48,639 bases of DNA from Hahellaceae bacterium. GTDB lineage: Bacteria; Pseudomonadota; Gammaproteobacteria; Pseudomonadales; Oleiphilaceae. The stretch's first letter is position 1, and each line of letters opens with the position of its first letter. The position numbers and the translations under genes are program-made. This document shows, piece after piece, positions 1-48,639 of the stretch. The notes beneath the pieces were generated by a model that saw only the letters and a program-made list of their open reading frames with translations, was not told where the DNA came from and did no database searches. The DNA lies in contig JADGDV010000008.1 in assembly GCA_016744695.1 (NCBI GenBank), forward strand, positions 94,637 to 143,275. Reading direction: 5' to 3'.

Positions 1-1052
1 CTTATCGTATTTATGGCGGCCTTCGCTTCTATGATCGAATGGAAATTCGTAATGCGCTCGCTTATGTAAGGCTTGTTCATTACCGACATGATGATGCTGC
101 GGTTGAGCGCGTTATCAATGTGCCTCCTCGAGGTATTGGCAATAAAACTGTCTCAGATTTACGAGAGCATGCGCGTTTGGAGTCGGTCACGTTGTGGCAG
201 GCTTGTAATGAAATGATAGGGCTTGGTAGCTTAAAGGGTCGGGCGGCTAATGCCGTACAAAAGTTTATTGATCTAATCGAAATGTTAGCTGAAGGGGCTA
301 ACGATTTACCTTTACATACCTTGGTTGAAAAAGTCATTAATGATAGCGCGTTAAAAGACTTTCATGGTGCAGAGAAGGGTGAGAAAGGGCAGGCTAGAGT
401 TGAGAACCTGAATGAACTGATTAACGCGACCCGAGACTTTGAAGCTGAAGATGATGAGATGGAGCCGCTTGCAGAGTTTATTGCCCAGGCTGCTTTAGAT
501 GCAGGAGAAAATCAGGCAGAAGAGCATGAAGATAGTGTTCAGATGATGACGCTCCACTCTGCAAAAGGTTTGGAATACCCCTTAGTTTTCATGGTGGGAA
601 TGGAAGAGGGGTTATTCCCTCATAGTCGATCATCTGAAGAGCCGGGTAGAATAGAAGAAGAGCGCCGCCTTTGTTATGTGGGTATTACCCGTGCTATGCA
701 AAAACTGGTGATGACACATGCAGAAACCCGACGTTTATATGGACAAGAAAAATTCCATGCAATTTCGCCTTTTATAAGAGAAATTCCTGAATCATTAATA
801 CAAGAAGTGCGCTTGAGAAATACCGTTACTCGCCCTGTAAGCTTTCAGCGAAGTGGGGTTGATGATTGGGACACTGGCGCGTCGAGTGATGCGGCCTTTC
901 AACTGGGGCAGCGAGTCAATCACCCCTTATTTGGTGAAGGGGTTGTACTAAATTATGAAGGTCAGGGGCCTCATGCAAGAATTCAGGTGAATTTTGATAG
1001 TGAAGGCAGCAAATGGCTGGTATTGTCTTATGCTAAGTTAGAGTCGATGTAG
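1..1052 (+). CDS. uvrD: DNA helicase II UvrD, C-terminal part (5' end outside window)
   Basis: This is the C-terminal half of an SF1A 3'-5' DNA helicase acting in nucleotide excision repair and mismatch repair. The reading frame is open from base 3, and the first residues (YRIYGGLRFYDRMEIRNAL) match the conserved block around helicase motif IV in UvrD, so the gene starts upstream of the window and the ATG at 39 is internal. Motif V (MTLHSAKGLEYPLVF) and motif VI (EEERRLCYVGITRA, with the arginine finger) are intact, followed by the family's C-terminal extension ending in a Tudor-like segment (GQRVNHPLFGEGVVL). About 350 residues are present against roughly 720 for full UvrD. PcrA/Rep are related alternatives, but the RIYGG block and tail favour UvrD. 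A palindromic repeat begins within the stop codon. Confidence 0.93.
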   Translation, partial: YRIYGGLRFYDRMEIRNALAYVRLVHYRHDDAAVERVINVPPRGIGNKTVSDLREHARLESVTLWQACNEMIGLGSLKGRAANAVQKFIDLIEMLAEGANDLPLHTLVEKVINDSALKDFHGAEKGEKGQARVENLNELINATRDFEAEDDEMEPLAEFIAQAALDAGENQAEEHEDSVQMMTLHSAKGLEYPLVFMVGMEEGLFPHSRSSEEPGRIEEERRLCYVGITRAMQKLVMTHAETRRLYGQEKFHAISPFIREIPESLIQEVRLRNTVTRPVSFQRSGVDDWDTGASSDAAFQLGQRVNHPLFGEGVVLNYEGQGPHARIQVNFDSEGSKWLVLSYAKLESM

Positions 1053-1134
1053 GGTGCGCCGTGCGCACTGGTTTTTGCTGTTTTGAACATAAGTTTGTAT
1101 GCCGGATAATTTTTCGGTGCGCATGGCGCACCCT
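1051..1134. repeat. Inverted pair of GGGTGCGC/GCGCACC palindromes (REP-like)
   Basis: Bases 1051-1068 (AGGGTGCGCCGTGCGCAC) and 1117-1134 are reverse complements at 17 of 18 positions, separated by 48 bases. Each arm is itself nearly palindromic. The unit starts in the uvrD stop codon and could fold into a long stem-loop that ends transcription or stabilises the 3' end of the uvrD message. The same core palindrome recurs at 30068-30084 after trpE, so this looks like a dispersed REP-type element rather than a gene-specific terminator. There is no U-tract. Confidence 0.7.
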
Positions 1135-1195
1135 ACGGCTTACACTTACACATTAAGTTTAAGGATTTATAATAATCATAAAAAGAGGAGTGGTA

Positions 1196-2308
1196 ATGAA
1201 ACGACGTAATTTTATTTCAGTGATGGGGGCAAGCGTAGCTGGACTGTTGTTAAGCGCCTGCTCACCATCAGACAAATCGCTGAATGATACACAAAAAGCA
1301 CAAGTAGCCGTGCCGGTTCAAGAAAGTTTCGAATGGAAAATGGTTACCTCCTGGCCAAAAAACTTCCCTGGTTTAGGTGAAGCACCAGAACGATTTGCTA
1401 AAGAAGTTAAGCGAATGAGTAATGACCGCTTAATCATCAAAGTTTATGGCGGCGGAGAGTTGGTCCCACCATTAGAGGTCTTTGATGCGGTTTCACAAGG
1501 CACGGCTGAAGCAGGTCATAGTGCAGCTTATTATTGGAAAGGAAAAATCCCTGCAGCACAGTTTTTCTCGACAGTCCCATTTGGTTTGACGGCTCAGGAA
1601 TTTAATAGCTGGATTCATTACGGTGGTGGGTTAGAGCTATGGCGTGAAATCTATGAGCCATTTGGTGTTATCCCTTTCGCAGGTGGCAACACGGGTGTTC
1701 AAATGGGAGGGTGGTTTAATAAAGAAATCAACTCTTTAGACGACCTTAAAGGCCTGAAAATGCGTATGCCAGGCTTAGGCGGTGAAGTATTACAAAGAGC
1801 CGGAGGAACGCCCGTTAATTTACCTGGTGGTGAAATATTTACAGCACTGCAAACCGGTACTATTGATGCAACAGAGTGGGTTGGACCTTATAATGATTTA
1901 GCCTTTGGCCTCCATAAGGCGGCTAAATATTATTATTTCCCAGGCTGGCATGAGCCGGGTACTTCAATGGAAATAACTATCAACAAAAAAGCATTTGATA
2001 AGCTGCCAGAAGACCTACAAGCCATTGTAGAAAATGCTGCGCGTGTAGTGAATCAGGATATGCTTGATGAATATACTGCCCGTAACAATGCGTCATTAGT
2101 AGAATTAACAACCAAACATAATGTGGAGTTACGAAAGTTTCCTAAGGATGTATTAGAAAAACTGCAGGTTATTTCTGAAGAAGTGGTTAATGAATTTGCT
2201 GAAAAAGACCCTGCGATTGCAAAAGTGTATGACTCTTATAAAGCGTTTCGAGATAGTGTTATTGAGTATCACGAGATCTCAGAGAAAGCCTATATTAATG
2301 CACGTTAG
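1196..2308 (+). CDS. TRAP transporter substrate-binding protein, TakP-like (DctP family), probable Tat lipoprotein
   Basis: This is the periplasmic solute receptor of a tripartite ATP-independent transporter, family DctP/TRAP-P. The mature part strongly resembles TakP-type 2-oxo-acid receptors: ELVPPLEVFDAVSQGT, then GGNTGVQMGGWFNKEI, LKGLKMRMPGLGGEVLQR and GTIDATEWVGPYND, where the family's carboxylate-binding Arg and ligand-contacting Gln/Trp/Glu lie. The ATG at 1196 is preferred over the in-frame GTG at 1190 because the Shine-Dalgarno AAGAGGAG ends six bases before it. The N-terminus combines a twin-arginine start (MKRRNFI) with a hydrophobic run and a lipobox (LLSAC), suggesting Tat export and lipid anchoring. 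No DctQ/DctM membrane genes lie beside it, so it is an orphan receptor here. About 370 aa, normal for the family. It is followed by a strong terminator. Confidence 0.88.
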   Translation: MKRRNFISVMGASVAGLLLSACSPSDKSLNDTQKAQVAVPVQESFEWKMVTSWPKNFPGLGEAPERFAKEVKRMSNDRLIIKVYGGGELVPPLEVFDAVSQGTAEAGHSAAYYWKGKIPAAQFFSTVPFGLTAQEFNSWIHYGGGLELWREIYEPFGVIPFAGGNTGVQMGGWFNKEINSLDDLKGLKMRMPGLGGEVLQRAGGTPVNLPGGEIFTALQTGTIDATEWVGPYNDLAFGLHKAAKYYYFPGWHEPGTSMEITINKKAFDKLPEDLQAIVENAARVVNQDMLDEYTARNNASLVELTTKHNVELRKFPKDVLEKLQVISEEVVNEFAEKDPAIAKVYDSYKAFRDSVIEYHEISEKAYINAR

Positions 2309-2332
2309 AGTGACGTGGTGGTTTAGTTAATG

Positions 2333-2363
2333 AAAAAGCAGGGTCCGAGTGACCCTGCTTTTT
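2333..2363 (+). terminator. Rho-independent terminator after the TRAP receptor gene
   Basis: A perfect 13-bp stem (AAAAAGCAGGGTC with GACCCTGCTTTTT) around a 5-base loop (CGAGT) sits 24 bases after the stop codon. The A and T runs flank a GC-rich core, so it can work in both directions, also ending the minus-strand DUF2780/OmpA transcript that arrives from the right. Confidence 0.92.
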
Positions 2364-2390
2364 ATACTATTTACGACATTATATTAAAGA

Positions 2391-2936
2391 CTAAAGAAAC
2401 TCACCAATCCCTTTCATTAAAAGGTCACTCAAGCCAGCTTGGTTACTACTTGAAAAGTAGTCTGTAATCACTGATGCGAAGCTAGCGATCTGATCAGAGC
2501 TAAGTCCCAACTTATCAAATGCGGCCAATAATTCCCCTGTTGAGCCTGCTTTAGAAAGTAAGCCACCAAGACCTGAACTATCACTGGATGGAGCGGCTGA
2601 TAACAATGAATCCATGCCCGGCACGCCTGCTGCAAGCTGACTAAATTCCCCAGAACTTAATGTACTTTGAGCCGCTTGGAAAATAGCACCTAAACCTCCT
2701 GTTGCCTGTGCATCAGTCACACCCAGCTGAGAACTTATAAGGCTAGTAAGAGATTGCTGCTCTCCTGACTCTACCGCTACAGTTTTTGTGGCTGTTTTAT
2801 CCGCTGGTGCCGTTACTTGCTTTTCTGAGGTGCTTTCTTTTTCGCCCCCTAGAAAACTATCTAAAAAACCTGCTTGGCTGTTTGCTGCGCATGTGACGCT
2901 TAGAATAAATGCTGATGTTTGTAGTAGCTTGTTCAT
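2391..2936 (-). CDS. DUF2780 (VcgC/VcgE-type) secreted protein of unknown function
   Basis: The 181-residue product starts with a clear Sec signal peptide (MNKLLQTSAFILSVTCAANSQA, cleaved after an AQA-like site). The frame extends upstream to 3002, but that start would overlap the preceding gene and hide the signal peptide, so the ATG at 2936 is chosen. After a Lys/Thr/Glu-rich linker (about 30-60), the C-terminal ~120 residues are Ala/Gly/Ser/Leu-rich amphipathic helices (QLGVTDAQATGGLGAIFQAA, then SSGEFSQLAAGVPGMDSLL), matching the DUF2780 pattern of a periplasmic or surface helical protein. Function is unknown. It lies 46 bases after the OmpA-like gene on the same strand and is probably co-transcribed, which hints at an envelope role. 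Confidence 0.72.
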   Translation of the reverse strand: MNKLLQTSAFILSVTCAANSQAGFLDSFLGGEKESTSEKQVTAPADKTATKTVAVESGEQQSLTSLISSQLGVTDAQATGGLGAIFQAAQSTLSSGEFSQLAAGVPGMDSLLSAAPSSDSSGLGGLLSKAGSTGELLAAFDKLGLSSDQIASFASVITDYFSSSNQAGLSDLLMKGIGEFL

Positions 2937-2982
2937 AAATTTCCATAATATTAGGGTAGTGTTTATATAAATCTGGCTTGTA

Positions 2983-4125
2983 TTACTTTGTAGCTGTTTC
3001 AATAACCGCTACAACCCGACGGTTTTCCTTACGGCCTTCTGCTGTATTGTTATCTGCTATTGGGTTTTCTTCGCCATAGCCTTTAGCGTCTACGCGAGTA
3101 TCTTCTATACCAAACTCTTCAACCAGTGATTTAGCAATGGCTTTAGCACGTCTCTCAGAAAGGTCTTGGTTATAGTTGGCGTTGCCTGAACTATCAGAAT
3201 GACCTTCAATAGTTACTTTTGTTGATGGGTACGAAGTCATAAAAACTGATAATTCTTTGATTTCGTCTTTAGCGCTTTCAGGAACTTCCGCTGAGTTATT
3301 AGCAAATTGCACATGCAGGGTTTGGCTCACCGGCTCTGCAATGGTCAACTGGCAACCGTTTTCGTCTACCTTTGCTTCGGCTGGAGTTTCTGGACACTTA
3401 TCTGCACTGTCTACAATGCCGTCTGCATCTGAGTCTGTTGGAGCAATAACGACGGCAGTAGTAACAACCGCCTCAGTAACCGCTGCACAGCCTTGGCTAT
3501 CGATGTCTGTACCCTTTGCAGTATTCGGACACTGGTCGTCACTATCCATTACACCGTCGCCATCGCTGTCGTACTTGCTTGTTACTTCAGTGGTGTTGCT
3601 TGATGAACTACCGCCAAATAAATAAACCAGACCCACATTCAGTAATGTATCTTTGTTATTCGAGTCATTGCCGTAAAACATGCGTGCTTCTGTTCTTATC
3701 GATAGCTGATTGGTTAAATCATGCTTTACACCTAAACCTGCGTTGTAGCTTGTTTCATCATCGTTTTCTGAACCTTCTGTATCTAGGTCCATGTTACCGA
3801 TACCCGCAACAATAAAGGGTGTTAGAGTATTGCTGTCACTCAGGTGATAAAGACCATCTATATGGTAATAGCTGCCGTCTATATCTTTGCCTGTAATCTC
3901 AGATTCTGAACTGAAAATGCCATAAGCGGCCTCTGTTGCAAAACGGTTATTGAATTGATAACCCGCTGCAAATGTGACTGCAGGCGCATCATCGGCATCA
4001 CGGTCACTATCAAGGAAAAAATAACCAATAGAAGGGAAAATATAAAAACCACTATCAACTTCTTCTGCATTAACAGTAGGTATAGCAGCAGCTAATAAGG
4101 TTAAACCAGTAAGTAATTTTTTCAT
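2983..4125 (-). CDS. OmpA/OprF-family outer-membrane protein with TSP3 calcium repeats
   Basis: A structural outer-membrane protein that anchors the outer membrane to peptidoglycan. In order: signal peptide (MKKLLTGLTLLAAAIPTVNA), an N-terminal eight-strand OmpA-type beta-barrel (about 25-170, opening GFYIFPSIGYFF and ending VGLVYLFGG), two thrombospondin type-3 calcium-binding repeats (DSDGDGVMDSDDQCP and DSDADGIVDSADKCP) each followed by a short linker, and a C-terminal OmpA peptidoglycan-binding domain (VTIEGHSDSSGNANYN, then LSERRAKAIAKSL). The conserved Asp and Arg that grip diaminopimelate are in the last domain. The length (380 aa) and layout match OprF-like proteins of Pseudomonadales relatives. 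The start is the ATG at 4125. Its promoter should lie in the AT-rich 4126-4330 region, which otherwise holds nothing I recognise. Confidence 0.92.
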   Translation of the reverse strand: MKKLLTGLTLLAAAIPTVNAEEVDSGFYIFPSIGYFFLDSDRDADDAPAVTFAAGYQFNNRFATEAAYGIFSSESEITGKDIDGSYYHIDGLYHLSDSNTLTPFIVAGIGNMDLDTEGSENDDETSYNAGLGVKHDLTNQLSIRTEARMFYGNDSNNKDTLLNVGLVYLFGGSSSSNTTEVTSKYDSDGDGVMDSDDQCPNTAKGTDIDSQGCAAVTEAVVTTAVVIAPTDSDADGIVDSADKCPETPAEAKVDENGCQLTIAEPVSQTLHVQFANNSAEVPESAKDEIKELSVFMTSYPSTKVTIEGHSDSSGNANYNQDLSERRAKAIAKSLVEEFGIEDTRVDAKGYGEENPIADNNTAEGRKENRRVVAVIETATK

Positions 4126-4332
4126 GTAGGACTCTTAAGCATTATGTGGGTGATAGTGTTGGGTCAGCACTTATATGTCTTTCTCATGTGCATAATAACA
4201 AATAAATAAGTTTAGTATTTAAAAATTGTTGAGCTCTAGTTACGAAACAACCCTGGGGTGTTTTACGTCGTCTATGAATGAAATTGGGTGCGTTAATAGG
4301 CATCCCTCTTTATAATTGATCTCATTATTTTT

Positions 4333-5286
4333 TTGATTAACGGAACTGTTAAGTTGTTATTAAGTATTCAGTCAATCTTACCGCTATTTTTAATGATCTC
4401 GCTAGGGTACCTATTCAAGCGAACGATCTTCGATGTAAAAATGCTACCAGGCCTCAATCAGTTTGTTTATTTTTTGGCTGTGCCAGCCTTACTCTTTAAC
4501 GCCTCTAGCCAAGAGTCTATAGAGTCCTTAATTAATCTGCCGTCATTAGGGGCCTTTGCTTTAGCCGCGTTGTTAACCAGTGCTATCACCATTTTTGGTG
4601 GTCGATTATTTTTCTCTACTCAAGGCTCAGAGCAACATATTATGCGAGGGCTCAATGGCACATTTGCTAACTATGCTTATATGGGCATTCCGTTAACCTT
4701 CGGTATTCTGGGGGAGGGGGCTTATGGTGCGGCGATTAGTATTATCTTGGCCGGTAATTTATTCTTAATCGGTGGGGCGCAATTATTGATTGAGTCTGTA
4801 AGACATAATAGTACAGGCATAAAGCAAGTGGTCTCTATATTAGATAAGTCATTGCTGCGTAACCCTATTTTTTTATCGACGGTGTTAGGTTTATTGTTTT
4901 CAGTTAATCAGTTATCCGTGCCAAGTACGATTCAAACGATGCTTGATATGCTAGCCCCTGCGGCTATTCCTGTTGCCTTGTTTTGTTTAGGGGCTAGTTT
5001 ACAGGTTTCAAAAACGGCGATTTCTTATGCTGAATTATCATGGATGGTAGGGGTGAAATTGTTTCTTCACCCTGCACTAACTTTGTGCTGTTTTTACCTA
5101 TTGGGGATCGATGACCCTATATGGCTAGTAACCACTGTTTTACTTACATCCTTACCTACAGGAGCTTTAGCTCATGTGGTCGCTTTTAAGTATGGGGTGT
5201 TCGAGAAAGAGACGTCTCAAATAGTGGTTACTTCAACCATCTTGTCATTGTTTAGTGTGAGTGTGTGGGTTAGTTTTTTACTCTAA
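4333..5286 (+). CDS. AEC-family (auxin efflux carrier-like) transporter
   Basis: An integral inner-membrane secondary transporter of the AEC/bile acid-arsenite superfamily, with about ten hydrophobic segments in two five-helix halves. Family landmarks are the opening ILPLFLMISLGYLFKR, the FVYFLAVPALLFNASS segment and the ANYAYMGIPLTFG stretch with its crossover proline. Bacterial members move organic acids such as malate or malonate; the substrate here cannot be told. No ATG fits the expected N-terminus. TTG at 4333 is used, while TTG at 4354 has the better spaced GGAA (4342) upstream and may be the true start. 317 aa is typical. It converges with roxA, with only 12 bases between stop codons. 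Confidence 0.85.
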   Translation: MINGTVKLLLSIQSILPLFLMISLGYLFKRTIFDVKMLPGLNQFVYFLAVPALLFNASSQESIESLINLPSLGAFALAALLTSAITIFGGRLFFSTQGSEQHIMRGLNGTFANYAYMGIPLTFGILGEGAYGAAISIILAGNLFLIGGAQLLIESVRHNSTGIKQVVSILDKSLLRNPIFLSTVLGLLFSVNQLSVPSTIQTMLDMLAPAAIPVALFCLGASLQVSKTAISYAELSWMVGVKLFLHPALTLCCFYLLGIDDPIWLVTTVLLTSLPTGALAHVVAFKYGVFEKETSQIVVTSTILSLFSVSVWVSFLL

Positions 5287-5298
5287 CCCAAATACAGT

Positions 5299-6450
5299 TT
5301 ACTCTTCTTCCTCATCTTCAAAATACCAATACCCGTCGTTAAGCCATTGGGTTAATATTTCAACAAAGAGAGGGTTATCGAGCCAAGGTGAAAGCGCCTC
5401 ATAATCTAAACGCTGTTGATTACATAATAGAGGTATTACTGAGGCCAGTTCTGGAGATAAATCGACTTGCTCTCCATTGATGTAAATTAGCCCTTTCGAT
5501 ACTGACCCTTCAAGGTACAAACAACGCAAGCCTCCCAGTCTTACCAATTCTTGCTGCTCTATCATTTCAATAACATAGTCAGCATCGAACCCCAAATCTT
5601 CTTCAAGAAGGTCTAATTCGCACTTAGAGTGTGTAAGGAATCGTCCTGCAAATTGGCTGATTAAGGCATCATCAAGCGTCTCAAGGAGGTGCTTCTTAAT
5701 TCTGGAAAAATCGTCTTGGTTAATCATCCCCGAGTGCTCGCAAGGTGTGCGGTCAGGGTCTTCTATTTGTTGGGGAGCTAATTCATTGTCAACTAAGTGA
5801 TCGGCTAATGAACTAAACATATCTTTAGCCGAAGAGGCGCGATAACCTACGGAGAAACTCATGGAGGGTTCCAGTGCTACGCCTTCATGAGGGAAACCGG
5901 GTGGAATATAAAGGATATCGCCGGGTTCCATTTCAACATCGATAATGGCTTCGAATGCTTCGGTATGCAATAACGCAGGGTGTGCGACAAATTCTTTATG
6001 CTCGCCTTTGTTGCCCACACGCCAGTGACGACGCCCTGAACCTTGGCAGATAAATACATCGTAAGCGTCAATATGTGGCCCAACACCGCCTCCTTTAGTG
6101 GCAAAGCTAGTCATTACATCATCAAAGCGCCAGCGGGGAATAAAGTTGAAGCTATCAATTAACTGGTTTAGGTCAGGCACCCAGTTATTAAGGGCTTGAA
6201 TGACTAATGACCAGTCAGACTCTCCTAGATGGTCAAAAGATTGAAACGGCCCAAAGTCAGCTTTCCACTGATTGTTTTTTTTATAAATTAATCGTGATTC
6301 AACAAGTTCATCACCCGCTACACCCGCTAGCTCATCGGGGGATAAAAAATCTTCAAAGTCTTTAAACCCCTGGCGTATGACCAGTGGCTTCTTTTGCCAG
6401 TATTGTGATAGGAATGTTTCAGGGCTTAAGTCGTTTAGGTTCAGCTTCAT
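5299..6450 (-). CDS. roxA: Ribosomal protein uL16 arginine hydroxylase (JmjC/cupin oxygenase, YcfD-type)
   Basis: A 2-oxoglutarate- and Fe(II)-dependent oxygenase that hydroxylates an arginine of ribosomal protein uL16. The metal triad is visible: H126 and D128 in VGPHIDAYDVFICQGSGRR, and H188 in IPPGFPHEG, nearly the same numbering as in E. coli YcfD. The sequence begins MKLNLNDLSPETFLSQYWQKK, a typical family N-terminus ('FL..YW.KKPL'), and the C-terminal ~150 residues form the dimerisation and winged-helix part. 383 aa against about 373 in E. coli. It is divergent from trxC, sharing a ~110-bp intergenic region, and ends in an acidic run (EDEEEE). Confidence 0.93.
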   Translation of the reverse strand: MKLNLNDLSPETFLSQYWQKKPLVIRQGFKDFEDFLSPDELAGVAGDELVESRLIYKKNNQWKADFGPFQSFDHLGESDWSLVIQALNNWVPDLNQLIDSFNFIPRWRFDDVMTSFATKGGGVGPHIDAYDVFICQGSGRRHWRVGNKGEHKEFVAHPALLHTEAFEAIIDVEMEPGDILYIPPGFPHEGVALEPSMSFSVGYRASSAKDMFSSLADHLVDNELAPQQIEDPDRTPCEHSGMINQDDFSRIKKHLLETLDDALISQFAGRFLTHSKCELDLLEEDLGFDADYVIEMIEQQELVRLGGLRCLYLEGSVSKGLIYINGEQVDLSPELASVIPLLCNQQRLDYEALSPWLDNPLFVEILTQWLNDGYWYFEDEEEE

Positions 6451-6560
6451 AATGATGTCCTATAAATTTACCGGCATCTTATCAGAGAATAGAGATTAGT
6501 TTTAATTTCCTTTTTGTAGTGGCATAGTTAGCAAAATTTTATTTATTGAAGAAGGTTGAT

Positions 6561-6998
6561 ATGTCTACCACTAATGTTACATGCCCGAAATGTACGGCCA
6601 CCAATCGTTTGCCTAGTGACCGCTTGGTAGATAACCCCAAGTGCGGTAAATGCAAAAAAGTGTTGTTTATGGGTAAACCAATGGAGATAAGCGCTGCCAA
6701 TGTGGTGTCTGTATTGAACCACAACGATCTTCCTGTGTTAGTTGATTGCTGGGCACCATGGTGCGGGCCTTGTAAAAGCTTTGCGCCTACTTTTGAAAAG
6801 GCGGCTAAGGAGTTGGAACCACGCTTAAGGCTCGCAAAACTGAATACCGAAGCACAGCAAAAAGTGGCAGCACGTTGGAAAATTCAGTCTATCCCTACCT
6901 TGATTCTATTTCGTCAAGGTAAAGAGATTGCGCGCCTGTCGGGTGCTGTTCCTATGGCTCAATTAAAGCAGTGGCTGAAACAGCAAGGCGTGGTTTGA
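6561..6998 (+). CDS. trxC: Thioredoxin 2 (zinc-ribbon thioredoxin TrxC)
   Basis: A cytoplasmic thiol-disulfide oxidoreductase of the TrxC class. An N-terminal zinc ribbon has two CxxC pairs (C8/C11 and C28/C31 from the ATG), followed by a thioredoxin fold with active site W67-C-G-P-C71. The cis-proline segment IQSIPTLILF is intact. The open frame extends to a TTG at 6546, but the ATG at 6561 has GAAGAAGG five bases upstream and gives the standard MSTTNVTCPKC start. 145 aa is the normal length. TrxC is commonly an oxidative-stress gene; I see no clear OxyR site. It converges with efpL. Confidence 0.94.
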   Translation: MSTTNVTCPKCTATNRLPSDRLVDNPKCGKCKKVLFMGKPMEISAANVVSVLNHNDLPVLVDCWAPWCGPCKSFAPTFEKAAKELEPRLRLAKLNTEAQQKVAARWKIQSIPTLILFRQGKEIARLSGAVPMAQLKQWLKQQGVV

Positions 6999-7009
6999 TG
7001 TAAGTTTAA

Positions 7010-7582
7010 TTATTTATCTGCGCGGCTGATAAACTTACGATCTTCAACGCTAACCGTAATACGTTCACCCGTTGAAATGTGTTCAGGCACTTGTACGGTT
7101 AAGCCTGTAGATAGAATTGCAGGCTTAGTTCGCGCTGTTGCTGATCCGCCTTTAAGTGAAGGGTCAGTTTCAACAATTTCAAGGTCAACATTCAAAGGAA
7201 GGTCAAGGGCTACGGGTTGTTCGTCAATAATGACCACTAACAAACCTTCAGTGTCTTCATTAATAAACTGCAATTCGTCTTCTATGCGTTCTTTATTGAA
7301 TGTGTAGGATGTGTAGTCTTCGTTATCCATAAACACATATTCGTCACCGTCAGAATAAGAGAATTTAGCCGGGCGACGTGTTAAGTCAGCAAGATTCAAT
7401 ACGTCTGAATCTTTAAAGGACTGGTCAATTTTATTACCGGTTGCTGCATCGTACATGCGAATACGGTAGATGCTGCCACCTGCACGCCCTTGAGGAACAG
7501 AGCGTTCCATTGTTTTTATAACATATACGTTACCGTTAAACTCGACGGCTGTTCCTTTTTTTATCTCGCTTACTTTAGGCAT
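7010..7582 (-). CDS. efpL: Elongation factor P-like protein EfpL (YeiP)
   Basis: A translation factor of the EF-P/IF5A superfamily that relieves ribosome stalling. The three OB-like domains are complete (about 190 aa). The tip of the domain I loop reads [10 protein letters not shown], with Arg at position 33, the residue that marks the EfpL subfamily, where EF-P itself carries a modified Lys. Other marks are the [20 protein letters not shown] block and the C-terminal [18 protein letters not shown]. The start [10 protein letters not shown] at 7582 is chosen over the upstream in-frame codon at 7603 because it matches family N-termini. Canonical efp is not in this window. Confidence 0.93.
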
Positions 7583-7701
7583 TATTCTTATCTCTAAAAT
7601 CAAAAATTAAAGAGTACTATAATCAGCGACGAATCAATAGGCTTTAACTGACGGTTTCGTGTACGCTAGTTAGCAGAATATCATTCAGAGTGACGTAAAC
7701 C

Positions 7702-8097
7702 GTGAAATATTGTAACTCCTGTGGGAAGTGCTGCATTAAATATGGCGATGGAGGCTTATCTGCCTCAGAGAGCGATATTGAAATGTGGGAAATATTTCGC
7801 CCAGAGATATATCGTTATGTTCGTAATAATGAAATCTGGTTTGACCCTGATAGTGGGTTGCCACTTACTCGCTGCCCCTGGTTACGAGAAATGCCCCAAG
7901 AGGGGAAGAATAAGATTCGCTATAGCTGTGATATCTATTTAGACCGGCCGGAAGACTGTCGGCATTACCCCACCCACCTTGATGAAATGCATCAAGATGA
8001 ATGTGAAATGCTTGAGTTGCATGATTTAGTGAAGCCCAAACAGGCTCAGAAAAAATTAGATCGGCTCATGTCAGACAGTCGCCCCGCTTATTTATAA
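7702..8097 (+). CDS. YkgJ-family cysteine-cluster protein
   Basis: A small (131 aa) soluble protein with the YkgJ/UPF0153 zinc- or iron-binding cysteine pattern: C4, C7, C10 and C11 in MKYCNSCGKCCIKY, then single cysteines in TRCPWL, RYSCDIY, PEDCRHYP and QDECEM. The family has no settled biochemical role; metal binding is assumed from the cysteines. The start is GTG at 7702, since the first Cys motif follows directly and no in-frame ATG precedes it. It is 30 bases ahead of the exonuclease gene, probably one transcript, ended by the hairpin at 8807. Confidence 0.82.
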   Translation: MKYCNSCGKCCIKYGDGGLSASESDIEMWEIFRPEIYRYVRNNEIWFDPDSGLPLTRCPWLREMPQEGKNKIRYSCDIYLDRPEDCRHYPTHLDEMHQDECEMLELHDLVKPKQAQKKLDRLMSDSRPAYL

Positions 8098-8127
8098 GTA
8101 ATCGTTTCTATTAACAGGAAAATAGTT

Positions 8128-8751
8128 GTGCCTAAGCATTCTACTCAAGCCGATACGGTTATCGTCTTAGATTTTGAAACCACTGGGCTATCACCCGATA
8201 TGGGGGATCGTGCGATTGAAATTGGTGCTGTTCTTATTGAGCAAGGTGAGATCACTGCAAGCTTTCAGGAGTTAATGAACCCTGGCATGAAAGTAAGTGC
8301 TTTTATTGAAGACTACACGGGCATCACCAATACGATGCTGCGTGATGCAGCACCTTGTGAGGACGTAATGGAGCGCTTCTCCGACTTTATTGCAGGTCAT
8401 AACCTGGTTGCCCATAATGCTTCCTTTGATAAACGCTTTCTAGATGCTGAGTTTGCACGAATGTCTTGCGCGTATTCGGGGGACTTTGCTTGCTCCCTGC
8501 TTGCGGCGCGGCGCATCTTTCAAAACGCCCCTAATCATCAATTGGGCACCTTGGTTAAATACACAAATATACCTTCTGTAGGTAGTTTTCACCGAGCGTT
8601 GTATGATGCAGAAATGACGGCCAAATTATGGATGGCGATGCTGGAAAACATTGGTGAACGTTATGGTCTATTTGACCTGTCTTTTTCTTTAATCCAAAAG
8701 CTAAGTAAAGTCCCTAAAAAATCAGTACATGCTTTTCTGGAAAAGTGCTGA
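8128..8751 (+). CDS. DEDDh 3'-5' exonuclease (DnaQ/ExoX-like)
   Basis: A stand-alone 3'-5' exonuclease of the DnaQ superfamily. The catalytic set is present: D15 and E17 in [10 protein letters not shown], the Asp in [12 protein letters not shown], and the terminal His/Asp pair in [15 protein letters not shown], which identifies the DEDDh subgroup. At 207 aa it is too short to be a polymerase-attached epsilon subunit with its C-terminal alpha-binding tail and resembles the orphan epsilon-like/ExoX exonucleases of marine gammaproteobacteria. The GTG start at 8128 has AGGAA seven bases upstream. Confidence 0.85.
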
Positions 8752-8806
8752 ACTTAATCTTATGTATGCCTTTCACCCTCTACATTACGATTAGGTGCTA
8801 GTATTG

Positions 8807-8831
8807 AAAGTATTCATGTGAATACTTTTTT
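8807..8831 (+). terminator. Rho-independent terminator after the exonuclease gene
   Basis: A 9-bp perfect stem (AAAGTATTC with GAATACTTT) around the loop ATGT runs into six T residues (8826-8831), 56 bases after the stop codon. The stem is AT-rich but the U-tract is good. Confidence 0.75.
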
Positions 8832-8871
8832 GTTTCCGAAACAAATATAACTCGATTGTGGGATTAGCAGT

Positions 8872-9213
8872 ATGAATACCTCCTCATCTTTACCAGAAGA
8901 TAAAAAGTTGTGTGTCATCTATCGAGTTGAACCTGGATGCCTTGGGCCAGAGGGGAAAAACCATATTTCCAAGTTTTGCAGTTTTGCTCAGTCAGAACTC
9001 CGTTCTCTTGATTCAGAATATGTTGTTTGGCATATTATTCCTAGAGAAGATAAAGCATTACCGGAAATGCAATACAATTTCGTGGGTAAGCTAATAACGC
9101 ATTCTCAAGCCGAAAAATATTTGGCGCTATTCGATAAAAAACTCGATGAGTTCGAGGGCCATTTATGTGAAAAGTTGGCAACCTTAATCAATGAATTTAT
9201 GGGGCATGAGTGA
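8872..9213 (+). CDS. Conserved-looking hypothetical protein, 113 aa
   Basis: I do not recognise this protein. It is soluble, has no signal peptide, and reads as alpha/beta: a strand (KKLCVIYRVEPGC), a Cys/Gly turn (GCLGPEGKNHISKFCSFAQ), a second strand (YVVWHIIPREDKALPEMQY) and a long C-terminal helix (AEKYLALFDKKLDEFEGHL). The motifs GCLGPEG and PREDKALPE look like conserved functional sites rather than random coil. Its TGA overlaps the GTG start of the next gene (GTGA), so the two are translationally coupled and probably work together. Confidence 0.6.
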   Translation: MNTSSSLPEDKKLCVIYRVEPGCLGPEGKNHISKFCSFAQSELRSLDSEYVVWHIIPREDKALPEMQYNFVGKLITHSQAEKYLALFDKKLDEFEGHLCEKLATLINEFMGHE

Positions 9214-10022
9214 GTGTAAATAATATGCTAAGTTTTTTTAATGCTAAACCATTGATAGCAACGTCGAGTGCTGACTGGATATTTGAGGCCTATGAATGGG
9301 CGTTGACTCATTTTGATAACGAAGAATTCTTTACTCGCAGCCGCTTAATACAGCCTACTAATGAATTTTTTTCGGGTAGGGTTGATAGTGTTCATGAAAA
9401 GGCCGAGATGGTATTTAAGTATACACTTAACTATGCGGGTTTAGCTCACTGGCCATTTCAGTTACAACCGCCTGAGGAGTATCAACACCGACCTTCTCCT
9501 CAATTGTCCCTGAATAGCACAGACAGCGATAATAGTGTTAGGCGGGATTCTGCCTTAGAAAGCGTGCCGGCTATTTTAAGTTATGATCCACTTTATCTAA
9601 CTTATAACCCTCAGCAGACACTTAAACCTGAAGATCTATCGTCTAGTTTTGCTCATGTCATGGCTCAATACTTGGTTATTCAGTCACAACACTTTCCTCC
9701 TGGTGGGCCAGACTATTTTGCAGAGGGTACAGAGCTATTAGCGATTTTTATGGGGTTTGGTGTTATGTTTTCGAACTCTGCTTATACGTTTAGAGGCGGG
9801 TGTGGCAGTTGTTATAATGGACAATCTAACCGACAAGCGACGTTGTCAGAAAACGAAGTTATTTTTTCCTTAGCACTCTATTGCAAGCTGAAACAAATAC
9901 CCACATCAGAAGCGACGCGTTATTTGAAAAAGCACTTAAAAGCGAGTTTTAAGCAGGCACTTAAGCAAATAAATGGCGAGCCAGAGAAGTTAGGTTCGTT
10001 ATTAACTTATCGTCACACGTAG
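9210..10022 (+). CDS. Hypothetical protein with a degenerate metalloprotease-like helix
   Basis: A 270-aa soluble protein of unknown function, coupled to the preceding gene by a 4-base overlap. The C-terminal half holds a helix FAHVMAQYLVIQ (H149 to Q153), followed by EGTELLAIFMGFGVMFSNSA and a Gly/Cys patch (FRGGCGSCYNG). The order resembles proteins in which an HExxH zinc helix is followed by a (T)DLLAVFxGFG helix, but here the Glu and second His are replaced (HVMAQ), so if related it is probably catalytically dead. This resemblance is my inference, not a database result. The start is GTG at 9210; ATG at 9225 is possible. Confidence 0.6.
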   Translation: MSVNNMLSFFNAKPLIATSSADWIFEAYEWALTHFDNEEFFTRSRLIQPTNEFFSGRVDSVHEKAEMVFKYTLNYAGLAHWPFQLQPPEEYQHRPSPQLSLNSTDSDNSVRRDSALESVPAILSYDPLYLTYNPQQTLKPEDLSSSFAHVMAQYLVIQSQHFPPGGPDYFAEGTELLAIFMGFGVMFSNSAYTFRGGCGSCYNGQSNRQATLSENEVIFSLALYCKLKQIPTSEATRYLKKHLKASFKQALKQINGEPEKLGSLLTYRHT

Positions 10023-10039
10023 GGATTTATTGCCACGAA

Positions 10040-10058
10040 TAGGCAGCACCGATGCCTA
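10040..10058. terminator. Short hairpin between convergent genes (weak terminator candidate)
   Basis: TAGGCA (10040-10045) and TGCCTA (10053-10058) form a 6-bp stem with a 7-base loop, 17 bases after the upstream stop codon and 8 bases before the end of the convergent hydrolase gene. There is no U-tract on either strand, so termination by it is uncertain. Confidence 0.3.
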
Positions 10059-10065
10059 AGGCTAT

Positions 10066-10833
10066 TTATTGATGAGCAACCTGAGGATGCAAAAAAGACC
10101 CTTTTACCAGAAAATGACGTATTTGTTGCTGTATTTCATCTTGGTAGCGCATGGTTGCATGGCCGCTATTTATCAGGATTAAATCATCCATTTCTGTTAA
10201 TTGCATGCTTTCTACTGAAACGGTGCCATCATTAGGGGAAGGTAACCAGCCTTCTGGCCAAAGGCTCCACTCTCTGTAAGCCGCAATGATACCGATGGGT
10301 TCATCAACTGCTTGTAAATGATTAATGATGCCGTCTTCTTTTTGCGTTAGAGAGCTGGCGGCAGGGCCCGTCATCCATTGGTACCACCAATATTCACCAA
10401 ACTTCTCACTCAATTTAGAGCCCTGATTTGGCGGGCTGAGCATAACGACTCTACTGCCTTCGGGAAGCGTATTAGATTGCAGATACTGACGGGCCAGTAT
10501 GCCTCCCATAGAGTGGGTGACCAAATGAATCTGTTGAGCCCCTGTTTCCTTACAGTGTTGAATACCATCAGGCAAATATTGTTTAGTTAACTCGGGTATT
10601 TCCATTTCGGTGGATGGATAGTCAATGCTTACTGTATGAAATCCATAATCCTCAAGGTCGCTGGCGATGCTTCGCATAGCAAAGCCACTACGCCACAAAC
10701 CATGAACTAAAACGACGCACTCACTTCCATTAGATATGAGGGATGCTTCTGTGGGGGCAATAGGTTTGGCGCTGCAAGCAATGAGGGATGCTAGCAAAGC
10801 AAAAACAATGGTGGTGTACAAACTCTGTTTCAT
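10066..10833 (-). CDS. Alpha/beta-hydrolase lipoprotein (esterase/lipase-like)
   Basis: A 255-aa lipoprotein of the alpha/beta-hydrolase fold. From the ATG at 10833 the N-terminus is a lipoprotein signal (hydrophobic stretch then LLASLIAC). Core features: strand and oxyanion turn CVVLVHGLWRSG, nucleophile elbow THSMGG (Ser), and a late Asp and His in SPNDGTVSVESM and INSGHATMRY. The HGLWRS opening and H-S-M-G-G elbow resemble bacterial triacylglycerol lipase/PGAP1-like hydrolases. The frame extends to TTG at 10896 but that would bury the signal peptide. The substrate is unknown; anchoring to an envelope membrane suggests a lipid or ester in the periplasm. It is divergent from the methyltransferase gene. 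Confidence 0.8.
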   Translation of the reverse strand: MKQSLYTTIVFALLASLIACSAKPIAPTEASLISNGSECVVLVHGLWRSGFAMRSIASDLEDYGFHTVSIDYPSTEMEIPELTKQYLPDGIQHCKETGAQQIHLVTHSMGGILARQYLQSNTLPEGSRVVMLSPPNQGSKLSEKFGEYWWYQWMTGPAASSLTQKEDGIINHLQAVDEPIGIIAAYREWSLWPEGWLPSPNDGTVSVESMQLTEMDDLILINSGHATMRYQDEIQQQIRHFLVKGSFLHPQVAHQ

Positions 10834-10983
10834 AGCGACTATACATACAATAAAGGGGTTCAGTCTTATTCTTAATGACTGGTAGTCACCTGTCAATATT
10901 TACACATTACAAATGAGTTAGTTTATTGCAATAATTGATGATATAAATGACCGTATTTATCACCCTATAAATAACGGAACGTT

Positions 10984-12030
10984 ATGTCTGCGCATCAACT
11001 TGCATCAATTATTAACCTTATTCTGAACGAATCAAGTTCTGCTGAATGTTTACATGATGCACTCGATCAGTTTGCTGAGATCTGCAGTGAGGTTAGCGGA
11101 ATAGTACCTGATTCAAGCTTTGACGGCTGGGCGGAAGATACCTTTCTTGACAGTGGCATGGCGATTAATCCACAAGCGGCTGCGTACTGCATTAAAGATT
11201 ATCAGCGCAGTGTGATATTTATTCGTGGTGTTTATGCCGCAATAAAATCTGCGCAGGAAAGGTTTGAAAATACACCGATTACAATCCTTTATGCGGGGTG
11301 TGGGCCCTTTGCAACGCTGTTGTTACCGTTGCTGTGCAAGTTTAAATCTGGTGAGCTGGATATTCACCTCTTGGATATCCATCAACAATCTCTTAATAGT
11401 GTTAAGCAGTTGATTACTTATTTTGACTTTAATCATCACACGGTTAAATTACTTCAAGGTGATGCCTGTAAGTATCAGCACTCTACTACTCTGCATGTAA
11501 TTATTGCCGAAACAATGCAAAAGTCCCTTGAGCAAGAGCCACAATTTGCGGTGACGGCCAATTTAGCACCTCAGCTAGTGCCTCAGGGAATATTTATCCC
11601 ACAAAAAATTGAAGTAGAGCTATGCTTGGCTCACTTGGAGAACGAAAAAGAGTGGTTTAAGTTGTGTGGTCATATTGATTCAGGTGAGTTAATAAAAGCA
11701 GGTAAGCGACACTCCCTAGGCACTATTTTTACACTCTTGCCTGATCAAGCGTCTATACAGATGAGCGAAGCAAGCCGTAACAAAGATACCTCAGCGTTAG
11801 AGTTAGGTTCTCAAATCGTTCGTATTCCCTCTGTCGATAAGCTTGAAAGTTATGATGTGCTGATGTTTACGCGTATTCAGGTTTTCGAACAATACCATTT
11901 AAAAGACTACGAGGCAGATCTTACATTACCGCATAAGTGTCATGACCTTTCGCCCTTGAAATGCGGGGCAGCATACCGAGTATGTTACCAGCTGGGCAAT
12001 TATCCCCGATTCGATCTTAGCGAAGTATAA
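10984..12030 (+). CDS. Class I SAM-dependent methyltransferase, specificity unknown
   Basis: A 348-aa soluble protein. Residues about 95-200 form a Rossmann-type methyltransferase core: motif I ITILYAGCGPFATLLLPLL, acidic motif II strand ELDIHLLDIHQQSL (ribose-binding Asp), VKLLQGDACKY and motif IV LHVIIAETMQKSLEQEP. The AETMQ segment followed by LVPQGIFIPQKIEVEL recalls the loop and beta-barrel layout of PRMT-like enzymes, but the double-Glu loop is not clear, so the acceptor cannot be assigned. A ~90-residue helical N-terminal region precedes the core and a beta-rich C-terminal part follows. The gene is upstream of the RND-P450 gene on the same strand, but 167 bases with direct repeats lie between, so co-transcription is open. 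Confidence 0.75.
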   Translation: MSAHQLASIINLILNESSSAECLHDALDQFAEICSEVSGIVPDSSFDGWAEDTFLDSGMAINPQAAAYCIKDYQRSVIFIRGVYAAIKSAQERFENTPITILYAGCGPFATLLLPLLCKFKSGELDIHLLDIHQQSLNSVKQLITYFDFNHHTVKLLQGDACKYQHSTTLHVIIAETMQKSLEQEPQFAVTANLAPQLVPQGIFIPQKIEVELCLAHLENEKEWFKLCGHIDSGELIKAGKRHSLGTIFTLLPDQASIQMSEASRNKDTSALELGSQIVRIPSVDKLESYDVLMFTRIQVFEQYHLKDYEADLTLPHKCHDLSPLKCGAAYRVCYQLGNYPRFDLSEV

Positions 12031-12040
12031 ATGTCATAAG

Positions 12041-12091
12041 TTGTTATAAGTTCAACACCTGCGCTTTGTTATAAGTGTTTTATGGTACAAT
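12041..12091 (+). promoter_or_regulatory. Direct repeat and possible promoter upstream of the RND-P450 gene
   Basis: TTGTTATAAGT occurs twice, at 12041-12051 and 12066-12076, 25 bases apart, with a further partial copy (CATAAG, 12035-12040). A TACAAT hexamer at 12086-12091 could be a -10 box, but no -35 at a good distance is clear. Paired direct repeats just before a structural operon suggest a regulator site. Only the repeat itself is seen; the rest is inference. Confidence 0.4.
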
Positions 12092-12197
12092 TGTGCATTA
12101 AATTCATTCCGGTCATGCTAAAAAATTTTGCTTTAATGTATATCAGATCCTAAATTTAAGGGACTGCTTGCTGTACTTATATCCTCGGAGGATAGTA

Positions 12198-15100
12198 ATG
12201 CCCCAGCTACTAATTGAGTGGGTCTTAGCAAAGCCTAAACAGGTTTTGTTATGGACGCTTATTGTTACCGTAATGGCCAGTATTGGCTATAAAAATGTGA
12301 GCCTTAATACCTCTTATAAATCTTTTTTTGATAGTGATGATACCCTGCTTATCGCCATGAATGAGCAGGAGGCTACGTACTCCAAATATGACAATATGGT
12401 GATTATTGTCGGCGTTAATGAGGGGGATGTTTTCACGCCTTCAGCCTTGCAGGCATTACATGAGCTAACTGAGGGGGGCTGGTTAGCACCGTACTCATCG
12501 CGTGTAGATTCTATTATCAACTACAACCATACCGAAGGCCTGGAAGATGAACTGCTGGTTTCACAAATTCTAGAAAAACCTTCTCAACTCTCCAGTAAAG
12601 AAATTAATAAAGCTAAAAATACGGTGATGTCTACACCTGCACTGGTAGGAAACTACGTCGCCAAAGATGCAACGGCCGCCACTGTCTTTATGACATTTGA
12701 GATATCTGATAACCCTATCGGTGAGACCGCTGAAATATCTAAATATATACATCAGTTAGTAGGGGAGGTTCAGTTGAACCACCCTGAGCTGGAGTTATAT
12801 GTGACGGGTACCGTAGAAAATGCAGAGGCCTTCGCCAATGCCACTATTCAAGATGTAATAACGCTGATCCCTATTGGTTACGGGATTATGGTATTGCTGC
12901 TAATTACCTTAATGCGCAGTGTTTGGGGTACCTTGATTACCCTGACCATTGTGACCTTTTCTACTGTGATCGCGATGGGTTTAAAAACATGGGGTAGCGG
13001 TGATATTAACTCGGTAAACTCTTTTGCTCCCACCATGATCATGACCATAGCAGTCGCTGATTGCGTACACTTATTTGTGAGTTTCTTTCAGCATTATCGC
13101 GCAGGGCAACCCAAAGTTAGCGCAATGCGTTTGGCGCTGAATCATAATTTCAAATCTATTTTTCTAACCAGTCTCACTACCGCTATCGGTTTTGCTTGTT
13201 TAAATTTTCATGAGTCTCCTATGTACCGCGAGTTAGGTAATGTTGTTGCGGTAGGGGTCATGGTTGCTTTTGCATTATGCGTCACTTTATTACCCGCATT
13301 TGTTTTGGTATTGCCTGTAAAAGCGGGCAGGGCACAGGTTAAGTCAAAACGTTTTATGCTTGCCTGGAGCAACTTCGTCATTACTCAACGTAAGAAAATT
13401 CTGACTGTTGCAGTCACCCTTATGACGGTATTGATCGTGTTTGGTTTACCGCGCAATGAGCTGAACGAAATGTTTACTGAGTATATGGATGAAACCTTTA
13501 GCTTTCGCCAAGCCAATGATTTTCTTAATGAGCGAGTAGGTGGTTTGCATCGTTTGTTATATTCCATTGATTCAGGCTCAGAAAATGGCGTTCATACGCA
13601 AGAATATCTTGCTGTACTTGAAGACTACACGAATTGGCTACGACTGCAGCCCGAAGTCGCTTACGTGGGCAGTTATACCGATATTCAGAAACGCATTAAT
13701 AAGGCGATGCATGAAAATCAGGAAAGCTATTACCGAGTACCTGATGATCTAGCGTTAGCATCACAATATGCCTTGTTATATGAGTTATCTTTGCCATTCG
13801 GGCAAGGTCTGACGAATGTGGTGAGTATCGATAAGCGCAGCACTTTACTCATTGCAATTCTATTTGAATCAGATTCCAACAGCATGATTCGATTTAATGA
13901 TCGGGCAGAACAGTGGCTTAAAGATAATGCGCCTGAGTCAATGCATAGCCGTGGAGCGGGTCTGGATTTGATGTTTTCCAAGATGGCGCAACAAAATATT
14001 CCTTCAATGGTCTACGGCACCTTTTTTACTATGTTGCTTATTTCGGTCATTTTGATTATTGCTTTGCGTTCCTGGAGTTTAGGTTTTGTTAGTGTGTTAA
14101 CCAATATCTTCCCCGCCTTACTGGCATTTAGCTTTTGGGGATTTGTAGATGGACGCATTGGCATTGGTGTCGCCGCTGTTGCTACGCTTACGTTAGGTTT
14201 AGTGGTAGATGACACTATCCACTTCTTACACCGATTTAATGAGTCCAGACGAGCAGGTAAGTCTGTAGAAGATGCGGTTCGTGAGACCTTATCAACCACT
14301 GGCATGGCGATGATTACCATCACCCTTGTATTTGCGGGTGGCTTTGGTGCATTAAGTTTTTCTCATTATAGCGCCAATGCCGATTTAGGTTTAATGACGG
14401 CTGTTACTATTTTAATCGCATTAGTCATGGACTTAGTGGTGCTGCCTGCATGGCTTATTACACGTTATGCGACAAAGGACGCTAGTGATCTTGAGTTAGC
14501 TGAAGGTAAGTCTATTCCAATGCCTGCAAAAGGTTTGTTAGGTCATCTTCCTTTGATGACGAACGGAGAGCATGGCTGTATGTATGATGCCATGTTGAGC
14601 TTGCGTGATGCGCATGGTGATATTTTTCAGTTAGAGATTTTAAATAAGCCTTGGGTGGTAGTGTCTGATAAAGACATGATTCAACAGATTCTTGTTAAAG
14701 ACCGAGAGCGTTTCCCAAAGGCGGGTGATGCAGTGGATGAAATGAAATCCATTGGGGGAGAGTTAGGTATCCTTGTTACCGAAGGCAAGCAATGGTTAAG
14801 GCAGAGGCAATTAGTGATGCCTGCTTTTAGGCCTGCTCAGCTTAAAGCCATGATGGCAGACATGAATGAAATTTCTCATCGTGCGGTTGCCGAGCTAGGA
14901 AAGAGTGCAGAGACTGAAATTGAAGCCAAAGATTTTCTAAACCGAGTGGCGCTTGCCATTATCTGCCACGTAGGCTTTGATTATCGCATTGATTCATTTC
15001 AGCCAGATGACAAAACAGACCCACTGCTAGAAGCGCAAGACATTCAGAGTAAAGAGCTGATGAAGCGTATTCAGCGAACAAAGTACTGGAAGAAATTGCC

Positions 15101-15887
15101 TCTACCCTCTAATTATCGCTTAGACAAAATGATGCAGGTACAGCGCAGAATATTTGAAGACATCATTAAAGAGCACCGAGAAGGACGAGCAGAATCAAAA
15201 GTATTAATAGATCAGATGATCACCGCCACGGATGAAAATGGTGAGCACGTGTCTGATGATGAGCTAGTTCAATTAGTCCATAGCTTTATTGCAGCCGGTC
15301 ATGAAACCTCTGGCGCATTTCTTCAGTGGACATTGTATTACCTTGCCACTCATCCTGAGCTACAGGAGCAGTTAAGGGATGAATTAAACACTGTACTGGG
15401 TGATGAAGAAGACATTACTTACGAGCACTATCAAAACCTTACCTTGATGGATCAGGTGTTGAAAGAGAGCCTACGTTTGCGGCCTCCAATCCCTATTATG
15501 CTTCGTTCCACCTCTGAAGATTTAACTCTCCAAGGTTACCGTGTAAAGAAAGACACACCGATCTTGATTATGCTGGGGGCAATGCAAAAAGACCCTAAAT
15601 ATTGGGGGGATAACGCTAATTTCTTTGATGTTGCTCACTTTGATAAAGAGGCAGAATCTAACCGTGAACGATTTGTTTATGCCCCTTTTGGTTTAGGGCC
15701 CCGAATTTGTGTTGGGCATCGTTTTACGATGATTGAGGCTGCGGTAATTATTGGACAGTTAGTACGTAACTACCGATTTACATGGCCAGAGGGGCAAAAG
15801 GTAGAACCGATTTTGGCATTGGTTTGGACAACGAAACAATCAATGCGTTTTAAGATTGAGCCCATTACATCAGGAGGGTCTAAATAA
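12198..15887 (+). CDS. RND/MMPL-family exporter fused to cytochrome P450
   Basis: A single uninterrupted 1229-aa polypeptide. Residues ~1-765 are a complete 12-TM RND exporter of the MMPL/HpnN/Patched-like type. TM1 (14-32) is followed by a large periplasmic loop, TM2-6 (~224-396), TM7 (~405-425), a second loop and TM8-12 (~612-765). Proton-relay-type acidic residues sit in TM4 (AVADCVHLF, D288) and TM10 (GLVVDDTIHFLHR, D671/D672). Residues ~775-1229 are a full P450: I-helix AGHETS (1033-1038), ExxR (E1090, R1093) and heme loop FGLGPRICVG with ligand C1171. The start is ATG 12198 with GGAGGA five bases upstream. RND C-termini are cytoplasmic, so the P450 should be tethered to the inner face of the inner membrane. 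An in-frame ATG (residue 775) could give free P450. No ferredoxin or reductase gene is nearby. The substrate is unknown. Confidence 0.93.
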   Translation: MPQLLIEWVLAKPKQVLLWTLIVTVMASIGYKNVSLNTSYKSFFDSDDTLLIAMNEQEATYSKYDNMVIIVGVNEGDVFTPSALQALHELTEGGWLAPYSSRVDSIINYNHTEGLEDELLVSQILEKPSQLSSKEINKAKNTVMSTPALVGNYVAKDATAATVFMTFEISDNPIGETAEISKYIHQLVGEVQLNHPELELYVTGTVENAEAFANATIQDVITLIPIGYGIMVLLLITLMRSVWGTLITLTIVTFSTVIAMGLKTWGSGDINSVNSFAPTMIMTIAVADCVHLFVSFFQHYRAGQPKVSAMRLALNHNFKSIFLTSLTTAIGFACLNFHESPMYRELGNVVAVGVMVAFALCVTLLPAFVLVLPVKAGRAQVKSKRFMLAWSNFVITQRKKILTVAVTLMTVLIVFGLPRNELNEMFTEYMDETFSFRQANDFLNERVGGLHRLLYSIDSGSENGVHTQEYLAVLEDYTNWLRLQPEVAYVGSYTDIQKRINKAMHENQESYYRVPDDLALASQYALLYELSLPFGQGLTNVVSIDKRSTLLIAILFESDSNSMIRFNDRAEQWLKDNAPESMHSRGAGLDLMFSKMAQQNIPSMVYGTFFTMLLISVILIIALRSWSLGFVSVLTNIFPALLAFSFWGFVDGRIGIGVAAVATLTLGLVVDDTIHFLHRFNESRRAGKSVEDAVRETLSTTGMAMITITLVFAGGFGALSFSHYSANADLGLMTAVTILIALVMDLVVLPAWLITRYATKDASDLELAEGKSIPMPAKGLLGHLPLMTNGEHGCMYDAMLSLRDAHGDIFQLEILNKPWVVVSDKDMIQQILVKDRERFPKAGDAVDEMKSIGGELGILVTEGKQWLRQRQLVMPAFRPAQLKAMMADMNEISHRAVAELGKSAETEIEAKDFLNRVALAIICHVGFDYRIDSFQPDDKTDPLLEAQDIQSKELMKRIQRTKYWKKLPLPSNYRLDKMMQVQRRIFEDIIKEHREGRAESKVLIDQMITATDENGEHVSDDELVQLVHSFIAAGHETSGAFLQWTLYYLATHPELQEQLRDELNTVLGDEEDITYEHYQNLTLMDQVLKESLRLRPPIPIMLRSTSEDLTLQGYRVKKDTPILIMLGAMQKDPKYWGDNANFFDVAHFDKEAESNRERFVYAPFGLGPRICVGHRFTMIEAAVIIGQLVRNYRFTWPEGQKVEPILALVWTTKQSMRFKIEPITSGGSK

Positions 15888-17263
15888 TGGAAAATATTAT
15901 GAGACCCCTTAGTGTTCATGAAGCAAGTTTTCCTGTTTATGCAGCGCTTTCACCCGGTGGCGGCAACATTGTTGTGTGTTTGCGCTTACAGGGTGAGTTA
16001 TCTTCTGAGCAGGCAGAAGAAGGTTTAAATAAGTTGATGAAGGCAGAGGCTTCGCTTCGAGCGGCTTGTCAGTGGCTGCATCCAGAAGGCGAACCTGAAG
16101 GTTATTACTTTGTGACGCCGAATGAGACAACATTACCTTTTGAGGTACACACTGTTGAAAGTGAAAAATATGAAGCGGCCATTACAACAGTACGTACCAC
16201 TCTGCTTAATCAGTCTTTTCAAGCAGGCAAGTTATTATGGCGTGCGCGTTTGGTTTCTAGTGCTCAGCAACATTGCTTAGTCTTCTGCATTAATCATTGT
16301 GTATCTGATGGCACGTCTGTTTATTACTTTATGAATCGCTGGCTGGAAGCCTTACATAGTGAAAAACACTTAGCCGCTACCCGTGATGAGCTTGAGCGTC
16401 CACTTTGGCATTATATGCCTCAGAAAATCTCGGGCTTTCTGGGCGCGTTTCGATCTATGGGTATTCTTTCTACCTTTATGAAGGCTCAGAAGCTGGCTGA
16501 TCAAGGTTTATCGTTTGAGGTTACTGCCAATGTGCCAATTATGGAACATCGTTGTCGCTCCACATTTCGAACCTTAGATCAGGCACACTTTACGGGCTTG
16601 CTTAAGCTAGTAAAGGAAAATGGTAAAAGTATTCATGGTTTAATGTCTGCGGCCATGCTCAATACCTTATTGCATGACTGTGAAAAAAATGGTCGTCTTG
16701 AAAAGACTAAGCGTGTGTTCTCAATTCCCTTTGTGACCACCGTGAATGTGAGGGATAAAATATCCCCGCCTGTGGATGATTCTGTAGCAGGCTGCTTGTC
16801 TTCTGGTGTAACCAGTATGGTACGCGTTGATAAAGCACGTATCGAAAGTGACTATCAGCAATCCCCTTGGGGTTTAGGTGATCAGGTAGCTTCAGGTGTA
16901 ACAGATGCATTAGATGAGGATCAGCATTGGAAAGTACTACGTATCTATAAGTTAGCAGGCCTTAAAGGGCTGAAAAAAATGTTTATAGATAGCAGTGAAA
17001 AAGCACTTGCGACGCCTTTAAGCTTTGCTAATTTGGGGCGAGTTGTTTTCAATGGTGAAGGTAAGGGGGGGGCGTGTTCAGTGACAGGCTATGAAGTTTA
17101 TGCCGCTTTTCATGCGTCGGGTGCTGGGGTTAATATTGTAGCCAGCAGTTTAAAGGGTGCTTTAACGATTTGTTTTACTTGCCCTGACCCGGTAATGAGT
17201 CAGGAGACACTCGATGTTTATGCTGACTCAGTGATAGAGCAACTGAAGCAGTGGGCAAAATAG
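15887..17263 (+). CDS. Condensation-fold acyltransferase (PapA5/alcohol acetyltransferase-like)
   Basis: A 458-aa enzyme of the CoA-dependent acyltransferase/NRPS condensation-domain superfamily. Family landmarks are an N-terminal LSVHEASFPVYAAL, the active-site motif INHCVSDGTS (H137, D141, G142), a mid-protein HGLMSAAMLNTLLHD helix and a late SFANLGRVVF segment resembling alcohol acetyltransferases and PapA5. In the usual HHxxxDG motif the first His is Asn (N136), but the catalytic second His and structural Asp are kept, so activity is expected: acyl transfer to an alcohol or amine. Its ATG overlaps the stop of the RND-P450 gene (TAATG) behind AGGAGG, showing tight translational coupling. 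I infer that it acylates the P450 product or the exported molecule. Confidence 0.85.
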   Translation: MENIMRPLSVHEASFPVYAALSPGGGNIVVCLRLQGELSSEQAEEGLNKLMKAEASLRAACQWLHPEGEPEGYYFVTPNETTLPFEVHTVESEKYEAAITTVRTTLLNQSFQAGKLLWRARLVSSAQQHCLVFCINHCVSDGTSVYYFMNRWLEALHSEKHLAATRDELERPLWHYMPQKISGFLGAFRSMGILSTFMKAQKLADQGLSFEVTANVPIMEHRCRSTFRTLDQAHFTGLLKLVKENGKSIHGLMSAAMLNTLLHDCEKNGRLEKTKRVFSIPFVTTVNVRDKISPPVDDSVAGCLSSGVTSMVRVDKARIESDYQQSPWGLGDQVASGVTDALDEDQHWKVLRIYKLAGLKGLKKMFIDSSEKALATPLSFANLGRVVFNGEGKGGACSVTGYEVYAAFHASGAGVNIVASSLKGALTICFTCPDPVMSQETLDVYADSVIEQLKQWAK

Positions 17264-17271
17264 GGGAGTAA

Positions 17272-17895
17272 TTAAATCCCTATTTTGCTAGCGACTTTTT
17301 TCAGCTTGGCGCTTAAACGGTGTAACACTTTGTGTTTGCCTTTAGCCGCCTCGCTGGTCACGTAATTTGTCTGAATAGATTTACGCACGCCGGTACAGGG
17401 GCTATGACCATGCCAGCAGTTGTCTGTTACTTCAAATACAACCAAAGTACCTGCTGAGGGTATAATCTCTTCAACGTAGTTCTCTAAACTGTCTCCATTG
17501 TCCAGTACGCGCAGACGACCACCTAGCTGTGTCCAACTGTCGTTAAAGTAGACCAGAATCGTCATGACTTTAGTCTTTGAATCGGTATGAATTCGCCCGT
17601 CTTTTTGGCGCATCTGCCCTCTTACTGTCGTCATAACAGGGTATTCATCTAATTCTTTATTAAACTTCTTTGCTATGGCGTGGCGGAATGCATTGCCTTC
17701 AATCTCTTCAATTAACTTAGTAAACTTCTCTCCACCTTGGACTTCTGCAAGAGGGATGCTCCCGCCATGCTCTATGTCTGGAAAATCATCCAGAACACCC
17801 GCTAACGCATCGGGTAAAATAAAATTCTTTACCACCACATAAGGGTAAGGCTGAGTTCTAAGTTCTTCCTTGTTAAATGCCTCAAGATTGAGCAT
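17272..17895 (-). CDS. 2-oxoglutarate/Fe(II)-dependent oxygenase
   Basis: A 207-aa oxygenase with the double-stranded beta-helix of the prolyl-4-hydroxylase-like superfamily. The iron ligands and co-substrate Arg are visible: H103 and D105 in GRIHTDSKTK, H162 in NCWHGHSP, and R171 in GVRKSIQTNYV. Strands LVYFNDSWTQLGGRLRV and AGTLVVFE complete the core. The length suggests a small-molecule or amino-acid-residue hydroxylase; the substrate cannot be told. It converges on the acyltransferase gene with only eight bases between stops and may belong to the same functional block. The start ATG at 17895 has AAGGGA upstream. Its AT-rich 5' region holds a weak Fur-like match (see rejected list). Confidence 0.87.
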   Translation of the reverse strand: MLNLEAFNKEELRTQPYPYVVVKNFILPDALAGVLDDFPDIEHGGSIPLAEVQGGEKFTKLIEEIEGNAFRHAIAKKFNKELDEYPVMTTVRGQMRQKDGRIHTDSKTKVMTILVYFNDSWTQLGGRLRVLDNGDSLENYVEEIIPSAGTLVVFEVTDNCWHGHSPCTGVRKSIQTNYVTSEAAKGKHKVLHRLSAKLKKVASKIGI

Positions 17896-18144
17896 AGGGA
17901 TTCCCTTTTTAATTATTAATTCTCATTATTATTTAACCTTCTACTTTGTAAGGTATTATCTCATAAAAGATGAAATAACCTAATTTAAATGCAGTATTGA
18001 TTTAAGAGGGCTAATGAGCGCTAATCAGTCAGGCTAGCTGAAGGTAGCATGAGGTGTTTGTGATGGTAGCAAGTTTGTATTCTGTTATTATGCACTGACT
18101 TAGCTAACGAACCCCTAAAACACGTACCTATAGAACTCAAATTT

Positions 18145-18654
18145 ATGCAGTTGCAATCAATAGATAAATCTACTTATCGAAAAAACCTTAACCGCGTTAT
18201 TGTGGCCATCATTATTATCTTGTTCACTTCGGCGTTAGGGAGTTCAACACTTCTAATTCAATTGTTTGGTGAGCCTAGTGGTTCAAATTTCGTTTTGAAT
18301 GTAATTGGTGTCGTTATTGCTGCGGGTATTATTGGGTTTCTTTTTTTTCGCTATAACGAACACCCTTATCTCTATGAGGTGATGTATGTGTGGCGATTGA
18401 AGCAGGAATTAAATCGTATATATAGAAAGACAGCGAAGCTAACGTTAGCGATAGAAAAAAATAACCCTGATGCGCTAGTCATTAAATACTTCAGTTTGAA
18501 AGGCTCAGAGCAGCTATATGAGTTAGATGATAATGATTTAACACTGAGTGACTTGAGAATAGAGATTAAAGCGCTGGATCGTAAAATCGACGCACTGGGT
18601 TTGAATATTAGTACCGATGATTATCACAAAAACTTATTAAATCAGCTCGATTAA
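18145..18654 (+). CDS. DUF3087 family membrane protein
   Basis: A 169-aa inner-membrane protein matching the DUF3087 pattern: MQLQSIDKSTYRKNLNRV, two TM helices (about 17-39 and 50-70), then HPYLYEVMYVWRLKQELNRI and a cytoplasmic alpha-helical tail with KGSEQLYELDDNDLTLSDL. The function is unknown. The DUF assignment rests on remembered family pattern (RYRKHLNR, VYYVWxLKQxLNRIYRK, LYELDDNTLTL). The 249 bases before it contain no gene; that stretch holds the promoters of this gene and of the divergent oxygenase. Confidence 0.75.
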   Translation: MQLQSIDKSTYRKNLNRVIVAIIIILFTSALGSSTLLIQLFGEPSGSNFVLNVIGVVIAAGIIGFLFFRYNEHPYLYEVMYVWRLKQELNRIYRKTAKLTLAIEKNNPDALVIKYFSLKGSEQLYELDDNDLTLSDLRIEIKALDRKIDALGLNISTDDYHKNLLNQLD

Positions 18655-18694
18655 TAGCTTCTTTATCAACTAAAAATTAAGGGATATTGTACGG

Positions 18695-20896
18695 GTGTCT
18701 GTAAATACACAATCAGAAAAAATAGAAATCATGAGTAAGCCTAAAAAGAAACTAAGCATGTCTACTGTTGTACTGCTTTCGTTTGCTGTTGGTATTGTGT
18801 GCGGTCTCATTTTTGGTGAAACGGTTGCCTGGATGTCTGTTATTGGTGACGCCTTCATCAAGCTCTTACAGATGACGGTTATTCCTTATATTATCGTATC
18901 GCTGATTTCCAGTTTAGGTACGTTGAGTTATGAGCAAGCTAAATCATTAGGCATTAATGTAGGTAAGTTGATGCTGATTATATGGCTGTTTGGTCTAGTA
19001 GTTATGTACTCAATTAAATGGACTTTTCCTGAATGGGAAGCGGGAGAGTTTTTCAGCCTGACTATTCTTGATGGCCCTAGTTCAGTCAACATGCTTGACC
19101 TGTATATTCCCTCAAACCCCTTTTTCTCAATGTCTAACAGTTATATACCTGCCATTGTACTTTTTTGTATTGCTACGGGCATTGCACTAATTTCAATTAA
19201 AGATAAAGACCCTTTAATTAAGCCTTTGCTATTGCTTGGCGAAGCGTTTAACAAAATAACGCAGTACATTGTTAAATTAATGCCTTTAGGTATTTTTGCA
19301 ATGACAGCGGCAACCGCAGGAACAATGGAGTTTGATGAATTTCAAAAACTACAGGTCTATTTTGCTGCACATATAGTCATGACTATACTGCTTACCTATT
19401 GGGTTTTGCCTGCTATCGTGGCTACGTTTACTCCGTTTTCTTATCGAGATATTGTAGGTATCGCTAATGATGCAATGGTGACGGCCTTTGCGGCAGGTAA
19501 TATTTTTATTATTTTACCCTTATTAATTGAACGCACTAAAGAGCTATTTCATAAGTACAATTTGGGTGATAAAGACACGGATAATTATGCAAATATAATT
19601 ATTCCCGTTGTGTTTAGCTTTCCTAATTTGGGTAAACTTTTGACGATCGTTTTTGTTTTATTTGCGGCATGGTTCTCAGGGGAGGAACTCGACTTTTTTA
19701 GTTATTTTCCGATGGCGATAAACGGGCTTGTTAGCTTGTTTGGTAGCGTGTATTTAACCATTCCCATGTTACTTGACTCGTTGGAATTATCATCTGATCT
19801 ATTTCAGCTTTATATGGTTTCAAGTTTGTTTACTAGCCGGTTTACGTCTCTTTTGGCTGCTATGAATATTTTTATATTAGCAGTGGGTGGAACGGCAATG
19901 CTCGCGGGTGTTGCTAAAATAAGCATGAGACGATTAGTGATTTATAGTGCATTAAGCCCCGTTGTATTTGGTGGTGTATTATTGGCCACGACGCTATTGT
20001 TAAACACCTTAGTTAATACCGAATATAAAATGGGTGAAGTGGTGGCCGATATGACGACGGCTTCAGAGGTTCCTGAGCAAGTGAGCACTTATAGTTGGGA
20101 TGATCAACAAAGCTCTGGGCAGCCACGCAGTATTGTTGAAATAAAGAAAAGTGGTGTATTACGTGTGGGATATAACCCCGTACAGATACCATTTTCTTAT
20201 TTTAATAGTAAAGGTGTGTTAGTCGGTTTTGATATCGACATGATGACAAAGCTAGCGGCAGAACTAGAGGTTGAGCTTGTGTTTGTGCCGTATGAGGCTA
20301 AAACGGTGATCAGTGCGATTAACCAAGGCCAGTTTGATATAGGTATCTCCGGTATTCAAATGACCACTCAGCGGCTACAAGTTGTAGACTTTACGACGCC
20401 CGTATTATCACTTCATTATACGTTTGTAGTTAAGGATTATCGTGCAGATGCAATTGTGGCTCAAGATACGACCGCAGCTAAAAGCCTCAGAGTGGCCTCA
20501 GTCGGTGATTATGCTATAACGCCGTTATTAAAGAAGAAATACCCTAGTTGGACATTTGATAGAATTGAATCTGATGGGCTCTTTTTTGGTGATGATGGTG
20601 AAACATGGGATGCCTTATTGATTAGTCTGGAGGCAGGCAAAACGTGGACAATGTTATATCCAGACTACACAACGCTTTATAACCGTGACGAAATTAAGTC
20701 ATTTCCAGCGTCTTATGTTGTAGCTTTAGGAAATACGCCCTTGCTAAAGTTCATGAACAGCTGGTTAGCTATCCAAACTTCATCGGGTAAAATTGACAGC
20801 TTATATAAGTATTGGATTTTAGGCGAAAATGCCAAGCCTAAAAAAGCCCGTTGGTCTGTAATTAAAGATGTACTACATTGGGGTAGTGATAAATAA
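18695..20896 (+). CDS. Dicarboxylate-symporter-like protein fused to a family-3 solute-binding domain
   Basis: A 733-aa fusion. Residues ~15-405 resemble the DAACS/GltP symporter family (opening VVLLSFAVGIVCGLIFGE, then LLQMTVIPYIIVSLISS). Residues ~485-715 are a periplasmic solute-binding domain (SBP_bac_3): SGVLRVGYNPVQIPFSYF, VGFDIDMMTKLAAEL and GQFDIGISGIQMTTQRLQ. An added hydrophobic segment (~413-437, LVIYSALSPVVFGGVLLAT) follows the eight symporter helices and would carry the binding domain to the periplasm. The usual signatures are altered: the serine-rich HP1 region reads TAFAAGNIF (263-271) and the NMDGT position reads PNLGK (310-314), so coupling ion and substrate may differ from GltP. 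The start is GTG 18695 behind AAGGGA; ATG 18731 is possible. Likely substrates are amino or dicarboxylic acids (inference). Confidence 0.85.
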   Translation: MSVNTQSEKIEIMSKPKKKLSMSTVVLLSFAVGIVCGLIFGETVAWMSVIGDAFIKLLQMTVIPYIIVSLISSLGTLSYEQAKSLGINVGKLMLIIWLFGLVVMYSIKWTFPEWEAGEFFSLTILDGPSSVNMLDLYIPSNPFFSMSNSYIPAIVLFCIATGIALISIKDKDPLIKPLLLLGEAFNKITQYIVKLMPLGIFAMTAATAGTMEFDEFQKLQVYFAAHIVMTILLTYWVLPAIVATFTPFSYRDIVGIANDAMVTAFAAGNIFIILPLLIERTKELFHKYNLGDKDTDNYANIIIPVVFSFPNLGKLLTIVFVLFAAWFSGEELDFFSYFPMAINGLVSLFGSVYLTIPMLLDSLELSSDLFQLYMVSSLFTSRFTSLLAAMNIFILAVGGTAMLAGVAKISMRRLVIYSALSPVVFGGVLLATTLLLNTLVNTEYKMGEVVADMTTASEVPEQVSTYSWDDQQSSGQPRSIVEIKKSGVLRVGYNPVQIPFSYFNSKGVLVGFDIDMMTKLAAELEVELVFVPYEAKTVISAINQGQFDIGISGIQMTTQRLQVVDFTTPVLSLHYTFVVKDYRADAIVAQDTTAAKSLRVASVGDYAITPLLKKKYPSWTFDRIESDGLFFGDDGETWDALLISLEAGKTWTMLYPDYTTLYNRDEIKSFPASYVVALGNTPLLKFMNSWLAIQTSSGKIDSLYKYWILGENAKPKKARWSVIKDVLHWGSDK

Positions 20897-20930
20897 GGTT
20901 CTACTGAGTGTTTTAAGTGAGGTTGGCTTA

Positions 20931-21785
20931 TTATAAAAATAGGTCGACTTCACTAAATACCTGTTTAGTAATATCACCCCTCACAATACCGTGCATGTGA
21001 AAGTCTATTTCTTTGTATCGTTTGTTGTTTGAGCCAATACGTTTAAAGAGGTCACGCCCGCTTTGAACGTCTATTTTTGGGTCTCCACTGGCATGGATAA
21101 TCAACGTGGGAATCTCTATAGACGAAATATCTTCACACACTTCTTTCATCATTAATTTTATTTGAACAATGCTGCTCACTGGGCAGCGTAAATAATTAAT
21201 GTGAGGGTTGTCTGCATGGTTAGTCACAAACTCTTTTTTCCAAGACTTTATGCTAACTAGATTATTCCAATGGTTTACAGGTTCTGCAAAGTGCGATGAA
21301 AATTTCTTAAACTTAAGGGGGGCACTAATACTAATAAGCTTATCAAAGGCATTGGGCTTATTGATCACCTGATGAAGTGCCACCGCACCACCGGTTGAGA
21401 ACCCCGCAATCGTAACCGTGTCGCAGCATGCTTTTAGAATTTCATGACCTCGATCAACAGAATCTATCCACTCATGCTTTTTACGCTTAGACAGATCATC
21501 TGCCGATGTGCCATGGCCGGCCATGCGGGGCGCGTATACGGTGTAGCCCTTGGTAAATAAAAACTCTGCCCACTCTCTTACTTCTTCAGGCGCAGCCATT
21601 AGGCCATGTATTAGAAGCACGCCACGAGTTGATTTCGGGTTATGCAGTAAGTAAGGCTCACCAATATTTTTAGTCTTGGTTTCGCCTTCTAAATAGTGAT
21701 GTAGGTACTCTTCGTCAAATAGCGCTTGTTCATTATTGAGCAAGCGCTGGCACTGATCTGAAAGGCTAAGTGTGTTTGATGTCAT
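20931..21785 (-). CDS. Alpha/beta hydrolase (carboxylesterase/monoacylglycerol lipase-like)
   Basis: A 284-aa serine hydrolase resembling bacterial carboxylesterases of the Est30/monoglyceride-lipase kind. The core shows RGVLLIHGLMAAPEEVREWA (oxyanion HG), YAPRMAGHGTSADDL, the nucleophile elbow IAGFSTGGAVAL (Ser), LIIHASGDPKIDV (acid Asp) and DFHMHGIVRGD (catalytic His region). There is no signal peptide, so it is cytoplasmic. The ATG at 21785 is chosen over TTG at 21791. It begins two bases after the TrhA gene's stop, so the two form an operon. The substrate is not known. Confidence 0.82.
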   Translation of the reverse strand: MTSNTLSLSDQCQRLLNNEQALFDEEYLHHYLEGETKTKNIGEPYLLHNPKSTRGVLLIHGLMAAPEEVREWAEFLFTKGYTVYAPRMAGHGTSADDLSKRKKHEWIDSVDRGHEILKACCDTVTIAGFSTGGAVALHQVINKPNAFDKLISISAPLKFKKFSSHFAEPVNHWNNLVSIKSWKKEFVTNHADNPHINYLRCPVSSIVQIKLMMKEVCEDISSIEIPTLIIHASGDPKIDVQSGRDLFKRIGSNNKRYKEIDFHMHGIVRGDITKQVFSEVDLFL

Positions 21786-21787
21786 TA

Positions 21788-22441
21788 TCAAACAGCAACG
21801 GAGGCTGCAGAGAATGCGCTATAGATTAATGCGTAATGGCAAGCGCCACCTACGAGAACCATTACATGAAAGAGCTCATGAAAGCTGAATATTCCAGGCA
21901 GCATAAGTGGTCGTTTAAGGGCGTAAAAAAGAGCACCTAGTGTAAACGCTATACCGCCAGCAAATAATAAGGTGGCTTGTTGTTCTGTCATTGCTTCAAG
22001 CACTTGTTGCATAGGGAATACTAAAGACCAACCCATTATTAAAAAGATAAGAGCATAGATCATTCTTGGTGCGCGAGGAAAGAATATTTGTGAGCAAACC
22101 CCAAAAGCGACAAGGCCCCATTGGAGCGCTATCATAGGTAGGCGCCAATCGTCATTCAGAAAGAAGTAACAGATCGGGGTGTAAGAGCCTGCAATCATAA
22201 AGAATATGGCTAAACGATCCATCTTTCGCCAAAAGGAAAGCTCGTTTTCTTGTTTCTTGAACATGTGATAAAGCGAACTGGCAGAGAATAAAAAGGTGAT
22301 GGATAAACCGTAAATTAATGCGGTAGCGATCATTGAGGCTGAGCCTGTTGCCACACTTACTAAGAAAATAGTACCGATCACCGACGCAATCATGCCTGCC
22401 AGATGAGAGTAGAAATTAAATGCTTCATGAGACTTTACCAC
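21788..22441 (-). CDS. trhA: Hemolysin-III/TrhA family membrane protein (PAQR superfamily)
   Basis: A 217-aa, seven-TM inner-membrane protein of the YqfA/HlyIII family (bacterial PAQR). The proposed metal-site residues are present: S and H in FSASSLYHMF, the Asp in KMDRLAIFF, and the closing HELFHVMVLVGGACHY with two His near the C-terminus. Relatives affect membrane fluidity or energetics, and hemolysis by the family is doubtful. The gene starts at ATG 22441. It heads a two-gene operon with the hydrolase and is divergent from the sensor kinase gene. Confidence 0.88.
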   Translation of the reverse strand: MVKSHEAFNFYSHLAGMIASVIGTIFLVSVATGSASMIATALIYGLSITFLFSASSLYHMFKKQENELSFWRKMDRLAIFFMIAGSYTPICYFFLNDDWRLPMIALQWGLVAFGVCSQIFFPRAPRMIYALIFLIMGWSLVFPMQQVLEAMTEQQATLLFAGGIAFTLGALFYALKRPLMLPGIFSFHELFHVMVLVGGACHYALIYSAFSAASVAV

Positions 22442-22623
22442 CTTGAACCCCTCGCGTTAGCCTTGCTAAACTTTATTATCATGTTTTTATAAAGTGTCTA
22501 ATAGGGTGCTATTCTCTCACAAAGCGTATATGTTGCATCTTGATCAATGCTTGTATCAGCCTGCTTTTACAAAACTTTTACATAAGTGCTCATAAATGGC
22601 GGTGCTTATATTTCAGGGGAAAC

Positions 22624-23586
22624 ATGAAACGAATTAAGTTAATGCCTAATGCGATATTTATTTTTATCTTCTCTCTTGTTGCACTTGTTTCTTCATTTGT
22701 TCTTTATATTTATTGGTATATCGAGATTACGGTTGGCTTGGATGATGTGGTTGATAAGTTTGATATAGACCCTCGTCAGGTATTTGAGTCTCAGCCTGCT
22801 CTGGTTATTGTGGTGTTGTCTTTATTGGTGGGTTTGATATTAACAGGTCTTTCAATGACCTTTGTTTATAACCTGAAAATGCAGCAACTTTACCGTCTTC
22901 AAAATAACTTTATTAATAACTTTACCCATGAATTAAAAACCCCTGTTACTTCTTTAAAATTGTATCTTGAGACTTTTCTTAAGCATGAATTGAGCAAAGA
23001 AGAACAAGACAAGTTTGTGAACTATATGCTTCAGGATGTTCATCGATTATCCGATAACATCAGTAATATTCTCGATTTAGGCCAAATTGAAAGTAGTCAC
23101 TTCACTGGGGAGTTTGTTGAACTTGATTTGCCCGGCTTTGTGTCTTCTTTTTATGCCGATAATGCCTACCTGTTTCCAGGGGCTAAGATTAGTGTTGAAA
23201 CTCCCGAAGGCTTAAGCCGTAAAGTGGCCATTAACACTTCATTATTTGAAATGCTGTTAATTAATCTAGCGACGAATGCGGTTAAATATAATCACTCTGA
23301 TAAGCCCGAGTTACTGGTTGAATTTGAAACCACTCAGCGAAATATGATGATTAATTTTAGCGATAACGGTATTGGTATTGATCGCTCTCAGAGTAAAAAG
23401 ATTTTTAAAAAGTTCTATCAAATTGGTCGCTCAAATATAATGTCAGCGAAAGGCAGTGGGCTTGGGCTTTATCTGGTTCAGAATATTGTTAATGCGCATC
23501 ATGGAAAAATTAAAATGAGTAGTGATGGTGTTGGTTGTGGCTCTCTGTTTATAGTTTCTTTGCCATGGTCTAATAAAACTGCCTAA
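22624..23586 (+). CDS. Sensor histidine kinase, two TM segments
   Basis: A 320-aa membrane histidine kinase. TM1 (~11-33) and TM2 (~58-82) bracket a very short periplasmic loop of about 25 residues, so the kinase probably senses the membrane itself or a partner. The HisKA phospho-acceptor is H102 (NNFTHELKTPVTSLKLYLE). The HATPase boxes follow: N (LLINLATNAVKYN), G1 (FSDNGIGID) and G2 (AKGSGLGLYLVQNI). No HAMP or PAS domain is evident. ATG 22624 is selected because AGGGGAAAC lies just upstream and TM1 follows at once. The kinase gene precedes its regulator, with 33 bases between. Confidence 0.88.
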   Translation: MKRIKLMPNAIFIFIFSLVALVSSFVLYIYWYIEITVGLDDVVDKFDIDPRQVFESQPALVIVVLSLLVGLILTGLSMTFVYNLKMQQLYRLQNNFINNFTHELKTPVTSLKLYLETFLKHELSKEEQDKFVNYMLQDVHRLSDNISNILDLGQIESSHFTGEFVELDLPGFVSSFYADNAYLFPGAKISVETPEGLSRKVAINTSLFEMLLINLATNAVKYNHSDKPELLVEFETTQRNMMINFSDNGIGIDRSQSKKIFKKFYQIGRSNIMSAKGSGLGLYLVQNIVNAHHGKIKMSSDGVGCGSLFIVSLPWSNKTA

Positions 23587-23619
23587 TAAATCGCTTAATA
23601 AAAAAATGAGTTCACGCTA

Positions 23620-24342
23620 ATGAGTATGCCCAGTAAACGTATTTTAGTGATTGAGGATGAGCTGCATATTGCCGAAGGTATTAGGCTTAACCTTCAATTA
23701 CAAGGTTACGAAGTTCAAGTCGCAGAGAGCGGTACTGCAGGCTTAGCTGCTTGGAAACAATGGGAGCCCGACCTAGTAGTGTTGGATATTATGCTACCGG
23801 GCATTGATGGCATTTCTGTTTTAAAAAGTATTCGGCTCGAAGACGAACGTTTACCCGTGTTGATTTTATCAGCCAAAAGCTCAGCTGAAGATCGTGTTAA
23901 AGGCTTAGCCTTAGGGGTTGATGATTACTTATCAAAACCCTTCAACCTCGATGAATTTTTACTTAGGGTTGAACGCTTGCTTAAAAGAGATAGCTGGATG
24001 AAAGAAGAGTCTGATGTGGTGACCCCGACCATACCTGACCTTTATGTGTTTGGTAATAATAAAATAGACTTCAGCAATGCTTTGGCTATTTGCAAAGGTG
24101 AAGATATTTCCCTCACTGAGCAGGAAGTGCGCTTGCTCAGGCTATTTATAGCTAACCGTGGCAAAGCGCTCAGTCGAGGTGATATTCTAGAACTTGCCTG
24201 GGGGTTCTCGAAAAGCCTGAGTACAAGAACCGTTGATAACTTTGTAGTGCGTTTTAGAAAATACTTTGAAGAAGATCCTAAATCTCCCGTATATTTCAAA
24301 AGCCGTCGGTCAGTGGGTTACGTCTTTGACTATGAAGAGTGA
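23620..24342 (+). CDS. OmpR-family response regulator
   Basis: A 240-aa regulator. The receiver domain has the acidic pocket IEDE (12-14), phospho-acceptor D56 (VVLDIMLPG), the Ser/Thr switch in LILSAKS and K-P in YLSKPFNLDEF. The C-terminal winged helix (~145-238) ends SRRSVGYVFDYEE, typical of OmpR/PhoB-type DNA binding, with recognition-helix region TRTVDNFVVRFRKYF. It is the partner of the kinase just upstream. Target genes are unknown; the neighbouring trhA-hydrolase operon is one candidate by position only. It converges with cpxA, 16 bases between stops. Confidence 0.9.
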   Translation: MSMPSKRILVIEDELHIAEGIRLNLQLQGYEVQVAESGTAGLAAWKQWEPDLVVLDIMLPGIDGISVLKSIRLEDERLPVLILSAKSSAEDRVKGLALGVDDYLSKPFNLDEFLLRVERLLKRDSWMKEESDVVTPTIPDLYVFGNNKIDFSNALAICKGEDISLTEQEVRLLRLFIANRGKALSRGDILELAWGFSKSLSTRTVDNFVVRFRKYFEEDPKSPVYFKSRRSVGYVFDYEE

Positions 24343-24358
24343 CTATGAACAGATGTCA

Positions 24359-25753
24359 TTAGGCTGGAAGCCAAATGGTGACACATAGACCGCCTTCATC
24401 AGGTGTATGAAGCGTGATCTCTCCTTTATGTAAATCCACTACACGTTTAACAATGGCAAGTCCAAGACCATAACCGCCCGTATTTTGAGTGCGGGAGTTA
24501 TCTGCCCTATAAAATGGAGTGAATGCCTTCTTAATTTCATCGTCACTAAGCCCTAATCCTTGATCGCTTATTTTGATAGTAAAGCCTGATGTCTGCTGTG
24601 ACGAGTCTTCATCCATAACCACCTCAATAGTTATCGCTGCATTTATTGGGCTGTATTTAAGTGCATTACCTACTACATTCTCAAAGGCTCTTCCAAGTAA
24701 AACTGAATTGCCATGTATACTCGTTGTTTCAGAGCAACGTAACTGAAGATCAATGTCTTTGGTATTAGCTTCAAGTTCTGCATCTTCAACAAGTGCTTTG
24801 AGCAGTTCGAATAAATTAACAGGCTCAATGGTGACATTTTTGGCCTCCTCACCTAAACGATTCAGGGTGAGTAAGTTTTCAATCAATTCATTTAGCTTGT
24901 TATTTTGTGATTCTATTTTTTCTAATAATTCTTTAGTAAATGCATCATCTTCACCAAGTTGCTCGCGTATCAGGTCTATAGCAATTCGCTGTCGGGTTAA
25001 TGGTGTTCTTATTTCATGAGAGATATCGCGTAGCAGCTGTTTTTGCCCTGTAATGGTTCTTTCCAGTTGCTCTGCCATATTATCAAACGAGTTACCTAAT
25101 TCTCCCAGCTCATCTTTACGGCGGCCAATGCTCTGGCTAACGCGGGTTGAAAGTTGCCCTGATGCCATTTTTTGACTGGCACTTTTTAAAATAACGACCG
25201 GTTTAACCACATGTCTACTAAGCCAGAATGAAGCTATTGAAATAATAATCAGCGTAACCAGAAAGCGTAACCAGCGATATTCAGAGGGGGAGCCTAGTTT
25301 TTTATGAATGTAGGGGGAGGGGAGCACTTTGAAAACATAATGCTGACCACTGGATGATATAACGGATACACGAGGGTTAATCATAGGGCGGCGAAAGTTA
25401 ATTATCTTTTCTGATCTGTGCTTGTCGTTATCTTCAAAAAAATCATCTAGATCGTCGTGCTCGTCATGAGATTTACGTACAGAGCGGCCTAAGCGCTCTT
25501 TATTCTGACTGATTAAGATAGCTCTGATTTCGTAGCGTTTGTAGATCCTTTTATACCATTTTGTAAGTGCTTTTTCGCCTGAGGTTTCATAAATGCTTAC
25601 CGCATCATTCGCCAGATTTTCTATCTGACTTCTGATCTTATCGGCTTTGTGCTCAATGTTGCTTATTTGCATCGTAATCGTAATATTGGCGCCTGTGGAA
25701 ACAATAATGGTGAGCCAGAAGACGGCCATGACCTTCCAGAATAATTTACTCAT
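24359..25753 (-). CDS. cpxA: Envelope-stress sensor kinase CpxA
   Basis: A 464-aa histidine kinase. TM1 (~8-28), a periplasmic sensor (~30-160, very charged around HDEHDDLDDFFEDNDKHR), TM2 (~169-188), HAMP (VVKPVVILKSASQKMASGQL), HisKA with H246 in RDISHEIRTPLTRQRIA, and HATPase with GGYGLGLAIVKRVVDLH. The NxxSHEIRTPLTR phospho-site context and the neighbouring cpxR and cpxP genes support CpxA. It overlaps cpxR by 4 bases (ATGA), so they are translated together. The periplasmic part is longer in acidic residues than usual, as far as I can judge. Confidence 0.85.
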   Translation of the reverse strand: MSKLFWKVMAVFWLTIIVSTGANITITMQISNIEHKADKIRSQIENLANDAVSIYETSGEKALTKWYKRIYKRYEIRAILISQNKERLGRSVRKSHDEHDDLDDFFEDNDKHRSEKIINFRRPMINPRVSVISSSGQHYVFKVLPSPYIHKKLGSPSEYRWLRFLVTLIIISIASFWLSRHVVKPVVILKSASQKMASGQLSTRVSQSIGRRKDELGELGNSFDNMAEQLERTITGQKQLLRDISHEIRTPLTRQRIAIDLIREQLGEDDAFTKELLEKIESQNNKLNELIENLLTLNRLGEEAKNVTIEPVNLFELLKALVEDAELEANTKDIDLQLRCSETTSIHGNSVLLGRAFENVVGNALKYSPINAAITIEVVMDEDSSQQTSGFTIKISDQGLGLSDDEIKKAFTPFYRADNSRTQNTGGYGLGLAIVKRVVDLHKGEITLHTPDEGGLCVTIWLPA

Positions 25754-26475
25754 GACGGTGTGTTATCTGTATTGTCTGCACTCATTATTAAGTAGCCTAC
25801 GCCGCGAATGGTTTTTATATAGGGTTGATCTTTGGTTACATTCCCCAGTTTTTTTCTAAGGTTGCTTACATGCATATCTATTGCGCGATCATAAAGTGTT
25901 AGTTTTCTGCCTAGGGCGCGTTGTGTGAGGTCTGATTTATTAATTACTTCGCCAGGATGGTTGAGCAGTTCTACAAGAATATTAAACTCAGCGTTAGTTA
26001 GTTCTACTTCATTCCCTGCAAGGAATGCTTGATGGCGCTGGGGTTTAACTTCAATGTTTCCGTTTTTTAGTATTAGCTCTTGGTTGGTAGTGGGTACTGA
26101 CTGATCTAAACCGACTCTTCTTAAAATAGCTTTTATTCGAGCAATAAGTTCTCTTGGATTGAAGGGTTTTGGAAGGTAGTCATCGGCGCCCATTTCAAAG
26201 CCAACAATTCGATCAATATCATCCCCTCTAGCGGTTAACATGAGCACTGGCGTATTCTTTATTTTTCTAAGCTCTCTTAGTACTTCCAGGCCATCTCTGC
26301 CTGGCAGCATAATATCTAGAATTAGCAGGTCAAAGTCATTAGTAGAGGCTTTATGTAAGCCGTCATCGCCATTAAATGAGCATGTTATGTCAAACCCTTC
26401 GTTAGATAAAAGAGTAACCAGTAATTCGCTGATTTCGGCATCGTCTTCAACAAGTAATAAGTGAGCTGAGTTCAT
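25750..26475 (-). CDS. cpxR: Response regulator CpxR
   Basis: A 241-aa OmpR-family regulator. The receiver domain carries the acidic pair DD (11-12), phospho-acceptor D54 (LLILDIMLPGRDG), Thr switch in VLMLTARGDD and YLPKPFNPREL. The winged-helix domain ends LYDRAIDMHVSNLRKKLG and IKTIRGVGYLI, as in CpxR. Partner CpxA overlaps at the 3' end and the cpxP-like gene is divergent across a 180-bp region with TTTAC boxes, so it probably controls both this operon and cpxP. Confidence 0.88.
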   Translation of the reverse strand: MNSAHLLLVEDDAEISELLVTLLSNEGFDITCSFNGDDGLHKASTNDFDLLILDIMLPGRDGLEVLRELRKIKNTPVLMLTARGDDIDRIVGFEMGADDYLPKPFNPRELIARIKAILRRVGLDQSVPTTNQELILKNGNIEVKPQRHQAFLAGNEVELTNAEFNILVELLNHPGEVINKSDLTQRALGRKLTLYDRAIDMHVSNLRKKLGNVTKDQPYIKTIRGVGYLIMSADNTDNTPS

Positions 26476-26540
26476 CGTATTTTTCTAAATAGTTAAAAGG
26501 TGAGTCTTTATTAAGCTAATTCTAGCATAGCGGAGGTAAT

Positions 26541-26613
26541 GTAAATGGTGTCTTCCTTATCTTTACATCCTCTTTACACAGACAATACCTTCCTTTACAC
26601 CCAATTTAGTAAA
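26541..26613 (+). promoter_or_regulatory. Cluster of CpxR-box half-sites between cpxR and cpxP
   Basis: TTTAC occurs at 26562-26566, 26573-26577 and 26594-26598, so starts are 11 and 21 bases apart, close to one and two helical turns. Inverted GTAAA copies lie at 26541-26545 and 26609-26613. The established CpxR consensus is two GTAAA repeats with a short spacer; 26562-26577 fits on the minus strand with a 6-base spacer. This placement suits autoregulation of cpxRA and induction of cpxP. Confidence 0.6.
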
Positions 26614-26655
26614 CTGGGTTTGTATTCAGAACTTACCTAAATAAGGAATAAAGCA

Positions 26656-27159
26656 ATGAAGAAGTTAATCGCTAATAAAAGAAGCAGAATCGCATTAATT
26701 ATTCCAGCCACGATTGCGGCTGGTTTGTTCACTATGGGGGCGGCTAATGCTGAGGCGGGCTGGTTTGGTAAAGGGAATCATGACCGAGGTGGTGATCAAT
26801 ATGAGCGAATGGAGCACCTGGCCGATAAGTTAGACATGACTGATGCGCAAGAGCAGCAACTCAACGTTATTTTAGATACAGCGAAGGAAAAAGCAGAGCA
26901 AGCAGGCCTCGGAAACAAAGCAAAGCGCCATGAAATGCGCAAAATGATGATTAACCTGAACCCTGAAGACCCAGAGTATATAACCAAGGTAGAAGCCCAA
27001 GCTGATAGCATGGCTGTTCATATGAAAGTACGTATGGTGGAATTTGCTAAGGTTAGGCAGGAGGTTTATGGCATTTTAACGAATGAACAGAAGTTGGAAA
27101 TGAAAGAGATGAAAGAAAAGCGTATGAAGAAAATGGAGAAACGCTGGAAAGATGATTAG
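26656..27159 (+). CDS. cpxP: CpxP/Spy-family periplasmic protein
   Basis: A 167-aa periplasmic stress protein. An N-terminal signal peptide (to about AANAEA, residue 34) is followed by an all-helical Spy/CpxP domain with the two LTxxQ-type motifs: LDMTDAQEQQL (~58) and LTNEQKLEMKEM (~146). The C-terminal tail is Lys/Met/Glu-rich. CpxP binds CpxA in the periplasm to keep it silent, and Spy relatives act as chaperones; the position divergent from cpxRA favours the CpxP role. It contains a Met-rich helix (RHEMRKMMINL), so metal sensing as in CzcE/CnrX-like relatives is possible but less likely. Confidence 0.85.
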   Translation: MKKLIANKRSRIALIIPATIAAGLFTMGAANAEAGWFGKGNHDRGGDQYERMEHLADKLDMTDAQEQQLNVILDTAKEKAEQAGLGNKAKRHEMRKMMINLNPEDPEYITKVEAQADSMAVHMKVRMVEFAKVRQEVYGILTNEQKLEMKEMKEKRMKKMEKRWKDD

Positions 27160-27188
27160 GTCTTGGTGAGGCCAGATTATGAAGAGAT

Positions 27189-27521
27189 TTATGCCATTAG
27201 TTGGTTGATCTCTTCCACTGTACCTTTGAAGTATTGTTGTAGTTGTTCCAAGTCGGCTTCCCAGTTTGTAATATCTCCGCTGTTATAGCGAGCTTCAATA
27301 TCCGCTGCGAGTTGAGATATTTTATTAGCACCCAGTGTTGCGCTAGTAGACTTTAGACTATGAGCCATACGGCTCATAGTCTCAATGTCGTCTTTCATTC
27401 CTGCTTGCTTGAAGCTTTCTATCATTGAACTACATTCTTCAAAATAGGCATCTATGATGAGCTGAAAACGCCTAATCAATATCTCACGTGTTGACTTAAA
27501 GTGCGCTTCATCTACATACAT
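27189..27521 (-). CDS. Hpt-domain phosphotransfer protein
   Basis: A stand-alone histidine phosphotransfer protein of 110 aa with the Hpt signature MAHSLKSTSATLGA, the phospho-acceptor being H54. The rest is a four-helix bundle (FQLIIDAYFEECSSMIESF and EADLEQLQQYFKGT). It would carry phosphate between a hybrid kinase and a regulator, neither of which is in this window. The ATG at 27521 is preferred to TTG at 27527 because AAGGA is then well spaced. The gene lies 26 bases after trpC on the same strand and may share the trp transcript. Confidence 0.85.
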   Translation of the reverse strand: MYVDEAHFKSTREILIRRFQLIIDAYFEECSSMIESFKQAGMKDDIETMSRMAHSLKSTSATLGANKISQLAADIEARYNSGDITNWEADLEQLQQYFKGTVEEINQLMA

Positions 27522-27547
27522 TAGCAATTTATCCTTTAATGATTGCT

Positions 27548-28372
27548 TTAGAAAAATAGCGCTTTTAGTTTGTCACCAGGGTTGTCTGCACGCATAAATG
27601 ATTCGCCAACTAAAAATGCATTAACCTTATGTTGTTGCATTTGATTAACATCATCAATGCTGTTGATGCCACTTTCGGTTACGACGATTCGGTTGTCAGG
27701 AATATGGTCAAGCAAATCAAATGTGTTATTAAGAGATACTTCAAAGGAATGTAAATCTCTATTATTAATGCCTAGTAGCTTGGTGTTGAGTGTGAGTGCG
27801 TCTTCCAGTTCTTGTGCGTTGTGCACTTCTACCAATACATCTAACCCCGTTTCTTTGGCTACCCCTGCAAGGTCTTGCATTTGACCTCTGCTCAAACAAG
27901 CCGCAATTAACAAAATACAGTCTCCACCCACAACGCGACTCTCAAAAATTTGGTAAGGATCAACCATAAAATCTTTACGAATAACGGGTAATGAGCAAGC
28001 ATCTCTTGCTTGTTTTAGATAGTCTTCGTGACCTTGGAAGAAATCATGATCAGTTAACACAGAAAGGCAGGCAGCCCCTGCAGCCTCATAACTCTCGGCA
28101 ATGTCAGACGGCACAAAGTTTTCTCTGATAACCCCTTTACTCGGTGAGGCTTTTTTTATTTCTGCAATAACCGCGGGTAAACCACTCTTTACTTTAGTAC
28201 TAATTGCATCAACAAACCCCCGTGTAGGGGCTTGGTCAAACGCCATCGCTTTGCAGTTCGCTAAAGATAAAATCTTCTTACGCTCTTTAACTTCCTGATG
28301 TTTACGGGCAACAATTTTCTTTAAAATGGTTGGCGTTGAATCAAGTACTTGCGTGGTATCAGATGTCGTCAT
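27548..28372 (-). CDS. trpC: Indole-3-glycerol phosphate synthase
   Basis: It closes the indole ring in tryptophan synthesis, converting the carboxyphenylamino-deoxyribulose phosphate to indole-3-glycerol phosphate. The (beta/alpha)8 barrel shows the expected sites: [19 protein letters not shown] (catalytic Lys/Glu region), [30 protein letters not shown] (second Lys), [20 protein letters not shown] and VTESGI. 274 aa; monofunctional, without the TrpF domain that enterobacteria fuse to it. It is last of the trpE-G-D-C series, 29 bases after trpD. Confidence 0.96.
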
Positions 28373-28401
28373 TGCTACTGTAAACCCTTAAATAATAAAA
28401 A

Positions 28402-29436
28402 TTAGTCTTTAAAAACAGCTGTAAAGCTGGCCAAGTCATTTATTTTGGCCAGAGCTAATCCGCTGCCAATGGCGTCAGCCGCCATGTCGATACCTTGTTG
28501 CATTGAGTCTGCAAGATTAGCGGCATAAATAGCGGCGCCTGCATTTAATGTGATTATATCACGTGCTTTCATTGCATTCTCTGAGGTGTCTTTGCCGAGG
28601 GCGCTCTTGATTAAAGTAAGGCTTTCTTGTGCACTTTCTACACTCAAGCCAACTAGACTTTTGCTTTCGATATCAAAGTCTTCTGGCTTGATTGTATACT
28701 CAGATATTTCACCATTTTTAAGCTCAGCTATATGTGTGTTATTCGCTATGCTTATTTCATCTAGGCCGTCAGCAGAATGGACTATAAGTACATGCTCGCT
28801 ACCCAGGCGTTTTAATACTTCTGCCATAGGCTTACACAAGGCTTGGCTGAATACGCCAATGACTTGATTTTTAACGCCAGCCGGATTCGTCATTGGCCCA
28901 AGCATGTTGAAGATTGTTCTGAGCCCCATTTCTTTGCGTGGACCAATAGCGTGTTTCATTGCACTATGATGAGCCGGAGCAAACATAAAGCCCACGCCTA
29001 TTTCATCAACACAGCGGGCAACTTGTTCAGCAGAAATACCTAGGTTAATGCCGGCTGCTTCAAGTACATCAGCGCTTCCGGTGCTACTACTGACACTTCG
29101 GTTTCCGTGCTTGGCCACTTGACCACCCGCAGCCGCTACCACAAAGGCGCTAGCGGTTGATACATTAAACAGATTAGAGCCGTCGCCGCCTGTTCCGCAG
29201 GTGTCTACCAAATTATCACCCACTACATTAACCTTGGTGGCTAACGCCCGCATCACCTGAGCTGCACCTGTTATTTCATCAATACTTTCGCCCTTCATAC
29301 GAAGGCCTATCAGAAAACCACCGATTTGTGAGTCAGTAGCCTGGCCTGTCATAATTTGTTGCATGACGGCTTTCATTTCTTCAGTTGATAGGTCGCGAAA
29401 TTCAACAACGGCGTTCAGTGCAGCTTTGATATCCAT
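28402..29436 (-). CDS. trpD: Anthranilate phosphoribosyltransferase
   Basis: It transfers phosphoribose from PRPP to anthranilate, the second committed step to tryptophan. 344 aa with the class IV phosphoribosyltransferase layout: an N-terminal helical domain ([20 protein letters not shown]), the glycine-rich PRPP loop [38 protein letters not shown], and [20 protein letters not shown]. It is not fused to TrpG, which is a separate gene 18 bases upstream. The start ATG is at 29436. Confidence 0.96.
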
Positions 29437-29454
29437 GGGTATATATTCCTGTCG

Positions 29455-30033
29455 CTATTTTTCTAAAAAGTTTCTAAGTAGATCGTGACCATGCTGGGTC
29501 AGTATAGATTCAGGGTGAAATTGAACCCCTTCTATATCAAGCGTCTTGTGTCGTACTCCCATTATTTCCTCCATGCTCCCGTCTTGATTTTCTGTCCAGG
29601 CGGTTACTTCAAGGCAGTCAGGGATGTGGTTCTTACAGATCACCAATGAATGGTAACGTGTCGCTTCAAAAGGGTTGCTTAGCCCTTTAAATACGCCTGC
29701 ATCAGCATGCTGAATCATGGATGTTTTACCATGCATTACTTGGCCTGCGCGAACAATCTTTGCGCCAAACACTTGTCCAATACTTTGATGGCCAAGGCAT
29801 ATCCCTAGAATGGGTAGTTTACCTGCGTAGGCCTTAATGACCTCCATCGATACACCGGCTTCGTTGGGTGTGCAAGGACCAGGAGAGATAACTATTTTCT
29901 CAGGGTTTAACTGTTTAATTTGTTCAAGGGTGATTTCATCATTACGATGAACTTGCACATCAGCGCCCAGTTCACCCAGGTATTGTACGACGTTATAAGT
30001 AAATGAGTCGTAATTGTCGATCATGAGAAGCAT
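29455..30033 (-). CDS. trpG: Anthranilate synthase glutaminase subunit
   Basis: It supplies ammonia from glutamine to TrpE. A class I glutamine amidotransferase of 192 aa: opening [18 protein letters not shown], nucleophile Cys in [13 protein letters not shown], and the His-Glu pair in [14 protein letters not shown]. In this lineage it may also serve as PabA. It lies 52 bases after trpE, and the gap holds a palindromic GTGCGC element. GGAG lies in front of the ATG at 30033. Confidence 0.95.
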
Positions 30034-30067
30034 GAAGGGCTCCGGTATAATTTAGATGTTAAAACAG

Positions 30068-30084
30068 GGTGCGCAATGCGCACC
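30068..30084. repeat. GGTGCGC-AATG-GCACC palindrome between trpE and trpG
   Basis: The 17-base sequence GGTGCGCAATGCGCACC is a perfect inverted repeat around a central base. It ends one base before the trpE stop codon on the minus strand's downstream side. It shares its core with the element at 1051-1134, so it is one more copy of the same REP-like family. Its place inside the trp operon could make the mRNA more stable or lower trpG expression. Confidence 0.65.
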
Positions 30085-30085
30085 A

Positions 30086-31567
30086 TTAACTATCAAGCCC
30101 TTCTGTTGCCATAGCAACGGCTCTGAATATAGCCCGACCTTTGTTCATTGTTTCTTTCCACTCAAGCTTTGGTATAGAGTCAGCAACAACCCCAGCGCCG
30201 GCTTGAATGTGCAATACTTTATCTTTTATAACCGCTGTTCGGATGGCAATAGCGGTATCCATATTGCCATTCCATGAGAGGTATCCTACCGCGCCGCCGT
30301 ATACACCACGTTTAACGGGTTCAAGCTCGTCAATAATTTCCATAGCTCTTATTTTGGGTGCGCCACTGAGTGTACCCGCTGGAAACGTTGCTCTCAGTAC
30401 ATCAATCGCTGAGGTGTCGTCTTTCAATTGACCTTTTACATTAGACACAATATGCATAACATGGGAATAACGCTCAACCACCATTTTATCGGTAAGTCTT
30501 ACTGTGCCTGTTTTGCTCACTCTACCTGCGTCATTTCTACCCAGATCAATAAGCATAAGGTGCTCTGCAATTTCTTTAGGATCTGCTAGCAGTTCTTCTT
30601 CTAACGCTAAATCTTGCTCTTCTGTTTCACCGCGTTTTCGGGTGCCTGCAATAGGTCGAACGGTGACTTCTCCGTCTTCAACTCTTGCCAAAATTTCAGG
30701 CGATGAACCTACAATATGAAAATCATCAAGATTTAGAAAATACATATAAGGCGACGGATTCAGACAACGTAAGGCTCGGTAAAGATCAAGAGGCTCTGCT
30801 TCAAAGGGAATAGACATGCGTTGAGCAATAACGGTCTGCATGATGTCACCCGCCAAGATATACTTTTTTATCTTGTCGACAGATGCTTCAAACCGATCTT
30901 GAGTAAATCCGGAAACAAAGTCTTCTTCCGTTACTTTTGTATCTGATACTAGTTTTTCTTGAGACGAAGTAGAAACGGTTCTTAGTTTATGAACCAGTTG
31001 GTCTAGCGCCTTTTGAGCTTGGTTATAAGCATCAGGCTCTGAGGGATCGGCATGATGAATTAATATTAGCTTGCCACTGAGGTTGTCGAATACGACAACT
31101 TGCTCCGATACCATCAGCAATATGTCAGGGGTGTTTATTGGGTCATCCGGTGCACCACCCGCTAATCTAGGTTCAATATATCGAACGGTATCATAGCCAA
31201 AGTAACCCACTAACCCGCCATTAAATCGTGGCAGCTCGGGTAAGTCTGCTGCGCGGTACCGAGTCTGAAATGCTTCTATAAACGCTAATGGATCATCAAC
31301 ATCACAAGACTCAACCACTTCGCCATCTTGATATATAGCAATGTGTTGACCGGTAACTTTAAGAATTTTTCGACAAGGGAGCCCAATGATAGAATAACGC
31401 CCCCATTTTTCTCCGCCTTGAACAGACTCTAATAGATAAGAATAAGGGCCACTTGCTAGTTTTAAGTAGCTACTTAAGGGTGTATCAAGATCTGCAAGGA
31501 CTTCTCGGGTAACGGGAATACGGTTGAAACCGTCTTTGGCTAGACGGTCAAATTGTTCAGGTGTCAT
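30086..31567 (-). CDS. trpE: Anthranilate synthase large subunit
   Basis: It makes anthranilate from chorismate. 493 aa: an N-terminal regulatory domain with the Trp-feedback pocket ([21 protein letters not shown], the S-Y-LLES element) and a chorismate-binding domain with [61 protein letters not shown] and [20 protein letters not shown]. All catalytic blocks are intact. It is the first gene of the trp series, preceded by a ~170-base leader with a small open frame. Confidence 0.96.
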
Positions 31568-31623
31568 GGTGCTTCCTATTGCTTTCGCATAAAAATGGTT
31601 AGAAAAATATCAAACTTTATTTA

Positions 31624-31707
31624 TTAACTACGCCAACGAGAGTGGTGACTTTCTTCTCGTAGATTAAAGTTGTTATTTCTTATGCGTAACACTTCGGAAC
31701 ACTCCAT
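31624..31707 (-). promoter_or_regulatory. Candidate trp leader: 27-codon open frame plus hairpin upstream of trpE
   Basis: Between gph and trpE, an ATG at 31707 opens a 27-codon frame ending at TAA (31624). It reads MECSEVLRIR, then NNNFNLREESHHSRWRS. It contains a single Trp codon near its end. ACGAGA and TCTCGT form a 6-bp stem inside the frame, with the Trp codon just after the 3' arm. This layout recalls transcription attenuation, but one Trp codon is few and no terminator hairpin with U-tract is clear, so this is only a suggestion. Confidence 0.3.
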
Positions 31708-31739
31708 ATTATTTAGTTAAACGTTCTAGTCTTTGTAGA

Positions 31740-32426
31740 TTACAGCAGCTCAATGAGCGAATCAATAACTGCATCAGGCGATGCGTCATGAATGCTTTCT
31801 CCATGATTATAGCCGTAGCTCACACAGATGACCGGAACATTAATCGCTTTGGCGGCAATAACATCACTTTTAGAGTCACCAATCATTAGCGTTTCGGCCG
31901 CTGTACAGTTGGCTTCTTGCATACAGTACGTTAACTGGTCTGGGTCGGGTTTTTTCTTATCAAGGGTATCTCCACTAATTACATAGTTAAAATGAATACC
32001 TAACTTGTTAAGAATTTGGTCAGTAAATCGCCCTGGCTTATTCGTTACAATCGCTACAATGCACTCATCCACAGCGAGCTTAGTGAGTACTTCTATTACG
32101 CCAGGGTAAAGCGTCGTTTTTTCACCGTTCACTTTATTATATTGAATGAGAAAATGCTTGTAGCCTTCTTCATACACATCAGCCGGTACGGTGTCTAAAT
32201 CTGTTTCATGTAAACTATCAGCCAATGCACGTTTAACAAGAGTTGATGCGCCATTCCCCACCCAAATCCGTACTTTATCTACACCTGCCGCTGGGCGGTC
32301 AAGGTGGTGAAGCATTGCATCGATGGCTGTCGCCAGGTCCGGAACGCTATCAACTAGCGTACCGTCGAGGTCAAACATCACCAGCTTTGGCGGGTTATTT
32401 GGGAATAAAGTATCAATGGCTGTCAT
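31740..32426 (-). CDS. gph: Phosphoglycolate phosphatase
   Basis: A HAD-superfamily phosphatase that removes phosphate from 2-phosphoglycolate, for example that formed during DNA repair. 228 aa with motif I MFDLDGTLVDSVPDLATAID (nucleophile Asp), motif II Thr in IVTNKP, a conserved Lys in KKKPDPDQL and motif IV MIGDSKSDVIAAKA. The ATG at 32426 has CAGGAAAA just upstream; the frame continues to 32456 but would then overlap rpe. Position between rpe and trpE is as in Pseudomonas. Confidence 0.92.
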   Translation of the reverse strand: MTAIDTLFPNNPPKLVMFDLDGTLVDSVPDLATAIDAMLHHLDRPAAGVDKVRIWVGNGASTLVKRALADSLHETDLDTVPADVYEEGYKHFLIQYNKVNGEKTTLYPGVIEVLTKLAVDECIVAIVTNKPGRFTDQILNKLGIHFNYVISGDTLDKKKPDPDQLTYCMQEANCTAAETLMIGDSKSDVIAAKAINVPVICVSYGYNHGESIHDASPDAVIDSLIELL

Positions 32427-32442
32427 GTGTTTTCCTGAAAAG

Positions 32443-33117
32443 TTAAATCTTAGCAAGTGCTAGTTGTGCTCTCATTTTATCAATGGTTGCTTTGTAATCA
32501 TCGGTTTTAAAAATAGCAGAACCTGCAACAAATGTGTCAGCACCGGCTTCTGCAATATCTTTAATATTATCGATCGTAACGCCGCCATCAATTTCTAGTC
32601 GTATCGAATGCTCGCACTGATCAATTTTCTGTCTAGCTTCTCTTAACTTATCGAGTGTGCCTGGAATAAATTTTTGTCCACCAAACCCCGGGTTAACTGA
32701 CATGAGTAGAACCATATCGAGTTTATCCATTACATAATCCATATAATGAAGTGGTGTTGCAGGGTTAAAAACCAAGCCTGCTTTACAGCCGCCATCACGT
32801 ATTAGTTGCAATGAGCGGTCAACATGGTCAGATGCTTCAGGATGAAAGGTAATATAGGTGGCGCCTGCATCAATAAATGAACGGATCATATCATCAACGG
32901 GCTTTACCATAAGGTGTGCATCTATCGGCGCGGTTATGCCATGTTTTCTTAATGCTTCACAGACCATTGGGCCAATGGTGAGGTTTGGAACGTAGTGATT
33001 GTCCATTACATCAAAGTGCACTATGTCAGCGCCTGCACTCAGTACTGATTCAACTTCTTCTCCAAGTTTTGCAAAATCAGCCGATAATATAGAAGGTGCA
33101 ATTTTAAAGTCAGTCAT
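32443..33117 (-). CDS. rpe: Ribulose-phosphate 3-epimerase
   Basis: It interconverts ribulose 5-phosphate and xylulose 5-phosphate in the pentose phosphate pathway. 224 aa TIM barrel with the family sites: [34 protein letters not shown] (metal His/Asp), [10 protein letters not shown] (metal Asp-His), [16 protein letters not shown] and [12 protein letters not shown] (catalytic Asp). It is the upstream gene of the rpe-gph pair, 16 bases apart. The promoter should lie in 33118-33240. Confidence 0.96.
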
Positions 33118-33240
33118 GAGCGTCTCTTTTAGGGTGCTAAATGCTTTGGGGTAAAATGATAATTTGCGCTATTCTAACGTGAAAGGAGGATAATAGTAAT
33201 CCTCTATATTGTCAGTTATGGGATCAGGGGAATAAGTTAG

Positions 33241-34437
33241 TTGAAGGACTCAAAAATTTTAACAGCACCGACCATTATTTTTTTAGTGTTATTCTTACTT
33301 TCTTGGTTGTTACCTGCTTTGCAGCAGAATCTGTATGCAGCAGAAGAGGAAAGTGTTGCTGGTGAGCCCGATCCTGGTGTAGTAGAAAAGTCAATGAGAG
33401 TTCATCTGTTGCCTGAGGTAATAGAGCAGGCGGCTTTAGCTGATGAAAGTATTAAAAAACAAATAGTTTGGTTAGATACGCCTGAGGGTAAAGAAAGGAG
33501 CAATATTAAGTTTCTTGGCTTAGAAATGCTTGAGCAAACCAGTGAGCCTCAAGGCGCTGTCATATTTTTGCATGGTGTTGACCAGCACCCTGATTGGCCG
33601 CAAGTGATAAAACCCCTGCGAAGCATTTTACCTGAAAGTGGCTGGTATACTTTTTCTATTCTACTTCCTTACGAAAGCTATAAAAAACCTCCTGCAAGAG
33701 AGCTTGAAGCAAAGACTGCAGAGTCAGTGGCAGTGACTGATGGCATGCCTTTATTTTCTGGACGTTACTCAAGGCTTGGCTTAGAAGATGAGGATAAGAC
33801 GCTTGAAGGAAGTGAGCAGGTAGAAGAGGTCGAGGATGGGAGTGTTGAAACAGTAGAGGGAGAGCCAACTGAAACCGCTTCAGAGTTGACCTCGACTGAT
33901 GATGTAAATAACAACGAAGGTGTTATTGATATTTCATCGGATGATAAAGAGCAAGTTAAGGCTGATTCCCCCGCTTTAAGCTTTGACGATAAGGTGAGTT
34001 TAAGACTTGCTGCGGCTCTGGGGCACGTTGCAGAGCGAGGTCAGCAGAATATAGTGTTAGTGGGTTATCAACAGGGGGCAGAAAGTGTGATGAATTATCT
34101 TTCTGATAATAAGGGGATGCTACCCGAAAAAGGTTTCACTGTTATTTGGATTGATGCCTCGTTTAGTGAGCGTGCACAAGGTGAAATGGGGGCTTTTTTA
34201 GAGAAGGACTCGCCCTTGTTGATTTTGGATATTGTTGACTCTTCTTCGAGTGCGAAAAAACTAGAAGCTAAACGTCGTGCAAGTGATGCTAAACGTCAAA
34301 ATTACATTGGTTATTCTCAAGTAAAATTGCCCGTCTCAATATCTGCATCTTTAATGCAAAGTAGCTTAACGCAACGCATAAAGGGCTGGTTGAAAGTTAA
34401 TGCCGAAGGAATGTCAGCAGAGATGCTGATTGAATAA
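33241..34437 (+). CDS. DUF3530-type alpha/beta-hydrolase-like envelope protein with acidic insert
   Basis: A 398-aa exported protein: an N-terminal hydrophobic signal (TIIFLVLFLLSWLLPALQ), then a hydrolase-like domain with GAVIFLHGVDQHPDWPQVI and NIVLVGYQQGAESVMNYL. The nucleophile-elbow position is G275-YQQ-G279, without the Ser of active hydrolases. Between residues ~180 and 245 is an acidic Glu/Asp/Ser/Thr-rich insert (SEQVEEVEDGSVETVEGEP and more), probably disordered. The C-terminus (PVSISASLMQSSLTQRIKGWL) fits DUF3530 proteins. The start is TTG at 33241. The function is not known; the missing nucleophile argues for a binding or structural role. Confidence 0.72.
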   Translation: MKDSKILTAPTIIFLVLFLLSWLLPALQQNLYAAEEESVAGEPDPGVVEKSMRVHLLPEVIEQAALADESIKKQIVWLDTPEGKERSNIKFLGLEMLEQTSEPQGAVIFLHGVDQHPDWPQVIKPLRSILPESGWYTFSILLPYESYKKPPARELEAKTAESVAVTDGMPLFSGRYSRLGLEDEDKTLEGSEQVEEVEDGSVETVEGEPTETASELTSTDDVNNNEGVIDISSDDKEQVKADSPALSFDDKVSLRLAAALGHVAERGQQNIVLVGYQQGAESVMNYLSDNKGMLPEKGFTVIWIDASFSERAQGEMGAFLEKDSPLLILDIVDSSSSAKKLEAKRRASDAKRQNYIGYSQVKLPVSISASLMQSSLTQRIKGWLKVNAEGMSAEMLIE

Positions 34438-34457
34438 TAGGTGATTTGATTATATCC

Positions 34458-34550
34458 GTAGCCTTGATGCAGTAGCACGGAATCAGGGTTTAATAGACGC
34501 ATTAAGTTAATTGATAGAACCCTGATTCCGCTGCGCTGCATCAAGGCTAC
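34458..34550. repeat. BIME-like inverted pair of REP sequences
   Basis: Two 33-base arms (34458-34490 and 34518-34550) are reverse complements except for five central mismatches, with 27 bases between. Each arm has the familiar REP composition GTAGCCTTGATGCAG followed by CGGAATCAGGGTT, known as a dispersed element in many gammaproteobacteria. It fills the gap between the two convergent genes and could fold as a bidirectional terminator or an mRNA 3'-end stabiliser. No RAYT transposase lies in this window. Confidence 0.82.
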
Positions 34551-34562
34551 AAGATTATGTAA

Positions 34563-35294
34563 TTATTCTTTTAGATGTTTTTCCAGTAAAGAGAGTCGCT
34601 CCGGAGTGCCAATATCCATCCATGTGCATGAAGCCCTGTGACCGGTTACTTGATTTGTTTTCATGGCCTTCCTCAAGAGAGGGGCTAAGGGCGCCGCTCC
34701 ATCACCGCAGGTGCTGAACAACTTTTTATTCAAAAGACTGATGCCGCTAAAGGTCAATCGTTCGCTGTTGGTGCTCTCTGACTCTGAAACTTCCCCATTT
34801 TCCAAAAGATAGAAATCACCCGTAGGGTGCTGTGGTGGGTTATCTACCATTACTAAGTGAGCAAGTGTCGGTGTTTCTGCCTCAGAGACGAGATCAATGT
34901 TATTAGCTATATTTATCAGTTCAAGATAGTTAAAATCAGTCCATACATCGCCATTTACAACAATAAAAAACTCATTATCATTTTTAAGGTGTTTGTTATT
35001 GCTTGTTAATAAGGGCAGTGCTTTAACAATTCCACCCGCTGTTTCGAGCGGGGATTCTTCATGTGATAGAGCAATTTCCGCACCAAATTTAGAGCCATCC
35101 CCTAGGTAGTCTGTCATCTGAGAGCCTAGCCAAGAAGTGTTTACCACGATATCGTTAATGCCTGCGGCAACCAATCCTTCGATGTGGTACTTAATGAGCG
35201 GCTTACCTGCCGCCTTTAGCAAAGGTTTGGGAGTATGATCTGTGAGTGGGCGCATTCGCGTGCCGAGACCTGCAGCCAGAATCATTGCTTTCAT
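34563..35294 (-). CDS. murU: N-acetylmuramate-1-phosphate uridylyltransferase MurU
   Basis: A nucleotidyltransferase that makes UDP-MurNAc from MurNAc-1-phosphate in peptidoglycan recycling that bypasses fosfomycin-sensitive MurA. 243 aa with MKAMILAAGLGTRMRPLTDH (NTP-binding loop), TPKPLLKAAGKPLIKYHI, VVNTSWLG, VVNGDVWTDFNY (metal Asp) and a C-terminal WMDIGTPERLSLLE. The gene overlaps amgK by one base, the standard murU-amgK order. UTP-glucose-type pyrophosphorylases are alternatives, but context settles it. Confidence 0.92.
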   Translation of the reverse strand: MKAMILAAGLGTRMRPLTDHTPKPLLKAAGKPLIKYHIEGLVAAGINDIVVNTSWLGSQMTDYLGDGSKFGAEIALSHEESPLETAGGIVKALPLLTSNNKHLKNDNEFFIVVNGDVWTDFNYLELINIANNIDLVSEAETPTLAHLVMVDNPPQHPTGDFYLLENGEVSESESTNSERLTFSGISLLNKKLFSTCGDGAAPLAPLLRKAMKTNQVTGHRASCTWMDIGTPERLSLLEKHLKE

Positions 35295-36343
35295 TAGTGT
35301 TCACAAGCCTCAGCAACTAACTTATCTTGAATTGCAGGAATAACCTTGGAATTTAGCCATTGGTTGAATAGCTGTAGTTGAGGGTAGTTAGCAGAAACCT
35401 GTTTAATATAATTTACGGTTCTTGGAATATCATTCAAATAGCTATGCTTACCATCTCTTAGTGATAAACGTGCAAATATACCTGCCGCTTTTAAGTGACG
35501 CTGAATACCCATTAGATCAAACCATTGTTTGAATTGAGGGTAGGTTGCATCATGTAGTTTTATTGCTAGGGTTGCCTGATGAAATTCATGCAAGCGTCGG
35601 TCAACAAATTCGGGGGGCAAAACAATATAGCAGTCTCTTAATAGTGAAACTAAATCGTAGGTGATTGGCCCCATTACCGCATCTTGAAAATCTAGCACGC
35701 CAATACCTGGGTTGTTGGAGTCTGGGTCGTTTATCTCCATCAGGTTTCGGGAATGATAATCTCTATGCACGCAAACGGTAGGCTGGCTTAATGCCTCGTC
35801 AATCAGGAACTGGAATGCCTCATCTATTAGTGTTTTTTCGCTAGCGTTTAATTCGATCTCTAATTTCTTGCAGACAAGCCAGTCTCTGAATAGCTCCACT
35901 TCACGAGAGAGCAACTCTGTGTCGTACGGAGGAATTGCGTAGTCATCTGGTTGGCTGCATTGTTGAATTTGTATGAGTGTCTGTAATGCAGATTTATAAA
36001 GCGTTTCAGCTTTTGTTTCAACAAATGAAGGCGCCAAGCTGTTAAGCATTAACTCATCCCCAAAATCCCCTAGTAGCATAAACCCCTGACTTAAATCGAC
36101 GGCCTGAATATGAGGGACTTGAATACCTTGAGATTCCCAGTGTCGAGCAATGGCAACAAAGGGTAAGCTGTTTTCTTTTTCAGGGGGCGCATCCATCGCT
36201 ATCCAGCAAGACGATGAGGCTTTTTGTTCAACTCTAAAATATCGTCGGAAGCTCGCATCGCCTGAAACAGGGCTTACTGTAAACTCATTATTACTAAACT
36301 GTTTAGCCAACCATTTGTTAAGTTGTTGTAATCTCTGATCCAT
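35294..36343 (-). CDS. amgK: N-acetylmuramate/N-acetylglucosamine kinase AmgK
   Basis: An anomeric sugar kinase of the aminoglycoside phosphotransferase fold that phosphorylates MurNAc at C1, upstream of MurU in cell-wall recycling. About 349 aa with SGDASFRRYFRV (ATP-binding start), the catalytic loop VHRDYHSRNLMEIN (base Asp and metal Asn) and GVLDFQDAVMGPITYDLVSLLRD. ATG at 36343 matches family N-termini better than GTG at 36358, although neither has a good Shine-Dalgarno. It is divergent from lptD across ~180 bp carrying a perfect palindrome. Confidence 0.9.
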   Translation of the reverse strand: MDQRLQQLNKWLAKQFSNNEFTVSPVSGDASFRRYFRVEQKASSSCWIAMDAPPEKENSLPFVAIARHWESQGIQVPHIQAVDLSQGFMLLGDFGDELMLNSLAPSFVETKAETLYKSALQTLIQIQQCSQPDDYAIPPYDTELLSREVELFRDWLVCKKLEIELNASEKTLIDEAFQFLIDEALSQPTVCVHRDYHSRNLMEINDPDSNNPGIGVLDFQDAVMGPITYDLVSLLRDCYIVLPPEFVDRRLHEFHQATLAIKLHDATYPQFKQWFDLMGIQRHLKAAGIFARLSLRDGKHSYLNDIPRTVNYIKQVSANYPQLQLFNQWLNSKVIPAIQDKLVAEACEH

Positions 36344-36439
36344 AAATAAACGACGCACTCATTTGGGGTAAAAATCATTATGCCTTGCAATGAAGCCTGA
36401 TGGAACCGCTGGGGCAGGCTAAATATAGTATTTTGGATG

Positions 36440-36460
36440 ATAGTTTAATGGTTAAACTAT
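36440..36460. promoter_or_regulatory. Perfect 9-bp palindrome between amgK and lptD
   Basis: ATAGTTTAA (36440-36448) and TTAAACTAT (36452-36460) are exact reverse complements around TGG. It lies 66 bases before lptD and about 100 bases before amgK. The shape (9-bp arms, 3-base centre, AT-rich) suits a dimeric regulator's operator rather than a terminator. I cannot name the regulator. Confidence 0.5.
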
Positions 36461-36525
36461 GGTGACTCGTGGAATAACCGTTTATCATATAGCGCCCACT
36501 TACTTAGCAGAGTAGTCAGCATACA

Positions 36526-38910
36526 ATGACGAAAAAGGTTTATCGATTCGCACAGACTCTCGTGTTGCCGATGGCTCTTTGTCCGGCTTTATCGATAGCT
36601 GACGAGGCTAACGTTGATAACAATGTTGCAAAAACGGTTGCAAACACAGCCGCAGAAATTGATTGGAGACCCGTTGCTCAGATGACAGATGAGCAACGAA
36701 AAGGTGTGCCAAGCTACTGCGAGGGCGGTTACGTTGTACCTTCCTATTTATCACCAGACGCTAGTAATGCTTCAGCTACTCCTTCAGAAGTCCCCATTAA
36801 TGCATCTGCCCAAAATGCGACCTATGATGCTGATCAAACTATTCGTTTGGAGGGGGATATTGAAATTATCCAAGCGCCTTATAAGTTGACCGGTAAGTCT
36901 GCGACCCTTAATCAAGGGACTCAACAGGCGAATGTTGGCGGTGGGATTGAATTACGAAGTCCAGGCCTGTTGCTGACGGGAAGTGAGGCTCGCTATGACA
37001 TGTCTAGCGGTACGTTTGAAGTAGACAATGCTTCTTATTTGGCTCATGAACAAGGTTTACGAGGGGACTCTGAGAAAATATCGCGCCCTTCTGAGCAGGT
37101 TATGGTTATTGAAACGGGAACAATTACTCGCTGTGACCCCAATGACAAGGCATGGTCAATCGCCGCTAGTGAGATAAAACTAGATCATGAGACAGGCGTG
37201 GGTACCGCAGAGCATGTTCGTTTTAGAATTCAGGATGTCCCTGTTTTTTATATTCCCTGGATGACCTTTCCGATAGATGATCGGCGTAAAAGTGGTTTTC
37301 TATACCCTTCATTTGGTTCTTCTAATGTAGGGAGGGGCATCAGCATGTCGACCCCTTATTACTTTAACCTCGCGCCAAATTATGATGCCACGTTAACCCC
37401 TCAATATATTCATGGTCGGGGTCTTTATACAGAGTTAGAGGCGCGGTATTTAAATTCTTTTGGAACGTCGACACTTGATCTTGGGTATATAAATGAAGAT
37501 GAAGAGTACGTTAAAGATTTCCCTAATAAAGATGGCGAACGGTGGGGCTTAAGTTTTGAAAATAGTTCAAGGCTTGCGCCGGGCTGGTCTTCATTTATAG
37601 ATTACAATGTGGTTAGTGATGATGACTATGTTGATGATTTGGTACGTACGCTGAGTATTGCAAGTTCTACCCATATCGATAAAAAAGGGCAGATTAGTTA
37701 TGCTGACGATGTATGGCAGTTTGAAGGGCTTGTGCAAGGATATCAAACAATAGACTCAACCATCGCTGAAGCAGATAAACCTTATTCAAGACTGCCAGAG
37801 CTGAACTTAATAGGTGAATGGGGTAATGATGATTTTGACTGGGCCTTGGGCTCTCAATACATCTATTTTTATCGAGATGGAGAGCAATTAACCGGTGATG
37901 ATAAAGTCTATGGTAGTCGATTGAGGATTAAACCTACGTTATCCATGCCTATGGAAGCACTTTGGGGTTATTTAACTCCATCGATTAAAATAGACCATAC
38001 CGATTACTTGCTAGAAGATCGAGATACTGAAGAAGACCATATTAGCCGTACGGTACCCTTTACTACCTTAGATACCGGCCTTTATTTCGATAGACCCTTT
38101 CAATTAGGCGTGCAAGACTATAATCAAACACTGGAACCTCGGCTGTTTTATGTTTATTCACCTGAAGTTGAGCAAGATGATATTCCAGATTTTGATAGCT
38201 CATTAACCTCATTTAGATATTCACAGTTATTTTCTGATGACCGGTATAATGGGGGGGACCGAGTTGGTGATAACAACCGTTTAACCTTAGGGCTTACAAC
38301 TCGCTTTACTGAAGAGTCAACAGGTATAGATCGTGCCGTATTTAGTATTGGTAAAATTTACTACTTTGAAGATAGAGTCGTAACACTCGATGGAGAGGGT
38401 GACTCTACGGAAAGTGAGTCTCCTTATGCGGGTGAATTTACGCTTCAGCCATTGCCTGGGTTAGACCTGGCCGTCTCCGGATTATGGGATGACCAAGAGT
38501 ATAAAACCATAGAAGGTAGTAGTAGGGTAAGTTTCCACACAGAAGATTATGGTTATGTGTTAAACCTTGGGCATCGGTATAAAAAGCAAGACTCTCCTCT
38601 AGAGCAAACAGATATATCGACCATATTCCCACTTACGGACCAAATTAGCCTGTTTGGACGCTGGTTATACGATAAAAAATATACTCGAACCGCGGGAACC
38701 TTGGCTGGAGTAGAGTATCGCAGCTGCTGTTGGCGAGCTCAGTTATTATCTAGCAGTTATTTAAACGATAATGATGCCGCAAACGGTACGCTAGACCACA
38801 CGATTATGTTCAGAATTGAGCTTAAAGGCCTTGCAGGCTTTGGTGAAAGTGCTGATGACCTAGATGAACAAGTGCCAGGCTATATAAGCCGTGAAAGCTT
38901 GTATCATTAA
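36526..38910 (+). CDS. lptD: LPS-assembly protein LptD
   Basis: The outer-membrane beta-barrel that inserts lipopolysaccharide in the outer leaflet, together with LptE. 794 aa: signal peptide (to about SIADEA), a periplasmic OstA/jelly-roll domain (~95-230, ATYDADQTIRLEGDIEI and GIELRSPGLLLTGSEARYDM), and the 26-strand barrel (PVFYIPWMTFPIDDRRKSGF onward). The cysteines for the two interdomain disulfides are C65, C203 and the pair C734-C735 (YRSCCWRAQ), so the oxidative maturation seen in E. coli LptD should apply. It is the first gene of lptD-surA-pdxA-rsmA-apaH. Confidence 0.96.
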   Translation: MTKKVYRFAQTLVLPMALCPALSIADEANVDNNVAKTVANTAAEIDWRPVAQMTDEQRKGVPSYCEGGYVVPSYLSPDASNASATPSEVPINASAQNATYDADQTIRLEGDIEIIQAPYKLTGKSATLNQGTQQANVGGGIELRSPGLLLTGSEARYDMSSGTFEVDNASYLAHEQGLRGDSEKISRPSEQVMVIETGTITRCDPNDKAWSIAASEIKLDHETGVGTAEHVRFRIQDVPVFYIPWMTFPIDDRRKSGFLYPSFGSSNVGRGISMSTPYYFNLAPNYDATLTPQYIHGRGLYTELEARYLNSFGTSTLDLGYINEDEEYVKDFPNKDGERWGLSFENSSRLAPGWSSFIDYNVVSDDDYVDDLVRTLSIASSTHIDKKGQISYADDVWQFEGLVQGYQTIDSTIAEADKPYSRLPELNLIGEWGNDDFDWALGSQYIYFYRDGEQLTGDDKVYGSRLRIKPTLSMPMEALWGYLTPSIKIDHTDYLLEDRDTEEDHISRTVPFTTLDTGLYFDRPFQLGVQDYNQTLEPRLFYVYSPEVEQDDIPDFDSSLTSFRYSQLFSDDRYNGGDRVGDNNRLTLGLTTRFTEESTGIDRAVFSIGKIYYFEDRVVTLDGEGDSTESESPYAGEFTLQPLPGLDLAVSGLWDDQEYKTIEGSSRVSFHTEDYGYVLNLGHRYKKQDSPLEQTDISTIFPLTDQISLFGRWLYDKKYTRTAGTLAGVEYRSCCWRAQLLSSSYLNDNDAANGTLDHTIMFRIELKGLAGFGESADDLDEQVPGYISRESLYH

Positions 38911-38954
38911 ATAGATTTTGTATTAAATGCAATAATATTGGGTAGTATTGATTT

Positions 38955-40280
38955 ATGTTTGTAAGAAGTGCATTAGCTCGTTTATTAACCATCGTAACCT
39001 TGGTTGTTCTTTCGACATCAACTGTTTATGGAAAAGTTAAACCTCTGGATCAGGTGTTAGTTATCGTGGATGACGATATTGTGATGGAGTCTGAGCTACA
39101 TGCTCGAATTAGGTCTATATCTGCGAGATTAGCGGCTCAGGGTACGGGGTTGCCGTCACAAGGTGTGATGGAAAAACGAGTGCTTGACCAGTTGATACTT
39201 GAAAGCATTCAACTGCAGATGGCAGATCGGACAGGGCTGCGAATTAGTGATAACCAGCTTAATGAAACCATGCAAAATATTGCGAAAAGGAATGGCCTTA
39301 CACTAGACCAGTTTCAGGATCAGATAAAGAGTGAAGGTGTGACCTATAGTGAAGCCCGAGACCAAATTCGCAGAGAGCTGTTGATTAGTCGTATCCAGCA
39401 ACGACAGGTTGATAGAAAGGTACGAGTGACTGATAAAGAAATTGAAACGTTCTTAGCGTCGAGTGAAGGAAAAAAACGAACGGCATCAGAGTATTATTTG
39501 GGTCATATTCTTATTTCAATCTCCGAACCCGCAAACCCTATTATAGTTGATGCCGCTAGAGCGCGTGCTGAGAGTATAGTTGCTGAATTAAACGGTGGTG
39601 CTGATTTTAAGCAAACGGCCGTAGCTAAGTCTGATGGAAGAAATGCTCTGCAAGGTGGTGTTATTGGGTGGCGTAAAGAAAATGAAGTGCCTTCTATCGC
39701 GGCTGATATCATACAAACACTTAAAGTGGGCGTGCCTTCTGAAGTGTTAAGAACGACAGGTGGCTTTCATATAATGCAAGTATTGGATCGCCGTGGTGGT
39801 AAAGAACAGCTAGTTAAACAATATAATACGCGACATATACTGATGAAAGCCACAGAAGTAAGAACACTAGACGAGTCAAAGAAAGCTATTATTCAACTTA
39901 GAGAGCGTATTGTTCTTGGTGATGATTTTGCTGCGATTGCTAAAGCGAACTCAGATGACCCTATATCAGCCGCCAGTGGTGGGGGGCTAGGTTGGGTAAG
40001 TGTGGGTGAAATGGTACCTGCATTTGATGATGTCATGAAAAATAGCCCTGTAGGCGCGATCAGTCAGCCTTTATTAACGGATTTTGGCTGGCATATCCTT
40101 CAGGTTGAAGAAACCAGAATGGAAGATTTGGGGAGCCAGATTCAAGCTAACCAGGCACGACAAGTTATTCATCGCCGTAAATATGAAGAAGAGTTAAGTT
40201 TGTGGCTACATGAAATTCGCGGGGAGGCCTACGTAGAAATTAAAGACCGAACGCCACCTGAAGAAAGCACCGAAGACTAA
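38955..40280 (+). CDS. surA: Periplasmic chaperone and peptidyl-prolyl isomerase SurA
   Basis: A folding chaperone for outer-membrane proteins including LptD. 441 aa: signal peptide (ending STSTVYG), an N-terminal chaperone domain (~25-180: [21 protein letters not shown]), two parvulin domains (~185-290, [13 protein letters not shown]; ~295-400, [12 protein letters not shown] and [18 protein letters not shown]) and a C-terminal helix returning to the chaperone module ([21 protein letters not shown]). All SurA modules are present. It is 44 bases after lptD, and pdxA follows two bases after its stop. Confidence 0.96.
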
Positions 40281-40282
40281 CT

Positions 40283-41290
40283 ATGCCATTACAAATAGCG
40301 TCGATATACCCTGTTGCTCCTTTAGTTATAACGGCAGGAGAACCTGCGGGAATAGGCCCTGATTTGTGTGTTCAGCTAGCGCAACAGGGGTTTGTTGAGC
40401 CTGTTGTTATTGCCTGTGATCCGGCTCTTTTAGAGCAGCGTGCAAAAACTCTAGGCATGCCTATCAATATTACACTTTGGCAGCCTGGCGCCTCGGTAAT
40501 AGCCGCACCCGGTTGTGTTTCAGTATACCCTGTTGAATTGAGTGTGCCGGTACATGCAGGGGTGTTATCAGCGAGCAATGCCCCGTATGTATTAAAAACG
40601 CTTACGCTTGCTGCAAACGGATGTATGGATGGGGTTTTTTCAGGTATGGTCACGGCCCCTGTCCATAAAGGTATTATTAATGATGCCGGTATAGCCTTTT
40701 CTGGACATACCGAGTTTCTTCAGGCGCTTTGCGGGGTTGACCTGGTTGTAATGATGCTTGCAACCGAGTCGTTAAGAGTGGCTTTGGTTACAACGCACCT
40801 TCCTTTGTCTGCTGTGCCTACGGCCATAACTAAGCCCTTGTTGCGTAAAATAATCACCATACTCCATAAAGATTTAAGCGAAAAGTTTGGTTTGGATACC
40901 CCTTCCATTTTAGTGGCAGGCCTGAATCCTCACGCAGGAGAGGGTGGTCACATGGGGATGGAAGAAATAGATGTTATTGAGCCGGTGCTTAATGAGTTCC
41001 GGGATAAAGGTATGAAACTAATTGGGCCATTACCTGCTGATACTCTATTTACCCCGCGACACCTAGAAAAGGCTGATGCGGTCTTGGCTATGTATCATGA
41101 TCAGGGCTTACCTGTGTTAAAATATCAGGGCTTTGGCTCTGCAGTAAACATTACCTTGGGTTTACCTATTGTAAGAACCTCGGTTGACCACGGAACTGCT
41201 TTGGATTTAGCCGGAACAGGCAAAGCAGAAACGGGCAGCCTTCAAGAAGCAATTAAGTGCGCAGCCATTATGGCGCGTAGCTGTAAATAA
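40283..41290 (+). CDS. pdxA: 4-hydroxythreonine-4-phosphate dehydrogenase
   Basis: It oxidises 4-phosphohydroxy-L-threonine in the DXP-dependent pyridoxal phosphate pathway. 335 aa with the opening [48 protein letters not shown] (metal His), [16 protein letters not shown] (metal His), [11 protein letters not shown]-type substrate site and [25 protein letters not shown]. The start is two bases after the surA stop. All parts are present. Confidence 0.96.
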
Positions 41291-41311
41291 ATAGAGCAAA
41301 GAGAACGAGAA

Positions 41312-42142
41312 ATGGCAAAGCAACCGTCAAACCCTTCCCATTTAGGACACCAGGCTAGAAAACGGTTTGGCCAGAATTTTTTGCATGATCATGGTGTTAT
41401 CGACCGTATTGTTCGAAGTATACACCCTAAATCAGATGAGTCATTGGTAGAGATTGGCCCAGGACTGGGAGCCATTACTGAAGAGCTGTTGGCTGCGACC
41501 GAAGGTAAGCTTCAGGTCGTTGAGTTAGACCGTGATTTAATTCCTATTCTCCGAACAAAGTTCTTTAATTATCCTGACTTTGTAATACATGAAGCGGATG
41601 CATTGAAATTTGACTTCAACCAGCTAGCGGCACCAGAAAAACCACTACGGTTAGTGGGTAATTTACCCTATAACATATCAACCCCTCTGATTTTTCACTT
41701 GCTAAAACATGTCAATGATATGAAAGACATGCACTTTATGCTGCAAAATGAAGTGGTTAAACGTCTTGCTGCACAACCGGGTGAGCCTAATTACGGGCGC
41801 TTGGGTATTATGGTGCAGTATTATTGCAGGGTTCAGCCATTATTTATGGTTTCGCCTGAATCCTTTAGCCCTCGCCCCAAGGTTGACTCCGCTATTGTTC
41901 GGCTTACACCTTATAAAGAATTACCACATCCGGTTAAAGATATTAAAACACTTGAAGCAGTGGTTAGAACGGCATTTACTATGCGACGGAAGACCTTACG
42001 TAATGCTTTGTCATCATTAATTGATGCCGAGCCGCTTGAGGCGTTGGGCATTAACCCGAAATTACGCCCAGAGAATCTTTCGTTGGCTGACTATGTGAAA
42101 ATTAGTGATTCACTTTCAAGTTCGACTGAAGCAGCAAAGTAA
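41312..42142 (+). CDS. rsmA: 16S rRNA dimethyladenosine transferase RsmA (KsgA)
   Basis: It dimethylates two adjacent adenines in the 3' hairpin of 16S rRNA, late in small-subunit assembly. 276 aa with KRFGQNFLHDHGVIDRIV, SAM motif I VEIGPGLGAITEEL, VVELDRDLIPIL, motif IV NLPYNISTPLIFHLL and the C-terminal rRNA-binding part FTMRRKTLRNALSSL. Shine-Dalgarno-like GAGAACGAGA lies before the ATG at 41312. Confidence 0.96.
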   Translation: MAKQPSNPSHLGHQARKRFGQNFLHDHGVIDRIVRSIHPKSDESLVEIGPGLGAITEELLAATEGKLQVVELDRDLIPILRTKFFNYPDFVIHEADALKFDFNQLAAPEKPLRLVGNLPYNISTPLIFHLLKHVNDMKDMHFMLQNEVVKRLAAQPGEPNYGRLGIMVQYYCRVQPLFMVSPESFSPRPKVDSAIVRLTPYKELPHPVKDIKTLEAVVRTAFTMRRKTLRNALSSLIDAEPLEALGINPKLRPENLSLADYVKISDSLSSSTEAAK

Positions 42143-42168
42143 TGCCTGCTAAACAATAAAAGAGGTTA

Positions 42169-42978
42169 ATGATGGCAGTTTATGCCGTGGGTGATATTCA
42201 GGGTTGCTACTATAGTCTTCGTTGCTTATTAGACAAGGTCGCGTTTAATCCCGCAGAAGATACATTATGGGTAGCGGGAGACCTCGTTAACAGAGGTCCT
42301 GAATCACTGAAAACACTCCGCTTTATAAAGTCGCTCAAACAATCTGCAAAAGTGGTGTTGGGTAATCATGACTTGCACCTGCTTGCGGTAGCTAGGGGAG
42401 CTCAGAGTAAAAAAAGAAAAGATACTTTTACCGATATTTTAAGTGCGCCAGACCTTGATGAATTAATGGACTGGTTGCGTCATCAGAAGATAATGGTTCG
42501 CGATAAAACACGACAAATCGCCATGACTCATGCTGGGATTCCACATATTTGGTCGATTAAACAGGCAAAAGAATACGCTTGTGAGCTTGAAACACTATTA
42601 AAAAGTGATAACTGTGATGAATTCTTAAGTGCAATGTATGGCAATGAGCCACAGCAGTGGAGCGATTCATTGACTGGGTATGATCGATATAGAACGATTG
42701 CCAACTACTTTACCCGTATGCGTTTTATTGGCGATGAAGGGGCTTTGGATTTTAATAATAAGTTAGGCCCTCTTGATGCCCCTGAAGGCTATAAACCTTG
42801 GTTTTCGCATACAAGGCCAGGCCGAACCAAAATAATATTTGGTCATTGGGCTGCATTAGAAGGTCGGGTATCAAACCCTCAAATGGTGGTAGTCGATACT
42901 GGTTGTGTATGGGGCGGGGCGTTAACCCTTCTTAATTTAGATACATGGGTGAAAACGAGCTGTGATTGTAGCCACTAA
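42169..42978 (+). CDS. apaH: Symmetrical bis(5'-nucleosyl)-tetraphosphatase
   Basis: It cleaves Ap4A and related alarmones (and NpnN caps on RNA) to two ADP. 269 aa calcineurin-type metallophosphatase with motifs YAVGDIQGCYYSL, VAGDLVNRGPESLKTL, VVLGNHDLHLLA, MTHAGIPHIWS and FGHWAALEGRV. ATG is doubled at 42169/42172; either could start. The gene usually called apaG, which often lies between rsmA and apaH, is not present here. Confidence 0.95.
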   Translation: MMAVYAVGDIQGCYYSLRCLLDKVAFNPAEDTLWVAGDLVNRGPESLKTLRFIKSLKQSAKVVLGNHDLHLLAVARGAQSKKRKDTFTDILSAPDLDELMDWLRHQKIMVRDKTRQIAMTHAGIPHIWSIKQAKEYACELETLLKSDNCDEFLSAMYGNEPQQWSDSLTGYDRYRTIANYFTRMRFIGDEGALDFNNKLGPLDAPEGYKPWFSHTRPGRTKIIFGHWAALEGRVSNPQMVVVDTGCVWGGALTLLNLDTWVKTSCDCSH

Positions 42979-42990
42979 CAGGAGTCTGCA

Positions 42991-43191
42991 TTGAACGTAA
43001 TTTTAAATGGTGAGACAAAAACCATCAAAACAGATTCAAGTATTTTAGATCTAATTCAATTAATGGACTTAGGTGACGCGCGCATTGCGGTGGAATTAAA
43101 CCTTGAAATAGTGCCTCGTAGCGAACATGCCGCAACCATATTAAAAACAGGGGATACCCTAGAGGTTGTTCATGCTATTGGTGGTGGTTAA
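42991..43191 (+). CDS. thiS: Sulfur carrier protein ThiS
   Basis: A ubiquitin-like sulfur carrier for the thiazole moiety of thiamine. 66 aa with a beta-grasp fold and the C-terminal diglycine (HAIGGG) that is adenylated and thiocarboxylated. It starts with TTG at 42991, supported by AGGAG six bases upstream; no ATG is available. It is 12 bases after apaH and 56 bases before thiG. No TPP riboswitch fits in these short gaps. Confidence 0.9.
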
Positions 43192-43247
43192 TAATTGATT
43201 AACGTTCAGATACTAATAAAATTGAAAATAAACAGACATACAGAATA

Positions 43248-44069
43248 GTGAAAAACAAAATGACGAATCCAGGCAGCGACAATACCTTAGTAGATAAGCC
43301 TTTAGTGATTGATGGGAAAACATACCAGTCAAGATTGTTAGTAGGGACCGGTAAATATAAAAATCTTGATGAGACCCGTGAAGCTATAGCCGTCAGTGGT
43401 GCAGAAATTGTAACGGTGGCGGTTAGACGAACTAACATTGGTCAAAACCCTGCTGAGCCGAACTTACTTGACGTAATTTCACCCGATAAATATACCATTT
43501 TACCGAATACTGCAGGCTGTTATACCGCAAAAGATGCGGTTAGAACATGTAAGTTAGCTAGAGAATTATTAGGTGGACACGAACTGGTTAAACTTGAAGT
43601 ATTAGGTGACCAAAAAACGCTCTACCCTGACATCACCGAAACGTTGATTGCGGCTGAAGAGCTCATAAAAGATGGCTTTAAGGTGATGGTGTATACCACT
43701 GACGATCCTATTATTGCCAAGCGGCTAGAAGAAATGGGGTGTGTTGCTGTTATGCCATTAGGCGCACCTATTGGTTCGGGCCTAGGGATTAGAAATCCTT
43801 ATAACATTCGTATGATTTTAGAAAATGCAACGGTACCTATATTGGTAGATGCCGGTGTAGGGACGGCCTCTGATGCGACGATTGCGATGGAACTGGGTTG
43901 TGATGGTGTATTAATGAATACAGCCATTGCAGCTGCTCAGAACCCTGTCATGATGGCCAGAGCAATGAAAGGTGCGGTTGAATGTGGTCGTGATGCATAT
44001 CTTGCAGGTAGAATGCCTCGAAAACTGTATGCATCGGCTTCGTCGCCCATTGATGGAACATTTTTTTAA
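43248..44069 (+). CDS. thiG: Thiazole synthase ThiG
   Basis: It builds the thiazole phosphate of thiamine from deoxyxylulose phosphate, dehydroglycine and ThiS-thiocarboxylate. About 270 aa TIM barrel: [64 protein letters not shown] (Schiff-base Lys), [20 protein letters not shown], and [18 protein letters not shown]. The start is GTG 43248 or ATG 43260. Both lack a strong Shine-Dalgarno. Confidence 0.95.
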
Positions 44070-44100
44070 CATTCACTCGTCCTAAATAAAAGGAGGCACC

Positions 44101-44700
44101 ATGGCTGCTACACAAAAAAAAGATCGCAATAACCGCCGCCAGCAAATTCTGGAAGCATTAGCGAGAATGCTTGAGCAGAGTCCTGGTGCTCGTATAACCA
44201 CCGCAAAGCTAGCAAAAGAAGTCGGTGTGACCGAGGCTGCACTATATCGTCATTTTCCTAGCAAAGGGAAAATGTTCGAGGGTTTAATTGAGTTTGTAGA
44301 AGAGAGTCTATTTAGTCGCATTAACCGAATATTAAAAGACGCCCCTACCGCAGAAGAAAAAATTGAATCAATTCTTACTTTGGTATTAGCCTTTGCTGAT
44401 AAAAACCCCGGAATATGTCGAATCCTGATGGGAGATGCTCTTGCCGGTGAAAAAGAAACTTTGCGTACAAGAGTATCGCAAATATTTGAACGATTAGATG
44501 TGCAAATAAAAAAAATATTAAGGGAAGCGGCCATAAAAGAAGGAAAACGCTCGGCTCTTGTGGCAAGTAAAGCGTCAAACCTTATGGTGGTGCTTGTTGA
44601 AGGTCGCATTCACCAATATGTCAGAACAGATTTTAAACAATCCCCTCTTGATGGCTGGAATGAGCAATGGTTGTACCTTTCATCCGGTCTGCTAATATAA
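44101..44700 (+). CDS. slmA: Nucleoid occlusion factor SlmA
   Basis: A TetR-family DNA-binding protein that binds SBS sites and breaks FtsZ filaments over the nucleoid. 199 aa with an N-terminal HTH (ITTAKLAKEVGVTEAALYRHF) followed by PSKGKMFEGLIEFVEESLF and the FtsZ-binding helices, as in E. coli SlmA (RRQQILEALARMLE and ILMGDALAGEKETL). Start ATG 44101 has AAAGGAGGC before it. Confidence 0.95.
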   Translation: MAATQKKDRNNRRQQILEALARMLEQSPGARITTAKLAKEVGVTEAALYRHFPSKGKMFEGLIEFVEESLFSRINRILKDAPTAEEKIESILTLVLAFADKNPGICRILMGDALAGEKETLRTRVSQIFERLDVQIKKILREAAIKEGKRSALVASKASNLMVVLVEGRIHQYVRTDFKQSPLDGWNEQWLYLSSGLLI

Positions 44701-44745
44701 AAAGGGTGAAGTGTTGTTACTCCTTAGTCTGTGGAATATATCTAG

Positions 44746-45573
44746 ATGAGAGCTATGCCCGTATTTAAAAATAGAGCTAAAGTGAAGATATTTTCTTATA
44801 CCGTATCGGCATTACTTGTTTTGTTAGCCTTGAGTGTGAGCGCTGCTGAAAAAATCAGAGTAGCTACGGGTGAGTGGGTTCCTTATGTGTCTAAAGCTTA
44901 CCAGCATCACGGAGCCATTGGCCATGTGATTGAAAAAATTTATCAATCAGAAGGTATAGAGGTGGAGTTTGGTTACTTTCCTTGGGCGCGCGGCTATCAG
45001 ATGGTTAAAGATGGCGTATGGGATACCACTATGCCTTATTACTGCTCACCAGAAAGAGAAAAATTATTTTACTGCAGCGACCCTATTGCGGAAGGGCAGC
45101 AAGTTTACTTCCACAGAACTGATTACTCTTTTGATTGGGAAACTATTGCTGATCTAAAAGGACTTAAAGTGGGAGCAACTCTAGGCTATTACTATGGTGA
45201 AGCGTTTGAAAAGGCCGAGCGAGATGGTTTTTTCTATGTTCAGCGAATTGCCAGTGATGAAACCAACTTTATGGTCTTAATGAAAGAGAGAATTAATATT
45301 TTCCCGCAAGATAAAGATGTTGGTTATGCGATGATTCGTCGTTTATTCAATGAAGATGAAAGAAAGCTGATTACTCACCATAAGACCCCCATTCATACAA
45401 AGTCGCTTCATTTGCTGTTTGCCCGTAATAATGAAAAAAGTAAGCACCATCTTGATGTCTTTAATCGAGGCCTAAAGCGAATGAGAAGTAGCGGTGAGCT
45501 TCAAGGTTATTTACAGGCGATGAGTGATGGCGTTTATATTGAAGGCGGTGCTTATGAAGGAGTAAAGAAGTAA
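44746..45573 (+). CDS. Orphan family-3 solute-binding periplasmic protein
   Basis: A 275-aa exported SBP_bac_3 protein (amino-acid receptor fold): signal peptide (to about LSVSAAEK), then IRVATGEWVPYVSKAY, a Cys pair in MPYYCSPEREKLFYCSDP, a substrate cleft FGYFPWARGYQMVKDGVWDTT, and LKGLKVGATLGYYYGEAFEKA. There is no permease or ATPase gene nearby. Many such proteins in marine gammaproteobacteria stand alone and may act as sensory or unknown-ligand receptors. The ATG at 44746 or 44755 starts it. Confidence 0.82.
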   Translation: MRAMPVFKNRAKVKIFSYTVSALLVLLALSVSAAEKIRVATGEWVPYVSKAYQHHGAIGHVIEKIYQSEGIEVEFGYFPWARGYQMVKDGVWDTTMPYYCSPEREKLFYCSDPIAEGQQVYFHRTDYSFDWETIADLKGLKVGATLGYYYGEAFEKAERDGFFYVQRIASDETNFMVLMKERINIFPQDKDVGYAMIRRLFNEDERKLITHHKTPIHTKSLHLLFARNNEKSKHHLDVFNRGLKRMRSSGELQGYLQAMSDGVYIEGGAYEGVKK

Positions 45574-45925
45574 CAAAATTATGCTTCTGAAACCTTTGAT
45601 AACATTACTCTTAATGCGATAAAGGTACCTTCTACAAAAACTCTACTAGAGAGCCTCCTGTTCATACTGCCTCAGTCAACGGCACACACTAAACTTTTCT
45701 AAATCCTCCTAAACACTGCTGTTAGTCATATGAATCTTTATTTTTTAAGTATCAGGTTGCTGGGTTACTTTATATTTATGTAGCAACTCCTAAAGAGCAA
45801 TGTCTGTAATGGGCTATATATAATTCCAAAATCCACTTGACTTAAATCTTAATAAGAATCATTATCGTCTACACGGCTTTTAGCTAATATCTAGTAAATA
45901 AAGCTTTAAGTAAATGGAGTTTCTT
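45574..45925. other. Long intergenic region with promoter and no gene until 45926
   Basis: A 352-base gap without an open frame I can support. The first half is unremarkable AT-rich sequence with a small CTCTACTAGAG palindrome (45642-45652 area). The second half carries the TTGACT promoter and Fur-like site described separately. No terminator with U-tract is clear for the upstream gene. Confidence 0.5.
45837..45866 (+). promoter_or_regulatory. Sigma-70-type promoter overlapped by a Fur box
   Basis: TTGACT (45837-45842) and CATTAT (45860-45865) are 17 bases apart, a good -35/-10 pair. The 19 bases 45848-45866 (CTTAATAAGAATCATTATC) match the Fur consensus GATAATGATAATCATTATC at 15 of 19 positions by my count and cover the spacer and -10. 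Such overlap is the classic Fur repression arrangement, so the genes from 45926 are expected to be turned on when iron is low. Confidence 0.7.
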
Positions 45926-46039
45926 ATGTTTGGATTTAATCGCTTGCTAAATAAATACTGGGTCACTGTTTCAACACTAATAGTGGCGGCTCCTTTGGTG
46001 GCAGTTGCATTGATAAGCACGCCTATCATCGGTGTTTGA
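45926..46039 (+). CDS. Small membrane peptide, 37 aa
   Basis: An open frame of 37 codons (MFGFNRLLNKYWVTVSTLIV, then AAPLVAVALISTPIIGV) with GGAG eight bases before its ATG. A basic-aromatic N-terminus precedes one hydrophobic helix of about 22 residues, so the peptide should sit in the inner membrane with its N-terminus in the cytoplasm. It lies about 60 bases after the predicted promoter and ahead of the next gene, in the same direction. I do not recognise it; small single-helix proteins often attach to transporters. Confidence 0.6.
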   Translation: MFGFNRLLNKYWVTVSTLIVAAPLVAVALISTPIIGV

Positions 46040-46084
46040 TGTTAATAATGGTCATTTTTTATTTATAGCTTAAGAGGGGTGCGC

Positions 46085-46582
46085 ATGTTTGATCATAAAT
46101 GGAAGTGTTTGATTGTTAAGGGTGATACTGCGTTAAGGTTGCACAGTATTAATGAAGCAGAAGCGTTATATAGCCGGTCTATTTTAGAGTCTGATCGTTT
46201 GCTGAAGTCATTTCGCTCTCCATTATGTAAAGACCAATGGACAGTGGAAAATTGTTTAAAGATGATATCAATGATGATCTTCTCTCATCATAATATGGCG
46301 GAGTTGTGGGTTCGATATGGTGTGAGAGTATCGCAAACGTATTATTTGGAAATGGCTCATCAAAAACTTATCGATACGGTACGTGATACACGGTTCTCTG
46401 AAGCGCTTAGATTAGCGTCTTTATCAGAATTAAACAGAACTTATGTCCCCTTACTTTCCCATTATAAAACTAACAATTTAGTTGATAATATTCAGGTACT
46501 TGTAGAACAGTATAGCCAAGTGCGAGAAACCTTTGATTCAGCACTTAGGGTTAACGATAAAAGAACTAAATTAATTCACTAG
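46085..46582 (+). CDS. Helical, TPR-like protein of unknown function, 165 aa
   Basis: A soluble, wholly alpha-helical protein. Helix pairs such as KWKCLIVKGDTALRLHSI, EAEALYSRSILESDRLLKSF, MISMMIFSHHNMAELWVRYG and RLASLSELNRTYVPLLSHY resemble tetratricopeptide repeats; DUF2753 proteins have this style, but I cannot confirm the family. The ATG at 46085 has GAGGGG upstream and is preferred to GTG at 46079. It follows the 37-aa peptide by 45 bases and so is probably under the same Fur-type promoter. It contains an HH pair (FSHHNMAEL) that could bind metal (speculation). Confidence 0.6.
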   Translation: MFDHKWKCLIVKGDTALRLHSINEAEALYSRSILESDRLLKSFRSPLCKDQWTVENCLKMISMMIFSHHNMAELWVRYGVRVSQTYYLEMAHQKLIDTVRDTRFSEALRLASLSELNRTYVPLLSHYKTNNLVDNIQVLVEQYSQVRETFDSALRVNDKRTKLIH

Positions 46583-46694
46583 AACAACACTATTTTGATT
46601 GAATTTAAACGTCAAACATTGACACCCGTATTGAGACGCTTAGACTGATAGTAATAATTTTAAATCAGACTATTAGCTGGGTTTATCTGCTTAT

Positions 46695-47417
46695 ATGGTT
46701 CATCAATCAAATGCTTTGCCTAATACTCAAGACACGCTTGAATGCCCCTCTCATCAAGAATCTTGTGAAATTATTACCGAGTTGCTTGGGCTGCGGGAGC
46801 AGGTCTCCGAGCTTTCAGGATTAGTCCATACCGATACGTTAACGGGGCTTTCTAATTTCCGTTACTTTATGCTTGCGCTCGAGCAAGAGATGGAGCGTAC
46901 TCGCCGTACGGGTCAGGATACTGGCTTGATAATGATCGATTTAGATTTCTTTAAAAAGGTTAATGATCAGTGGGGGCATGATGCCGGTAATAAGGCGTTA
47001 ATTTTGGCTGCACAGCAAATTCGTGCTGCAGTACGAAAGATGGATGCACCTTGCCGATATGGTGGCGAAGAATTTGCCGTTATCCTTCCTGCAACCAATG
47101 CAAACTACACTCTCCAGGTTGCTGAACGAATTAGGTCCATGATTGAGGCGACTCCACTGGTAATCGAGGCGCAGGAAATACAGTTAACGGCGAGCTTTGG
47201 TGTTGATGTTTACTCTGCAAGCGAGCAGGGTGGGGTTGAAGATATGATTAAGCGAGCCGACGGTTATTTGTACCAGGCAAAGGAGGAAGGCAGGAATCGA
47301 GTTTGTTACGCCCCGGTCGAGATTAAAGAAGATATATCCTCAGTGAGCCAAGATGAAAAAGATGCTTTATTTGGATTGTTTAGAGGCTCTAGTGATTTAG
47401 AGCAGATTAACGACTAA
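46695..47417 (+). CDS. Soluble diguanylate cyclase (GGDEF)
   Basis: It makes cyclic di-GMP from two GTP. 240 aa: a short N-terminal region with a coiled-coil-like stretch (CEIITELLGLREQVSELSG), then a GGDEF domain from DTLTGLSNFRYF. The active site is R-Y-GGEEF (123-127) with metal Asp D82 (IMIDLDFFK). The I-site RxxD is R114-K-M-D117, so product inhibition by c-di-GMP is expected. There is no membrane or sensor domain, so activation probably depends on dimerisation or a partner. Start ATG 46695 lies 112 bases after the TPR-like gene. Confidence 0.93.
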   Translation: MVHQSNALPNTQDTLECPSHQESCEIITELLGLREQVSELSGLVHTDTLTGLSNFRYFMLALEQEMERTRRTGQDTGLIMIDLDFFKKVNDQWGHDAGNKALILAAQQIRAAVRKMDAPCRYGGEEFAVILPATNANYTLQVAERIRSMIEATPLVIEAQEIQLTASFGVDVYSASEQGGVEDMIKRADGYLYQAKEEGRNRVCYAPVEIKEDISSVSQDEKDALFGLFRGSSDLEQIND

Positions 47418-47440
47418 ACATTACTTATAGAGATGAAAAA

Positions 47441-48466
47441 ATGCCTAATGCCCGACCATCAATATTCTATATAGATTTATTGCGTTTCATCGCTGCAATA
47501 GCTGTGGTGATAATACATGTATTAGGGCCTTTTAGATTTCTTTATGGGGATATTGCCGAATCTGATTGGCTAGCGGCTATGGGGTTTAATAGTATTAGTC
47601 GCTGGGCTGTTCCTGTCTTTATGATGATTAGTGGCGCGTTGCTCTTATCGGATAACCGCCCATTTAATTGCCAGCATTATATTTCACGAAGACTTGGAAA
47701 GGTGCTTGTCCCCTTTATTGCCTGGACGATAATCTATGCGTTTGTTGGTGGTTTTGAAGGCCTGGTTTGGAATGGGCAGGTAACAAGCCAATTACTCGTT
47801 GAATCTAGCAATGAGCCTGTTTGGTATCACCTTTGGTTTTTCTATGACTTTCTTCCACTTTATTTTGTGATACCGCTACTTGCTCCCTTGCTTCATAAAA
47901 TGGGAGAAGAGCGGGTTAAGCTATTGTTAGCTGCCTGGGCATTCTTAACATTAATGCACATGCTAAAAGTTGAGACGCCACTGAGGCAAAATATAATATT
48001 ATATTCTGGTTACCTAGTGCTGGGGTGGTATTTATTTAATAGAGATAACCGGTCAGAACTAAAATTATGGGTTATGGCTGGTGTAAGTACTCTGGTCTTA
48101 AACTTTATTGGTAGCTGGTATTTTACTACCTTAAGTGGAGAGTACAGTGTTTTCTTTATGGGTTATAAATCCATAAATACGGTGATTATTGCTGGCATGC
48201 TCTTTGTGGTAATGCAGGCTTATGCTGAGAAAATTCAGGGGCGTTTGCGAACGGTCGTCAGTGTTATATCAAAATATAGCCTTGGTATTTACCTTATACA
48301 TCCACTTATATTGATTCCCATAAGAGAATTAGATAATGGCTTTTATTCGTTCTTTGGGAGTAATTGGGTCGCGATCCCTGTTATTAGTTTAGTCACGTTA
48401 GGCCTTGCGTTAGCATGTTCAGTATTGCTAGTTAAGATTCCTTTTGTAAGGCGTATTGTTCCTTAG
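47441..48466 (+). CDS. Acyltransferase-3 family membrane protein (OafA/WecH-like)
   Basis: A 341-aa inner-membrane O-acyltransferase with about ten TM helices. The N-terminus IFYIDLLRFIAAIAVVIIHV has the family His; SRWAVPVFMMISGALLLSDN and YISRRLGKVLVPFIAWTIIY (RR motif) follow, then WYHLWFFYDFLPLYFVIPLL and LGIYLIHPLILIPI. These enzymes acetylate or succinylate surface polysaccharides; the acceptor is unknown. No glycan genes are nearby. It starts 23 bases after the diguanylate cyclase stop, so the pair may be an operon in which c-di-GMP and surface modification are linked (inference). Confidence 0.86.
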   Translation: MPNARPSIFYIDLLRFIAAIAVVIIHVLGPFRFLYGDIAESDWLAAMGFNSISRWAVPVFMMISGALLLSDNRPFNCQHYISRRLGKVLVPFIAWTIIYAFVGGFEGLVWNGQVTSQLLVESSNEPVWYHLWFFYDFLPLYFVIPLLAPLLHKMGEERVKLLLAAWAFLTLMHMLKVETPLRQNIILYSGYLVLGWYLFNRDNRSELKLWVMAGVSTLVLNFIGSWYFTTLSGEYSVFFMGYKSINTVIIAGMLFVVMQAYAEKIQGRLRTVVSVISKYSLGIYLIHPLILIPIRELDNGFYSFFGSNWVAIPVISLVTLGLALACSVLLVKIPFVRRIVP

Positions 48467-48639
48467 AAAAGTCTGGTAAGTATTTACGAGTTCTTACATC
48501 AGGTGCTAAAGATGTCGATAAAGTTATTGAGTTTGAGTGCAAATGTTTAAACTAGGGTGGCTATACAGATCTTTCGTCATGACATTCATATGAGCCCATT
48601 TCGAATTCTCGACAAATCCAAGGGCGACTTTCGTAAATC

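Follow-up and report, generated by a model that had tools for sequence, protein, structure and literature searches.

The window analysed here, a stretch of 48,639 nucleotides from a Hahellaceae bacterium, carries a gene whose product joins an RND transporter of the MMPL type to a cytochrome P450 (Table 1). The preliminary description had read both parts from a single 1229-codon frame, and this is borne out by the open frame itself, which runs from an ATG at 12198 to a TAA at 15885-15887 and encodes 1229 aa, and by the two Pfam domains it contains. In the Pfam scan, MMPL scored 148 bits in two stretches (cut-off 20.5), while p450 scored 303.3 bits (cut-off 22.8) over aa 780-1208, covering positions 9-448 of the 462 in the profile. 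A promoter and terminator scan of 11900-12260 found nothing.

Table 1. Features of the fusion gene and its surroundings, numbered from the first nucleotide of the window
Feature	Position	Strand	Basis
Flanking gene, outside the cassette	10984..12030	+	Present in 5/5 genus genomes; no Pfam or NCBIfam match; methyltransferase-like by eye only
Shine-Dalgarno-like GGAGG ahead of ATG 12198	12187..12191	+	Read from the sequence
RND(MMPL)-P450 fusion gene	12198..15887	+	Open frame, 1229 codons plus stop; Pfam MMPL and p450; homologues L008/L053, L015
RND/MMPL transporter domain, aa 1-755	12198..14462	+	Pfam MMPL; unfused-homologue matches mostly stop near aa 755
D288 in TM4 (IAVADCVH), presumed proton-relay acid	13059..13061	+	Alignment
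D671/D672 in TM10 (VVDDTIHF), presumed proton-relay acids	14208..14213	+	Alignment
Linker and proline-rich P450 start IPxPxxGLLGHLPLM	14463..14558	+	Motif at aa 773-787; in 3/3 fusions
Cytochrome P450 domain, aa 784-1229 as counted (Pfam aa 780-1208)	14547..15884	+	Pfam p450
I-helix AGHETS, aa 1033-1038, acid-alcohol pair	15294..15311	+	Sequence; AGHETT in G002
ExxR, E1090-R1093	15465..15476	+	Alignment
Heme-ligand Cys1171 in FGLGPRICVG	15708..15710	+	Alignment
PapA5-like/condensation-superfamily acyltransferase, 458 aa	15887..17263	+	Pfam PapA_C; TAATG overlap with fusion gene; NHxxxDG
DUF3087 gene, other conserved flank of insertion/loss site	18145..18654	+	Pfam; locus comparison

Hydropathy analysis (Kyte-Doolittle, threshold 1.5) recovers 11 of the 12 expected transmembrane helices (TMs), with TM12 at aa 736-754 and long loops at about aa 35-219 and 419-604. 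As TM5 falls under the threshold, the earlier claim of a full 12-TM exporter stands for 11 helices and rests partly on homology for the complete set. The residues singled out previously (D288, D671/D672, AGHETS, E1090/R1093 and C1171) all lie where they had been placed. The D288 position is Asp in all three fusions described below and in four of the five other aligned RND proteins, being Ser in a fusion to an EAL domain. In TM10 the first Asp is present in 8/8 aligned proteins, and the second is replaced by Tyr in two unfused RND proteins; both are kept in every P450 fusion. The P450 domain begins with the proline-rich segment IPMPAKGLLGHLPLM at aa 773-787, its AGHET, ExxR and Cys ligand are conserved in 3/3 fusions, and its I helix is shown to be of the O2 type. 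An AlphaFold2 model of the fusion, built on a two-sequence alignment only, has a mean pLDDT of 30.9, too low for any reading of its geometry.

Both halves of the protein fall within known families. The pump scores above the Pfam MMPL gathering threshold and has the TM4 and TM10 acids of the RND superfamily; the P450 domain matches nearly the full Pfam profile and has ExxR, the Cys-ligand loop and the I-helix pair. Among NCBIfam subfamilies the pump scores best with HAE3 (TIGR00921), for hydrophobe/amphiphile efflux, at 142.8 of the 351.9 bits of the cut-off, and HpnN (TIGR03480) reaches 114.8 of 751.85. HpnN, HAE3 and MmpL4-5 thus share the superfamily and are among the best solved and NCBIfam matches, but the pump lies far under both curated cut-offs. 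HpnN and MmpL3 are lipid transporters, and the top-scoring solved relatives, ranking above these two, are MmpL5 and MmpL4; because several of the latter entries are labelled siderophore exporters, similarity alone does not imply a lipid cargo. For the P450 domain, the best solved matches are bifunctional P450/reductases of the CYP102 type (P450 BM3). In contrast to CYP102 and other P450 fusions, there is no fused reductase here, and the partner is a transporter: Pfam matches in the frame are limited to p450, MMPL and a sterol-sensing entry, with no C-terminal CPR-type reductase, and the frame stops 21 aa past the p450 match. The domain also scores only 35.3 of the 600 bits set for the CYP152 peroxygenases (NCBIfam CypC) and has the acid-alcohol pair.

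Following the suggestion in the preliminary description, we searched other genomes for the same architecture and found it in two further assemblies, making three lineages with an identical junction. A single-contig congener (G002, 81% identity) carries the fusion intact, and an Oleispira metagenome-assembled genome (MAG; L015, 74-76% identity) also has it, on a contig that ends inside the P450 at query residue 1185. A sequencing error that joined two genes, raised earlier as grounds for doubt, is ruled out: the open frame crosses the junction in these two independent assemblies, nothing was found in favour of an artefact, and we regard its chance as negligible. Split homologues had been named as the other ground for doubt, and no split orthologue was found among the matches listed for a class sample of 369 genomes and an order sample of 390. 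The fusion occurs in 2/5 genomes of the genus and 2/163 of the family (E <= 1e-80, up to four candidates scored per genome), and no further case was found among the matches listed for the class sample (E <= 1e-70, two candidates scored per genome). It therefore looks rare, within the reach of a search that would miss distant fusions on another RND subfamily or outside the class. None of 794 matching plasmid records covers 80% of the fusion. Genome contigs were covered by six short peptide patterns, a scan that detects close relatives only. Among viral contigs, one stretch matched a pattern, and none encodes a relative.

The nearest unfused P450s by score in the class and order samples share 26-30% identity with the fused domain over most of its length, among the matches listed. 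The class sample (E <= 1e-45) gave two other P450s, at 26 and 29% identity. At least 82 of the 390 order-sample genomes have P450 matches (E <= 1e-25); among those listed, the best-scoring other P450 is 30% identical along 434 residues of the query. Shorter matching pieces show 31-40%, as in G643 with 156 residues. One unfused P450, from G004, has 28.8% identity, and its 17-kb stretch has no open frame matching the RND part of the window. Plasmid P450s (8 of 843 matches listed) show 27.0-28.8% identity. In G771, an open frame of 1072 aa (L057) has its P450 at the N-terminus and, judged only from this layout, is taken to be a reductase fusion of the CYP102 type.

Among the fusions, the pump part has 84.8% and 73.8% identity, and the linker is less conserved, at 57-63%. 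As synonymous sites (dS) are saturated between the lineages, codon-position identities were used in place of dN/dS. For each domain in each of the three pairs, identity is 0.39-0.47 at third positions versus 0.88-0.93 at second positions, and these sequence comparisons indicate that both domains are under purifying selection. The relative branch lengths of the two domains differ (chi-square p 1.2e-6).

Related pumps carry other partners at the same end. One homologue (L055), with an RND part 25.7% identical to that of the window, is joined to an EAL domain, a c-di-GMP phosphodiesterase type, in place of the P450; this is likewise a cytoplasmic-type domain, and it is attached with no extra TM. 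Two homologous RND proteins (L054 and L067, the former from the same bacterial family) bear a LolA-like domain on this C-terminal end. In L054, the one LolA-like fusion checked, hydropathy places a 13th TM ahead of this domain, which should thus be periplasmic, unlike the P450 of the window. Since the EAL domain is fused without an additional helix and the LolA-like domain follows an added one, a cytoplasmic location of the fused P450 is a well-supported inference, strengthening the cytoplasmic C-terminus first proposed from the RND fold. At the loci of unfused homologues, a LolA-like gene adjoins in 4/7 (L051, L056, L069 and L070) and not in the other three (L052, L068 and L071).

Three observations go beyond the preliminary description: these other C-terminal fusions, an overlapping acyltransferase gene, and the cassette-like presence and absence of the locus. 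The acyltransferase exceeds the Pfam PapA_C cut-off (38.4 versus 30 bits), and its best PDB match is the phthiocerol dimycocerosyl transferase 8s6l (E 7.8e-11), which we take to be PapA5. Against the NCBIfam PapA5 model (PRK09294), the window's enzyme reaches only 22.1 of the 396 bits of the cut-off. In all three lineages its motif is NHxxxDG and not HHxxxDG, with the second His kept. The TAATG overlap is found in both the window and G002, and the two genes are probably translationally coupled. In the MAG of the third lineage (G899), the acyltransferase gene on contig C108 comes after a P450 frame, the two joined by ATGA; this frame breaks off in the linker at the contig end, and no contig was seen to hold both fusion and acyltransferase. 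The two family genomes with the acyltransferase (2/163, E <= 1e-8) are the two fusion carriers. Four plasmid records, all from Streptomyces, hold relatives at 22.6-24.1% identity. The cassette is missing from 3/5 genus genomes and is therefore dispensable there. No redox gene was found adjoining it. The window contains no LolA-like gene by tblastn, so the locus itself does not explain how a cargo would cross the periplasm.

No RND-P450 fusion was found in the literature searched, in agreement with the preliminary description, which knew of none; the fusion is a real, new domain architecture built from known families. The passage considered of PMC5989066 makes no mention of RND, MMPL or LolA, and PMC7318663 describes an Oleispira antarctica P450 gene, C17420, a candidate for this fusion, as non-CYP153 and undetected in the proteome. 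A close known parallel is mycobacterial PDIM synthesis and export, in which, as reported in PMC1238737, an MMPL-type RND pump contacts the synthesis machinery, MmpL7 binding PpsE. The acyltransferase of the window has its best solved match in the enzyme type of that system. PapA5 acts in the same pathway as MmpL7 and PpsE. Here, however, no polyketide synthase lies beside the cassette, the P450 is the enzyme fused to the pump, and the similarity to PapA5 is low.

We tentatively favour a lipid-tailoring export machine, a reading that is possible and somewhat short of probable, in which the P450 hydroxylates, the acyltransferase esterifies and the pump exports. The P450 would form the cytoplasmic C-terminal domain of the pump, whose TM12 would stand in for a membrane anchor on the P450. 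Fed with electrons by a cellular ferredoxin and reductase, the P450 would work at the inner leaflet, hydroxylating a substrate of lipid or hydrocarbon type. An acyl group would be added to a hydroxyl, probably the new one, by the PapA5-like enzyme, and the pump would move the ester outward, driven by the proton motive force. The anchor role, substrate class, step order, direct channelling and redox partner are what we infer. Conservation of the fusion, the overlapping acyltransferase gene and the retained catalytic and proton-relay residues count in favour. So do the lipid transporters HpnN and MmpL3 among the solved relatives of the pump, the LolA-like genes beside four of the seven unfused loci, the induction of Thalassolituus TOL_3187 on n-C28 alkane described below, the EAL fusion for the cytoplasmic side, the ferredoxin and reductase genes beside a second, CYP153-like P450 of the genome, and the MmpL7-PpsE contact as a precedent for coupling an enzyme to a pump. 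The discordant branch lengths of the domains, the NHxxxDG motif, dispensability and the lack of an adjoining redox gene count against, as do the siderophore-exporter labels of the best solved pump relatives, the lack of a LolA-like gene in the window, and the third lineage, where fusion and acyltransferase were not seen on one contig.

Alternatively, the pump might only tether a P450 that oxidises membrane lipids or hydrocarbons, with no product handed on. Fusion at a free C-terminus behind a more variable linker is consistent with this, as are the differing branch lengths and the unrelated partners, EAL and LolA-like, accepted by the same pump end; yet the pump is itself conserved, in overall identity and in D288 and D671/D672, and an anchor has no need of a whole transporter. 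We consider a tether unlikely. RND pumps and P450s both serve against hydrophobic compounds, and a P450 that oxidises hydrophobic molecules, foreign or toxic to the cell itself, at the inner leaflet for expulsion by the pump would fit this general use, the sub-threshold match to HAE3 and the patchy presence in the genus. An AraC-type regulator gene follows the acyltransferase in the MAG, and its matches to regulators of multidrug efflux all stay under their cut-offs, but it is missing from the window and G002 sites, and the linked acyltransferase points to biosynthesis. Detoxification thus appears distinctly unlikely.

To our knowledge, the RND transporters characterised so far export, which makes it improbable that the RND part brings long-chain alkanes in for the P450 to oxidise on arrival. 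Such uptake would suit the report in PMC6304351 that Thalassolituus TOL_3187, likened to the MMPL and LolA-like fusions by description and not by sequence, is up 42-fold on n-C28 alkane, where it is discussed under long-chain alkane transport, and the almost exclusive use of aliphatic alkanes by O. antarctica, as stated in PMC7318663. However, the fused P450 lacks the motifs MFIAMDPP and HTCMGNRL, quoted there for CYP153 alkane hydroxylases. A second P450 of the genome is CYP153-like, with near-motifs FIAMDPP and HRCMGNRL and with adjoining ferredoxin and reductase genes, and catabolism would not need a PapA-like enzyme. The EAL domain at the same position in a relative indicates that pumps of this family can carry regulatory domains at the C-terminus, and the P450 could by analogy gate the pump as a sensor of a ligand or of redox state and not be an enzyme, but the conservation of AGHET, ExxR and the Cys ligand, as a monooxygenase requires, renders this very improbable.

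Extending the lipid-tailoring export reading, the fusion could represent a new class of enzyme-pump, in which a P450 built into the RND exporter would functionalise a lipid at the pump's cytoplasmic opening; one complex, including the translationally coupled acyltransferase, would make and export an oxidised ester. The pump C-terminus would then be a socket for P450, EAL or LolA-like domains, and P450 modules may swap between copies. This wider proposal is doubtful, if still conceivable.

Coupling of tailoring to export is known to us chiefly from contacts between separate proteins, as with MmpL7 and PpsE. If the lipid-tailoring export reading is true, the fusion would unite a tailoring enzyme and RND export in one polypeptide, set in an environmental Gram-negative bacterium that allows study without a pathogen, and would point to a molecule exported by relatives of marine oil degraders. 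The collection of partners hints that this RND family may be a platform for C-terminal add-on domains.

Table. Coordinates of the features discussed.
Sequence	Feature	Coordinates	Strand	Remark
Window	Shine-Dalgarno-like GGAGG	12187-12191	+	Upstream of fusion ATG
Window	RND/MMPL-P450 fusion gene	12198-15887	+	Single open frame, 1229-aa protein
Window	RND part of fusion	12198-14462
Window	P450 part of fusion	14547-15884
Window	Condensation-superfamily acyltransferase gene	15887-17263	+	Pfam PapA_C; overlaps fusion stop (TAATG)
Window	2OG-Fe(II) oxygenase gene	17272-17895	-	Between acyltransferase and DUF3087
Window	733-aa SDF/solute-binding frame	18695-20896	+
L015 (MAG)	P450 of fusion	8467-9752
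L015 (MAG)	MaoC-like dehydratase and NHL-repeat-like genes	4006-4905	+	Just upstream of fusion
L080 (MAG, contig C108)	P450	8861-10146
L055 (G157)	RND-EAL relative	3750-6902	-
L054 (G010)	RND/MMPL-LolA-like relative	4326-7532	+
L067 (G249)	RND/MMPL-LolA-like relative	1324-4533	-
L074 (G000 contig 2)	CYP153-like P450 with ferredoxin, ferredoxin reductase and AraC regulator genes	4453-7521	-
G299 contig 7	RND match	336004-337563		Within 24526-aa open frame, perhaps a masked stretch

The uninterrupted RND-P450 frame of the preliminary description is borne out by the open frame itself and by Pfam, in which MMPL (148 bits) and p450 (303.3 bits, aa 780-1208) lie far over their cut-offs; a sterol-sensing match is narrowly above its own (26.9 versus 22.3 bits). 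The catalytic and acidic residues named there were all found in place. As for the full 12-TM exporter, hydropathy recovers 11 of the 12 helices, including TM12 at aa 736-754, TM5 falling below the threshold of 1.5. The proline-rich start of the P450 follows at aa 773-787.

The same two-domain architecture, which that description proposed to look for elsewhere, was found twice. Two of the five genus genomes encode the fusion, the window's own and the single-contig congener G002 (81% identity), and a scan of genome contigs revealed a third in an "uncultured Oleispira" MAG (locus L015), with 74% identity to the window's fusion in the best segment and 76% across the aligned pair, the contig stopping within the P450 at query residue 1185. 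Among 163 family genomes (E <= 1e-80, with at most four candidates scored in each), two carry the fusion, and no other match listed extends beyond query residue 782. In a class sample, 125 of 369 genomes match the fusion at E <= 1e-70 (two candidates scored per genome), and among the matches listed the P450 is covered by none except that of the window itself. For all three fusion pairs and both domains, identity is far higher at second codon positions (0.88-0.93) than at third (0.39-0.47), a pattern that indicates purifying selection on both domains. A sequencing error joining two genes is excluded by the recurrence of the fusion in G002 and L015 and by this codon pattern.

The relative branch lengths of the RND and P450 parts differ among the three fusions (chi-square p 1.2e-6), with 32, 27, and 110 RND residues and 21, 41, and 34 P450 residues unique to the window, G002, and L015, respectively. 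Either module exchange or lineage-specific rates could produce this discordance, which weakens the simple form of tight RND-P450 co-evolution.

That RND C-termini are cytoplasmic is supported by natural relatives. The relative in L055, whose TM4 lacks the Asp, ends in EAL, a cytoplasmic signalling domain, without an additional helix, whereas those in L054 and L067 end in a LolA-like domain, a periplasmic carrier fold, which in L054, the one of these two examined for it, is preceded by a 13th hydrophobic helix. On this comparison, the RND C-terminus, and hence the fused P450, should be cytoplasmic.

The CYP153 motifs, as quoted in PMC7318663, are absent from the fused P450. ExxR and the Cys ligand are kept in all three fusions, as is the acid-alcohol pair (AGHETS in the window and L015, AGHETT in G002). 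The top solved matches are CYP102-type heme domains; unlike CYP102, the fusion protein contains no reductase. By the preliminary description, known P450 fusions have redox or peroxidase partners. Among the matches listed, the top-scoring unfused relatives share at most 30% identity over most of the domain and at most 40% over shorter pieces, so that, by the usual 40% rule for CYP families, the fused P450 may represent a new family within the sequences searched. The window's genome has one further P450, CYP153-like, adjoined by ferredoxin and ferredoxin reductase genes, which could serve both P450s, and by a divergent AraC regulator.

The downstream acyltransferase scores 38.4 bits for PapA_C (cut-off 30), and its closest solved structure is 8s6l, a phthiocerol dimycocerosyl transferase entry (E 7.8e-11). 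A Shine-Dalgarno-like AGGAGGG sits within the 3' end of the P450 gene, and the TAATG arrangement is identical in G002. Contig C108 of the MAG carries a P450 frame that runs open off the contig's edge, and the acyltransferase gene comes next, overlapping it by ATGA; the contig starts in the linker, so that any joined RND part would lie outside the sequence. Being only 90% identical in DNA to that of L015 within one MAG, this P450 is a second version, a strain variant or paralogue. The acyltransferase occurs in 2/163 family genomes (E <= 1e-8), the same two as the fusion.

In the window and G002, this pair is flanked by a gene common to all five genus genomes and by DUF3087; in G001, G003, and G004, which lack the pair, both flanking genes adjoin directly, and the MAG flanks are unlike those of the window and G002. 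Fusion and acyltransferase thus appear to be gained or lost as one unit, in at least two settings. At the spot of the window's oxygenase gene, G002 has a DUF1194/PEP-CTERM gene. Farther downstream in the window lies a second transporter fusion, in which a family 3 solute-binding domain comes after a sodium:dicarboxylate symporter (SDF).

The pump's top solved matches are MmpL5 and MmpL4, siderophore exporters per several entries, then HpnN and MmpL3. A LolA-like gene adjoins an unfused RND homologue at four of seven loci inspected and not at the other three. Thalassolituus oleivorans TOL_3187, MMPL+LolA-like by description, is up 42-fold on n-C28 alkane (PMC6304351). Together, these neighbours and this induction point to a hydrophobic cargo, short of proof.

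The literature searched on such fusions listed no RND-P450 polypeptide. Enzyme-transporter coupling and fusion are kinds already known: mycobacterial MmpL7-PpsE (PMC1238737) is a precedent for coupling a pump to synthesis, as is proposed for the fusion. With P450, acyltransferase, and pump in what is probably one translational unit, we tentatively infer oxidation, acylation, and export as the likeliest order, the substrate being inferred as well. Counting against this reading are the lack of a LolA-like gene within the window, the acyltransferase motif NHxxxDG in place of HHxxxDG, the discordant branch lengths of the RND and P450 parts, and an AraC-type regulator gene that follows the acyltransferase in the MAG and is absent there in the window and G002. 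In the order favoured, the P450 would hydroxylate the substrate, the PapA-type enzyme would esterify the resulting hydroxyl, and the MMPL-type RND would export the product, lipids or other amphiphiles.
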